From a virus: 35,344 nucleotides of DNA. The notes beneath the pieces were generated by a model, which made no database searches, was not told the DNA's origin, and saw nothing but the letters and a program-made list of their open reading frames with translations. The position numbers and the translations under genes were made by a program. Below are positions 1-35,344 of the stretch, piece by piece. Within the stretch, counting starts at the first letter, position 1. Each line of letters starts with the position of its first letter. The stretch spans positions 1 through 35,344 of the IMG/VR virus record IMGVR_UViG_3300043772_003410. One strand, given 5' to 3'.

Positions 1-398
1 AGTTCTATAAATTTATAGAAAGGCTTCGCCATCAATTCTCCAAACTATTTTTAGATGTGTTGCGCGTTCAACTTCTGCTAAAAGGAGTTATGACTGACAA
101 TGATTGGCACGCATTAAGATCTCAGATAAAAATTGTATTTAATACTGACAATTATTTCTGGGATTTAAAGGAAGCTGAAATACTTTCAGAGCGTTTGAAG
201 ATGCTTTCTTTTGTTGATCCTTATATTGGAAAATATTTTTCAACAGAATATGTTCGCAAAAATATATTGCGTCAAACTGAAGAAGATATGCAAATAATGG
301 ATAAACAAATGGAAGTTGACAGAGAAAGAATGAGACAAGAAGAGATGGCTGCTTTGATGCAACAACAAGCCGCCGCAGGAGCTCCGGAGCAACAATGA
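1..398 (+). CDS. 20: Portal vertex protein gp20, C-terminal part (5' truncated by window)
   Basis: Portal protein, the dodecameric ring at the unique head vertex used for DNA packaging and tail joining. Only about 131 C-terminal residues are present; the frame is open from base 3. Visible hallmarks are a basic segment followed by LRVQLLLKGVM, the KEAEILSERL stretch and EYVRKNILRQT, all in the order seen at the C-terminus of T4 gp20, then a Q/A-rich tail. The GTG at 57 is an internal Val codon, not a start. The stop overlaps the next start as ATGA, so translation is probably coupled into the head operon. The family call is firm. Confidence 0.93.
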   Translation, partial: FYKFIERLRHQFSKLFLDVLRVQLLLKGVMTDNDWHALRSQIKIVFNTDNYFWDLKEAEILSERLKMLSFVDPYIGKYFSTEYVRKNILRQTEEDMQIMDKQMEVDRERMRQEEMAALMQQQAAAGAPEQQ

Positions 399-808
399 AA
401 AGCATAACACAGACCCTAATAAAAAAAGGATTGAATGGCCTTCTGATGGAGGATGAAAATTATTTTAAAGAAAATGTTATAAAAACAATTAGCTTTAAAT
501 TAAACGAATCAATCAAAGAAGTAAAGGGAGCTTTTCAAAATAACTTATTATTAACCCCAAAGTTTACTAAAAAAAATGAAGATGTATATAAATTTGTAAA
601 CTTTGTAGAAAATTTTAAACCAGGAAAATATGGTTTTAAAAATGGGATGAATATAAATATTTCAGATTTAGAAGTTGAAAGATTAACAAAATTGTTTGAA
701 AGTCTAAATCCAGAAAACAGACAAACAATGGCTGAAACCATTTTTGAAAGTCCAGAATCATTTAGACAGCACATCGAATTTTCAAACAAAGCCAAAGGAA
801 TTATATGA
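395..808 (+). CDS. Putative prohead core protein (gp68-like position)
   Basis: A 137-aa, Lys/Glu/Asn-rich protein with no membrane segment or recognisable enzymatic motif. It lies between portal gp20 and protease gp21, where T4 carries the two prohead core genes 67 and 68, and its length is close to that of T4 gp68 (about 141 aa). The C-terminal third (FESLNPENRQTMAETIFES followed by an EF/FSN segment) looks like the helical end of gp68-type core proteins, but this is pattern memory, not an alignment. Both ends overlap neighbours as ATGA (395-398, 805-808), supporting a real, coupled gene. The role in the assembly core is inferred mainly from synteny. Confidence 0.55.
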   Translation: MKSITQTLIKKGLNGLLMEDENYFKENVIKTISFKLNESIKEVKGAFQNNLLLTPKFTKKNEDVYKFVNFVENFKPGKYGFKNGMNINISDLEVERLTKLFESLNPENRQTMAETIFESPESFRQHIEFSNKAKGII

Positions 809-984
809 AAAACGACATCCGCAACATGATAAAAACAGCAATCGAAGAAGATGCTCTAAACTTTAAAAATCATACATCAAAAATTTTGTATGAAAAAGTT
901 GGGCAAAAGCTTGATGAACAGTACAAGGTCGTAGCAAATAACTTATTTAAGGTACAAAATGAAGCTAATAACGGAACTAACTGA
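805..984 (+). CDS. Small prohead core protein (gp67-like), 59 aa
   Basis: Reading frame of 59 codons from the ATG at 805, overlapping the upstream stop (ATGA) and running 26 bases into gene 21. The product is helical. Its N-terminal pattern (an I/L-rich helix, then EEDALNFKNHTSKILYEKVGQKLDEQYKVVANNLF) resembles the first half of T4 gp67, where a short helix is followed by an AR-x-L-F segment and a second helix ending in IARNFL. The acidic tail of T4 gp67 is missing; the C-terminus is a short Asn-rich end. Small core proteins of this kind sit just before gp21 in T4-like phages. The gene is well supported by its overlaps; the family assignment is moderate. Confidence 0.55.
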   Translation: MKNDIRNMIKTAIEEDALNFKNHTSKILYEKVGQKLDEQYKVVANNLFKVQNEANNGTN

Positions 985-1603
985 AGATATAAAATACATC
1001 AAAGAAAATGTCGGCAATGGAGACAAATTGTACTTCATTGAAGGCGTTTTTATGCAATCTGATGTAAAAAATAAAAATGGAAGAATTTATCCTCAAAATA
1101 CTCTTTTAAAAGAATGCAAAAGATATATTAGCGAATACGTAGATAAGGGTCGTGCTTTAGGTGAATTAAACCACCCCACAGGACCAACAGTAAACCTTGA
1201 TAGAGTTTCACACATAGTAAAAGAGCTCTACGAAGATGGAAAAAATGTTTACGGAAAAGCAAAAGTCCTTGACACCCCAATGGGTAAGATTGTAAAAAAT
1301 TTGATTGACGAGGGTGCACAGCTAGGTGTTTCAACACGTGGCATGGGATCTCTCAAAGCAAAAAATGGTTACCAAGAAGTTCAAGAAGATTTTATGCTTG
1401 CCGCAATTGACATTGTAGCAGACCCATCTGCACCAAATGCCTTTGTTAACGGAATTATGGAAGGAAGAGAATGGATGTTCCAAAATGGTATGTGGAGCGA
1501 AAGAAGACACGAAGAAGCCATAAAAACAATTAAAAACTCTTCAAGCAGAAACTTAAATAAAAATATTGTAAAAATTTTTGAGAACTATTTTAAAAATATA
1601 TGA
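959..1603 (+). CDS. 21: Prohead core maturation protease gp21
   Basis: Serine protease (T4 gp21, MEROPS S80-like) that degrades the scaffold and trims capsid proteins during head maturation. The 214-aa product shows the family layout: GVFMQSDVKNKNGRIYP near residues 29-45, candidate catalytic His72 in GELNHPTGP, nucleophile Ser125 in LGVSTRGMG, and a conserved DIVADPSAP at 151-158. The length matches T4 gp21 (212 aa). The ATG at 959 lies inside the preceding 59-aa gene; the stop overlaps the next start (ATGA at 1600). It probably cleaves after (L/I)-x-E sites in gp22 and gp23. Confidence 0.95.
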   Translation: MKLITELTEDIKYIKENVGNGDKLYFIEGVFMQSDVKNKNGRIYPQNTLLKECKRYISEYVDKGRALGELNHPTGPTVNLDRVSHIVKELYEDGKNVYGKAKVLDTPMGKIVKNLIDEGAQLGVSTRGMGSLKAKNGYQEVQEDFMLAAIDIVADPSAPNAFVNGIMEGREWMFQNGMWSERRHEEAIKTIKNSSSRNLNKNIVKIFENYFKNI

Positions 1604-2214
1604 AAAGCATATCTAATGACACCAAATATTATCTGACCAGTTCTTTAAACTATAGAAACCAATATTTTAAAGAGGCTGCTGGTGCGCAGTTAGAAAAGCC
1701 AGATTCAAATCTTTCTGGGTTTATGTCCAAATATGGCAAAAAGAAAAAAGATAATTTAGCAGCATCTGTTTCAGGTGGAGCTGGTTCAGGTGGTGGCAGT
1801 GGTGGGGAAAAAGTAGAAAATATAATGTTTGGCGATATGTCAGGCGAAGATATTGGAAATGCTGCCACGGCATACGCAACAGGTGGACTTCTTTCTATGT
1901 TTGGTCCTTCTATCGAAAAAGCAACAAAAATTGCTGGTTTAAATTTAACAAGAAAAATTTTCCCAGGCAGTTCAACTGGAGGGAGACTTGCAGGAAAAGT
2001 TGGAGCGGATATTGCATCAAATGTTGTGTCAAATTTGACAGGACAAATAAGAAAACTTTCTGGTTTTGATTTTGTAAATAAAAATTTGGCAAATATAGCA
2101 GACGAACAAATGCATAATATCATGCAAGGCTATGGTAAAAAAACTTTTCTTATTCCAAAGAGTACGGAAAAGCGTTATGAACGAACAGAAAGACCAAGAA
2201 GTTACCAACCATAA
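1600..2214 (+). CDS. Unknown head-operon protein with Gly/Ser linker
   Basis: A 204-aa protein that I do not recognise. An N-terminal charged part (residues 1-52, ending in KKKK) is joined by a flexible Gly/Ser linker (about 55-69) to a Gly/Ala-rich, helix-prone part (about 75-165) with small-residue repeats such as AATAYATGG and GGRLAGKVGADIASN, and a basic, Arg-rich C-terminus. No signal peptide or catalytic motif is seen. It sits between protease gp21 and scaffold gp22, a position with no fixed gene in T4, and is coupled to gp21 by ATGA. A co-packaged internal head or core protein is possible from context only. The basic C-terminus could contact DNA. Confidence 0.8.
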   Translation: MKSISNDTKYYLTSSLNYRNQYFKEAAGAQLEKPDSNLSGFMSKYGKKKKDNLAASVSGGAGSGGGSGGEKVENIMFGDMSGEDIGNAATAYATGGLLSMFGPSIEKATKIAGLNLTRKIFPGSSTGGRLAGKVGADIASNVVSNLTGQIRKLSGFDFVNKNLANIADEQMHNIMQGYGKKTFLIPKSTEKRYERTERPRSYQP

Positions 2215-2245
2215 AAATTTTTTACTAATTCAAAATTAAATTACT

Positions 2246-2253
2246 TATAAATA
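2246..2253 (+). promoter_or_regulatory. T4-type late promoter box TATAAATA before gp22
   Basis: Exact match to the T4 late consensus TATAAATA read by gp55-RNA polymerase. The expected start is about 2259, giving a roughly 23-base leader that contains the AAAGGA ribosome site (2266-2271) of gp22. gp55 is encoded in this window. Confidence 0.85.
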
Positions 2254-2281
2254 TTTTAAATCGATAAAGGATCCTTTGATT

Positions 2282-3280
2282 ATGAAAACTAATAAGAAAA
2301 CAACAATTTCAGAAGCCGCTGCCGAGGCTATGGGCCTAGGTGGTGGAGACTACGATACATCTGGTCGTGGTTCTATGGACGGAACTGGTAAGGGACCCAT
2401 TGTTCCTACTCCAGTTGTAACAGGCGCACCCGCAATCACATCTGGAGTTCCCGGTGCTGGAGCTGCCCCTGCAGCAGTATCGGGAATGGTTGATTCTTCT
2501 TCGGAAGAAGAACCTGCCGAAGAAGAAACCAATGAAATGCAAGAACAAGCCCGCGATCAATTCCGCAGCGCTTTGGTTTCTCTTCTTGGCGAAGATGTCG
2601 ATGAAGATCTAATTGTAAAATTAGAAGGAATTTTTGAAGCAGCTGTAACAGAAAGAGTCGAACAAACCGTTTCTACAATCGTAGAGGGTGTTGATGAAAA
2701 TGTCAAGACATATCTTGACAACGTCACGGAAGCCCTTGTCGAAAAAGTAGACGACTATTTGGATTACGTAGTTGAAGAATGGATGCAAGAAAATGCTGTC
2801 TCGGTTGAACAAGGAATCAAGACACAAATTGCAGAAAACTTCATCTCTGGTTTGAAAGATTTGTTTGAAAACCATTACATCGACGTTCCAAATGAAAAAT
2901 ATAATGTTTTGGATGAGCTCTATGCAGAAAATAGAGATCTTCAAACCAAGCTAAACGAAGCAATCAACCACAACATTGAACTAAACAAAGAAGTTTCTTT
3001 GACAGAATGTGCTGGAATCTTTGTTGCAGAAACAAGAGATATGGCAGACACACAAGTTGCTAAATTGCAATCTTTGATGGAAAATGTATCTTTTGGATCG
3101 CCAGAAGAATACAGAGAAAAACTAGTAGCAATTCGTGAAAACTACGTAAATGCTACAAGAGTTTCTTCTCCAGCAAGAATTGCTGAACCAGAGCAAACAT
3201 TTGCTTCAGTAAAACAATCCCCAACTACACTTGTTGAAAGTTATGTTGGCGCTTTAGGTCGTTTAAATAAGAAAATTTAA
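2282..3280 (+). CDS. 22: Prohead scaffold protein gp22
   Basis: Main scaffolding protein of the prohead, degraded by gp21 after assembly. I chose the ATG at 2282 (332 aa) because AAAGGA lies 10 bases upstream; the in-frame TTG at 2276 is less likely. The N-terminal 60 residues are Gly/Pro/Ala-rich and disordered. An acidic cluster (SSSEEEPAEEE) follows, then a long predominantly helical, coiled-coil-like body (about 85-300) rich in Glu, Val and Leu, and a conserved-looking end (SYVGALGRLNK). It lies between gp21 and gp23 as in all T4-like phages. The P/A-rich insert makes it longer than T4 gp22 (269 aa). Confidence 0.9.
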   Translation: MKTNKKTTISEAAAEAMGLGGGDYDTSGRGSMDGTGKGPIVPTPVVTGAPAITSGVPGAGAAPAAVSGMVDSSSEEEPAEEETNEMQEQARDQFRSALVSLLGEDVDEDLIVKLEGIFEAAVTERVEQTVSTIVEGVDENVKTYLDNVTEALVEKVDDYLDYVVEEWMQENAVSVEQGIKTQIAENFISGLKDLFENHYIDVPNEKYNVLDELYAENRDLQTKLNEAINHNIELNKEVSLTECAGIFVAETRDMADTQVAKLQSLMENVSFGSPEEYREKLVAIRENYVNATRVSSPARIAEPEQTFASVKQSPTTLVESYVGALGRLNKKI

Positions 3281-3283
3281 TTT

Positions 3284-3291
3284 TCTAAATA
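3284..3291 (+). promoter_or_regulatory. Late promoter variant TCTAAATA before gp23
   Basis: TCTAAATA differs from the T4 late box TATAAATA at one base and lies 28 bases upstream of the gp23 start. The expected start near 3297 leaves a 23-base leader containing the strong AGGAG site (3304-3308), the same geometry as gp22. Confidence 0.6.
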
Positions 3292-3319
3292 ATTTTAACT
3301 CACAGGAGATATATTTCAA

Positions 3320-4771
3320 ATGCAATTCGCAGAAAATACACCATATGACGTATTAACCGAGAAGTGGGAGCCAGTCCTTGGACATGATGCTCTTCCTTCT
3401 ATCCAAGATGACTACCGTAAGAAAGTTACAGCAGTTCTCTTGGAGAACCAAGAACAAGCTCTCCGTTCTCAGTACTTGACTGAAACAATGAGCTCCAACA
3501 ACCTAGGAATGCCTCAATCATACAGCAACACCCCAACTGTTGCCGGATATGATCCAGTACTCATCTCTTTGGTTCGTCGTTCCATGCCAAACTTGATGGC
3601 CTATGATATTTGCGGCGTTCAACCAATGACCGCCCCAACAGGCCTCATCTTTGCTATGCGTGCCCAATATCAAGTACAGGGTAATGCAGACAGTGCTTAC
3701 ACAACAGCCAAAGAAGCTATGTTCCAAGAACCACAAGCCTCCTTCGGTGGCTCTGGCTATACTCTTGGTTCGACCTTCGCAGCATCCAGAGGATTGTCGG
3801 CTGCATGGAACTACACTGATGGAGTCAGAGGTTCTGCAGCGGAAATCGCAGCTCTTCGTGGCATTTTGACCAACTTTGGTGAAGGAATTGGAAACAATCC
3901 ACTTGGTATTACCACACAAGGTGGATTTAATCTTGCATACTACACTGGTGCAAATAATCCATATTCAAACTTCAACCAAATGTCTTTCTCCATCGACCGT
4001 GTTGCAGTACAAGCTCGTACACGTGCAATGGCAAGCAACTACACAGTTGAATTGGCACAAGACCTCAAGGCTGTTCACGGTCTTGACGCTGAAGCTGAAT
4101 TGGCAAACCTACTCAGCACAGAAATTCTTGCCGAAATCAACCGTGAAATCGTCAGAACAATCTACTATGTTGCTAAGAGTGGTTCACAACAAAGAGACCT
4201 ACAGAACATAGGTGAATATGACCTTGATATAGACTCAGACGGTCGTTGGTCTGCCGAACGTTTCCGTGGCCTAAGCTTCCAGATTGAGCGTGAATGCAAT
4301 TATCTCGCCAAGGAAACTCGCCGTGGACGCGGTAACTTCATCATCTGCGACAGCGATACAGCTTCTGCTCTCGCAATGTCAGGATTCATGAGCTTGAGCC
4401 CAGCAATTGCTCCTCAACTCAATGTTGATGACACACAAAGCACATTTGCCGGTGTAATCAACGGCAAGATTCGTGTATACATCGATCCATATAGCCCAGC
4501 CGGTTATAACTTCTTCGTCGCTGGCTATAAGGGTGAATCGCCATATGATGCAGGTTTGTTCTACTGCCCATACGTTCCTCTACAAATGGTCCGTGCTGTC
4601 GATCCAAATACTTTCCAACCAAGAATTGGATTTAAGACACGCTACGGTGTCGTTGGAAACCCATACGTCTTGAACAGCTCTGGCGTACCAGATGCTGAAA
4701 CCTTGACCTCGGGTCTCAACCAATACTACCGCTTTACAGCTGTTAAAAACCTCCACGGTAACACAATCTGA
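3320..4771 (+). CDS. 23: Major capsid protein gp23
   Basis: Major head protein (HK97 fold) forming the hexamers of the prolate or isometric capsid. The 483-aa sequence carries the diagnostic T4-like block PVLISLVRRSMPNLMAYDICG followed by VQPMTAPTGLIFAMRAQY (about residues 80-118), and the C-terminal FQPRIGFKTRYGVVGNPYV. A gp21-type (L/I)-x-E cleavage site fits at LTE53-55, near where T4 gp23 is trimmed (E65); LTE12-14 is another candidate. Base composition is visibly more GC-rich and codon-selected than in neighbouring genes, as expected for the most abundant protein. No gp24 vertex gene follows. AGGAG precedes the ATG. Confidence 0.98.
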   Translation: MQFAENTPYDVLTEKWEPVLGHDALPSIQDDYRKKVTAVLLENQEQALRSQYLTETMSSNNLGMPQSYSNTPTVAGYDPVLISLVRRSMPNLMAYDICGVQPMTAPTGLIFAMRAQYQVQGNADSAYTTAKEAMFQEPQASFGGSGYTLGSTFAASRGLSAAWNYTDGVRGSAAEIAALRGILTNFGEGIGNNPLGITTQGGFNLAYYTGANNPYSNFNQMSFSIDRVAVQARTRAMASNYTVELAQDLKAVHGLDAEAELANLLSTEILAEINREIVRTIYYVAKSGSQQRDLQNIGEYDLDIDSDGRWSAERFRGLSFQIERECNYLAKETRRGRGNFIICDSDTASALAMSGFMSLSPAIAPQLNVDDTQSTFAGVINGKIRVYIDPYSPAGYNFFVAGYKGESPYDAGLFYCPYVPLQMVRAVDPNTFQPRIGFKTRYGVVGNPYVLNSSGVPDAETLTSGLNQYYRFTAVKNLHGNTI

Positions 4772-4796
4772 TTCGTAGTGTAACTTAAAACTTGGA

Positions 4797-4824
4797 AAAC
4801 CTCCCGAGAAATCGGGAGGTTTTT
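4797..4824 (+). terminator. Rho-independent terminator after gp23
   Basis: Perfect 11-bp stem AAACCTCCCGA / TCGGGAGGTTT with a GAAA tetraloop at 4808-4811, the descending arm running into a T tract. It lies 25 bases after the gp23 stop and would end the head operon transcript. Confidence 0.92.
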
Positions 4825-4831
4825 CTTTTAC

Positions 4832-4839
4832 CATAAATA
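4832..4839 (+). promoter_or_regulatory. Late promoter variant CATAAATA before tail-tube gene
   Basis: One mismatch to TATAAATA, just after the gp23 terminator. If used with T4 spacing (box at -13 to -6), +1 falls on the A of the ATG at 4845, giving a leaderless mRNA. No Shine-Dalgarno sequence is visible before this ATG. Confidence 0.6.
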
Positions 4840-4844
4840 TTTGT

Positions 4845-5372
4845 ATGGCAATATGCACAGAAAATTTAAATCCTCTTTATAACAATTATTTTCAATTGTT
4901 TTTTGGCAGAGGAACAAAAAGAATGGAATTGATGTGCCAAAAAGTTTCTTTGCCGGGTATATCAATCGGTGATCAACCACAACCCACTACACTTGGAACA
5001 AATATTCCTGTTCCAACGCTGGGCATACAGTTTGAACCACTTAGCGTAGAATTTATTGTGGACAGTGAATTAAAAAATTGGAAAAGTATTTATTCTTGGA
5101 TCAGAAACGTAACAAATATAAAAGATGATTCGGGTTACAATTTAGATTACCAAGACTGGCACCATCAGGCAACTTTGACGTTGTATAGCGCAACAGATAA
5201 ATGTGGCCCAACATCCATAAATTTTTGGCATATTATTCCCACATCTTTAAGCGGAATGTTATTCCGTTCAGACAGTTCGGATGCTTTACCACAGTCAGCG
5301 ACATGTAAATTTAAGTATTCTTACTATACCATAACCCCAGACGCCCCAACAAATTTAAAAAATACTATTTAA
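4845..5372 (+). CDS. 19: gp19-like tail tube protein
   Basis: A 175-aa protein of the T4 gp19 tail-tube family (T4 gp19 is 163 aa), which forms the stacked hexameric inner tube of the contractile tail. Supporting features are an N-terminal NNYFQLFFGRGTKRMELMCQK, then PGISIGDQPQPT and LSVEFIVDSELKNWKSIYSWI: the pattern of aromatic strand, target-recognition loop and V-x-F-x-V-D strand typical of tube monomers. It has its own late box and follows gp23 directly, whereas gp19 lies before gp20 in T4. It could therefore be a second tube paralogue (gp54/gp48-like tube initiator) with the main gp19 elsewhere. Its stop overlaps the stop of the converging minus-strand gene. Confidence 0.75.
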   Translation: MAICTENLNPLYNNYFQLFFGRGTKRMELMCQKVSLPGISIGDQPQPTTLGTNIPVPTLGIQFEPLSVEFIVDSELKNWKSIYSWIRNVTNIKDDSGYNLDYQDWHHQATLTLYSATDKCGPTSINFWHIIPTSLSGMLFRSDSSDALPQSATCKFKYSYYTITPDAPTNLKNTI

Positions 5373-6019
5373 AAATAATCTTCTGGATTATCTGACCAGC
5401 TTTCTGGATTTTCTGGGGGCTTCTCCGGATTATAAGGTAGGTTATTAGTTTCTGGTTTGACTGCCTTGCGTTTCTTCTTCTTGGGTGGGGTTTCGGGCTC
5501 TTCTGCATCAAAGGCCTCAGAATCGCCTTCTATCTCTATATCTTCATCAATTTCTATTACACTTTCTACACCCTCAAATTGGTCCATCATTTCGTTTACA
5601 AAATTTACAAAATCTTCATTTGTAAACAAGTCGTTTAATAACTGAAGCCCAGGAATTACGTCCGGATTTGAATTATTGCTGGATGGGGCAATAGATTTTG
5701 GATCTGTTTGAAGTGTCATAAAATACACCTCATACATTTTTTCCAATTCTAAATTTGGCATACCCATATACACTAAAACTGTTTTAGGTAAAATTATTTC
5801 GTAGCCCTTTATATTTGCTAGGTAGTTTGTAAGTTTTACGTATTCTACCATGTTATTTTTTTCATCTCTGGAAATATAATTTTCCAAAAGAGCTGGGCAG
5901 GATATTTTAATTTGGTCTGGGGCAATATCACTCACTAGCGAGATTAGTTCTTCGCCAGAGGTAAGTTTAAGAACTCTAAGTGCACCCGAGAAAGAATCTG
6001 CGGGAAGTGAATCGGACAT
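5369..6019 (-). CDS. Unknown protein with Sm-like N-terminal strand pattern and acidic/basic tail
   Basis: A 216-aa protein, product unknown. Residues 12-95 (ALRVLKLTSGEELISLV, then KISCPALLENY and KGYEIILPKTVLVYM) have the short beta-strand spacing of small Sm-like/SH3-like barrels often seen in T4-like phages near uvsW; this is a resemblance only. Residues 100-150 are helical. The C-terminal 65 residues are low complexity: an acidic run (IEIDEDIEIEGDSEAFDAEEPE), then PPKKKKRKAVKP, then repeated NPE/PEN motifs ending in YF. It starts 21 bases after the uvsW stop, preceded by GGGAGGA and a GATAAATA late-type box within the end of uvsW, so it can be expressed alone late. Confidence 0.8.
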   Translation of the reverse strand: MSDSLPADSFSGALRVLKLTSGEELISLVSDIAPDQIKISCPALLENYISRDEKNNMVEYVKLTNYLANIKGYEIILPKTVLVYMGMPNLELEKMYEVYFMTLQTDPKSIAPSSNNSNPDVIPGLQLLNDLFTNEDFVNFVNEMMDQFEGVESVIEIDEDIEIEGDSEAFDAEEPETPPKKKKRKAVKPETNNLPYNPEKPPENPESWSDNPEDYF

Positions 6020-6040
6020 AGGTATGTCCTCCCTTCCTTA

Positions 6041-7549
6041 TTATTTATCTTTTGAAAGATCATCAAACCCCATTGAAAATACTCTGTGGTCAAATTTTTC
6101 TTTTTTATAAATTTTAATTCGTTCTTCAAAATGTTTTAACACGTGATTTTTATATGACTTCCAAGATAAGTCATCTACAATATCATATACTTTCAATGTT
6201 TTCTTTTTTTCCGATACTCTTAATCCACGACCAATGCTTTGCAGCAACCGTATCACTGATTTGGTCGGTGATGCAAATATGATATTATCAAGATTGACAA
6301 TATTGATCCCAGCAGAAGTAGTACCGTAGGAAGCAACCAAAATGGCATCCTGTTCTTTATCAACGACTTTTCTGATATATTCTCTTGCTTCAGCTTCTGT
6401 TTTTCCATGGATAAGATATATTTGTCTATTGCTTCCCGCTGCTTCCAAGAGAGCTGCCAATGGCTTCCCGTGCGACTCCACATAATTGTAGAGGATGAGA
6501 GTGTTTCCTTTTGTTTTAAGGGCAAGTTCTTTGATGAACTCGTTTCTTTTTTCATTGGTTATTATCCATTTAATCTCATCTGCGTATTTTTGTTTTTTTA
6601 ATAAATTTTTTTCTTCTTCTTTATATTTAAGAATTATGCAATCTACACCAAGAGTTGCTAAAAGACCCTTGTTCATAAGATTTTTTGTTTGAATAAACTG
6701 TACTGCAGGCCCCAATATGCCTTCAATACTGAGTCTATGGGCTTGTGTTTGTTGTAGAGTTCCTGTGGTGCCTATACGAAACCAAGCTTTTGAAAGTTTT
6801 TGTCCAATAAAATTTATTGATTCCGCTTTTGCTTGGTGGCACTCATCAAAAAATATTGCATCAAATTGATCAAACCATTGTTTTGGTAATTTGTATATTG
6901 ATTGCCACGTAGATATCACTATCTGTTTTTCTGTTTGTTTTTCTGCGCCAGAAGATATTTTATGTATGTATTTTTTTGAAGACCAGGATTTATCTTTAGC
7001 AGAATAGTCAAAAAAATCTGCTTCCATCTGGTTTACTAGGCCAACAGTTGGAACTAAAATCAATATTTTTCGGTCTATAGGCAATACCTTTTGCAGATAT
7101 CGAACCAAGACGTATATAATAAGACTTTTTCCAGAGCCAGTCGGTGAAATTATCACAGAACGATGATTGTTCAATGCATGCAAAATAGCTTTTTTCTGGT
7201 GGTCGTGCATTTTTACCGCACTTTTCTTCACCGAGACTGTCAAGGTATCGTAAAAGGTAGAAAGTTGTTCCTCTGTTATGCATAGTTTATTTTTGCTTTC
7301 TTTTATGTTTAAAGAATAGCTTCGGTCTCTGCAAAACTTTTCAAGATAAATTTTTAATCCACGTGGAAGAGTAGAGGAAAGCACATCATATAATCTTATT
7401 TTTCCATCCCAAAGTCTTTTTTTAAACATGGGCATGTACTGTGCCCCAGGAACCATAAAAGAAAAATAGTCTCTTAGTTCTTGTTTAAGACCTTTTTCCG
7501 CTTTTATATAATAGCGGACTTCATCAACAGATTCTACATCAATATCCAC
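6041..7549 (-). CDS. uvsW: UvsW RNA-DNA / DNA-DNA helicase
   Basis: Superfamily 2 helicase that unwinds R-loops and branched DNA, shifting T4-like phages from origin- to recombination-dependent replication. The 502-aa protein has the UvsW N-terminal domain (ELRDYFSFMVPG at 24-35, LWDGKIRLYD at 46-55), motif I PTGSGKS at 136-142, the DECH box at 235-238, motif III GTTGT at 260-264, and motif VI QSIGRGLR at 437-444. The length equals T4 UvsW (about 500 aa). It follows uvsY by 7 bases on the same strand, so both recombination functions share a transcript. All helicase motifs look intact. Confidence 0.97.
   Translation of the reverse strand: MDIDVESVDEVRYYIKAEKGLKQELRDYFSFMVPGAQYMPMFKKRLWDGKIRLYDVLSSTLPRGLKIYLEKFCRDRSYSLNIKESKNKLCITEEQLSTFYDTLTVSVKKSAVKMHDHQKKAILHALNNHRSVIISPTGSGKSLIIYVLVRYLQKVLPIDRKILILVPTVGLVNQMEADFFDYSAKDKSWSSKKYIHKISSGAEKQTEKQIVISTWQSIYKLPKQWFDQFDAIFFDECHQAKAESINFIGQKLSKAWFRIGTTGTLQQTQAHRLSIEGILGPAVQFIQTKNLMNKGLLATLGVDCIILKYKEEEKNLLKKQKYADEIKWIITNEKRNEFIKELALKTKGNTLILYNYVESHGKPLAALLEAAGSNRQIYLIHGKTEAEAREYIRKVVDKEQDAILVASYGTTSAGINIVNLDNIIFASPTKSVIRLLQSIGRGLRVSEKKKTLKVYDIVDDLSWKSYKNHVLKHFEERIKIYKKEKFDHRVFSMGFDDLSKDK
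6042..6049 (-). promoter_or_regulatory. Possible late promoter GATAAATA (minus strand)
   Basis: On the minus strand GATAAATA spans the last codons of uvsW, one mismatch from TATAAATA. The expected start near 6036 leaves a 17-base leader with GGGAGGA before the ATG at 6019. The overlap with coding sequence lowers confidence. Confidence 0.4.
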
Positions 7550-7556
7550 ATAATAT

Positions 7557-7994
7557 TTAGACTATGCCATTCATCATTTTTTGCCAGTCTATTGCAGACT
7601 TTATAGTAAAATTTCTATTATTGAGTGCCTTTAAAAACTCTTCTACCATTTTTACTTTTATCTCGGCTAAAGCAATTTTAGATTTTAAATTTATTAGTTT
7701 TGTATCACCTTCTAAAAACTTTTCCACATCTGTTTTTAATAAATCCAAATCAAATTCTTCTTCGCCCCATTCAGTAAGTTCTTCCTTTGAAGCCTTTCCT
7801 GTTATTATTTTCCACTTACGCAATCTTAAAATTGCATAGTCATTATGATACTTTGTAAGTAACAATTTAAAATCAGACAATAAGTTTAAGTACTTACCGT
7901 GTATTTGTGGTATCTTTAATGCTTCAGAACCTAGTTCTGTAGAATCAACTTGAGAATCTTTAGTTATGTTTTGTTTTAGTTCTTCTAAGTCCAT
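7557..7994 (-). CDS. uvsY: UvsY recombination mediator
   Basis: UvsY loads UvsX recombinase onto gp32-coated single-stranded DNA. The 145-aa product is close to T4 UvsY (137 aa) and shows the same opening pattern: MDLEELKQNITKD, then DSTELGSEALKIP and a HGKYLNLL segment, then a helical, charged C-terminal part. Its place directly before uvsW supports the call. The ATG has no Shine-Dalgarno sequence (upstream is TTTAATTTAA) and lies 36 bases from the first base of a minus-strand TTGACA box, so its mRNA is predicted to have almost no leader. Confidence 0.88.
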   Translation of the reverse strand: MDLEELKQNITKDSQVDSTELGSEALKIPQIHGKYLNLLSDFKLLLTKYHNDYAILRLRKWKIITGKASKEELTEWGEEEFDLDLLKTDVEKFLEGDTKLINLKSKIALAEIKVKMVEEFLKALNNRNFTIKSAIDWQKMMNGIV

Positions 7995-8002
7995 TTAAAT
8001 TA

Positions 8003-8030
8003 AAAATACTATAAGACACTAAAATGTCAA
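8003..8030 (-). promoter_or_regulatory. Sigma70-like promoter for uvsY-uvsW (minus strand)
   Basis: Minus-strand TTGACA (8030-8025), 16-base spacer, weak -10 TATTTT (8008-8003). Predicted start is about 7995-7996, directly before the uvsY ATG at 7994. The -35 match is perfect; the -10 matches 4 of 6. Confidence 0.5.
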
Positions 8031-8048
8031 CTAAATATGGTTGACATT
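8023..8048. repeat. 9-bp inverted repeat made of two divergent TTGACA boxes
   Basis: AATGTCAAC (8023-8031), 8-base spacer, GTTGACATT (8040-8048), perfectly palindromic. Each arm contains a -35 hexamer facing outward, toward uvsY and toward the island operon. It could be an operator for a dimeric regulator or simply two back-to-back promoters. Confidence 0.8.
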
Positions 8049-8070
8049 AAAAAATAAAGTATTATATTAT
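8041..8070 (+). promoter_or_regulatory. Sigma70-like promoter of the island operon
   Basis: TTGACA at 8041-8046, 18-base spacer, TATTAT at 8065-8070; an overlapping TATATT gives a 17-base spacer or less. The predicted start coincides with the ATG at 8075, which has no Shine-Dalgarno sequence. This would drive the coupled glycosyltransferase operon early in infection, independent of gp55. Confidence 0.65.
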
Positions 8071-8074
8071 TATT

Positions 8075-8710
8075 ATGATTTTAGATTTAAGAGAAATACC
8101 AACGGTGTGGATAAATCTTGATTCTGCAACAAAAAACGCAGAAGCAATGGAAAAAAAATTAAAAGATCATGGTTTTAAATACACTTATAGAAAATCCGCT
8201 TGTGTAATAGAGCCTCCTGAAAACACACACTCGTCAATAAAACATTATGTTGGATGTGGACAATCCCATTTAGATATTTTAGAAAATAAAGATTACGGAA
8301 CCCCACTTCTGATACTTGAGGATGACGCCGAGTTTACAGAGGCGTTTAATCCTGTTATGAACATACCAGATAATGCAGATGGCGTATATCTTGGCATTTC
8401 AAAGGGAAATGTGTATTATCAGAGCAAAAGATATAATCCAGACTATTTAAGAATAGCAGGCATACTGGCCACACACGCTATTCTTTATATAAATGAAGAA
8501 TATAGAAAAAAAATGGCAGAGGTTGATAGGCATTGTATTTACAATTTAAAAAGACCTTGGGATCTTGGTGCAGCTGGATTGCAACAAGAATTTAAAGTAT
8601 ATACTCCCAGCAAACCGTATTTTTATCAAGCAGATCACAGGGATTCGGCCAATAAATGGGAAATGCTCACAGACAGTCCTCTTGAAAATAGAAATTCTCC
8701 AAATCTATGA
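8075..8710 (+). CDS. GT25-family glycosyltransferase
   Basis: Putative sugar transferase of CAZy family GT25 (LPS galactosyltransferases and collagen galactosyltransferases). The 211-aa protein begins with the family opening VWINLDSATKNAEAMEKKL (11-29). It carries GCGQSHLDIL at 61-70 (family pattern GCxxSH) and the metal-binding ILEDDAEF at 80-87. It is cytoplasmic with no membrane segment and somewhat shorter than typical bacterial members (about 250 aa). It is the first gene of the island operon, starts at the predicted promoter +1, and overlaps the next gene as ATGA. The acceptor is unknown. Collagen-type targets are worth noting because a giant collagen-like protein is encoded downstream. 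Confidence 0.85.
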   Translation: MILDLREIPTVWINLDSATKNAEAMEKKLKDHGFKYTYRKSACVIEPPENTHSSIKHYVGCGQSHLDILENKDYGTPLLILEDDAEFTEAFNPVMNIPDNADGVYLGISKGNVYYQSKRYNPDYLRIAGILATHAILYINEEYRKKMAEVDRHCIYNLKRPWDLGAAGLQQEFKVYTPSKPYFYQADHRDSANKWEMLTDSPLENRNSPNL

Positions 8711-9495
8711 TAACTTACAATACTATTGGTCGGCATGGAAGATTTGGAAATCAGATGTTTCAGTATGCAGCTCTTTACGGGATTGCAAAAAAGAACAATT
8801 ATGAATTTGGTGTTCCGAGTAAAAATAGAAGCCCAGATGAATACATAGATTACTGTCTACCAGATTGTTTTAAAAATTTATCAGCAAAAGATTCTTCTGG
8901 ATTAATACAAAAAAATTATGCAAAAGAAAAAAGTTTTTCTTTTGATGAAACAATTTTAAATATTCCAGACTTTACAGATATATCTGGTTACTTTCAAACA
9001 GAAAAATATTTTAAAAATTATAGAAGTAATATTTTAAAAGAATTTGATTTTTATCATGATATCAAAACTAAAGCAACCGATATACGATCAAAAATTACCG
9101 ATCCAGTTATAAGTTTACACATAAGGCTAGGAGATTATCTTTATCTCACAGATAGCCATCCAGTTTGCAGCCAAGAATACTATAAAGAAGCATTGAGCAA
9201 TTTGCCCAATGATATTTGTATCTATATTTTTAGTGATGATATGTACAAAGCTGCAAATATATTTCAATCTTTAGATAGAAAGTATATCTTTCCAGAAACC
9301 AATGATAAATATCTTGATATGTGTCTAATGACTATGTGTGATTATCATATTGTAGCAAATAGTTCTTTTAGTTGGTGGGGCGCTTGGCTGTCAGATTCTA
9401 AAAAAGTTATTGGGCCATCCAAATGGTTTGGAGATAATCCAAATATGCCAAGAGACTGGTCAGATATTTATTGCAAAGAATGGATGGTTATATGA
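8707..9495 (+). CDS. GT11 alpha-1,2-fucosyltransferase-like glycosyltransferase
   Basis: 262-aa member of the GT11 family, which transfers L-fucose (rarely another deoxy sugar) from GDP-fucose to galactose-type acceptors. Three family motifs are visible: HGRFGNQMFQYAA at 10-22, the donor-binding HIRLGDY at 138-144 (the usual HxRRxDY has R at the fourth place; here L), and the C-terminal NSSFSWWGAWL at 218-228. Length is normal for bacterial FutC/WbsJ-type enzymes. It overlaps both neighbours by ATGA. No GDP-fucose synthesis genes are seen in the window, so the donor must come from the host or from genes elsewhere. Confidence 0.9.
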   Translation: MITYNTIGRHGRFGNQMFQYAALYGIAKKNNYEFGVPSKNRSPDEYIDYCLPDCFKNLSAKDSSGLIQKNYAKEKSFSFDETILNIPDFTDISGYFQTEKYFKNYRSNILKEFDFYHDIKTKATDIRSKITDPVISLHIRLGDYLYLTDSHPVCSQEYYKEALSNLPNDICIYIFSDDMYKAANIFQSLDRKYIFPETNDKYLDMCLMTMCDYHIVANSSFSWWGAWLSDSKKVIGPSKWFGDNPNMPRDWSDIYCKEWMVI

Positions 9496-10241
9496 AAATT
9501 GCTATTTGTTTATCAGGACAACCTAGATTTTTAGATATTGGTTTTCATTTTTTACAACGATATCTAATAAACCCAAATATTCAGCATGAAATTGATTTCT
9601 TTATCCACAGTTGGTACGATTCGGATGAAGTTGGAAATTTTTTTGATTCAGCTCAGGAATCTCAAAAAAGCATGGTAGGAAAAATTTCAGTTGACTCTGA
9701 TAAACTTTTAATAAATTATTATAAACCAAAAAAATTTATAATAGAACCTCAAAAAAATTTTGATAAGTATACAAAAAAATTAAAAACATCAACAAACGCA
9801 AAACAAAATATTTTGTGCAGTTTGTTTTATTCGATGTATATGGCAAACAATCTTAAAAAAGATTACGAAATACAAAATAATTTTATTTATGATATTGTAT
9901 TAAGAACGAGAACGGATATAGTATATTTTAATGAAATAATTTTTGATAATTATATAAATAATCTGAATAATATAAGTGTCCCCAAAAAATATTTTTTGGA
10001 CCAAGAATCATTTAATAATAAAAATAAACCGATGCCAGATATATTTGCTTTTTCAAATAGTAGAAATATGGATATTTTTTGTTCCGTGTATCCTGAATTT
10101 TTAAATTTAAATTCTGAAATAGATCCAGTATATGGAGAAAATTATTTGGGCGAATGGGTTAGAAATAAAAATAAATTAAATATATCACCAATAGACTGTA
10201 ATTTAACTTTTGTACAAAGAACAAATTTGGCAATTATATGA
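9492..10241 (+). CDS. LSGQ-R family protein, putative glycosyltransferase (paralogue 1)
   Basis: 249-aa protein; I chose the ATG at 9492 because it overlaps the upstream stop (ATGA) and begins the conserved IAICLSGQPRF. Two later island genes (10996, 15248) share the same plan: a first strand ending in LSG-x-x-R, a hydrophobic-aromatic FFIHSWYD-like strand (about 38-45), and a central YDIVLRTRTDIVYF that gives the family pattern D-x-V-I/L-x-x-R-x-D. The R-x-D could be a nucleotide-sugar/metal site, as in GT-A enzymes. Exact family not recognised; glycosyltransferase is inferred from motifs and surroundings. Confidence 0.75.
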   Translation: MKIAICLSGQPRFLDIGFHFLQRYLINPNIQHEIDFFIHSWYDSDEVGNFFDSAQESQKSMVGKISVDSDKLLINYYKPKKFIIEPQKNFDKYTKKLKTSTNAKQNILCSLFYSMYMANNLKKDYEIQNNFIYDIVLRTRTDIVYFNEIIFDNYINNLNNISVPKKYFLDQESFNNKNKPMPDIFAFSNSRNMDIFCSVYPEFLNLNSEIDPVYGENYLGEWVRNKNKLNISPIDCNLTFVQRTNLAII

Positions 10242-10999
10242 ATGTAGTAATACCACTAGTAGGCGAAGGAAAACGTTTCCAATTAGGTGGCTTTGAAGAA
10301 CCAAAGCCATTAATAAAAATTTTTAATAAACCAATTCTCCAACATTCCATAGAGTCTTTAAATATTGATGGTAATTATATTTTTGTTGTTAGAGAGTATG
10401 AAAACAACAAATGGAACCGAGAGCTGTCCTCTCTAATAAAATCGTTGAAACCAAATTCAAAAATTATTTTATCAAAAAAGTTGACTAGAGGTGCTGCAGA
10501 ATCTGTTTTATTAGCAAAAGAAAACATAAATGATGACACGCCTCTTATAGTAACAAATTGTGACCAATATATAGATTGGCAAGAAAACGAATTAAATAAT
10601 TTTTATTTTTCTATTTTAGAAAAAAATTGCGACGCACTTGTAACAACTTTTAATCATATAAATCCGGAACACATAAAAATAAATGAAAAAACTCCATACT
10701 CATTTATTAAAATAAATAAAGATGGTGACGCAACCCAATTTTCTGAAAAAATTGCAATAAGCAAGTTGATGTTAAATGGTATACATTTTTGGAAGAGAGG
10801 TAGTATGTTTGTTCAATCTGCTGAATCTATTATTGAAAAAAATATAAATTATAATAATGAATTTTATGTATCGTTAACTTTTAACGAATTAATTCAAAAA
10901 TATAAAGTAAAACATTTTCAAATGACAGATTCAAGTTTTTATTCATTGGGAACACCAGAAGATGTGGAGTTATTTAAAAATAAAAAAATACTAAAATGA
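10238..10999 (+). CDS. Sugar-phosphate nucleotidyltransferase
   Basis: 253-aa NTP-transferase-fold enzyme that would join a nucleoside monophosphate to a sugar phosphate, giving the activated donor. It shows the nucleotide-binding GEGKRF at 9-14 (variant of GxGTRM/F), the sugar-nucleotidyl lysine motif EPKPLI at 21-26, GAAES at 85-89, and a metal-binding TNCDQYID at 106-113. It ends with a short SLGTPEDVE motif typical of these enzymes. No left-handed beta-helix or acetyltransferase domain is attached. Base and sugar specificity cannot be read. It overlaps both neighbours by ATGA, within the glycosyltransferase operon, and would activate whatever sugar the island makes. Confidence 0.88.
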   Translation: MNVVIPLVGEGKRFQLGGFEEPKPLIKIFNKPILQHSIESLNIDGNYIFVVREYENNKWNRELSSLIKSLKPNSKIILSKKLTRGAAESVLLAKENINDDTPLIVTNCDQYIDWQENELNNFYFSILEKNCDALVTTFNHINPEHIKINEKTPYSFIKINKDGDATQFSEKIAISKLMLNGIHFWKRGSMFVQSAESIIEKNINYNNEFYVSLTFNELIQKYKVKHFQMTDSSFYSLGTPEDVELFKNKKILK

Positions 11000-11748
11000 A
11001 AACAGCATTACTATTATCTGGACATTACAGAACATTCGACACAACATCCAATTTTTGGAAAAAAAATGTAATAGATCAATTTTGTTGCAACGATCACGTT
11101 TATCTCTCTACCTATAATACAGATGGTAGGAGATTAAATAAAGAAATTGACATACGCACTCAAGGATCTTTAAATAATGCTTTATTTGATGGAACATTTT
11201 TAAATTTAGATAAAATAAAAGAAAAAAATATTTTTAAAGACATTATATTTGACGATTATCAAATTATAGAACAAAAAGAAAATTTTAAAGAAAAAACAAA
11301 ATTAATTAAAAATATAATATTTAAAACTTTTAATCAAGACAGAAGAATGGAGTGGTTCTTTTCTCTTTATTATAAAAAACTGGATGGTTTAAAAAATTTA
11401 ATAAAAAAAGATTTATATGACGTTGTTATTTGCAGTAGACCTGATTATGCGCCGAAATCAGTATTTTTTAATAGTGAAACATTAGATAAAGAAAAAATTT
11501 ATCTATCAAGATTAAATATAGAAAACGGTTATCATGATTTTTTTATAATAGGTTCACCGCAAAATTTATTAAAAATATTTAATATATACCACGATATAAA
11601 TGATATTTTAATTCCCCATGTAATAAATCTTGGTAAAATTAATGAAATAACATGTGGACATACTTTACTTACACACTATATTGATGATATATTAAAATTA
11701 AAAGAAAATATAGTAGAAATTGAATTGAATGGAGAATTAGTAAGATGA
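10996..11748 (+). CDS. LSGH-R family protein, putative glycosyltransferase (paralogue 2)
   Basis: 250-aa protein sharing the plan of 9492-10241 and 15248-16090: an opening TALLLSGHYRTF, a VYLSTYNTDGR strand near 36-46, and the central YDVVICSRPDYAPK carrying the R-x-D motif. Very Lys/Asn/Ile-rich, like the rest of the island. Function is inferred as glycosyl transfer from the shared motifs and the coupled operon. The late segment HDFFIIGSPQNLLKIF resembles the region where such enzymes check the acceptor sugar, but that is speculative. Overlaps both neighbours by ATGA. Confidence 0.72.
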   Translation: MKTALLLSGHYRTFDTTSNFWKKNVIDQFCCNDHVYLSTYNTDGRRLNKEIDIRTQGSLNNALFDGTFLNLDKIKEKNIFKDIIFDDYQIIEQKENFKEKTKLIKNIIFKTFNQDRRMEWFFSLYYKKLDGLKNLIKKDLYDVVICSRPDYAPKSVFFNSETLDKEKIYLSRLNIENGYHDFFIIGSPQNLLKIFNIYHDINDILIPHVINLGKINEITCGHTLLTHYIDDILKLKENIVEIELNGELVR

Positions 11749-12575
11749 AAATAAAAATGTATTTTGTTACGTATAATCGACCGAACGATTTAAATGAAAC
11801 TCTGGAATCTTTTTTTAATACTGATCTATTTTTAGATAGTGACTATGACCAAGTTGAAAAAAACGTCTATGTAGTAAATAACCACTCTAACTTTATATTA
11901 AATGAAAAATTTAAAAACAAAGTAAAAGTACTCCATAATGTGCTTAGGCCGGATTTTTCCTGTGGCCATTTAAGTCGAAATTATAATGAAATTTTTATTA
12001 ATGGATTTAAAAATTTAAACAATCCCGACTGTGATATCTTAATGCACAGCCACGACGATAATTATTTTGATAAAAACTTTTTTAAAAATTTATTAGAATA
12101 TAATAAAAAATATGATATTATAACTTTTTCTCAAGGCTGTGGTTTTATGGCTTACACGCCTGAGGCAATAAAAAAAGTAGGTATGTGGGATGAAAGATTT
12201 TGCACAATTGGTTATCATGAAGGTGATTATTTTCTTAGAGCGATAAAATATAATGCTGATAAGACTAGCATAAATGATCCAAATCAACTTAGAACTTGGA
12301 ATCCGCTCCCGCATATAGTTTATAAGATGCCTCACACACATTTGAACACAGCTCATAGAGAAAGCCAAAATTACTATTCAATTTGCAGGCAACTTTTTGA
12401 ATTAAAATGGTCTGGAGTCAAAGATACAAATTTTTCAGCAAAAATATTAAATATTTTGTCTGACCCAGCGATACCTATGCACATGATGTATCCATATTTT
12501 GAAAAAGATCTATATGATATTCAAACTAAATACTTTAAACAAATAGACCTAAATGGAAGGAAATTTATGTCATGA
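11745..12575 (+). CDS. GT2-like glycosyltransferase
   Basis: 276-aa GT-A fold protein. The start IKMYFVTYNRPNDLNETLES is the classic GT2 opening. VYVVNNHSN at 41-49 is the second strand, HSHDDNYF at 101-108 the DxD-like metal site, and VGMWDERF (145-152) with GYHEGDYFLRA (156-166) the acceptor/catalytic ED-type motif common in GT2 and GT27-like enzymes. It lacks a membrane anchor. The late part is His/Met-rich and of unknown purpose. Coupled by ATGA to the genes on either side. Donor and acceptor are unknown. Confidence 0.85.
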   Translation: MKIKMYFVTYNRPNDLNETLESFFNTDLFLDSDYDQVEKNVYVVNNHSNFILNEKFKNKVKVLHNVLRPDFSCGHLSRNYNEIFINGFKNLNNPDCDILMHSHDDNYFDKNFFKNLLEYNKKYDIITFSQGCGFMAYTPEAIKKVGMWDERFCTIGYHEGDYFLRAIKYNADKTSINDPNQLRTWNPLPHIVYKMPHTHLNTAHRESQNYYSICRQLFELKWSGVKDTNFSAKILNILSDPAIPMHMMYPYFEKDLYDIQTKYFKQIDLNGRKFMS

Positions 12576-13258
12576 AATTATTTAAATACGAAGAATTAAA
12601 ATCAAATATAAATGGTTTAAAATTTATTCCAAATTTATTGGAATACAATAACAATGACGATTGGATAGAAAATGTCTATATGTCAAATACAGTGACAAAT
12701 ATAAATGAAAAACACCAAAAAATTACACAAGAATTTTCAGAAAAAAATAAATTAGTCTTAAAATCATTAATCGATGATCTCAAAGCAAAAAATATGTTTA
12801 ATGTTATTCTTGAAATAGGAGTAAATAGAAGCGGAGAACATTCTTCAACTCAATTCATACTAAATAATAAAACCAAGGATACAAAATATATCGGTATTGA
12901 TATGCAACCCGGTTTAATTGCCAGTATTTATAGTGAACAACAAAATAATTATGGTTTGGCAACAGATTCAAGTAATTACGACCAAATTTTAAAATATATT
13001 AATAGTTTAGGTGTCTCTAAAATAGATTTATTCATCATAGATGGCTGGCACTCTGTCAATCAAGTAGTCAAAGACTGGAAGTTTACAGATATTTTAAATT
13101 TAAATGGTCACGTTTTAATGCATGACACAAACTACCATCCAGGCCCTTATTGTGTATATGAAGCTATTGATGAAAATTACTATAAAAAAGAAAAACACTT
13201 ATCTTCAGAATTATATGATTGGGGTGTAGCAACAGCTACAAAAATTAAAAATTATTGA
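12572..13258 (+). CDS. Class I SAM-dependent methyltransferase (Methyltransf_24-like)
   Basis: 228-aa protein with a Rossmann methyltransferase core: motif I VILEIGVNRSGEHSS at 78-92, acidic ribose-binding strand YIGIDM at 106-111, and IDLFIIDGWHSVNQVVKDW at 151-169. That last segment, with GHVLMHDTNYHPGP at 179-192, is characteristic of the Methyltransf_24 / cephalosporin-hydroxylase-like group often found in polysaccharide clusters, where members O-methylate sugars. Residues 1-70 form a charged helical leader. It is the last gene of the ATGA-coupled run that began at 8707; the next gene starts one base after its stop. Confidence 0.85.
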   Translation: MKLFKYEELKSNINGLKFIPNLLEYNNNDDWIENVYMSNTVTNINEKHQKITQEFSEKNKLVLKSLIDDLKAKNMFNVILEIGVNRSGEHSSTQFILNNKTKDTKYIGIDMQPGLIASIYSEQQNNYGLATDSSNYDQILKYINSLGVSKIDLFIIDGWHSVNQVVKDWKFTDILNLNGHVLMHDTNYHPGPYCVYEAIDENYYKKEKHLSSELYDWGVATATKIKNY

Positions 13259-13259
13259 A

Positions 13260-13580
13260 ATGAAAATTTTTAATTTAAAAGATATGCATAGAGGATGGTT
13301 TATTGGTGATTTTGAGCCAAGTGTGTTAAAAACAAAAGATTTTGAAATTGGAATTTTAACACACAAAAAAGATGAAACGTGGCCGAAGCATTATCACAAA
13401 ATTGCCACAGAATATAATGTATTATTAAAAGGAAAAATAAAATTTAATAATACAATAATAGATTGTGGAGATATTTTTATTTTTGAGCCAAATGAAGTAT
13501 CAATTCCAATTTTTTTAGAAGACTGTCAAATTTTATGTGTTAAAACGCCTTCAGTTATAGGTGATAAATATATATTGTAA
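13260..13580 (+). CDS. Small cupin-domain protein
   Basis: 106-aa single-domain cupin. WPKHYHKIATEYNVLLKGKIKF (about 41-62) matches cupin motif 1 with metal ligands H44, H46 and E51. GDIFIFEPNEV (71-81) matches motif 2, which normally carries a further His; here that His appears replaced. Similar lone cupins in sugar loci act as epimerases or isomerases of keto-sugars, or as sensors. It starts at the second base after the methyltransferase stop and is followed 12 bases later by the RuBisCO-like gene, so a joint sugar-phosphate role is plausible but inferred. Confidence 0.75.
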   Translation: MKIFNLKDMHRGWFIGDFEPSVLKTKDFEIGILTHKKDETWPKHYHKIATEYNVLLKGKIKFNNTIIDCGDIFIFEPNEVSIPIFLEDCQILCVKTPSVIGDKYIL

Positions 13581-13592
13581 TAGGAGACTAAT

Positions 13593-14789
13593 ATGAATTT
13601 ATTTGTAAATGAAAATGATTTAGACAAAAAAAAATACTTCATAGTAAATTATAAAATAGAAACTAATAAAAATTTAAAAGAAGCTGCATGGAATATTGCA
13701 ATAGGTCAAAGTGTTGGAAATCCAAACGTAAGAAATAAATGGGAAACAGAAAAGCTATTTGAAGATCATTCGTGTTTAATTTTGGCAAATGAAAGCGAAC
13801 TTGCTAAAAAAGTTGAAGGAGAAGTAAAAATAGCTTTTCCAATAATTAATACGTGCTGGGAAACCGATGGAATAAGCCATCTACTATGTCAAATTCTTGG
13901 AGGTCATGTTGATATAGATTTAATAAAAAAATGTAGAGTTTTATCAATCAGTTTTCCAGATACTGTAAAAAAGTATTTTTTAAAACCAAAATTCGGAATA
14001 ACTGGAATTAGAAGTTTTACGGGACAATATAATAAACCGCTATTTGGTGCTATTATAAAACCAAAAATAGGAATAAGCCCAGAAACTCTTCTTGATATGG
14101 TAAAAGAACTGGTCGATGGTGGTGTTGATTTCATAAAAGAAGATGAGATAATGTCAAACCCTTCTTTTTGTCCTTTAAACAAAAGAGTAGAATTAATATC
14201 AAAATACCTTTCCACACAGTCTAAAAAAGTGGTATTTTGTCATACAATAAATTGCGATCCCCACATATTAGAAAGTCGCGTAAAAGAAGTTTATTCTATG
14301 GGTGGAAATGGAGTGCATATAAATGTATGGAGTGGTTATGGTGCATATAATAGCATCAGAAAATTAAATCTTCCTTTGTATATCCATTTTCAAAGTAGTG
14401 GGGCTAAAGTGATTACAAATAAAACTAATCAATTTAGTATTAGTTGGACTGTAATTTGTCAGATTGCTAGTATGGTAGGCGTTGACACAATACAGACAGG
14501 AATGGTGGGTGGTTATAGCAACGACGATCCGGAAGAAATATTAGATTGTATAAAAATTTTACGTGAAGGAAACACGATACCGGCACTAAGTTGCGGTATG
14601 CATCCGGGCCTAGTTGAAAAAATTACATCTCTGGTAGGAACAGATTATCTCGCAAATGCCGGGGGCGCCGTTCATGGCCACCCAAATGGAACATTGTCTG
14701 GATCTTTTGCAATGCGCCAAGCAATCGATAAAAATTATGGAAAAGAATATAAAGAAGCAATCAAAAAATGGGGTAAAGTTGATGCTTAA
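13593..14789 (+). CDS. RuBisCO-like protein (form IV)
   Basis: 398-aa homologue of the RuBisCO large subunit. Barrel motifs align clearly: GAIIKPKIGIS (K156/K158, equivalent to spinach K175/K177), GGVDFIKEDE (K182, D184, E185, equivalent to carbamylated K201 and metal ligands D203/E204), IHFQ (H265 for H294), PALSCGMH (S333 for S379) and AGGAVHGHP (G357/G358 for G403/G404). Loop 6 reads GMVGGYSND, so catalytic K334 is replaced by Tyr; R295 becomes Phe and H327 becomes Gln. True carboxylation is therefore not expected. It is more likely an enolase, isomerase or decarboxylase on a phosphorylated keto-sugar, as for MtnW or the apionate-pathway RLPs. A strong AGGAG precedes the ATG, the best ribosome site in the island. 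Confidence 0.93.
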   Translation: MNLFVNENDLDKKKYFIVNYKIETNKNLKEAAWNIAIGQSVGNPNVRNKWETEKLFEDHSCLILANESELAKKVEGEVKIAFPIINTCWETDGISHLLCQILGGHVDIDLIKKCRVLSISFPDTVKKYFLKPKFGITGIRSFTGQYNKPLFGAIIKPKIGISPETLLDMVKELVDGGVDFIKEDEIMSNPSFCPLNKRVELISKYLSTQSKKVVFCHTINCDPHILESRVKEVYSMGGNGVHINVWSGYGAYNSIRKLNLPLYIHFQSSGAKVITNKTNQFSISWTVICQIASMVGVDTIQTGMVGGYSNDDPEEILDCIKILREGNTIPALSCGMHPGLVEKITSLVGTDYLANAGGAVHGHPNGTLSGSFAMRQAIDKNYGKEYKEAIKKWGKVDA

Positions 14790-14810
14790 TTTTATATTAG
14801 AGAAAATAAA

Positions 14811-15251
14811 ATGAAAATAATATCACATAGAGGAAATTTAAATGGCCCCGATAGCTCAATCGAAAATAATCCAAAATTTATCGAAACAGCAGTAAAAGCT
14901 GGCTTTGATGTAGAGATTGATGTTTGGTATTTAAATAATCATTTTTACTTAGGTCATGACAATCCCGTTTATCAAGTTAGTGTAGACTGGTTAAAAACCA
15001 TGCCTTTATGGTGTCATTGTAAAAATAAAGAAGCTTTAATAAAACTTCTTGACAATGATGTTCACTGCTTCTGGCACGAATCGGATGAGGTTACTTTAAC
15101 AAGTAAAAATTATATATGGAATTATTATAAAAATATTTTTCCTACAAAAAAAAGTATTATGGTTTTACCGGAAATGCAAGAAAATATAAATTTTAATAAT
15201 TTTTATGGTATATGCACCGATTATCCAGAAAGATATGTGAATTTATTATGA
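14811..15251 (+). CDS. Compact glycerophosphodiester phosphodiesterase-like protein
   Basis: 146-aa TIM-barrel-type GDPD/PI-PLC-like domain, far shorter than ordinary GDPDs (about 240-300 aa). It keeps the hallmarks: HRG at 6-8, the metal pair in FDVEIDV (E35, D37), GHD (H49) and the terminal CTDYPERY, equivalent to the family's TD-x-P closing motif. The middle of the barrel is condensed. Such short versions occur in polysaccharide loci. It could hydrolyse a phosphodiester on a glycan or lipid carrier. It lies 21 bases after the RuBisCO-like gene and overlaps the next gene by ATGA. Confidence 0.75.
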   Translation: MKIISHRGNLNGPDSSIENNPKFIETAVKAGFDVEIDVWYLNNHFYLGHDNPVYQVSVDWLKTMPLWCHCKNKEALIKLLDNDVHCFWHESDEVTLTSKNYIWNYYKNIFPTKKSIMVLPEMQENINFNNFYGICTDYPERYVNLL

Positions 15252-16090
15252 ACGTCGCAATACTTTTAAGTGGACATTTTAGAACAACAGAGTATCAAAA
15301 GTTATTTAATCTTTATAAAAATAATTTAATTGATATAAATAAAAATTATAATTTTGATTTTTTTATAAGTACTTGGTCGGACACAGGTTTAAGAAAAAAC
15401 TTTGATTATGATTTAGACAGAAATGATGGAATTGTTCCAGGCGATAAGATAGAAGAACAAAAAATAAAAGATATATTCAATCCAGTTTTTTTAAAAATTG
15501 AAAATTTTGAAGAAAAATACGATTATTTTAAACAAAAAACAAAAAAAATATATGAACTGCGAGACGAATACATAAAAAATTTTTTAATAGACCCCAACCT
15601 ACTTTATAATAGAATTTTAGCAAATTGCTCAATGTGGTACAAATGGTCAGATGTAGAAAAATTAAAAAACAATTACAAAACATCAACAAATAAAAAATAT
15701 GACTGTGTAATAAAAACTAGATGTGATTTAATTTTTAAAAAACCTTTTCCTTTTGATTTAAAAGAATACTCCAACAAAAAAATTATAACACCACCGTGGC
15801 CTGATACACGTAGGCCATACAGCACAGATTTAGATTTTAATAAACAAATAAATGATTGGTGGATGGCTGGAGATGAAAGCTTAATTGAAATTATAAATTC
15901 ACTGTATGATTCTTATGAAAACATTTTTGAAGAAATGAAAGAACCGGATAAAATAAAAGATTTTTTAAATCCACATAGACTTCCTGTATATTTTTTAGAA
16001 AAAAATGGAGTTGATATTGCAGCAATTCACAGACTGCCAATTCCATGTACGAATCAAACTAGCATTTGTTCAAGAACAAATATTTTTTAA
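15248..16090 (+). CDS. LSGH-R family protein, putative glycosyltransferase (paralogue 3)
   Basis: 280-aa protein from the ATG at 15248, which overlaps the GDPD stop (ATGA); a start at 15212 would overrun that gene. Opens VAILLSGHFRT, has FDFFISTWSDTG at about 38-49, and the central YDCVIKTRCDLIFK with the R-x-D motif, matching paralogues at 9492 and 10996. A late DWWMAGDES segment and an Arg/Pro-rich HRLPVYF end may shape the acceptor site. It ends the transcription unit before the RibB promoter. Function is inferred. Confidence 0.73.
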   Translation: MNVAILLSGHFRTTEYQKLFNLYKNNLIDINKNYNFDFFISTWSDTGLRKNFDYDLDRNDGIVPGDKIEEQKIKDIFNPVFLKIENFEEKYDYFKQKTKKIYELRDEYIKNFLIDPNLLYNRILANCSMWYKWSDVEKLKNNYKTSTNKKYDCVIKTRCDLIFKKPFPFDLKEYSNKKIITPPWPDTRRPYSTDLDFNKQINDWWMAGDESLIEIINSLYDSYENIFEEMKEPDKIKDFLNPHRLPVYFLEKNGVDIAAIHRLPIPCTNQTSICSRTNIF

Positions 16091-16097
16091 TTTATTT

Positions 16098-16130
16098 TTG
16101 ACAAATTGTTTTTATAAGTTAGTATATATA
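16098..16130 (+). promoter_or_regulatory. Sigma70-like promoter before RibB
   Basis: TTGACA at 16098-16103, then TTAGTATATATA beginning 21 bases after the first T, the same spacing as upstream of gp55. A 25-base leader with AGGA (16147-16150) leads to the ATG at 16157, so this one is not leaderless. Confidence 0.6.
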
Positions 16131-16156
16131 TTGATAGCTCGTTTTTAGGAAAAAAT

Positions 16157-16765
16157 ATGAAAAATATAAATAAAATTTTAAATGATGTTAAACGTGGAAA
16201 GCCAGTCATCATCATCGATGATAGCAATAGAGAAGATGAAGCAGATATAGTTATTGCAGCAGAAGCTGTAAATGAATATAATCTTGTTTTTTCTATGCGT
16301 CATGCAAAAGGTTTAATGTGTATCCCATGCACACAAGAAAAATTAAATCAGTTTAATATAAAAATGATGAATTCAAATGGTTTGGATGATTTGGGTACGC
16401 CATTTGCAACATCTATTGATGCAGTTGAAGGCACAACTACTGGAATGTCTGTCCACGATAGGCTAAAAACAATTAAAATTTTTGTAGATGAAAATTCTAA
16501 ACCAGGGCAACTAGCACAACCCGGGCATCTATTTCCATTATGTGGAAAGCCAAATCTCTTAAAAGATAGAAGAGGGCATACAGAATCATCTTTAGAATTA
16601 GTAAAGTTGGCTGGGTTTAAACCAATTTCAATTATAATTGAAATTATGAATGACGACGGAACCATGACAAAAGGCAATCAAATATACACTTTTGCCAAAA
16701 TATATGACTTAAAAATTATTACTGTGGATGAAATATATAATGCCGTTTATAACAAGAGCTTATAA
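16157..16765 (+). CDS. ribB: 3,4-dihydroxy-2-butanone 4-phosphate synthase (RibB)
   Basis: Converts D-ribulose 5-phosphate to L-3,4-dihydroxy-2-butanone 4-phosphate plus formate, normally the first branch of riboflavin synthesis. The 202-aa protein is near full length (E. coli RibB 217 aa) and keeps the signature motifs: DDSNREDEADIVIAAE (acidic metal/substrate loop, residues 21-36), FATSIDA and TTGMSVHDR, PGHLFPL, RRGHTESSLEL, and a IIEIMNDDGTM strand. No GTP cyclohydrolase II domain is attached. It has its own promoter and heads a set with an APH-type kinase, a HAD phosphatase and a transaldolase-family aldolase. This fits a dedicated sugar-phosphate use better than flavin supply, since no other rib genes are present. 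Confidence 0.95.
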   Translation: MKNINKILNDVKRGKPVIIIDDSNREDEADIVIAAEAVNEYNLVFSMRHAKGLMCIPCTQEKLNQFNIKMMNSNGLDDLGTPFATSIDAVEGTTTGMSVHDRLKTIKIFVDENSKPGQLAQPGHLFPLCGKPNLLKDRRGHTESSLELVKLAGFKPISIIIEIMNDDGTMTKGNQIYTFAKIYDLKIITVDEIYNAVYNKSL

Positions 16766-17699
16766 CAGAATAAACTATAATAAAAATAATCTTTCAATAA
16801 TAAAAATAAGTGAAACTGAAAGATTACTTGATGAAATAAATTATTATAAAAACATACCAGAAGATTTAAAATATTTTTTTCCTAATTTTTATTCTTCAAA
16901 AGAAGAAAAACCATACAGTTTAGAACTGGAATATTATAGCTATAAAAATATAGCTCACTATTTTATACAAGAGTCTTTTGGGTTGGTATTTTGGGAATCT
17001 GTTTTAAAAATTTTATTTGATATTATTAGTAGATTTGAAAATCATGTTTTGGATTTACCTAATGAAGAATCTAAAAAATATGCAAACATGATGTTAATAA
17101 ATAAAACAGAAAATGAATATTTTAATTTAAAAAATAAATTTTTATATTTTTCCAATCTTTGCTCTAAAAAATCTTTTAAATTAAACAATAAAATATATTT
17201 AAATTTTGAAGAAATATGGCCAGAAGTTAAAAAAAATTTAAATAATATAATAGAAAAAAATAATAAATTTTCTTTTATTCATGGCGATTTTTGTTTTTCA
17301 AATATTTTATTGGGTTACCACCCATCATTACCAGATAAAACTGTCAAATTGATAGATCCCAGGGGATCATTTGGTTTAAATGGCTGTTATGGGTTAAGTA
17401 TATATGATTATTCAAAACTTTTGCATTCTATTGATGGTGGTTATGAATCATTTATATATGATGAGTTTAAATTAATAGAAGACTCAGAAAATGATTACAG
17501 GCTCACATATAATATGACACAAAATAAAGATATAGCTTTATCTGTTTTTAAATCTATGACAGATAAAGAAAAATATAAAATATACAGTTTAATTCAAGGT
17601 TTAATTTTTGTTGGAATGTGCGCAAGACATTACGATGATTTAAACAGACAAAAAGCAATGTATTTGACTGGTGTAAAATACTTAAATGAAAGTCTATAA
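16728..17699 (+). CDS. APH/choline-kinase-like phosphotransferase
   Basis: 323-aa small-molecule kinase of the aminoglycoside-phosphotransferase fold. The catalytic loop is FIHGDFCFSNIL (HGD at 185-187, N192) and the metal-binding motif is VKLIDPRGSFG (D210-P211-R212-G213), a DPRG form typical of family members in capsule loci. The N-lobe is divergent; E67-L-E may be the hinge. It begins inside the ribB end (38-base overlap); the ATG at 16740 is an alternative start. Likely substrate is a sugar or sugar alcohol, inferred from neighbours RibB and the HAD phosphatase. Confidence 0.85.
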   Translation: MKYIMPFITRAYNRINYNKNNLSIIKISETERLLDEINYYKNIPEDLKYFFPNFYSSKEEKPYSLELEYYSYKNIAHYFIQESFGLVFWESVLKILFDIISRFENHVLDLPNEESKKYANMMLINKTENEYFNLKNKFLYFSNLCSKKSFKLNNKIYLNFEEIWPEVKKNLNNIIEKNNKFSFIHGDFCFSNILLGYHPSLPDKTVKLIDPRGSFGLNGCYGLSIYDYSKLLHSIDGGYESFIYDEFKLIEDSENDYRLTYNMTQNKDIALSVFKSMTDKEKYKIYSLIQGLIFVGMCARHYDDLNRQKAMYLTGVKYLNESL

Positions 17700-17705
17700 A
17701 AAATT

Positions 17706-18077
17706 ATGTTAAAAATTTGCGTTGACATGGACGGAACAATTTGTAAAAATAAAAATAAGGATCAAGATTATTATGATGTTGAACCAACAGAAAATTGTGT
17801 AAAAATTTTACAAAATTTAAAATCAAAAGGTTATTATATTGTGATCCATACCGCCAGAGGAATGAGAACTTTTAATAATAACCACGGTAGAGTTATAGCA
17901 GAACATTCTAAAAAATTAACAGAGTGGTTAAAAAAATGGGAAATTCCATTTGATGAATTATTGTTTGGAAAACCACACGTGGATTATTTTATAGACGACA
18001 AAGGATACAGATTCGATAATTGGGATAACGTTTACAATTTTTTAACAGAAAAAGAAAAGGAACAAAAAAATGTTTAA
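17706..18077 (+). CDS. HAD-superfamily phosphatase (capsule-type)
   Basis: 123-aa minimal HAD hydrolase without a cap domain. It contains motif I CVDMDGTIC (nucleophile D7, acid/base D9), motif II VIHTARGM (T49), motif III K89 in GKPHVDYF, and motif IV FIDDKG (D97/D98). The sequence type matches small HADs in bacterial capsule and LPS loci that dephosphorylate sugar phosphates. It starts 7 bases after the kinase stop and overlaps the aldolase start by 8 bases, so kinase, phosphatase and aldolase are one unit. Confidence 0.88.
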   Translation: MLKICVDMDGTICKNKNKDQDYYDVEPTENCVKILQNLKSKGYYIVIHTARGMRTFNNNHGRVIAEHSKKLTEWLKKWEIPFDELLFGKPHVDYFIDDKGYRFDNWDNVYNFLTEKEKEQKNV

Positions 18078-18882
18078 TTACTTTATAGATACAGCTGATT
18101 GCAAATATATCACTTCTTTGTGGGAAAAAATAAAAAAGAATTCATCACAAAAAGCTATGTTGGGGGTGACTACAAATCCAAATGCTTTTTTTAAAACTGG
18201 TGACTTGTCACTTAAACAATGGGTAGAAAAATCAAAAGAGTTATCTAATATTATCTGCGAGATTAGAGAAGATTATGAAGGAGAATTGCATATTCAATTT
18301 CCCAACTCAAATATAGATGAAAAATATTTTAAAAAATTTATAGATATTCTCCCAGAATTTTCAAATAACAATAAAGTAAAGCTATGTATTAAGATTCCAC
18401 CATTTCAAAATGCTTTGAATGTGGCAGAAAAATATAAAAAAAATTATAATTTAAATGTTACTGGAACCGCAGATGCATCGACAGCCTTGATGGCATTATC
18501 ATATGGTATAAAATACCTTTCTATTATTCCTGGAAGAATGGAAGAACAGGGATTAAACGCAAAATCTCATGTTGCTTTTATTCAAAAAAGAAAAAATAAA
18601 GAAAATTACATTATAACAGGAAGCATGAGAACACTAGAAGGATTAAAGTGGTGTGTAGAATATGGAACAATCCCCACCGTTGGAACAAAAGTATGGGATC
18701 AGATTACAAAAAATAATATAGAAGATGTTTTTAATTATAAGGATACTCCAGAAAATAGAATATCCATTGAAACAAAATTTGGACCATTCACAAGTATTGT
18801 AAATAATGATTTATCAAATTCATTTTTTAATGAAATGGATTCAAAAGGAAATAATTGTTTTAATGATTTAATAAATTATTAA
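18070..18882 (+). CDS. Transaldolase / fructose-6-phosphate aldolase family protein
   Basis: 270-aa TIM-barrel Schiff-base aldolase of the transaldolase/TalC-FSA group. Opening YFIDTADCKYI, then GVTTNPNAFF at 32-41, then LCIKIPPF with the probable Schiff-base lysine K108, NVTGTADASTALMALSYG, and LSIIPGRMEEQGLNA correspond in order to family motifs (IDTA, GVTTNP, VKIP, NVT, VGR). Longer than the minimal FSA/TalC (about 220 aa), with extra residues around 45-75 and a 30-residue C-terminal extension. Cyanophage TalC is the known phage relative, but here the gene sits with RibB, kinase and HAD in a glycan island. It could join a 3-carbon ketose unit to an aldehyde, making the sugar skeleton. Substrate unknown. 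Confidence 0.88.
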   Translation: MFNYFIDTADCKYITSLWEKIKKNSSQKAMLGVTTNPNAFFKTGDLSLKQWVEKSKELSNIICEIREDYEGELHIQFPNSNIDEKYFKKFIDILPEFSNNNKVKLCIKIPPFQNALNVAEKYKKNYNLNVTGTADASTALMALSYGIKYLSIIPGRMEEQGLNAKSHVAFIQKRKNKENYIITGSMRTLEGLKWCVEYGTIPTVGTKVWDQITKNNIEDVFNYKDTPENRISIETKFGPFTSIVNNDLSNSFFNEMDSKGNNCFNDLINY

Positions 18883-18918
18883 TATATAAAAAATTATTTA
18901 AAATTTTTAAAAAATAAC

Positions 18919-19020
18919 ATGAGATGTTTAGTAACTGGTGGAGCAGGATTTACTCTAGAAAATATTGATAAAATCAAAAAGCATCTTGTCTGGAATTCAA
19001 CTGCAAATTTGCAAGAATAG
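18919..19020 (+). pseudogene. Remnant of an NAD-dependent sugar epimerase/dehydratase
   Basis: A 33-codon reading frame beginning MRCLVTGGAGF, the diagnostic N-terminus (first strand and GxxGxxG loop) of SDR-type nucleotide-sugar epimerases/dehydratases, which should continue to about 310-350 residues. After residue 11 the sequence jumps to TLENIDKIKKHL and stops at TAG, so the body of the gene is missing. This looks like an internal deletion leaving both ends. It lies in the 196-base gap between the aldolase gene and gp55, which otherwise holds only A/T-rich sequence and the gp55 promoter. Confidence 0.6.
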
Positions 19021-19044
19021 ATTGCAGCAAATACGTGCAATTAA

Positions 19045-19075
19045 TTGACTTTTTTATAATTTATGTTAGTATAAT
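19045..19075 (+). promoter_or_regulatory. Sigma70-like promoter before gp55
   Basis: TTGACT at 19045-19050 with TTAGTATAAT starting 21 bases after the first T (TATAAT at 19070-19075). The GTG start of gp55 is 34 bases from the first T, the same distance as at the island promoter, so +1 falls on or next to the start codon. Confidence 0.6.
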
Positions 19076-19078
19076 ACC

Positions 19079-19654
19079 GTGGAAAAGAAAAAAAGAAAAA
19101 AGTCAAAACCATCTGATGCTGATTATGTAGATAACCAGCAGTTATACAGCTCTTTGGTTGACTATAAAAAAAAGTGTAAAGAAGCAGAATCTAATGGTAA
19201 AAAAAAGCCAAAACTTCCAGACTATATTGGTGAGTGTATATTAAAAATAGCCACCAGACTTTCATATAGGCCAAATTTTGCAAACTACCCATATAGAGAA
19301 GAAATGGTTTCTGATGGTGTATTAAACTGCATAACCTACATAGACAATTTTGATCCTAAACTTTCAACCAGCCCATTTGGGTATCTTACCCAAATATGCT
19401 GGTTTTCTTTTGTTCGTATAATAAACAAAGAAAAGAAAGAAAAGTATACTCAATACAAGTTTGCAGAACAACAAAACAACAAAGATTTTCAAAATTGGTT
19501 TAATGAAGTTTATGCGGGTGTTGATGTTGGAAGAAAAGACTTTTTTGGTTTAACCGATTCTGATATGGAAAGATTTGATCAGTTGTGCACCCCCAAAAAG
19601 ACAAAAAGAAAAAAGTCTAAACTAAACAATAAAAAAAATTCATTGGATATTTGA
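19079..19654 (+). CDS. 55: Late-transcription sigma factor gp55
   Basis: gp55 replaces host sigma70 on RNA polymerase to read TATAAATA late promoters, coupled to the gp45 clamp. The 191-aa product (T4: 185 aa) has a Lys-rich start, then YVDNQQLYSSLVDYKKK, IGECILKIATRLSYRPNFANY, REEMVSDGVLNCITYIDNFD and SPFGYLTQICWFSFVRIINKEKKEK. These line up in order with the YVNNKELLQ, IAEGLSKRFNFSGY, EMIADGIEA and [21 protein letters not shown] segments of T4 gp55. It starts with GTG and has no Shine-Dalgarno sequence; no in-frame ATG exists before about residue 80. It ends by overlapping gp47. Confidence 0.93.
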   Translation: MEKKKRKKSKPSDADYVDNQQLYSSLVDYKKKCKEAESNGKKKPKLPDYIGECILKIATRLSYRPNFANYPYREEMVSDGVLNCITYIDNFDPKLSTSPFGYLTQICWFSFVRIINKEKKEKYTQYKFAEQQNNKDFQNWFNEVYAGVDVGRKDFFGLTDSDMERFDQLCTPKKTKRKKSKLNNKKNSLDI

Positions 19655-20700
19655 TGAAATCTGTTATTCTTAACGACACCCATTTTGGGTACAAAGGCGA
19701 TTCTCCAATTGTATTGGAATATTTTTTAAAATTTTTTGAAACAGAATTGTTTCCGTACATTAAAGAAAATAATATAAAAACTATATTCCATTTAGGAGAT
19801 GTTTTTGATCGTAGAAAATATATAAATTTTAAAACACTAAATCAAGTTCGTTTAAGATTTTTTGAACCGTTAAAAAAAATGAACGTAAAGTGTATAGCCA
19901 TATGTGGAAATCACGATACTTATTACAGAAATAACAATAATATAAATTCTTTAATAGAATTGGTTTCGTGTTATCCAAACTGGGAAATATACTCCGAACC
20001 AACTGAAATAAATCTTTCTCATGGCTGTGTAGCATTGATGCCCTGGATAAATCCGGAAAATGAACAAACTGCTTATGACTTTATTTCAAATACAACTTGC
20101 TCTTTGCTTTTTGGGCATTTGGAGTTGCATGGATTTCAAAGCATGAGAGGAGTATTCGTAGAACAAGGATATGACTCAAAATATTTTGATAAATTTGAAT
20201 ATGTTCTTAGTGGCCATTATCACATTAAGTCTAGCCGTGATAATATCCATTATCTTGGAACTCAATACCAGATGGCTTTTTCGGACGTTTGGGAACCAAA
20301 GGGATTCCATGTATTTGACTTCAAAGATCGTACACTATCGTTTATTGAAAATCCAAAAAAGCTTTTCTACACGTTTGATTATAATGAGGACGTTCAGGAA
20401 AAGATCGATTATTCGGTATTCAAAGATTGTTATGTCAAAATATTTATTAAAAAGCGGACTAAGGCTCCAGCTTTTGAAAAATACGTTGACAAATTCTATG
20501 AAGCGGGTGTGGCAGAACTGGCAATAACAGAAGAAGTATCTACAAATCCAGAATTGGTTGCGGTGGATATTCACAAAGATACTTTACAATTATTGCATGA
20601 AGAGCTTGGCACAATAGAAGACAATTCTATTGATAAAAAAACACTTGCCAAGATAATAGATGAAGCATATAATTCTGCATTATCAAAGGATGAAGAGTGA
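19654..20700 (+). CDS. 47: Recombination endonuclease subunit gp47 (Mre11-like)
   Basis: Mre11-type nuclease that with gp46 resects double-strand ends to start recombination-dependent replication. I chose the ATG at 19654 (348 aa), which shares one base with the gp55 stop; a TTG two codons' worth earlier is unlikely. Metallophosphatase motifs are in order: ILNDTHFG (D8, H10), HLGDVFDRR (D49), CGNHDTYY (N86, H87, D88), FGHLELHG and SGHYH. Length matches T4 gp47 (339 aa). The end overlaps gp46 (GTGA). Confidence 0.96.
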   Translation: MKSVILNDTHFGYKGDSPIVLEYFLKFFETELFPYIKENNIKTIFHLGDVFDRRKYINFKTLNQVRLRFFEPLKKMNVKCIAICGNHDTYYRNNNNINSLIELVSCYPNWEIYSEPTEINLSHGCVALMPWINPENEQTAYDFISNTTCSLLFGHLELHGFQSMRGVFVEQGYDSKYFDKFEYVLSGHYHIKSSRDNIHYLGTQYQMAFSDVWEPKGFHVFDFKDRTLSFIENPKKLFYTFDYNEDVQEKIDYSVFKDCYVKIFIKKRTKAPAFEKYVDKFYEAGVAELAITEEVSTNPELVAVDIHKDTLQLLHEELGTIEDNSIDKKTLAKIIDEAYNSALSKDEE

Positions 20701-22418
20701 TTGAGTTTTTAAAAGTAAGATTTAAAAATTTTGGATCATTTGGTACCAATTTTTCTGAAATAAATTTAAATACCAAAAAGACAACATTAGTTACTGGAAC
20801 AAATGGACACGGCAAATCATTTGCTCTTTTAGACTCTTTGTGTTTTGGTTTATTTGGAAAACCTTTTAGACCAATAAATATACCTCAACTAGTAAATAGC
20901 GTAAATGGAAGAAACTGTGTTGTTGAGATTGAATTTAAAAAATCTAACAGCAGTTATCTCATAAGAAGAGGTCTTTCTCCAAAAATATTTGAAATTTTTA
21001 AAGACGGAGAATTGATAGATCAGAATGCAAAGTCAAAAGACTATCAAGAAATGTTTGAAGAACATATTCTTGGCTTTGATTACTCCGCTTTTAAACAAGT
21101 TGTTATTCTTGGAAAATCAAACTTTGTTCCATTTATGCAACTTACACCAGTTGAACGAAGAAAAATTATTGAGGGTTTGTTGGACCTTGATATCCTAGCT
21201 GATATGAATCAGTATGTTAAAGGACAGCTTGGTTCGTTAAAGGTAAGTATAGCCGAGAATGAGTCTCTGCTCAAGATCTCCCACGAAAAGATCAAGGCTC
21301 AGAAACAATTTATCGATCAGGTAAAGACGCACAATGCGGATGATATAAAATTAATTGATGAAAAAATACAATCATTTGAAGAAAACATAAAACTTAGCAA
21401 ATCTGAAAGAAATGAGTTTGCAAAACAACTTGAAAAACTTTTAGGGGAGCAAGCAAAGTATCAAAAGACAGCGCAGTCTTTAAAAGATGTTCCTTTAATG
21501 CTAGCAAAGACAGAAGCATTAGAAACCACTCTAAAAGAAGAAATAGAATCTTTGAATACAGCCGCAATCTGTAAGTGCTGTGGTCAAGAGCTTCCATTAA
21601 AACAAAAGCAAAAGCATATCCAGGATAAAGAGACCAAACTTGTGGAATGCCAAAAGGCAATAAAAATTGCGCAAGACAAAAACCAAAAACTCCTTGACGC
21701 ACAAAGCCAATACAATTCCTATAAAGAAGAAATCGACACGATGAATAACGATATCCTGGGAATAAATTATAGAATTGGAAATGGTGAAGAGAACGTAAAG
21801 CGACTGCAAAAGGAAAAGAAGGATAAGCAAGCATCCAACAATATCTCTTCCTTGGAAGAAAGTCTACACAAATCTGAATCTGAAAAACAAGAACTGGCTA
21901 ATACTCTACAGACCCTGATCAATGAACAAATTCACTACGATGTTGTATACGATATTCTCAAGGATGGCGGTCTTAAGAGCCGCATCATCAAGCATTATGT
22001 TCCCATCATCAATGGACTCGTCAACAAGTTCCTCGGAAAGCTTAATCTCTATGTTGACTTCAACATCGATGAGGAGTTCAAGGAAACAATCAAATCACGA
22101 TACCGAGACGCATTCTCATATTCCTCTTTCTCTGAGGGAGAGAAGCAGCGTATCGATCTGGCCATACTGATGACTTGGCGTGAAGTTGCCAAGATGAAAA
22201 ACAGTTTAAACTGCAATCTTTTGATTTTTGATGAGATCTTGGATTCGTCGTTAGACGCAACAGGAACAGAGTCTTTCCTAAAGCTTCTCAATAAAATGAA
22301 AAACAAGTGTTCTATATTCATCATAAGCCACAAAGCAGATCAATTGGCAGATAAATTTGACCAGTCCTTGCAATTTGAAAAGAAAAATAATTTTTCTAAA
22401 GTAAAATCTTTTGGCTAA
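20697..22418 (+). CDS. 46: Recombination endonuclease subunit gp46 (Rad50-like ATPase)
   Basis: SMC-like ATPase partner of gp47. The 573-aa protein has Walker A GTNGHGKS at 34-41, long coiled-coil arms (about 180-285 and 300-410), a zinc hook ICKCCGQELP at 291-300 (C292-x-x-C295), the ABC signature SFSEGEKQR at 477-485 and Walker B LLIFDE at 508-513. It starts with GTG overlapping the gp47 stop. Length matches T4 gp46 (560 aa). All motifs look intact. Confidence 0.97.
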   Translation: MIEFLKVRFKNFGSFGTNFSEINLNTKKTTLVTGTNGHGKSFALLDSLCFGLFGKPFRPINIPQLVNSVNGRNCVVEIEFKKSNSSYLIRRGLSPKIFEIFKDGELIDQNAKSKDYQEMFEEHILGFDYSAFKQVVILGKSNFVPFMQLTPVERRKIIEGLLDLDILADMNQYVKGQLGSLKVSIAENESLLKISHEKIKAQKQFIDQVKTHNADDIKLIDEKIQSFEENIKLSKSERNEFAKQLEKLLGEQAKYQKTAQSLKDVPLMLAKTEALETTLKEEIESLNTAAICKCCGQELPLKQKQKHIQDKETKLVECQKAIKIAQDKNQKLLDAQSQYNSYKEEIDTMNNDILGINYRIGNGEENVKRLQKEKKDKQASNNISSLEESLHKSESEKQELANTLQTLINEQIHYDVVYDILKDGGLKSRIIKHYVPIINGLVNKFLGKLNLYVDFNIDEEFKETIKSRYRDAFSYSSFSEGEKQRIDLAILMTWREVAKMKNSLNCNLLIFDEILDSSLDATGTESFLKLLNKMKNKCSIFIISHKADQLADKFDQSLQFEKKNNFSKVKSFG

Positions 22419-22424
22419 ATATAT

Positions 22425-22452
22425 TTGTATTAAAAGATATCGGAGTTATAAT
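22425..22452 (+). promoter_or_regulatory. Candidate promoter before the 50-aa gene and gp45
   Basis: TTGTAT at 22425-22430, 16-base spacer, perfect TATAAT at 22447-22452. The ATG at 22460 is 35 bases from the first T, the same near-leaderless geometry as at 8075 and 19079. The -35 box is weak. A GCTAAATA late-like box at 22414-22421 is a poorer alternative. Confidence 0.45.
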
Positions 22453-22459
22453 AAAACCT

Positions 22460-22612
22460 ATGAATGAAGAGAGTTTTGAAAAGTTTACAAATCGCCGCAA
22501 GAATAAGCCTTCTGCATTCAGCAAGAAGCAACAGGCTAGAAATAAGCGTGGAAACAGACACGAACAAAAGCAAAAGCTGAACGATTCTATCTACCGTAAA
22601 GATTACGACTAA
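22460..22612 (+). CDS. Small basic protein, 50 aa, unknown
   Basis: Reading frame of 50 codons from the ATG at 22460 to TAA at 22612, between gp46 and gp45. Highly basic and hydrophilic (NRRKNKP, SKKQQARNKRGNRHEQKQK) with a short acidic start and a YRKDYD end; no hydrophobic core, so probably disordered and nucleic-acid binding. T4 also carries small genes (45.1, 45.2) between 46 and 45, but I see no clear similarity. Codon use (CGC, AAG, CTG) is like the replication genes. A promoter with TATAAT stands directly before it. Confidence 0.65.
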   Translation: MNEESFEKFTNRRKNKPSAFSKKQQARNKRGNRHEQKQKLNDSIYRKDYD

Positions 22613-22628
22613 TTTAGGAAATTTTTAT

Positions 22629-23297
22629 ATGACAACTGTGACTAAAATGCGTCTTTCTAAAGAAACATATACTATTTTAAAAAACTTTGCAGCAATAAAT
22701 TCAAACCTGCATATTAAACCGGGAAACGTCTTAAAGACAAAATCACCCAACAGCAATATGCTTGTTCAGGCAAAGGTTGTTGATGACTTTGATGCAGACG
22801 TATACATTTGGGATTTGAATCAATTTCTTGGAATTGTGAGCATGTTTACAAATCCAGATCTTGAATTCAACGATACTTACGTATCCATAAGTAATGGAAG
22901 ATCTAGTGTAAAATATTACTATGCTGAACCAAACATTCTTGACGTGCCCAAGCGGGACATCAAGATGCCAGCAACCACAATTAAATTTGATCTAGATGAA
23001 AAAGATCTAAATGAGTTGATTCGGGCAGCAAACATTCTTCAGGTCAGTGATTTGAAGATACTTGCATCTGATGGCAAGATTAAAATTATGGTATACGACA
23101 ATGCACAGAACACTGCAAACAACTGTGAGATTACTGTGGATGAACACTATTCTGGAGATGATTACGAGGGACGGATTTCTGTGTCAGAACTAAAATTTGT
23201 TCCGGGTTCATATACAGTAGAACTTACAGATACAATAATCGGAAGATTTAATCACAAGTCTTTGAATTTGAGCTATACTATTGCCATCGAAAGGTAA
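22629..23297 (+). CDS. 45: Sliding clamp gp45
   Basis: Trimeric processivity clamp for DNA polymerase gp43 and activator of late transcription through gp55/gp33. The 222-aa protein (T4: 228 aa) opens with MRLSKETYTILKNFAAINSNL, then VYIWDLNQFLGIVSM and a C-terminal FVPGSYTVEL; these correspond to LSKDTTALLKNFATINSGI, AIYDLNGFLGILSL and MQPGNYKLLL in T4 gp45. Good ribosome site (TTTAGGAAATTTTTATATG). Followed by the clamp-loader genes. Confidence 0.96.
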   Translation: MTTVTKMRLSKETYTILKNFAAINSNLHIKPGNVLKTKSPNSNMLVQAKVVDDFDADVYIWDLNQFLGIVSMFTNPDLEFNDTYVSISNGRSSVKYYYAEPNILDVPKRDIKMPATTIKFDLDEKDLNELIRAANILQVSDLKILASDGKIKIMVYDNAQNTANNCEITVDEHYSGDDYEGRISVSELKFVPGSYTVELTDTIIGRFNHKSLNLSYTIAIER

Positions 23298-23301
23298 TAC
23301 A

Positions 23302-24246
23302 GTGACTACTCCAGATAAGTTGCTTTGGGTTGAAAAATATAGACCCAAAACGCTGTCAGATTGCATTTTGCCGGAAGACCTAACCAATATCTTTAATGGT
23401 ATGGTAAAAGAAGGCAAGATTCCAAACATGATGTTTTATGGTAAAGCTGGCACAGGAAAAACAACTGTTGCAAAGGCTATTGCCAATGATCTTGGTGCAG
23501 ACAGCATAATTATAAACTGCTCAGAAGAAAACGGGATCGACACTCTTCGAACAAAAATTCGTGGATACGCATCAACTATGTCTTTGGGCGGAGGGCTGAA
23601 GATAATCATTCTTGATGAGTTTGATTATGCCAATGCACAATCAATCCAGCCAGCATTGAGAGGAGCGATTGAAGAGTTTGCAAAAAATTGCCGGTTTATA
23701 ATGACCTGCAACTATAAAAATAGGATTATTGATCCTTTGCATTCAAGGTGCACTGGAATCGATTTTACTGTTCCTAACGCAGAAAAAGCTCATATTGCTT
23801 CTGGTATTCTAAAAAGAATTGAATACATTCTTACTCAAGAAAATGTTCCTTATGAAAAAACTGTTTTGGTTAATCTCGTAAAGAAGCATTTTCCTGATAT
23901 CAGAAGAATAATTAATGAGATTCAGAGATATGCATCTTGTGGTAAGATTGATGTGGGTATTTTGGCACAAGGTAGTTCTGACTCATACAAAGAGCTGTTG
24001 TCATTTATGAAAAACAAAGATTTTGTCTCCTGTAGAAAATGGGTAGTACAAAATCTAGACTTGAACACGGCTGACTTCTTTAAGAGGCTTTATACTGAAC
24101 TATATGTTAGCTTGAAACCAACCTCTATACCACAAGCAATCTTGATAATTGCCGAATACCAATATAAGTCGGCATTCGCAGCAGATCAGGAAATTAATAC
24201 AATGGCTTTGGTTGTTCAACTTATGATGGAATGTGAATTTAATTAA
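23302..24246 (+). CDS. 44: Clamp loader large subunit gp44
   Basis: AAA+ ATPase subunit that, with gp62, opens and loads the gp45 clamp. I placed the start at GTG 23302 because GAAAGG lies 7 bases upstream and the product then begins near the conserved LLWVEKYRPKTL; the TTG at 23281 lies within the gp45 end. 314 aa (T4: 319). Walker A GKAGTGKT at 47-54, Walker B IILDEFD with D105/E106, sensor 1 MTCNYKNRI, and SRC at 148-150 are present. The stop shares one base with the gp62 start. Confidence 0.96.
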   Translation: MTTPDKLLWVEKYRPKTLSDCILPEDLTNIFNGMVKEGKIPNMMFYGKAGTGKTTVAKAIANDLGADSIIINCSEENGIDTLRTKIRGYASTMSLGGGLKIIILDEFDYANAQSIQPALRGAIEEFAKNCRFIMTCNYKNRIIDPLHSRCTGIDFTVPNAEKAHIASGILKRIEYILTQENVPYEKTVLVNLVKKHFPDIRRIINEIQRYASCGKIDVGILAQGSSDSYKELLSFMKNKDFVSCRKWVVQNLDLNTADFFKRLYTELYVSLKPTSIPQAILIIAEYQYKSAFAADQEINTMALVVQLMMECEFN

Positions 24247-24629
24247 TGAAACTCAAAGATTTTCTTTCAAGCATCAACTATGATAAAAAAGCTTTACTGG
24301 ATGGTGATGAAAATGCCAAAAAGCTATACCCAGCATTTGTTGTAAACAAATGCTTATCTTATTTTTCAGATACAATCTTTCATTCCAATGAGATGAATTG
24401 CGTTCCTTGGCTGGACAATAAAAGCCAATTTGATTACTATAGGCTCGGTGTAAGGAAGAAAAAAAGATTTTCTCCGTGGTTAAAGAAAGAAATTGAAGAA
24501 AATATATCAATAATAAAGCAAGTTTACGGATATACCGACAGCAAAGCGCAAGAAGTGCTAAATATTCTTGGACCAGAAGATATAAAAAATCTAAAAACAT
24601 ATTTGGAAAAAGGTGGTCCAAAAAATTAA
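24246..24629 (+). CDS. 62: Clamp loader small subunit gp62
   Basis: Non-ATPase subunit of the gp44/gp62 clamp loader. At 127 aa it is much shorter than T4 gp62 (187 aa) but like the short forms of marine T4-like phages. Recognisable stretches are YPAFVVNKCLSYFSDTIFHSN, EMNCVPWLDNKSQFDYY, VRKKKRFSPWLKK and VYGYTDSKAQEVLNIL. It is coupled to gp44 by TAATG. It follows gp44 and precedes regA exactly as in T4. Confidence 0.93.
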   Translation: MKLKDFLSSINYDKKALLDGDENAKKLYPAFVVNKCLSYFSDTIFHSNEMNCVPWLDNKSQFDYYRLGVRKKKRFSPWLKKEIEENISIIKQVYGYTDSKAQEVLNILGPEDIKNLKTYLEKGGPKN

Positions 24630-24641
24630 TAAAGGTGTGTT

Positions 24642-25067
24642 ATGTCGGATAATTCAGATAAAGTATTTAAAGGCGTAGGTGTAGAAATAAAATTACAAGA
24701 TCCTGAGGACTTCATGGTGATAAGGGAAACTTTATCAAGAATTGGAGTATCCCCTAAAGGAAAAAATATATTATATCAATCTTGCCACTTAATTCACAAA
24801 AACGAAGTATACATTATAGCCCACTTCAAAGAATTGTTTTCTTTGGATGGGCTACCTTCAAATGTTACCGAAGAAGACATTAAAAGAAGAAATGCTATAA
24901 TTTCTCTTCTTGAAGAATGGGATCTGCTTGACGTAGTTGATAAGCATAAGATAAAAGATAAGATTCCAATCAACGCTTTGAAGATCATAAAACACGAAGA
25001 AAAGAATAACTGGAATTTAATTCCAAAATTTAATCCAGGTTCATTACGTAAATTTTTTAATTCATAA
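24642..25067 (+). CDS. regA: RegA translational repressor
   Basis: RNA-binding protein that blocks ribosome access to early phage mRNAs. The 141-aa product (T4: 122 aa) aligns by eye: VEIKLQDPEDFMVIRETLSRIG, ILYQSCHLIHKNEVYIIAHFKELF, LDGLPSNVTEEDIKRRNAIISLLEEWDLLD and WNLIPKF. About 13 extra N-terminal residues (SDNSDKVFKGVG) precede the usual start; AAAGG is 7-8 bases before the ATG used here, supporting the longer form. Confidence 0.96.
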   Translation: MSDNSDKVFKGVGVEIKLQDPEDFMVIRETLSRIGVSPKGKNILYQSCHLIHKNEVYIIAHFKELFSLDGLPSNVTEEDIKRRNAIISLLEEWDLLDVVDKHKIKDKIPINALKIIKHEEKNNWNLIPKFNPGSLRKFFNS

Positions 25068-25075
25068 GGATGACT

Positions 25076-26296
25076 ATGCACAAATTAACATTAACGATGA
25101 TCGTAAAGAATGAGGCTCCAAACATCAAGAGATGTCTGGAATCTGTCGCACCATATATTGATTATTATGTCATTGCTGACACGGGTTCAATTGATGACAC
25201 AAAAAAGATAATCAAAGAATTTTTTGATGAGAAAGGAATTGCTGGAGAAATCCTTGATCATAAGTGGGAAGACTTTGGTACAAATAGAACCAATGTACTG
25301 AAGCACTGCTATGGTAAAACAAAGTGGGCGTTGATGATCGATGCCGATGACAACATCGAAGGAACGCTCCCTGTAGATAAGTTTGACGAAACCTTGGATG
25401 GTTATGTTGTAAAGATTGTTCGTGGATCCATGACATGGTACCGAGCACAAGTTTTTAATCTGGGCAAGAAGCAATGGTGGTTCGAAGAGCCTTTGCATGA
25501 ATACGCTATCTGCGAACAGCCAATGAATGTTCAAAGACTTGAGGGAGATTATTCCTGGAATGTTAGAACAGAAGGTTGTCGTTCCCGAGAAGTAAACAGC
25601 GATAGAGAAAAATATGCGAGAGATTATTTTACTCTAAAGAAATATCTTGAAAAAGATACTCAATCAGTAAGAAAGCAGTTTTATGCAGCACAATCTGCAT
25701 TTGATGCTCAGCTTTATGAAATTGCGGAAAAAGAATATCTTGAAAGAATTAAGATGGGCAACTGGCCAGAGGAAATTTTTTATTCTTGGATAAGAATTGG
25801 AATCTGCAGAGAAATTTTAGGAAAATCTTTACCAGAAGTCGCAGATGCATTTATGAATGCATTTGAAGCAAGACCAAACAGAGCCGAGGCACTTTACCAT
25901 CTTTCTTGTGTGTACAGAAAGTATGAGCGACCACGAAATGCATTTTTGGTTGCGGCACAGGCTCTTACAATCCAGGCTCCCAAGGAAGATATTTTGTTTG
26001 TAGATCATTCAGTATATCAATGGGGAATATTGGATGAAATTGCCACAACCGCTTTCTATGTTGGAAAAATTCACATGGGCTTGGCTGCTTGTGAAAAATT
26101 GCTGTCAGAAAAATACCTTCCCGATGTTCACAGGGAAAGAATAATGAAGAATAAAGAAGTTTACCAAAAAGCAGTTGAAGAATTTAACCAACATGCAAAT
26201 AAAGTGGCAGCAGAAAGACAAAAAACAGTAGAACAAAGCCAAAATAAAACAACTCTTGGCGTAGATCTACGAAAGGCCGAAACCGTTAAGTTATAA
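25076..26296 (+). CDS. GT2 glycosyltransferase with C-terminal TPR-like repeats
   Basis: 406-aa protein from the ATG at 25076, which has AAGGA at a 5-base spacing (ATG 25070 overlaps that site). N-terminal GT2 domain: LTLTMIVKNEAPNIKRCLES (start), YVIADTGSIDDT, and the DxD site MIDADDNIEG near 100; FEEPLHEYA at about 140 is the usual E-x-x-H-E-type acceptor motif. Residues 185-345 contain helix pairs with TPR character (AAQSAFDAQLYEIAEKEYLER, EALYHLSCVYRKYERPRNAF). A Gln/Lys-rich coiled tail ends the protein. It shares the replication operon and lies just before a terminator. Similar GT2-TPR genes occur in other T4-like phages; substrate unknown. Confidence 0.85.
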   Translation: MHKLTLTMIVKNEAPNIKRCLESVAPYIDYYVIADTGSIDDTKKIIKEFFDEKGIAGEILDHKWEDFGTNRTNVLKHCYGKTKWALMIDADDNIEGTLPVDKFDETLDGYVVKIVRGSMTWYRAQVFNLGKKQWWFEEPLHEYAICEQPMNVQRLEGDYSWNVRTEGCRSREVNSDREKYARDYFTLKKYLEKDTQSVRKQFYAAQSAFDAQLYEIAEKEYLERIKMGNWPEEIFYSWIRIGICREILGKSLPEVADAFMNAFEARPNRAEALYHLSCVYRKYERPRNAFLVAAQALTIQAPKEDILFVDHSVYQWGILDEIATTAFYVGKIHMGLAACEKLLSEKYLPDVHRERIMKNKEVYQKAVEEFNQHANKVAAERQKTVEQSQNKTTLGVDLRKAETVKL

Positions 26297-26308
26297 TGGT
26301 TTAAAACA

Positions 26309-26316
26309 TCTAAATA
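26309..26316 (+). promoter_or_regulatory. Late promoter variant TCTAAATA before fibre genes
   Basis: Same octamer as upstream of gp23, followed by the same ATTT-type flank. Predicted start near 26322 is inside the left arm of the terminator hairpin, so the late fibre mRNA would begin with that hairpin at its 5' end. Confidence 0.5.
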
Positions 26317-26319
26317 TTT

Positions 26320-26353
26320 AATAATAGCCTAGTAACATAGGCTATTATTTTTT
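26320..26353 (+). terminator. Rho-independent terminator of the replication operon
   Basis: Perfect 12-bp stem AATAATAGCCTA / TAGGCTATTATT with a GTAACA loop (26332-26337), followed by six T. It lies 23 bases after the GT2-TPR stop and directly before the GGAG site of the next gene. It may also act as a 5' hairpin for the late transcript. Confidence 0.88.
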
Positions 26354-26362
26354 GGAGCATCT

Positions 26363-26758
26363 ATGAGCGCTAACTATGACATATCAATAATACAGGGAGA
26401 CAGTTTTAGATGGGCCATGTACCTAGACAATGGCGGGACTGCATACGACCTTAGCGGTTGCACGCTTTCCATGCAGTTAAGAAAAGGCTACTATCCGTCA
26501 ACCTTAGTTGCTTCATACGTTATAAATGTTCCAACAGGATTTACTGGTGCGACAATGCCAGAAGGAATGTTTGGTGGTTTGTGTGCATCTGCAACGGGAG
26601 GAACAATATACGTTTCAATTGGTGCAACGTATACCAGCCAGCTTACTCCAAATTCTACACCAAAATATGATTTGCAAATCATCAACCCGGTGGGAAATAC
26701 GGTTACTACAATTTTAAGAGGAACAATAGAAGTTCTAGATGAGGTTACCAGAATATAA
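26363..26758 (+). CDS. Fibre/baseplate adaptor-like protein (BppU N-domain-like)
   Basis: 131-aa beta-rich protein. The start ISIIQGDSFRWAMYLDNGGTAYDLSGCTLSMQLRKG matches a widespread phage domain (pattern: QG-x-x-F, then D-L-(S/T)-G and M-Q-(L/I)-R) found at the N-terminus of baseplate-upper and fibre-attachment proteins. The end YDLQIINPVGNTVTTILRGTIEVLDEVTR completes the domain. GGAG precedes the ATG. The stop shares one base with the next fibre gene (TAATG), so it is likely a connector for the fibre proteins that follow. Confidence 0.7.
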   Translation: MSANYDISIIQGDSFRWAMYLDNGGTAYDLSGCTLSMQLRKGYYPSTLVASYVINVPTGFTGATMPEGMFGGLCASATGGTIYVSIGATYTSQLTPNSTPKYDLQIINPVGNTVTTILRGTIEVLDEVTRI

Positions 26759-28146
26759 TGCCAGACATTACTGTGAGTAATGATGGTTCTTATCCAACAT
26801 TAAATGTTCAAGTTGCGCAGCAGACACCATCATTTATAGCCAATCCTAATGTTACTCAGGTAACCGTAGAAGATGCGGGTGAATATCCCAGTTTAACAGT
26901 AACAACTGGTTCACAGTACCCTACATTAATAATAACGCCCCCCCAAGAAATAATAATAGGTGGAGGCGGTGGAAGCAGCGTAGCTGGTAGGGACGGCGCA
27001 CAAGGAACGCAGGGAACACAGGGTTCTCAGGGAATCCAAGGAATTCAGGGAATAAGAGGTCTACAGGGAAATCCTGGAGACAGATATAGCACAAAATCTG
27101 CAACCTCATTAACTGTTGGTTCTTTGACGACAGTTACAATGACGGTTTCGGATAATGATCTAGCTTACATTCCAAAACAAGAAGTAGTTGTTGTAAGTTC
27201 TGTTAACCCAAATGTTTATTTTAATGCAACTGTAGTATCTTACTCTGGCTACACTTTGGTTATCAATGTAACCAGTCAAACTGGTAGCGGAACATACAGT
27301 GCTTGGGGTGTAAATCTTACTGGTATACAAGGCCCCCCCGGAAATACTGGTGCAACAGGTTCAATAAGCATAAACGAGCAACTTTTTGATCAAAATACTG
27401 GAATAACAAAAACTGCAAGTTTCACAACAGGAACCTCCGGATTAGCAAGAAAATTAGTATTTTTGGCTCAAGATGGAAGTTTAACATTCGATTACATAAG
27501 AAATTATGATGTATTTAATCCTGCAGATTTAACGTTTGCAATTTCTAGTTTTACATCAAATATTTCTTCAAGTAATTTGATTGGATCTGGAAACTTCAGT
27601 TTAAATTCAAAGACGGCAACTATTGCTTATTCTGCTGTAAGCATTCCTACTGGACTTACTTTATCAATTTCTTCTGGCTTTGGATTCCCAATTACGGTCA
27701 GTTCACCATATACATCATATAATTTTACAAGCGCTGCTGGTGTAACATATTCAAGTCCACCACAGACAATAACATTAACAGCAACCGCTAGAAATGCTTC
27801 TGGATCAAGTTCAGTAGCAACTTTAAATTTTAGTTTTATAAACAATATTTATTATGGAGTTTCCAGTAATACTACTTTGACCTCAGCTGAGGTAATTGCC
27901 TTAACCCCAGTTTTACAAAATTCAAAATCTTACACTTTTACTGTAACTCCCGGGGAGGGACAATATATTTACTACGCATATCCACAAAGACTGGGGACAG
28001 TAATATTTACAGTAGGTGGATTTCCAGGTGGATTTAATATTCCAGTAAGTTTGTCTGTCACAAATAGCAATGGTTATGCTGAAAACTACTACATATATGG
28101 GAGCATTAACCCTAGTTTAGGTAGCACCACGGTTGTAGTCACTTAA
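26758..28146 (+). CDS. Tail fibre protein with collagen-like segments
   Basis: 462-aa structural protein. Residues 1-62 contain three imperfect copies of a YP-(T/S)-L motif (SYPTLNV, EYPSLTV, QYPTLII). A Gly-rich stretch (67-76) leads to a short Gly-x-Gln collagen-like rod (77-108). A small beta domain follows (about 109-188, LAYIPKQEVVVVSS to GTYSAWGVNL), of a kind often found between collagen-like segments of phage fibres. A second GIQGPPGNTGATG segment (189-201) precedes a Ser/Thr-rich C-terminal region of beta-sandwich character. Likely a trimeric accessory fibre; start coupled to the gene before it. Confidence 0.82.
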   Translation: MPDITVSNDGSYPTLNVQVAQQTPSFIANPNVTQVTVEDAGEYPSLTVTTGSQYPTLIITPPQEIIIGGGGGSSVAGRDGAQGTQGTQGSQGIQGIQGIRGLQGNPGDRYSTKSATSLTVGSLTTVTMTVSDNDLAYIPKQEVVVVSSVNPNVYFNATVVSYSGYTLVINVTSQTGSGTYSAWGVNLTGIQGPPGNTGATGSISINEQLFDQNTGITKTASFTTGTSGLARKLVFLAQDGSLTFDYIRNYDVFNPADLTFAISSFTSNISSSNLIGSGNFSLNSKTATIAYSAVSIPTGLTLSISSGFGFPITVSSPYTSYNFTSAAGVTYSSPPQTITLTATARNASGSSSVATLNFSFINNIYYGVSSNTTLTSAEVIALTPVLQNSKSYTFTVTPGEGQYIYYAYPQRLGTVIFTVGGFPGGFNIPVSLSVTNSNGYAENYYIYGSINPSLGSTTVVVT

Positions 28147-28162
28147 TTAATTTTTCTGAAAA

Positions 28163-31100
28163 ATGCCAATAACAATTATTGACATCCTTAAACAGGCTAA
28201 TAGATCTGCTAATATTAGTGGCTCCGCTTTTTTCTATCTTTTAGATTCCGTAGATATAAACTTTAAAATTGACGGGATACAGGTAGATAATACTTTAGTA
28301 CCAGAATTAATAAAAAATAAAAAATATCTTCTTAAGAATGTTTCAAATTTACATCCAAATTTTGGTACAATAACCGGGGTTCAGAATAATGATATTGTGT
28401 TTTATAACACAGATATAGCTACTCCTGCCTTTCAAATTTTTATTGATGTAAGCAATTCAGTAACCAGAGGCGGACAGCTAGTTTATAACAGCCCAGAAGG
28501 CCAGCTTTATTATTATGATGGATTGACTGGAAGTGAGCAGTGGAAAGTCGTTGGTTCCGGTGCGGGATCTGGTGCAACAGGTGCAACAGGTGCAACTGGA
28601 CCGAGAGGTGGCACAGGAAATACCGGAGCATCTATAACATCTCTTTACATTCAAGGTGGAGATCTTTATTATGAAATTACAGATGTAAATGGAAATGTTA
28701 CAACAGGTTCTGCTGGACTTATTCCTCTTGGCCCCACTGGAGCAACAGGTTCACAAGGAATCCAAGGCCTTCAAGGTAATCGTGGAAATACGGGCTCCGT
28801 TGGTCCGGTAGGGTATGATGGACGCCGAGGAGCACAGGGAACTCAAGGAATACAAGGCACACAGGGTTTATTTGGTTTACAAGGATTCCAAGGAATCCAA
28901 GGACTTGTTGGTTCTCAAGGAACACAAGGTTTACAGGGAATTCAAAGCCCACAAGGAACACAAGGTCTTCAAGGTTTTCAAGGAATTCAAGGTTTACGGG
29001 GTTCCCAGGGGTTACAAGGACTTCAGGGGACGCAATCCCCACAGGGACTCCAAGGAATCCAAGGTTTAGTAGGTTCTCAAGGCTTACAAGGTATTCAGGG
29101 AAATCGTGGATCAACAGGCTCTGTTGGTCCCGTTGGTTATGATGGGCGTAGAGGCCCCCAAGGCATACAAGGTTCTCAGGGAATACAAGGATTTCAAGGT
29201 CTACAAGGAAACCAAGGAATCCAAGGCATTCAAGGAATTCGTGGACCGCAAGGAACACAGGGACTACAAGGAATTTTTGGAGTTCAGGGGTACCAAGGTC
29301 TCCAAGGAGTTCAGGGTTTACAGGGAACACAAGGAACCCAAGGAATTTTTGGTATTCAGGGCTACCAAGGAATTCAAGGTATACAAGGAAATGTTGGCTC
29401 TCAGGGTATTCAAGGCATTCAAGGTATTATTGGAAACAGAGGAAATACTGGTTCAGTAGGACCTGTTGGATATGATGGGCGTAGAGGATCGCAGGGAACT
29501 CAAGGAATACAAGGTATTTTTGGAAACCAAGGACTACAAGGAATCCAAGGATCGCAAGGTATTCCCGGTCAAGCTGCAGCACAAGGATATCAAGGTCTCC
29601 AAGGTGTACAAGGCTTGCTTGGTATTCAGGGAATCCAAGGCCTGCAGGGAGCACAAGGAATACAGGGTGCTCAGGGTAGACAAGGATTGCAGGGTCTACT
29701 TGGCAATCAAGGAACGCAAGGGATTCAAGGAACACAAGGATTCCAAGGTGTTCAAGGAATACAAGGATCAAATGGAAACCAAGGTATACAGGGTATCCAA
29801 GGCATCCAAGGAACTCAAGGTGTTCAAGGAATTATTGGATCTAGAGGAAACACTGGTTCTGTAGGTCCTGTGGGATACGATGGTCGCCGTGGCACACAAG
29901 GAACGCAGGGATTACAAGGTTTATTTGGAAACCAAGGACTACAAGGAATCCAAGGATCGCAAGGTATTCCCGGTCAAGCAGCTGCACAAGGATACCAAGG
30001 CCTTCAAGGCGTCCAAGGCTTGCTTGGTATTCAAGGAATCCAAGGTCTACAAGGATTGCAGGGAAACCAAGGAACTCAAGGTGTTCAAGGTATACAAGGA
30101 ATTTTTGGTATTCAAGGAATTCAAGGAATTCAAGGTACGCAAGGCGTTCAGGGGCGCCAAGGGGTACAAGGAACACAGGGCGTACAAGGAATACAGGGAC
30201 TTGTGGGTTCTCAAGGAACTCAAGGTCTTCAAGGTATTCTTGGAATTAGAGGAAATACTGGTTCCGTTGGACCTGTAGGATACGATGGCCGTCGCGGAAC
30301 CCAAGGTGCTCAAGGCATACAAGGTTTAATTGGAACCGGAGTACAAGGTATACAGGGTGTACAAGGTATCCGAGGAAATGATGGTTCTCAAGGAATCCAA
30401 GGAATTCAAGGATTTTTTGGTGTACAAGGAATTCAAGGAGTTCGGGGATTCCAAGGAATCCAAGGCATACAAGGTCAAACTGGAATACAGGGTATTCAGG
30501 GAACCCAAGGTCTGCAGGGCATACAAGGTGCTCAGGGACTGCAGGGAGTCCAGGGAACACAGGGTCTTTTTGGTGTAAGAGGTAATACTGGTTCAGTTGG
30601 TCCTGTAGGTTATGATGGTCGTAGAGGCTCACAGGGTATACAAGGAGCCCAAGGAATTCAAGGGCGTCAAGGTTTGCAAGGTTTGCTCGGAAACCAAGGC
30701 ACTCAAGGTTTGCAAGGGTTGCAGGGATCTCAAGGAACTCAAGGTCTACAAGGTCTCCTCGGTACACAAGGAAGTCAAGGAATCCAAGGACTACAGGGGG
30801 TTCAAGGAACCCAAGGAATACAGGGTCTTCGTGGAAATCAAGGTCTCCAAGGTCTTCAAGGAACTCAAGGATTACAAGGTCCTAAAGGAGATTCAAGCTC
30901 CGGTTCTTCTGGATACAATTCTGGAATACTTTTCAGATATGAAGAACCAAACTCAATATTAAATCCAGGAACATTCCAATTAAATATTTGTGATTTCCAA
31001 AATCCAGGTGGCGGTGGAGTTGGTCTTTGCCCACAAAATTCTGTTTCAAACCCGTCAGACCCGACTTTAATATTCATTTCAAGCGCAGACGCAAATAGCA

Positions 31101-34100
31101 TTGGAATTTCTGGTTATATAAACACTTGGTGGGGATCACCAAATGAACCAAAGGGATATTTGTATATTCGTGAAAGAAAGTTTGATTCCGATGAATATAT
31201 TTTAGTTTATGAATTAACTTCAATAAATCAACCCGGTTCAGATGTTTATTATGAATATGATGATGTAGACGATTATTATGCGTTTCCTATAAGATATCTT
31301 TCTGGTGAAACTGGCCCGTCACCGGGAATTACGTATGCATTTAATTTCTATCCAACAGGATTTAGTGGCGCAACATCTGGTGGAATACAGGGAATTCAAG
31401 GATCTCAAGGAATACAAGGATCACAAGGTTTACAGGGTCCACAAGGAATCCAAGGTAGACAGGGAATACAGGGTATTCAAGGCTCCCAAGGAATTCAAGG
31501 GATACAAGGCCGTCAAGGATTGCAAGGAATTGGTGGCTCTCAAGGAACTCAAGGTTTACAAGGAATATTTGGCCCCCAAGGAACTCAAGGCCTACAAGGA
31601 ACTCAAGGTCTTCAAGGTATTCTTGGAATTAGAGGAAATACTGGTTCCGTTGGACCTGTAGGATACGATGGTCGCAGAGGTGTCCAAGGTGCACAGGGTT
31701 TGCAGGGAATTCAAGGAATCCAGGGGCAGCAAGGATCACAAGGAATTCAGGGACTACAAGGCAGTCAAGGAATTCAAGGAATACAAAGCCCACAAGGAAC
31801 TCAAGGTTTACAAGGTATAGCGGGTTCACAGGGTACTCAAGGTCTACAAGGTCTTGCAGGTTCACAGGGAACCCAGGGCATACAAGGAATTCAAAGCCCA
31901 CAGGGTACCCAAGGCCTTCAAGGTCTTATTGGACCACAGGGTACACAAGGGCTTCAAGGAATTATTGGAACCCAAGGCTTACAAGGCATTCAAGGCTTGC
32001 GTGGTGCACAAGGAGCTCAAGGTCTTCAAGGACTTGCAGGTTCTCAAGGAGCTCAAGGTCTTCAAGGGCTTGCAGGATCTCAAGGAGCTCAAGGTCTTCA
32101 AGGGCTTGCAGGATCTCAAGGGGCTCAAGGTCTCCAAGGACTTTTAGGAACACAAGGAAGACAAGGCTTACAAGGTATTGGTGGATCCCAAGGAACTCAA
32201 GGTCTTCAAGGACTTTTAGGAACACAAGGAGCTCAAGGCCTACAAGGGATTATTGGTTCTCAAGGAACTCAAGGTCTTCAAGGTATTGTTGGAATTAGAG
32301 GAAATACCGGATCAGTTGGGCCTGTTGGATATGATGGTCGTAGAGGTATACAGGGGACCCAAGGTGTTCAAGGTATCCAAGGGTCACAAGGAATTCAAGG
32401 TATAGCTGGCTCACAAGGTGCCCAAGGATTACAAGGAATTCAAAGTCCACAGGGAACTCAAGGATTACAAGGTATAGCTGGTTCACAGGGTGCCCAAGGC
32501 TTACAGGGAATACAAGGTATTCAAGGGTCTCAAGGAAGACAAGGTATACAAGGACTTGTAGGTTCTCAAGGAACTCAAGGTCTCCAAGGTGTTTTGGGTT
32601 CTCAAGGAACACAAGGTATCCAAGGGATTATCGGTTCTAGAGGAAATACCGGATCAGTAGGACCTGTCGGTTATGATGGCCGCAGAGGAACACAAGGAAT
32701 ACAGGGTATTCAAGGTATTCTTGGTAGACAGGGCATTCAAGGTCTTGTAGGACCGCAAGGAACACAAGGTATACAAGGAATTCAAAGTCCACAGGGAACT
32801 CAAGGACTTCAAGGAATTGTTGGCTCACAGGGAACTCAAGGCCTCCAAGGGCTTTTAGGTTCTCAAGGAACACAAGGTCTACAAGGTATTGCTGGCTCTC
32901 AAGGAACACAAGGTATTCAAGGAATTGCTGGTTCACAAGGAACACAAGGTCTTCAAGGATCACAAGGAATACAAAGTCCACAGGGAACTCAAGGACTTCA
33001 AGGACTTCAAGGTTTACAAGGCCGTCAAGGCATTCAAGGTATTGCTGGGTCTCAAGGAACTCAAGGTCTCCAAGGGCTTTTAGGTTCTCAAGGAACACAA
33101 GGCCTTCAAGGAATTATTGGTTCACAGGGAACTCAAGGACTTCAAGGACTTCAAGGTTTACAAGGCCGTCAAGGCATTCAAGGTATTGCTGGTTCTCAAG
33201 GAACACAAGGTCTTCAAGGGCTTGTAGGTTCTCAAGGAACTCAAGGTCTGCAAGGAATTGTTGGTTCTCAAGGAGCTCAAGGTCTTCAAGGAATTCTTGG
33301 AATTAGAGGAAACACTGGTTCTGTAGGACCTGTTGGATATGACGGTCGTAGAGGAATACAAGGAGCGCAAGGCATTCAAGGTATTCTTGGTGTTCAAGGT
33401 ATTCAAGGTATTGCTGGGTCTCAAGGAACACAGGGAATTCAAGGAACCCAGGGTCTCCAAGGTATTCTTGGAACACAGGGAGCACAAGGACTTCAAGGTC
33501 TGCAAGGTCGTCAAGGAACTCAGGGCCTTCAAGGTATTGCAGGATCGCAGGGAGCTCAGGGCCTTCAAGGAATTGCAGGATCTCAAGGAACTCAAGGTAT
33601 TCAAGGTATTGTGGGTTCACAGGGAATTCAAGGTATTCTTGGAATTAGAGGAAACACTGGTTCGGTTGGACCTGTAGGATATGATGGTCGTAGAGGAATA
33701 CAGGGAATTCAAGGAACTCAGGGAATTCAAGGTTTACAGGGTTCTCAGGGAACTCAAGGCATACAAGGTGTACAGGGAATACAGGGAAGACAAGGAACTC
33801 AGGGACTTCAAGGTATTGTAGGTTCTCAAGGAACGCAAGGACTCCAAGGAATTGTTGGCTCGCAAGGCACTCAGGGTTTGCAGGGAATTGTTGGTTCCCA
33901 AGGAACACAAGGTCTCCAAGGTGTTGTAGGGCCACAAGGAACTCAAGGTATACAGGGAATTCAAAGCCCGCAGGGAACTCAAGGTATACAGGGTATACAA
34001 GGTTTGCAGGGAAGACAGGGAATACAGGGAATACAGGGTCTGCAAGGAATTGGTGGTTCACAGGGAACTCAAGGCTTACAAGGTATTGGTGGATCGCAGG

Positions 34101-35344
34101 GGACTCAAGGGCTTCAAGGAATTCTTGGTTCTCAAGGAACACAGGGACTTCAAGGAATTGTTGGTTCTCAAGGAACTCAAGGTCTCCAAGGAATTCAAAG
34201 TCCTCAAGGAAGACAAGGGCTGCAAGGAATCGCTGGGTCGCAAGGAACACAAGGTCTTCAAGGAATTATTGGTTCCCAAGGAACACAGGGTCTTCAAGGT
34301 ATATTTGGAGCCAGAGGAAATACAGGCTCTGTTGGTCCAGTTGGATATGACGGGCGTAGAGGTACACAGGGAGTACAAGGAAATCAAGGTATTCAAGGCC
34401 ATCAGGGAATTCAGGGAATTGTTGGTTCCCAAGGAATACAGGGTTTACAAGGGACACAAAGTCCACAAGGAATTCAAGGTCTTCAAGGTATTCAAGGTCG
34501 CCAAGGAACTCAAGGTCTTCAAGGTATTGTTGGTTCTCAAGGAACTCAGGGTCTTCAAGGTATTGGCGGTTCTCAAGGAACTCAAGGCCTTCAAGGTATT
34601 GGTGGACCACAAGGAACACAAGGCATCCAAGGAATTCTTGGTATAAGAGGAAATACAGGCTCTGTAGGACCTGTTGGATATGATGGGCGTAGAGGTATAC
34701 AGGGAATCCAGGGAACACAAGGTATCCAAGGCAGACAGGGGCTGCAAGGCCTTATTGGAGTCCAAGGCATACAAGGCATAGGCGGTTCACAGGGAACTCA
34801 GGGCCTTCAAGGAATTGGTGGTTCTCAAGGAACACAAGGTTTGCAAGGTACAGATGGTTCTCAGGGGACACAGGGGCTACAAGGTTCTCAAGGAATTCAA
34901 AGTCCTCAAGGTACTCAAGGATTACAGGGAATCCAGGGTCGCCAAGGCATACAAGGAATAGGTGGCTCACAGGGAACTCAGGGGCTTCAAGGTATTCAAG
35001 GTCGCCAAGGAACTCAAGGTCTTCAAGGCATTGTTGGTTCTCAAGGAACTCAAGGTCTTCAAGGTATAGTTGGATCTCAAGGAACACAGGGTCTACAGGG
35101 AATTGTCGGACCACAGGGGACACAAGGGCTCCAAGGTATTGGTGGATCTCAAGGAACACAGGGTCTACAGGGAATTGTCGGACCACAGGGGAGACAAGGG
35201 CTCCAAGGTATTGGTGGATCTCAAGGAGCTCAAGGTCTTCAGGGTATCGGTGGGTCTCAAGGAACTCAGGGTCTACAAGGCATTGGTGGCTCACAAGGAG
35301 CTCAAGGTCTTCAAGGAATAGGTGGCTCACAAGGAATTCAAGGC
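28163..35344 (+). CDS. Giant collagen-like fibre protein (3' end outside window)
   Basis: One frame stays open from ATG 28163 to the last base, 2394 codons with no stop. Residues 1-130 are a globular head (MPITIIDILKQANRS, QLYYYDGLTGSEQWKVVG). A short GATGATGATGPRG segment and a small beta part follow, then from about residue 190 an almost unbroken Gly-X-Y rod dominated by Gly-(I/L/T/S/V/A)-Gln. A non-collagen domain of about 160 residues interrupts it (about 905-1075). Proline and lysine are rare in the rod. Thirteen GNTGSVGPVGYDGRRG-type modules mark a repeat structure. Likely a homotrimeric fibre; with about 680 triplets the rod could approach 0.55-0.6 micrometres if fully triple-helical. 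Confidence 0.93.
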   Translation, partial: MPITIIDILKQANRSANISGSAFFYLLDSVDINFKIDGIQVDNTLVPELIKNKKYLLKNVSNLHPNFGTITGVQNNDIVFYNTDIATPAFQIFIDVSNSVTRGGQLVYNSPEGQLYYYDGLTGSEQWKVVGSGAGSGATGATGATGPRGGTGNTGASITSLYIQGGDLYYEITDVNGNVTTGSAGLIPLGPTGATGSQGIQGLQGNRGNTGSVGPVGYDGRRGAQGTQGIQGTQGLFGLQGFQGIQGLVGSQGTQGLQGIQSPQGTQGLQGFQGIQGLRGSQGLQGLQGTQSPQGLQGIQGLVGSQGLQGIQGNRGSTGSVGPVGYDGRRGPQGIQGSQGIQGFQGLQGNQGIQGIQGIRGPQGTQGLQGIFGVQGYQGLQGVQGLQGTQGTQGIFGIQGYQGIQGIQGNVGSQGIQGIQGIIGNRGNTGSVGPVGYDGRRGSQGTQGIQGIFGNQGLQGIQGSQGIPGQAAAQGYQGLQGVQGLLGIQGIQGLQGAQGIQGAQGRQGLQGLLGNQGTQGIQGTQGFQGVQGIQGSNGNQGIQGIQGIQGTQGVQGIIGSRGNTGSVGPVGYDGRRGTQGTQGLQGLFGNQGLQGIQGSQGIPGQAAAQGYQGLQGVQGLLGIQGIQGLQGLQGNQGTQGVQGIQGIFGIQGIQGIQGTQGVQGRQGVQGTQGVQGIQGLVGSQGTQGLQGILGIRGNTGSVGPVGYDGRRGTQGAQGIQGLIGTGVQGIQGVQGIRGNDGSQGIQGIQGFFGVQGIQGVRGFQGIQGIQGQTGIQGIQGTQGLQGIQGAQGLQGVQGTQGLFGVRGNTGSVGPVGYDGRRGSQGIQGAQGIQGRQGLQGLLGNQGTQGLQGLQGSQGTQGLQGLLGTQGSQGIQGLQGVQGTQGIQGLRGNQGLQGLQGTQGLQGPKGDSSSGSSGYNSGILFRYEEPNSILNPGTFQLNICDFQNPGGGGVGLCPQNSVSNPSDPTLIFISSADANSIGISGYINTWWGSPNEPKGYLYIRERKFDSDEYILVYELTSINQPGSDVYYEYDDVDDYYAFPIRYLSGETGPSPGITYAFNFYPTGFSGATSGGIQGIQGSQGIQGSQGLQGPQGIQGRQGIQGIQGSQGIQGIQGRQGLQGIGGSQGTQGLQGIFGPQGTQGLQGTQGLQGILGIRGNTGSVGPVGYDGRRGVQGAQGLQGIQGIQGQQGSQGIQGLQGSQGIQGIQSPQGTQGLQGIAGSQGTQGLQGLAGSQGTQGIQGIQSPQGTQGLQGLIGPQGTQGLQGIIGTQGLQGIQGLRGAQGAQGLQGLAGSQGAQGLQGLAGSQGAQGLQGLAGSQGAQGLQGLLGTQGRQGLQGIGGSQGTQGLQGLLGTQGAQGLQGIIGSQGTQGLQGIVGIRGNTGSVGPVGYDGRRGIQGTQGVQGIQGSQGIQGIAGSQGAQGLQGIQSPQGTQGLQGIAGSQGAQGLQGIQGIQGSQGRQGIQGLVGSQGTQGLQGVLGSQGTQGIQGIIGSRGNTGSVGPVGYDGRRGTQGIQGIQGILGRQGIQGLVGPQGTQGIQGIQSPQGTQGLQGIVGSQGTQGLQGLLGSQGTQGLQGIAGSQGTQGIQGIAGSQGTQGLQGSQGIQSPQGTQGLQGLQGLQGRQGIQGIAGSQGTQGLQGLLGSQGTQGLQGIIGSQGTQGLQGLQGLQGRQGIQGIAGSQGTQGLQGLVGSQGTQGLQGIVGSQGAQGLQGILGIRGNTGSVGPVGYDGRRGIQGAQGIQGILGVQGIQGIAGSQGTQGIQGTQGLQGILGTQGAQGLQGLQGRQGTQGLQGIAGSQGAQGLQGIAGSQGTQGIQGIVGSQGIQGILGIRGNTGSVGPVGYDGRRGIQGIQGTQGIQGLQGSQGTQGIQGVQGIQGRQGTQGLQGIVGSQGTQGLQGIVGSQGTQGLQGIVGSQGTQGLQGVVGPQGTQGIQGIQSPQGTQGIQGIQGLQGRQGIQGIQGLQGIGGSQGTQGLQGIGGSQGTQGLQGILGSQGTQGLQGIVGSQGTQGLQGIQSPQGRQGLQGIAGSQGTQGLQGIIGSQGTQGLQGIFGARGNTGSVGPVGYDGRRGTQGVQGNQGIQGHQGIQGIVGSQGIQGLQGTQSPQGIQGLQGIQGRQGTQGLQGIVGSQGTQGLQGIGGSQGTQGLQGIGGPQGTQGIQGILGIRGNTGSVGPVGYDGRRGIQGIQGTQGIQGRQGLQGLIGVQGIQGIGGSQGTQGLQGIGGSQGTQGLQGTDGSQGTQGLQGSQGIQSPQGTQGLQGIQGRQGIQGIGGSQGTQGLQGIQGRQGTQGLQGIVGSQGTQGLQGIVGSQGTQGLQGIVGPQGTQGLQGIGGSQGTQGLQGIVGPQGRQGLQGIGGSQGAQGLQGIGGSQGTQGLQGIGGSQGAQGLQGIGGSQGIQG
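28733..30895 (+). repeat. Collagen-like repeat block 1 (about 240 Gly-X-Y triplets)
   Basis: Nine-base (Gly-X-Y) repeats within the giant fibre gene, mostly CAA-GG(A/T) plus one variable codon. Contains six GNTGSVGPVGYDGRRG modules beginning at 28784, 29108 (GSTG form), 29441, 29846, 30251 and 30581. Intervals 324, 333, 405 and 405 are multiples of 9; the last, 330, reflects a GLIGTGVQG phase break near 30325. Confidence 0.95.
30896..31380 (+). other. Non-collagen globular domain inside the fibre
   Basis: About 160 in-frame codons between collagen blocks, starting after GPKGDSSSGSSG. Rich in aromatic and beta-forming residues (GILFRYEEPN, CDFQNPGGGGVG, INTWWGSPNEP, YLYIRERKF, VYYEYDDVDDYYAFP) with two Cys about 14 residues apart. 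It returns to Gly-x-Gln at SGATSGGIQG. Not recognised. It could be a trimerisation knob, a hinge or a receptor/sugar-binding domain. Confidence 0.8.
31381..35344 (+). repeat. Collagen-like repeat block 2 with 1008-base higher-order repeat
   Basis: About 440 further Gly-X-Y triplets. Modules begin at 31634, 32300, 32642, 33308, 33650, 34316 and 34649; the spacing alternates 666, 342, 666, 342, 666, 333. Blocks starting at 31634, 32642 and 33650 thus form three tandem units of 1008, 1008 and 999 bases. Shorter recent duplications lie inside, such as 36-base units near 32009-32116 and a 72-base unit near 35077-35220. Confidence 0.92.

Follow-up and report, generated by a model that had tools for sequence, protein, structure and literature searches.

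Genes at the locus

The window analysed here is the whole of a 35,344-base virus fragment (record IMGVR_UViG_3300043772_003410). It contains an island of sugar-related genes that covers positions 8075–18882, a wider extent than the stretch first noted (13260–18882), and in which all of the genes named below are closely packed open frames on the + strand. The upstream part of the island (8075–13258) possesses glycosyltransferase-like genes starting at 8075, 8707, 9471, 10996 and 11745, of which that at 8707 is assigned to GT11 (2e-20) and the others by similarity among loci, together with a methyltransferase gene starting at 12572 (Methyltransf_24, 1.5e-4). These proteins are likely to use or modify activated sugars. 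Among them lies the gene for a sugar-phosphate nucleotidyltransferase (NTase; 10238–10999), which matches Pfam NTP_transferase (2.7e-11), phrog_3980 and, by profile, PDB 4evw (3e-34).

Two further groups of genes follow. The first, part of what we term cassette B, encodes a small cupin-like protein (13260–13580), a RuBisCO-like protein (RLP; 13593–14789; Pfam RuBisCO_large, 2e-36) and a glycerophosphodiesterase-like protein of 146 amino acids (mini-GDPD; 14811–15251). Beyond a glycosyltransferase-like gene (15212–16090) within the first-noted stretch, the second group, part of cassette A, encodes the 3,4-dihydroxy-2-butanone 4-phosphate synthase RibB (16157–16765; DHBP_synthase, 6e-63), a predicted APH-fold sugar kinase (16728–17699), an EcbF/BcbF-like HAD phosphatase (17706–18077) and a transaldolase/FSA-family Schiff-base aldolase (18070–18882; TAL_FSA, 1.1e-7; PDB 3r8r by profile, 2e-7). 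Open frames, together with family matches or, for the kinase, a modelled fold, confirm the RLP, RibB, aldolase, kinase, HAD and NTase genes described in the initial annotation, which had overlooked the mini-GDPD and the glycosyltransferase-like gene next to it. Scans for promoters, terminators and late promoters gave results at about chance level.

Two conserved gene cassettes

Cassette A has the order NTase–RibB–kinase–HAD phosphatase–aldolase on one strand. Virus records bearing its aldolase were found by a search from a two-sequence alignment, giving 24 records with the window counted, which fall into 10 lineages at 90% identity and 7 at 75%; many of these records are fragments truncated at contig edges. 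Contig-edge cuts aside, gene order and strand are kept in all 23 of the other records (23/23), and the ends of the genes overlap. The NTase and RibB form a single fused ORF in most cassette A records, and it is this fusion family that constitutes phrog_3980, which matches both the window NTase and the window RibB; in the window, unlike the other records, the NTase is displaced. The known phage S-SKS1 also bears the cassette. RibB, aldolase, kinase, HAD phosphatase and NTase are one conserved unit. The aldolase was found in none of 397 Pelagibacterales and 385 Alphaproteobacteria genomes, a scan for which neither group supplied a positive control.

Cassette B comprises NTase, cupin, RLP and GDPD. 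Across 60 non-redundant phage RLP loci, an NTase gene is nearby in 58, on the same strand and within 1.5 kb in 54, with a GDPD-like gene in 48 and a cupin gene in 43. The NTase also adjoins the RLP in 18 of the 22 cellular RLP loci, where the surroundings differ: in SAR11 the cassette sits in envelope-polysaccharide-type clusters, and in Legionella the RLP–NTase pair lies outside any sugar cluster. The mini-GDPD has no Pfam match and falls short of a full PF03009 domain. Homology covers the N-terminal half, catalytic residues included; its profile reaches the full-length PF03009 proteins L097 and L096, and the residues HRG..EN..E.D..GHD are kept in 83 sequences. The cupin named in the initial annotation is weak by Pfam (Cupin_7, 0.009, under the cut-off; phrog_24762), but an H-x-H-x4-E motif and its conservation carry the call.

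The activated sugars might be placed on phage DNA, as arabinose is in RB69, rather than on a surface glycan or the host envelope. RB69 and its relatives possess an NTase–kinase fusion that is related to the window kinase and is tied to arabinosyl-hmC DNA. However, the island is rich in glycosyltransferases, including GT11, and has nucleotide-sugar enzymes of the sort that envelope polysaccharide clusters usually contain; it is in clusters of this type that SAR11 carries cassette B. We therefore regard DNA as an improbable destination, and the sugars would instead be used on a surface glycan.

Active site of the RuBisCO-like protein

The predicted structure of the RLP (pLDDT 92) is closest to form III RuBisCO, and in a tree the protein belongs to a clade separate from MtnW. 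This clade retains K175, K177, K201, D203 and E204, including the metal-binding residues, and keeps the P1-phosphate residues, and it carries the substitutions E60G, N123G, H294Q and K334Y, which are constant in 42 members (every member with the site aligned). The combination is unlike that of the other RLPs sampled. The residue set of RuBisCO carboxylases (E60, N123, H294, R295 and K334 with K175, K201, D203 and E204) is incomplete in the RLP which, judged by these residues, is not a carboxylase. It is a form IV RuBisCO-like protein in the broad sense: a homologue with the RuBisCO fold whose carboxylase site is incomplete.

The RLP scores far under all NCBIfam cut-offs, among them those for MtnW (125 of 514 bits) and for the 3-oxo-isoapionate 4-phosphate decarboxylase OiaX (145 of 700 bits). 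Methionine salvage was rejected as its role on the MtnW score and because no methionine-salvage genes were recognised among the neighbour families at the phage loci. Decarboxylation, or the reverse carboxylation, of a branched sugar acid phosphate, as by OiaC/OiaX, would yield a tetrulose phosphate for the NTase. The retained metal-binding and P1-phosphate residues are in keeping with such a reaction, as is the match to the OiaX model (2.5e-42, though far below its cut-off). We nevertheless consider it unlikely, since His294 is lost along with further residues retained by the RLPs and RuBisCOs sampled, and no gene that could supply the acid was identified.

A tblastn search with the window RLP against 50,697 phage records returned no match, so the known members of the clade all come from uncultivated viruses and from some cells. 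In this sampling, viral contigs yielded the clade more often than cellular genomes did.

Enzymes of cassette A

RibB of the window is full length (DHBP_synthase, 212 bits, cut-off 26; TIGR00506, 179.7 bits, cut-off 177.45), and the residues RE.E.D and RRGHTE are invariant in 13 phage copies. The initial annotation had remarked on a RibB without other riboflavin genes, and this holds more widely: RibH (PF00885) and RibA (PF00925) are absent from 10 RibB-bearing cassette A records, including the whole 208-kb genome of S-SKS1, with positive controls detected. The cassette RibB has neither partner in these records, although the host could still supply both.

The aldolase passes the TAL_FSA cut-off (31.9 against 27 bits), and its catalytic Lys108, together with Asn129, Arg156 and Ser185, is invariant in 15/15 sequences. 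It misses the FSA/TalC equivalog cut-offs (TIGR00875, 29.5 of 246 bits; PRK12656, 35 of 214 bits) and is 22–27% identical to TalC.

These two enzymes could be auxiliary metabolic genes, with RibB raising riboflavin supply during infection while the aldolase serves as an ordinary pentose-phosphate transaldolase, a reading to which the full length and conserved catalytic residues of RibB and the carriage of TalC by cyanophages for host metabolism lend some support. Against it, RibB is fused to the NTase in most copies and is always followed by kinase, HAD phosphatase and aldolase. Riboflavin supply was rejected on the absence of RibA and RibH from the 10 records, and an ordinary TalC on the low identity and because S-SKS1 encodes a separate, ordinary TalC alongside the cassette aldolase. 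This makes auxiliary metabolism a decidedly unlikely explanation.

The kinase has no Pfam match and no PDB match by sequence, and its initial assignment as APH-type was borne out by the structure model (pLDDT 89). Foldseek gives 5-methylthioribose kinase as top match (prob 1.00), with APH also at prob 1.00. VIA-align gives Z scores of 15–17.8 over 214–272 residues (17.5 to 2pup, at 4.6 Å over 263 residues), a spread in which PsiK, MTR kinase, APH and choline kinases lie within about 2.5 Z units. The motif HGDxxxxN...DPRG is invariant and provides the HGDxxxxN and DxxG elements of the APH/choline kinase fold. By this modelling the protein is predicted to be an APH-fold enzyme near 5-methylthioribose kinase, a sugar kinase of the anomeric position. 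The phosphatase is a relative of EcbF–BcbF but not a member, scoring 80.1 bits (TIGR01689, E 1.3e-22) against a curated cut-off of 162; its DxDxT and DD residues are invariant in 12 sequences. The roles of both the HAD enzyme and the GDPD are putative and follow their families.

Separate occurrence of the two cassettes

Cassettes A and B were found together only in the window. A profile search detected the RLP in 0/22 records (17 cassette A virus records, S-SKS1 and four other cyanophages), and the cassette A aldolase is present in 0/48 RLP records, including large contigs of 187–274 kb, with positive controls detected in both searches. The initial annotation had let a joint pathway depend on whether these genes co-occur. 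RibB, aldolase and NTase do, with the kinase and phosphatase, so that this part of the proposal stands as a conserved unit; the RLP and cupin are not supported as its steps. The island is two separate conserved cassettes side by side, not one pathway. That RLP, RibB, aldolase, kinase, HAD phosphatase and NTase act in turn on one sugar is very improbable and was rejected on these counts, and because cassette A is complete without an RLP in other phages, notwithstanding the single + strand run with one NTase in the window and the placing of that NTase between RibB-linked and RLP-linked ones.

The window carries this single NTase for two cassettes. A tree of NTases places it with the RibB-linked enzymes (0.986) and next to two RLP-linked ones. 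Homology between the NTases of A and B is compatible with the window enzyme belonging to either cassette, and it possibly serves both.

Proposed routes to two activated sugars

Starting from what the loci display directly (two cassettes conserved as units, gene fusions, the kinase fold, and residues kept and lost), we lean towards two independent cassettes, each supplying the adjacent glycosyltransferases with a nucleotide-activated sugar. We infer each substrate, product and step order in the two routes.

For cassette A, RibB would convert ribulose 5-phosphate to 3,4-dihydroxy-2-butanone 4-phosphate and formate, and the lysine aldolase would join this C4 keto-phosphate to an aldehyde, yielding a sugar phosphate with an altered chain (deoxy or acetyl-branched). 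The usual donors of FSA-type aldolases are of the dihydroxyacetone type, and we know of no precedent for the RibB product as aldolase donor or acceptor. The HAD enzyme would then strip the phosphate, the APH-fold kinase would phosphorylate the anomeric hydroxyl (it could act at another position), and the NTase would form the NDP-sugar, as MupP–AmgK–MurU do from MurNAc 6-phosphate. For cassette B, the metal-dependent RLP may enolise, isomerise or decarboxylate a mono-phosphorylated keto-sugar, with the NTase activating its product.

The initial annotation knew of no described phage pathway of this kind, and we likewise found no RLP- or RibB-based sugar pathway in phages in the open-access literature. 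The specific proposal that phages use the C4 keto-phosphate from RibB for an aldolase-built new chain-altered sugar, with an undescribed RLP clade making a second activated sugar, is tentative. To our knowledge RibB occurs only in vitamin B2 synthesis, and if the proposal is correct it would have a second biological role. A so far orphan branch within the RuBisCO superfamily would gain a function, glycan synthesis would for the first time involve a RuBisCO relative, and sugars not yet seen in nature are predicted. Both cassettes are small and present in cultured organisms or isolates (cassette A in S-SKS1, the RLP–NTase pair in Legionella), so that enzymology and mass spectrometry could address the proposal directly.

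Relation to known systems

In Pseudomonas peptidoglycan-sugar salvage, the HAD phosphatase MupP, the anomeric kinase AmgK and the NTase MurU convert MurNAc 6-phosphate (PMC5371407). By analogy of gene kind, cassette A matches this triad (HAD phosphatase, APH-fold kinase and small NTase taking a sugar phosphate to an NDP-sugar), a likeness that claims no sequence identity. Whereas MurNAc is salvaged, RibB and the aldolase precede the triad in cassette A and would build the sugar, and the NTase is fused to RibB.

The RB69 NTase–kinase fusion ORF53_52c has been proposed to make UDP-arabinose (PMC6024577). This T4-like phage likewise combines an NTase with a kinase related to that of the window (only the C-terminal 140 kinase residues match, at 28%), with a sugar suggested to come from pentose-phosphate metabolism; however, no RibB or aldolase is known in the RB69 module, and its sugar goes on DNA.

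The cyanophages S-CAM9, Bellamy, S-SM2 and B23 carry a glycosyltransferase cluster that includes related genes for an NTase, a GDPD-like protein and, in some cases, a cupin, but these HAD/NTase/GDPD clusters contain no RibB module and the RLP is present in 0/4 of the whole genomes.

Cassette RibB shares sequence family and catalytic residues with riboflavin RibB, from which it differs in being NTase-fused, lacking riboflavin partners and being set among sugar-activating genes. The RLP, similarly, has the fold, K175, the metal site K201/D203/E204 and the phosphate-binding glycines of MtnW and OiaC/OiaX. It differs from them in forming its own clade, with Gln for His294, Tyr for Lys334 and Gly for E60 and N123; its K177 is retained, whereas this residue is M or N in the MtnW and Burkholderia RLP references, and it is paired with an NTase and a GDPD.

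Two cassettes in one island

The window is a complete IMG/VR virus record of 35,344 bases and is probably a fragment of a virus genome. Its T4-type core genes include those for a sliding clamp and UvsW, identified by Pfam, and for capsid, tail tube and other proteins, assigned by reading. Two ORFs with collagen-like Gly-X-Y repeats, one very long and running off the contig end (28163–35344), the other shorter (26758–28146), are likely to encode tail or fibre proteins. The UvsW gene and a gp55-like gene border an island at 8075–18882 that lies wholly on the + strand and almost without gaps. It contains glycosyltransferase-like genes, a sugar-phosphate nucleotidyltransferase (NTase; 10238–10999, +), a methyltransferase, a cupin-like gene, a RuBisCO-like protein (RLP), a 146-residue glycerophosphodiesterase-like protein (GDPD; +), RibB, a kinase, a HAD phosphatase and an aldolase. 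Four of these genes score over their Pfam cut-offs, namely the NTase, RLP, RibB and aldolase; the phosphatase is EcbF-like, scoring under the NCBIfam cut-off, and the kinase sequence has no match in Pfam or the PDB.

The initial annotation assigned the RLP, RibB, aldolase, kinase, phosphatase and NTase to one candidate sugar pathway. The island is two cassettes, not one: cassette A (NTase–RibB–kinase–HAD phosphatase–aldolase) and cassette B (NTase–cupin–RLP–GDPD). An RLP profile has no match in 22 records (cassette-A contigs, Synechococcus phage S-SKS1 and four related cyanophages), and an aldolase profile has none in 48 RLP records, some of 187–274 kb; controls were positive where expected. 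Among the records examined, both cassettes, and with them both the RLP and the aldolase, occur together in the window alone. The idea of a joint pathway is thus supported for RibB, aldolase, kinase, phosphatase and NTase, a conserved unit whose order is kept in every complete locus, and is not supported for the RLP and cupin. The window's single NTase groups in a tree with RibB-linked NTases and two RLP-linked NTases, and may therefore serve either cassette.

Cassette A is a conserved phage module

Aligned protein pairs from the window and S-SKS1, used to scan 2.9 million viral contigs, gave 7 loci for RibB and 18 for the aldolase. Including S-SKS1, the window and repeated loci, cassette A comprises 24 locus records, or 10 lineages at 90% aldolase identity and 7 at 75%. 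NTase, RibB, kinase, phosphatase and aldolase follow one another in constant order, on one strand and with overlapping ends, in every complete locus; RibB is missing from just one of the 24 records, a contig-edge fragment. Most records have NTase and RibB fused in one ORF; the two genes are separate but adjacent in L119 and L120, and the window alone places them 5 kb from each other. PHROG family 3980 matches the window NTase and RibB, each by a different half, so the fused protein exists in other phages. In S-SKS1 (NC_020851), NTase–RibB is one protein, followed by kinase, phosphatase and aldolase. In its public annotation, this locus (L002; 35955–39493) has the phosphatase as 'phosphoheptose isomerase', the fusion as no more than 'DHBP synthase' and the kinase as a hypothetical protein; these misleading names hide the module. 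The cassette aldolase was found in none of 397 Pelagibacterales and none of 385 Alphaproteobacteria genomes, groups that provided no positive control.

Five loci (L116, L117, L118, L130 and L131) carry, downstream of cassette A, a second NTase that is paired with a GDPD and has no RLP beside it. In L116 and L131, where frames were read, it is accompanied by a HAD_2 phosphatase and a sulfotransferase-like gene, and in L116 also by an APS-kinase-like gene; these neighbours hint at a sulfated sugar.

RibH and RibA are absent from 10 cassette-A records, including the whole S-SKS1 genome, and the same searches are positive in control genomes, which bears out the original observation of RibB without other riboflavin genes. 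The active sites of RibB (RE.E.D and RRGHTE) and of the aldolase (Lys108 in KIPP, GxTTNPNAF, Asn129, Arg156 and Ser185) are invariant or nearly so. S-SKS1 encodes an ordinary TalC elsewhere, and we therefore reject the cassette aldolase as its pentose-phosphate transaldolase.

An AlphaFold2 model of the kinase (mean pLDDT 89) retrieves 5-methylthioribose (MTR) kinase as the top Foldseek match (prob 1.00, E 8e-6), then aminoglycoside kinases. VIA-align matches it to PsiK (Z 17.8, rmsd 5.0, 262 aligned), MTR kinase (Z 17.5, rmsd 4.6, 263 aligned) and APH and choline kinases (Z 15–16.6). By these matches the fold of the kinase is APH, whatever sugar or other substrate it may act on. MTR kinase phosphorylates a 5-modified ribose at the anomeric position.

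Cassette B recurs in phages, and its RLP is rare in cells

A scan with the RLP as sole query gave 168 relatives on viral contigs. The best 80 of them and the window, collapsed at >95% identity, make up 60 groups. An NTase occurs within 9 kb of the RLP in 58 of these groups (on the same strand and ≤1.5 kb away in 54), a GDPD-like gene in 48 and a cupin in 43; the window excepted, none has a cassette-A aldolase or kinase nearby. The mini-GDPD has no Pfam match; its profile reaches the N-terminal half of full-length GDPD proteins from related loci, and its catalytic residues are conserved in 83 sequences. NTase–HAD phosphatase fusions in RLP loci (L050, 8559–9665; L060, 13566–14963; L062, 6774–8138), and apparently in cyanophage S-CAM9 (L106), repeat the phosphatase-plus-NTase theme. 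One RLP locus (L009, 4966–6088) also encodes a kinase and an adenylyltransferase of the heptose type, which read as HldE-like; a single island can thus accommodate several sugar routes. In the window (7994–19079) the gp55-like and uvsW genes bracket the island, and uvsW also adjoins several RLP loci (L012, L015, L027 and L034), suggesting a common insertion hotspot.

A search of 84,980 species, each represented by one genome, yielded 22 cellular RLP loci, with hosts including SAR11, Crocinitomicaceae, Patescibacteria, archaea, Verrucomicrobia, Elusimicrobia, Azospirillum and three Legionella. Cells rarely carry the RLP (3/397 Pelagibacterales at E ≤ 1e-60). An NTase lies ≤1 kb away in 18 of the 22 loci, Legionella included. 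In six SAR11 loci (L089, L090 and L092–L095) the RLP sits directly between two unlike NTases, of which the upstream one is divergent, and a GDPD precedes them; this arrangement points to a pair of activation steps or to a regulatory partner. In Legionella nautarum, drozanskii and maceachernii (L101–L103) the NTase directly follows the RLP, a LicD-family gene (E 1e-42 in L101) diverges upstream and no other sugar cluster surrounds the pair; these species are a cultured source of it.

The RLP is modelled with a RuBisCO fold (pLDDT 92), closest to form III, and scores far under every NCBIfam equivalog. In a midpoint-rooted tree built with form I, II and III RuBisCO, MtnW, the RLP of Burkholderia and eleven further RLP-type proteins, all phage and cellular members cluster together, without a formal clade test; three of the reference rows were copied from existing alignments. 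Numbered as in RuBisCO, with motifs guiding the mapping, the group retains K175, K177, K201, D203, E204, S379, G381 and G403/G404, and carries E60G, T65N, N123G, H294Q and K334Y throughout; the other RLPs sampled keep H294 and have lost K177. Judged by its residues, the RLP can probably bind a metal as well as a P1-type phosphate and catalyse enolisation, and should not be a carboxylase. The unplaced RuBisCO-like groups noted in a 2007 ocean survey (PMC1821046) may include this one.

Proposed pathways and known systems

Phage sugar-activation modules are of a known kind; neither the RibB–aldolase–kinase–HAD–NTase unit nor the RLP–NTase–cupin–GDPD unit was found in the open-access literature searched. 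We propose that the cassette-A aldolase builds a sugar phosphate from the RibB product, 3,4-dihydroxy-2-butanone 4-phosphate, a step for which we know of no precedent. The product would be a deoxy-ketose-like or acetyl-branched sugar, depending on the attacking carbon, on which phosphatase, kinase and NTase would then act. For cassette B, we propose that the RLP remodels a keto-sugar phosphate, which the NTase would then activate. The adjoining glycosyltransferases suggest that the sugars are added to a phage glycan or to one of the host envelope; use in DNA modification, for which RB69 is a precedent, seems unlikely.

AmgK has an APH-like fold. RB69-type phages have a kinase of the same family as that of cassette A, there fused to an NTase, and UDP-arabinose synthesis has been proposed for the module (PMC6024577). 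In Pseudomonas, MupP, AmgK and MurU convert MurNAc 6-phosphate to UDP-MurNAc (PMC5371407); cassette A has the same three kinds of enzyme, a HAD phosphatase, an APH-fold kinase and an NTase.

Follow-up and report, generated by a model that had tools for sequence, protein, structure and literature searches.

MtnW, a form IV (IV-YkrW) RuBisCO-like protein (RLP), is the 2,3-diketo-5-methylthiopentyl-1-phosphate enolase, and in R. rubrum an RLP of the MTA-shunt type works together with a cupin. To our knowledge, the RLPs with known reactions, that is, MtnW, OiaX and its relatives, and the MTA-shunt isomerases, act in salvage or catabolism.

The GOS survey found 65 marine RuBisCO homologs outside all known forms (PMC1821046), which were later summarized as IV-GOS among the RLP groups (PMC10173188). 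A 2025 landfill virome study lists viral rbcL under CO2 fixation, a function also reported there for IMG/VR viruses, yet clusters its own landfill viral sequence with “RbcL-like” proteins (PMC12607003). Given this listing, the view of the initial annotation that RLPs are rarely if ever discussed as T4-like phage genes is nearly right. The family described here resembles the landfill rbcL in comprising viral RuBisCO homologs, likewise present in IMG/VR; compared by description only, the two differ in that function, residue analysis, and cassette are not described in the main-text passages considered.

A RuBisCO-like protein in a T4-like phage contig

The window, by which we mean the whole 35,344-base contig analyzed (IMG/VR record IMGVR_UViG_3300043772_003410), carries T4-like core genes on both sides of the RLP stretch, including a gp21-type protease, gp22-type scaffold, gp23-type capsid, tail tube, UvsW/UvsY-like proteins, and gp44 and gp45 (clamp loader and sliding clamp), in agreement with the initial annotation of the RLP as a T4-like phage gene. 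At least one T4-like homolog is present in 21 of 80 related viral loci within the stretch of sequence covered.

The ORF at 13593–14789 (+ strand) encodes an RLP of 398 aa, as had been claimed, with Pfam matches to RuBisCO_large (PF00016, E = 2e-36) and the N-terminal domain (PF02788, E = 3.7e-4), and in both sequence and fold it has the two-domain large chain of the RuBisCO superfamily. Its AlphaFold2 model (mean pLDDT 92.6) matches solved structures over the whole length at Z 38–44; by VIA-align, MtnW 2oem (Z 44.1, 2.5 Å, 369 residues, 28% identity) and the form III-type 2cwx (Z 43.9) tie as the closest, and the C. tepidum-type IV-Photo structure 1ykw (Z 42.0) matches much as all the others do. 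The protein scores below every RuBisCO and RLP subfamily cut-off in NCBIfam, including those of MtnW (TIGR03332, 125.4 vs. 513.6 bits; PRK09549, 153.2 vs. 409 bits) and OiaX (145.1 vs. 700 bits). The best similarity is to form III RuBisCO of the archaeal AMP pathway (TIGR03326, 7.7e-54, 183 bits vs. a cut-off of 497; 2cwx, 6.8e-38).

The motifs K156-P-K158, K182-x-D184-E185, and GMVGGYSND lie where they had been reported; in the alignment they correspond to K175/K177, K201/D203/E204, and loop 6 of RuBisCO, respectively. In the 117 distinct full-length sequences compared (the window protein and 116 other members), the equivalents of K175, K177, K201, D203, and E204 are invariant, among them the carbamate lysine and the Asp/Glu metal ligands (K182/D184/E185) as identified by sequence. 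The K334 position is Tyr (Y308 in the window) in all 117, the alignment having recovered no loop-6 lysine. N123 to Gly, H294 to Gln, and G380 to Cys are uniform across the same 117; E60 and T65 are likewise replaced throughout, by Gly and Asn, a circular result as members were picked by a motif holding both. S379 is kept, as in form III.

Two finer residue claims required correction, both assignments being made by sequence alignment at 25–30% identity. The reference H292-I-H294-R295 corresponds to H265-F266-Q267-S268 of the window, so that R295, previously read as Phe, is Ser in the window and Lys in 84, Ser in 32, and Arg in 1 of the 117 members. The reported change of H327 to Gln holds for the window and fails as a family trait (His in 77, Gln in 40). 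The first conserved block, flagged as unlike the usual AAESSTGTW, proved to be a family signature (IGQSVGNPNVRN). The overall pattern indicates that the metal and proton-transfer machinery has been kept and that carboxylation and phosphate-site residues have changed. In the two pairs with unsaturated dS, selection on the gene is purifying, with dN/dS of 0.11 (window vs. L008) and 0.06 (L005 vs. L006).

In two trees built from different samples, a single branch (support 100/100 and 100/99) separates the family from the references sampled, which comprised forms I, II, II/III, and III, OiaX, the acid-sugar RLPs, and one protein each of the MtnW-like and MTA-shunt types but no IV-Photo or GOS sequence. 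The suspicion that the first conserved block marks a distinct RLP clade was therefore borne out, and the phylogeny proposed as a check places the family outside the true carboxylases and also outside the OiaX/acid-sugar and MtnW-like RLPs sampled. The MTA-shunt (DeepYkr-type) RLP, a single reference from a Mariluticola halotolerans plasmid with a very long end branch (3.92), joins MtnW rather than this family. The family may belong to the GOS set left unplaced in 2007, being abundant in environmental phages and present in SAR11, a comparison made by description only. A divergent RLP from an archaeal-group genome (L199:7093–8268, – strand), which lacks the GQSVGNP signature and a nearby nucleotidyltransferase, was missed by the motif filter and left out of the tree.

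MtnW, tied for the closest solved structure, also lacks the loop-6 lysine and keeps the carbamate and metal residues; the family differs in keeping K177, which is Gly in the sole MtnW-like reference. Form III has the same K175, K177, K201, D203, E204, and S379, whereas the family lacks K334, H294, R295, and N123 and falls outside the form III clade. OiaX, a decarboxylase by its NCBIfam name, and the acid-sugar RLPs are likewise RuBisCO-like and have sugar-derived phosphates as substrates, but they retain both H294-R295 and K334, the latter present also in reference forms I, II, II/III, and III.

AMG pipelines can label such genes “rbcL, CO2 fixation,” which would make this one an auxiliary gene for a true ribulose-1,5-bisphosphate carboxylase. 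The form III model as top NCBIfam match and the listing of viral rbcL under CO2 fixation in the landfill study speak for that reading, although the landfill sequence itself groups with RbcL-like proteins. Against it stand Tyr at K334, Gly at N123, and Gln at H294 throughout the family, together with the changes at E60 and T65 (in part selected by the motif filter), a score far under the 497-bit cut-off, placement outside the carboxylase clades in both trees, and the absence of phosphoribulokinase among the scanned ORFs of the window. We rejected the carboxylase reading on residues, score, and clade, and regard it as extremely improbable; that the protein is a noncarboxylase is close to certain. 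Judged from its sequence, the window protein is an RLP in the form IV sense, without residues essential for carboxylation. The pipeline label is ill fitting for this family, and viral “rbcL” genes belonging to it are to be kept out of tallies of CO2-fixation auxiliary genes.

The RLP–nucleotidyltransferase cassette

The genomic context of the RLP is our main result and the most informative part of the locus, one that the initial annotation had overlooked. In the window, the RLP sits among glycosyltransferases and sugar enzymes in an AT-rich stretch at about 8–19 kb (GC 25–30% vs. 33–40% in most surrounding T4-like genes). All window genes described here are on the + strand. They include a family 11 glycosyltransferase (8707–9495; PF01531, 2e-20), a DUF7796-like “SGxxR” protein (9471–10241; cluster c7, below the Pfam cut-off, TTG start as listed) that is a putative transferase of the glycan island, a nucleotidyltransferase of 253 aa (NTPt; 10238–10999; NTP_transferase PF00483, 2.7e-11), two proteins with a similar SGxxR start (10996–11748 and 15239–16090; likeness by eye, no Pfam match), and a Methyltransf_24-like protein (12572–13258; below cut-off) from a cluster, c6, that is represented in 29 RLP loci. 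Directly 5′ of the RLP is a small cupin-like protein of 106 aa (13260–13580; weak cupin sequence similarity only), and directly 3′ is a short GDPD-like phosphodiesterase of 146 aa (14811–15251). The latter has no Pfam or NCBIfam match but has invariant catalytic-type His/Glu/Asp residues (in HRG, EN, ExD, and GHD), and its top Foldseek match is the putative GDPD 2o55, with a probability of 1.00 but E = 5e-3 and TM 0.59.

Farther 3′ are RibB, a 3,4-dihydroxy-2-butanone-4-phosphate synthase (16157–16765; TIGR00506, 179.7 bits, just over the cut-off of 177.45), a putative APH/choline-kinase-like kinase (16728–17699; HGDxxxxN and IDP motifs by eye, no Pfam or NCBIfam match), a HAD phosphatase resembling capsule-biosynthesis EcbF/BcbF (17706–18077; TIGR01689, 1.3e-22, below cut-off), and a transaldolase/fructose-6-phosphate aldolase-like protein (18070–18882; profile matches). 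RibB, the kinase, and the transaldolase-like protein were considered as pathway-defining genes and dropped; their ORFs cluster with none from other RLP loci, and they are therefore not general RLP partners.

We clustered the ORFs of the window together with those of 108 related loci and excluded from the counts six loci with carboxylase-type proteins (n = 103). The NTPt cluster is found in 94 of the 103 RLP loci within five genes of the RLP, in 81 of them within two genes and nearly always on the same strand; in the window it lies three genes away. The remaining nine loci have no NTPt within the stretch covered. GDPD-like and cupin clusters occur in 79 and 59 of the 103, respectively. Gene order varies among these loci, and the islands are plastic. 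By profile, the NTPt best resembles sugar-1-phosphate nucleotidyltransferases, its closest match being 4evw, itself of unknown substrate. In the openly accessible literature, a scope outside which most subscription papers fall, we found no link between an RLP and a nucleotidyltransferase cassette.

The RLP–NTPt pair is also present in contigs of SAR11, Legionella, Elusimicrobia, Nanoarchaeia, and Sphingobacteriales. RLP-bearing SAR11 have the order GDPD-NTPt-RLP, and in Legionella a divergently oriented LicD-family gene (Pfam LicD, 1e-42) adjoins the pair. The initial annotation had suggested looking for bacterial relatives in sugar loci, which holds in spirit: the neighbors of cellular relatives are a sugar nucleotidyltransferase, glycosyltransferases, or LicD. 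In the SAR11 form of the cassette at about 41% identity (L092, L093, and L094), two NTPt genes flank the RLP; the upstream one reads PVAGPNINF where a GxGxR start is usual and may be inactive or altered. In a nanoarchaeal contig (L097:12003–13921), the place of the short GDPD-like protein is taken by a full-length GDPD-like ORF and a second NTPt, both close to the pair.

This context bears on whether the RLP could belong to a type already known from catabolism or salvage (MtnW, OiaX or another acid-sugar RLP, or an MTA-isoprenoid shunt isomerase) scavenging carbon or sulfur. The common fold (Z about 41–44 to MtnW structures) would suit such a role, the cupin adjoining the RLP recalls the MTA-isoprenoid pair of R. 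rubrum, and RibB and the transaldolase-like gene of the window hint at pentose phosphates. However, the family forms a clade of its own below the MtnW and OiaX cut-offs. In the plasmid loci read, OiaX and acid-sugar RLPs sit beside four-carbon acid sugar kinases or transporters and the MTA-shunt RLP beside mtnA; such genes were not seen next to this family, mtnA being absent among the ORFs scanned, and the partner here is a nucleotidyltransferase rather than a methionine salvage gene. We consider a catabolic or salvage function rather improbable.

HAD and PMM proteins in sister cassettes

Alignments of the NTPt, GDPD-like, and cupin families were scanned against viral sequences, yielding 532 to 594 relatives each. 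All three families far outnumber RLP-bearing loci in IMG/VR, and an RLP is missing from most of the 80 top-ranking loci for the NTPt and for the GDPD, by which the idea that the NTPt is exclusive to the RLP was rejected. The RLP-less loci differ in what accompanies the NTPt. Where NTPt and GDPD occur without an RLP, the NTPt is at least 400 aa long in 90 of 131 loci, 83 of these with an N-terminal HAD motif, whereas in 92 of 94 RLP loci it is a standalone protein of less than 330 aa. The fused HAD domain scores best against beta-phosphoglucomutase (beta-PGM) models, below their cut-offs. A separate phosphomannomutase (PMM)-like gene (PF03332, 1.5e-18) is found in ten cupin-bearing RLP-less loci. 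In SAR11 chromosomes, GDPD is directly followed by a HAD-NTPt fusion in seven of eight GDPD loci read, and most such loci (L453–L459) lie near glycosyltransferase or other polysaccharide-type genes. Some viral cassettes without an RLP have an HpaI/HpcH-type aldolase close to the NTPt (L277:9862–10539; a cluster of about ten loci), which is perhaps a further alternative partner.

In a set made nonredundant at 75% identity, with relatives below that level treated as independent, 58 loci have an RLP and no HAD/PMM protein, 33 have a HAD/PMM protein and no RLP, 10 have both, and 5 have neither (odds ratio 0.026, Fisher p = 1.6e-13). The NTPt queries were drawn from RLP cassettes, and any resulting bias would be toward standalone NTPts among the RLP-less loci. 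Strict exclusion was rejected in view of the roughly ten nonredundant RLP loci in which the same profile also detects a HAD domain; the HAD-fused NTPt itself occurs in four RLP rows of the trees. In the NTPt tree, for which the bootstrap had not fully settled, the RLP-partnered standalone NTPts of L021, L084, and L086 (100/99) nest inside the HAD-fused clade (97/89). A single origin of the RLP partnership was rejected on this tree (p_AU = 0.00076), with a minimum of three changes.

Given the NTPt partnership, the near-exclusion with HAD/PMM proteins, and more than one origin on the NTPt tree, the RLP appears to occupy the slot taken in sister cassettes by sugar-phosphate enzymes of the HAD type, often phosphomutase-like. 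The simplest reading is that RLP and HAD-type proteins each feed a phosphorylated substrate to one NTPt family. Proton-transfer chemistry cannot move a phosphate, so the RLP and mutase steps are not identical, and there must be a difference in the substrates or in the step before. As the beta-PGM scores fall below cut-off, the HAD proteins could also be phosphatases rather than mutases, and the shared slot leaves the reaction unfixed.

The same data argue against the RLP being a mere passenger of glycosyltransferase islands that co-occurs with the NTPt through shared mobility. Island plasticity with varying gene order would fit a passenger, as would the patchy carriage in cellular genomes (3 of 297 SAR11-family and 4 of 22 Legionella-group genomes sampled). 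A passenger would not be expected to show HAD/PMM exclusion or the AU test result, nor to persist with the NTPt in chromosomes of unrelated phyla while keeping invariant active-site residues and low dN/dS where measurable. We find this explanation quite improbable.

Proposed role and distribution

We place at even chances the proposal that the RLP supplies the phosphorylated substrate of the NTPt by metal-assisted enolization, without CO2, and so serves nucleotide-activated sugar or polyol synthesis in glycan cassettes; enolization of this kind had been supposed in the initial annotation. In a first step, an RLP dimer with carbamylated Lys182, a metal at Asp184/Glu185, and Lys156/Lys158 would enolize a phosphorylated ketose-type substrate to give an isomer, an epimer, or an otherwise rearranged sugar phosphate; with Tyr at the K334 position, no CO2 would be added. 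The adjacent nucleotidyltransferase would then join the resulting phosphate to a nucleotide, and a co-encoded transferase (the DUF7796-like SGxxR protein, glycosyltransferases, or, in Legionella, LicD) would add the residue to a glycan. In sister cassettes, an NTPt-fused, beta-phosphoglucomutase-like HAD protein or a PMM-like gene would act in the place of the RLP. The cupin and GDPD-like proteins may also have roles in the cassette.

The main rival holds that the RLP makes a phospho-alcohol or polyol precursor for decoration (CDP-alditol, LicC/LicD-like), with the GDPD-like protein freeing an alcohol phosphate and the NTPt acting as a cytidylyltransferase instead of a sugar-1-phosphate enzyme. 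Such a route would accommodate the divergent LicD of Legionella, the GDPD family in 79 loci with intact catalytic residues, the full-length GDPD-like ORF near the nanoarchaeal pair, and the kinase-like ORF of the window, and a primary alcohol phosphate would require no mutase. However, the NTPt profile favors sugar-1-phosphate nucleotidyltransferases, the HAD/PMM partners of sister cassettes suggest sugar phosphates, and no LicD was found in the minority of phage clusters scanned. On balance the phospho-alcohol route seems unlikely.

Returning to supply of a sugar phosphate to the NTPt, a large and poorly studied branch of the RuBisCO family probably helps to build sugar coatings rather than to fix carbon. 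More tentatively, the RuBisCO fold may have been recruited to anabolic sugar-nucleotide synthesis in place of HAD-type phosphomutases or phosphatases, yielding an undescribed activated residue (perhaps keto, branched, or polyol) on phage or host glycans. If true, no earlier branch of the RuBisCO family would have had a role other than carbon fixation, catabolism, or salvage, and none would have been known mainly from viruses. The tie of a large, uniform, phage-dominated clade to a sugar nucleotidyltransferase would represent a new role for the fold and a direct route to a new activated sugar. Through the HAD/PMM slot swap, the function of the RLP can be tested with just four proteins, all small and soluble.

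In IMG/VR, relatives of the RLP are encoded at 168 or more loci, the best 80 being 55–78% identical. None of 50,697 deposited phage records carries the family, and the plasmid search returned only RLP/RuBisCO homologs at no more than 34% identity. Cellular relatives, sought in genomes with aligned viral members as the query, were found in SAR11 (58% and about 41% identity), Legionella (35–37%), Azospirillum, Elusimicrobia, Sphingobacteriales, Verrucomicrobiia, and archaea, with the sparse carriage noted above for SAR11 and the Legionella group; some of the short cellular contigs may be phage sequence within a bin. At one locus (L065:10001–11164), the RLP is split into two ORFs of 155 and 212 aa by a possible frameshift or sequencing error, and the locus was omitted for that reason.

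At its 3′ end the window has an open frame (28163–35344, + strand) that spans 2,394 aa or more and runs off the contig. It encodes a collagen-like protein with GxQ repeats (QGTQGIQG) and a recurring GNTGSVGPVGYDGRRG unit, and the many small ORFs listed in this region are shadows of its frame.
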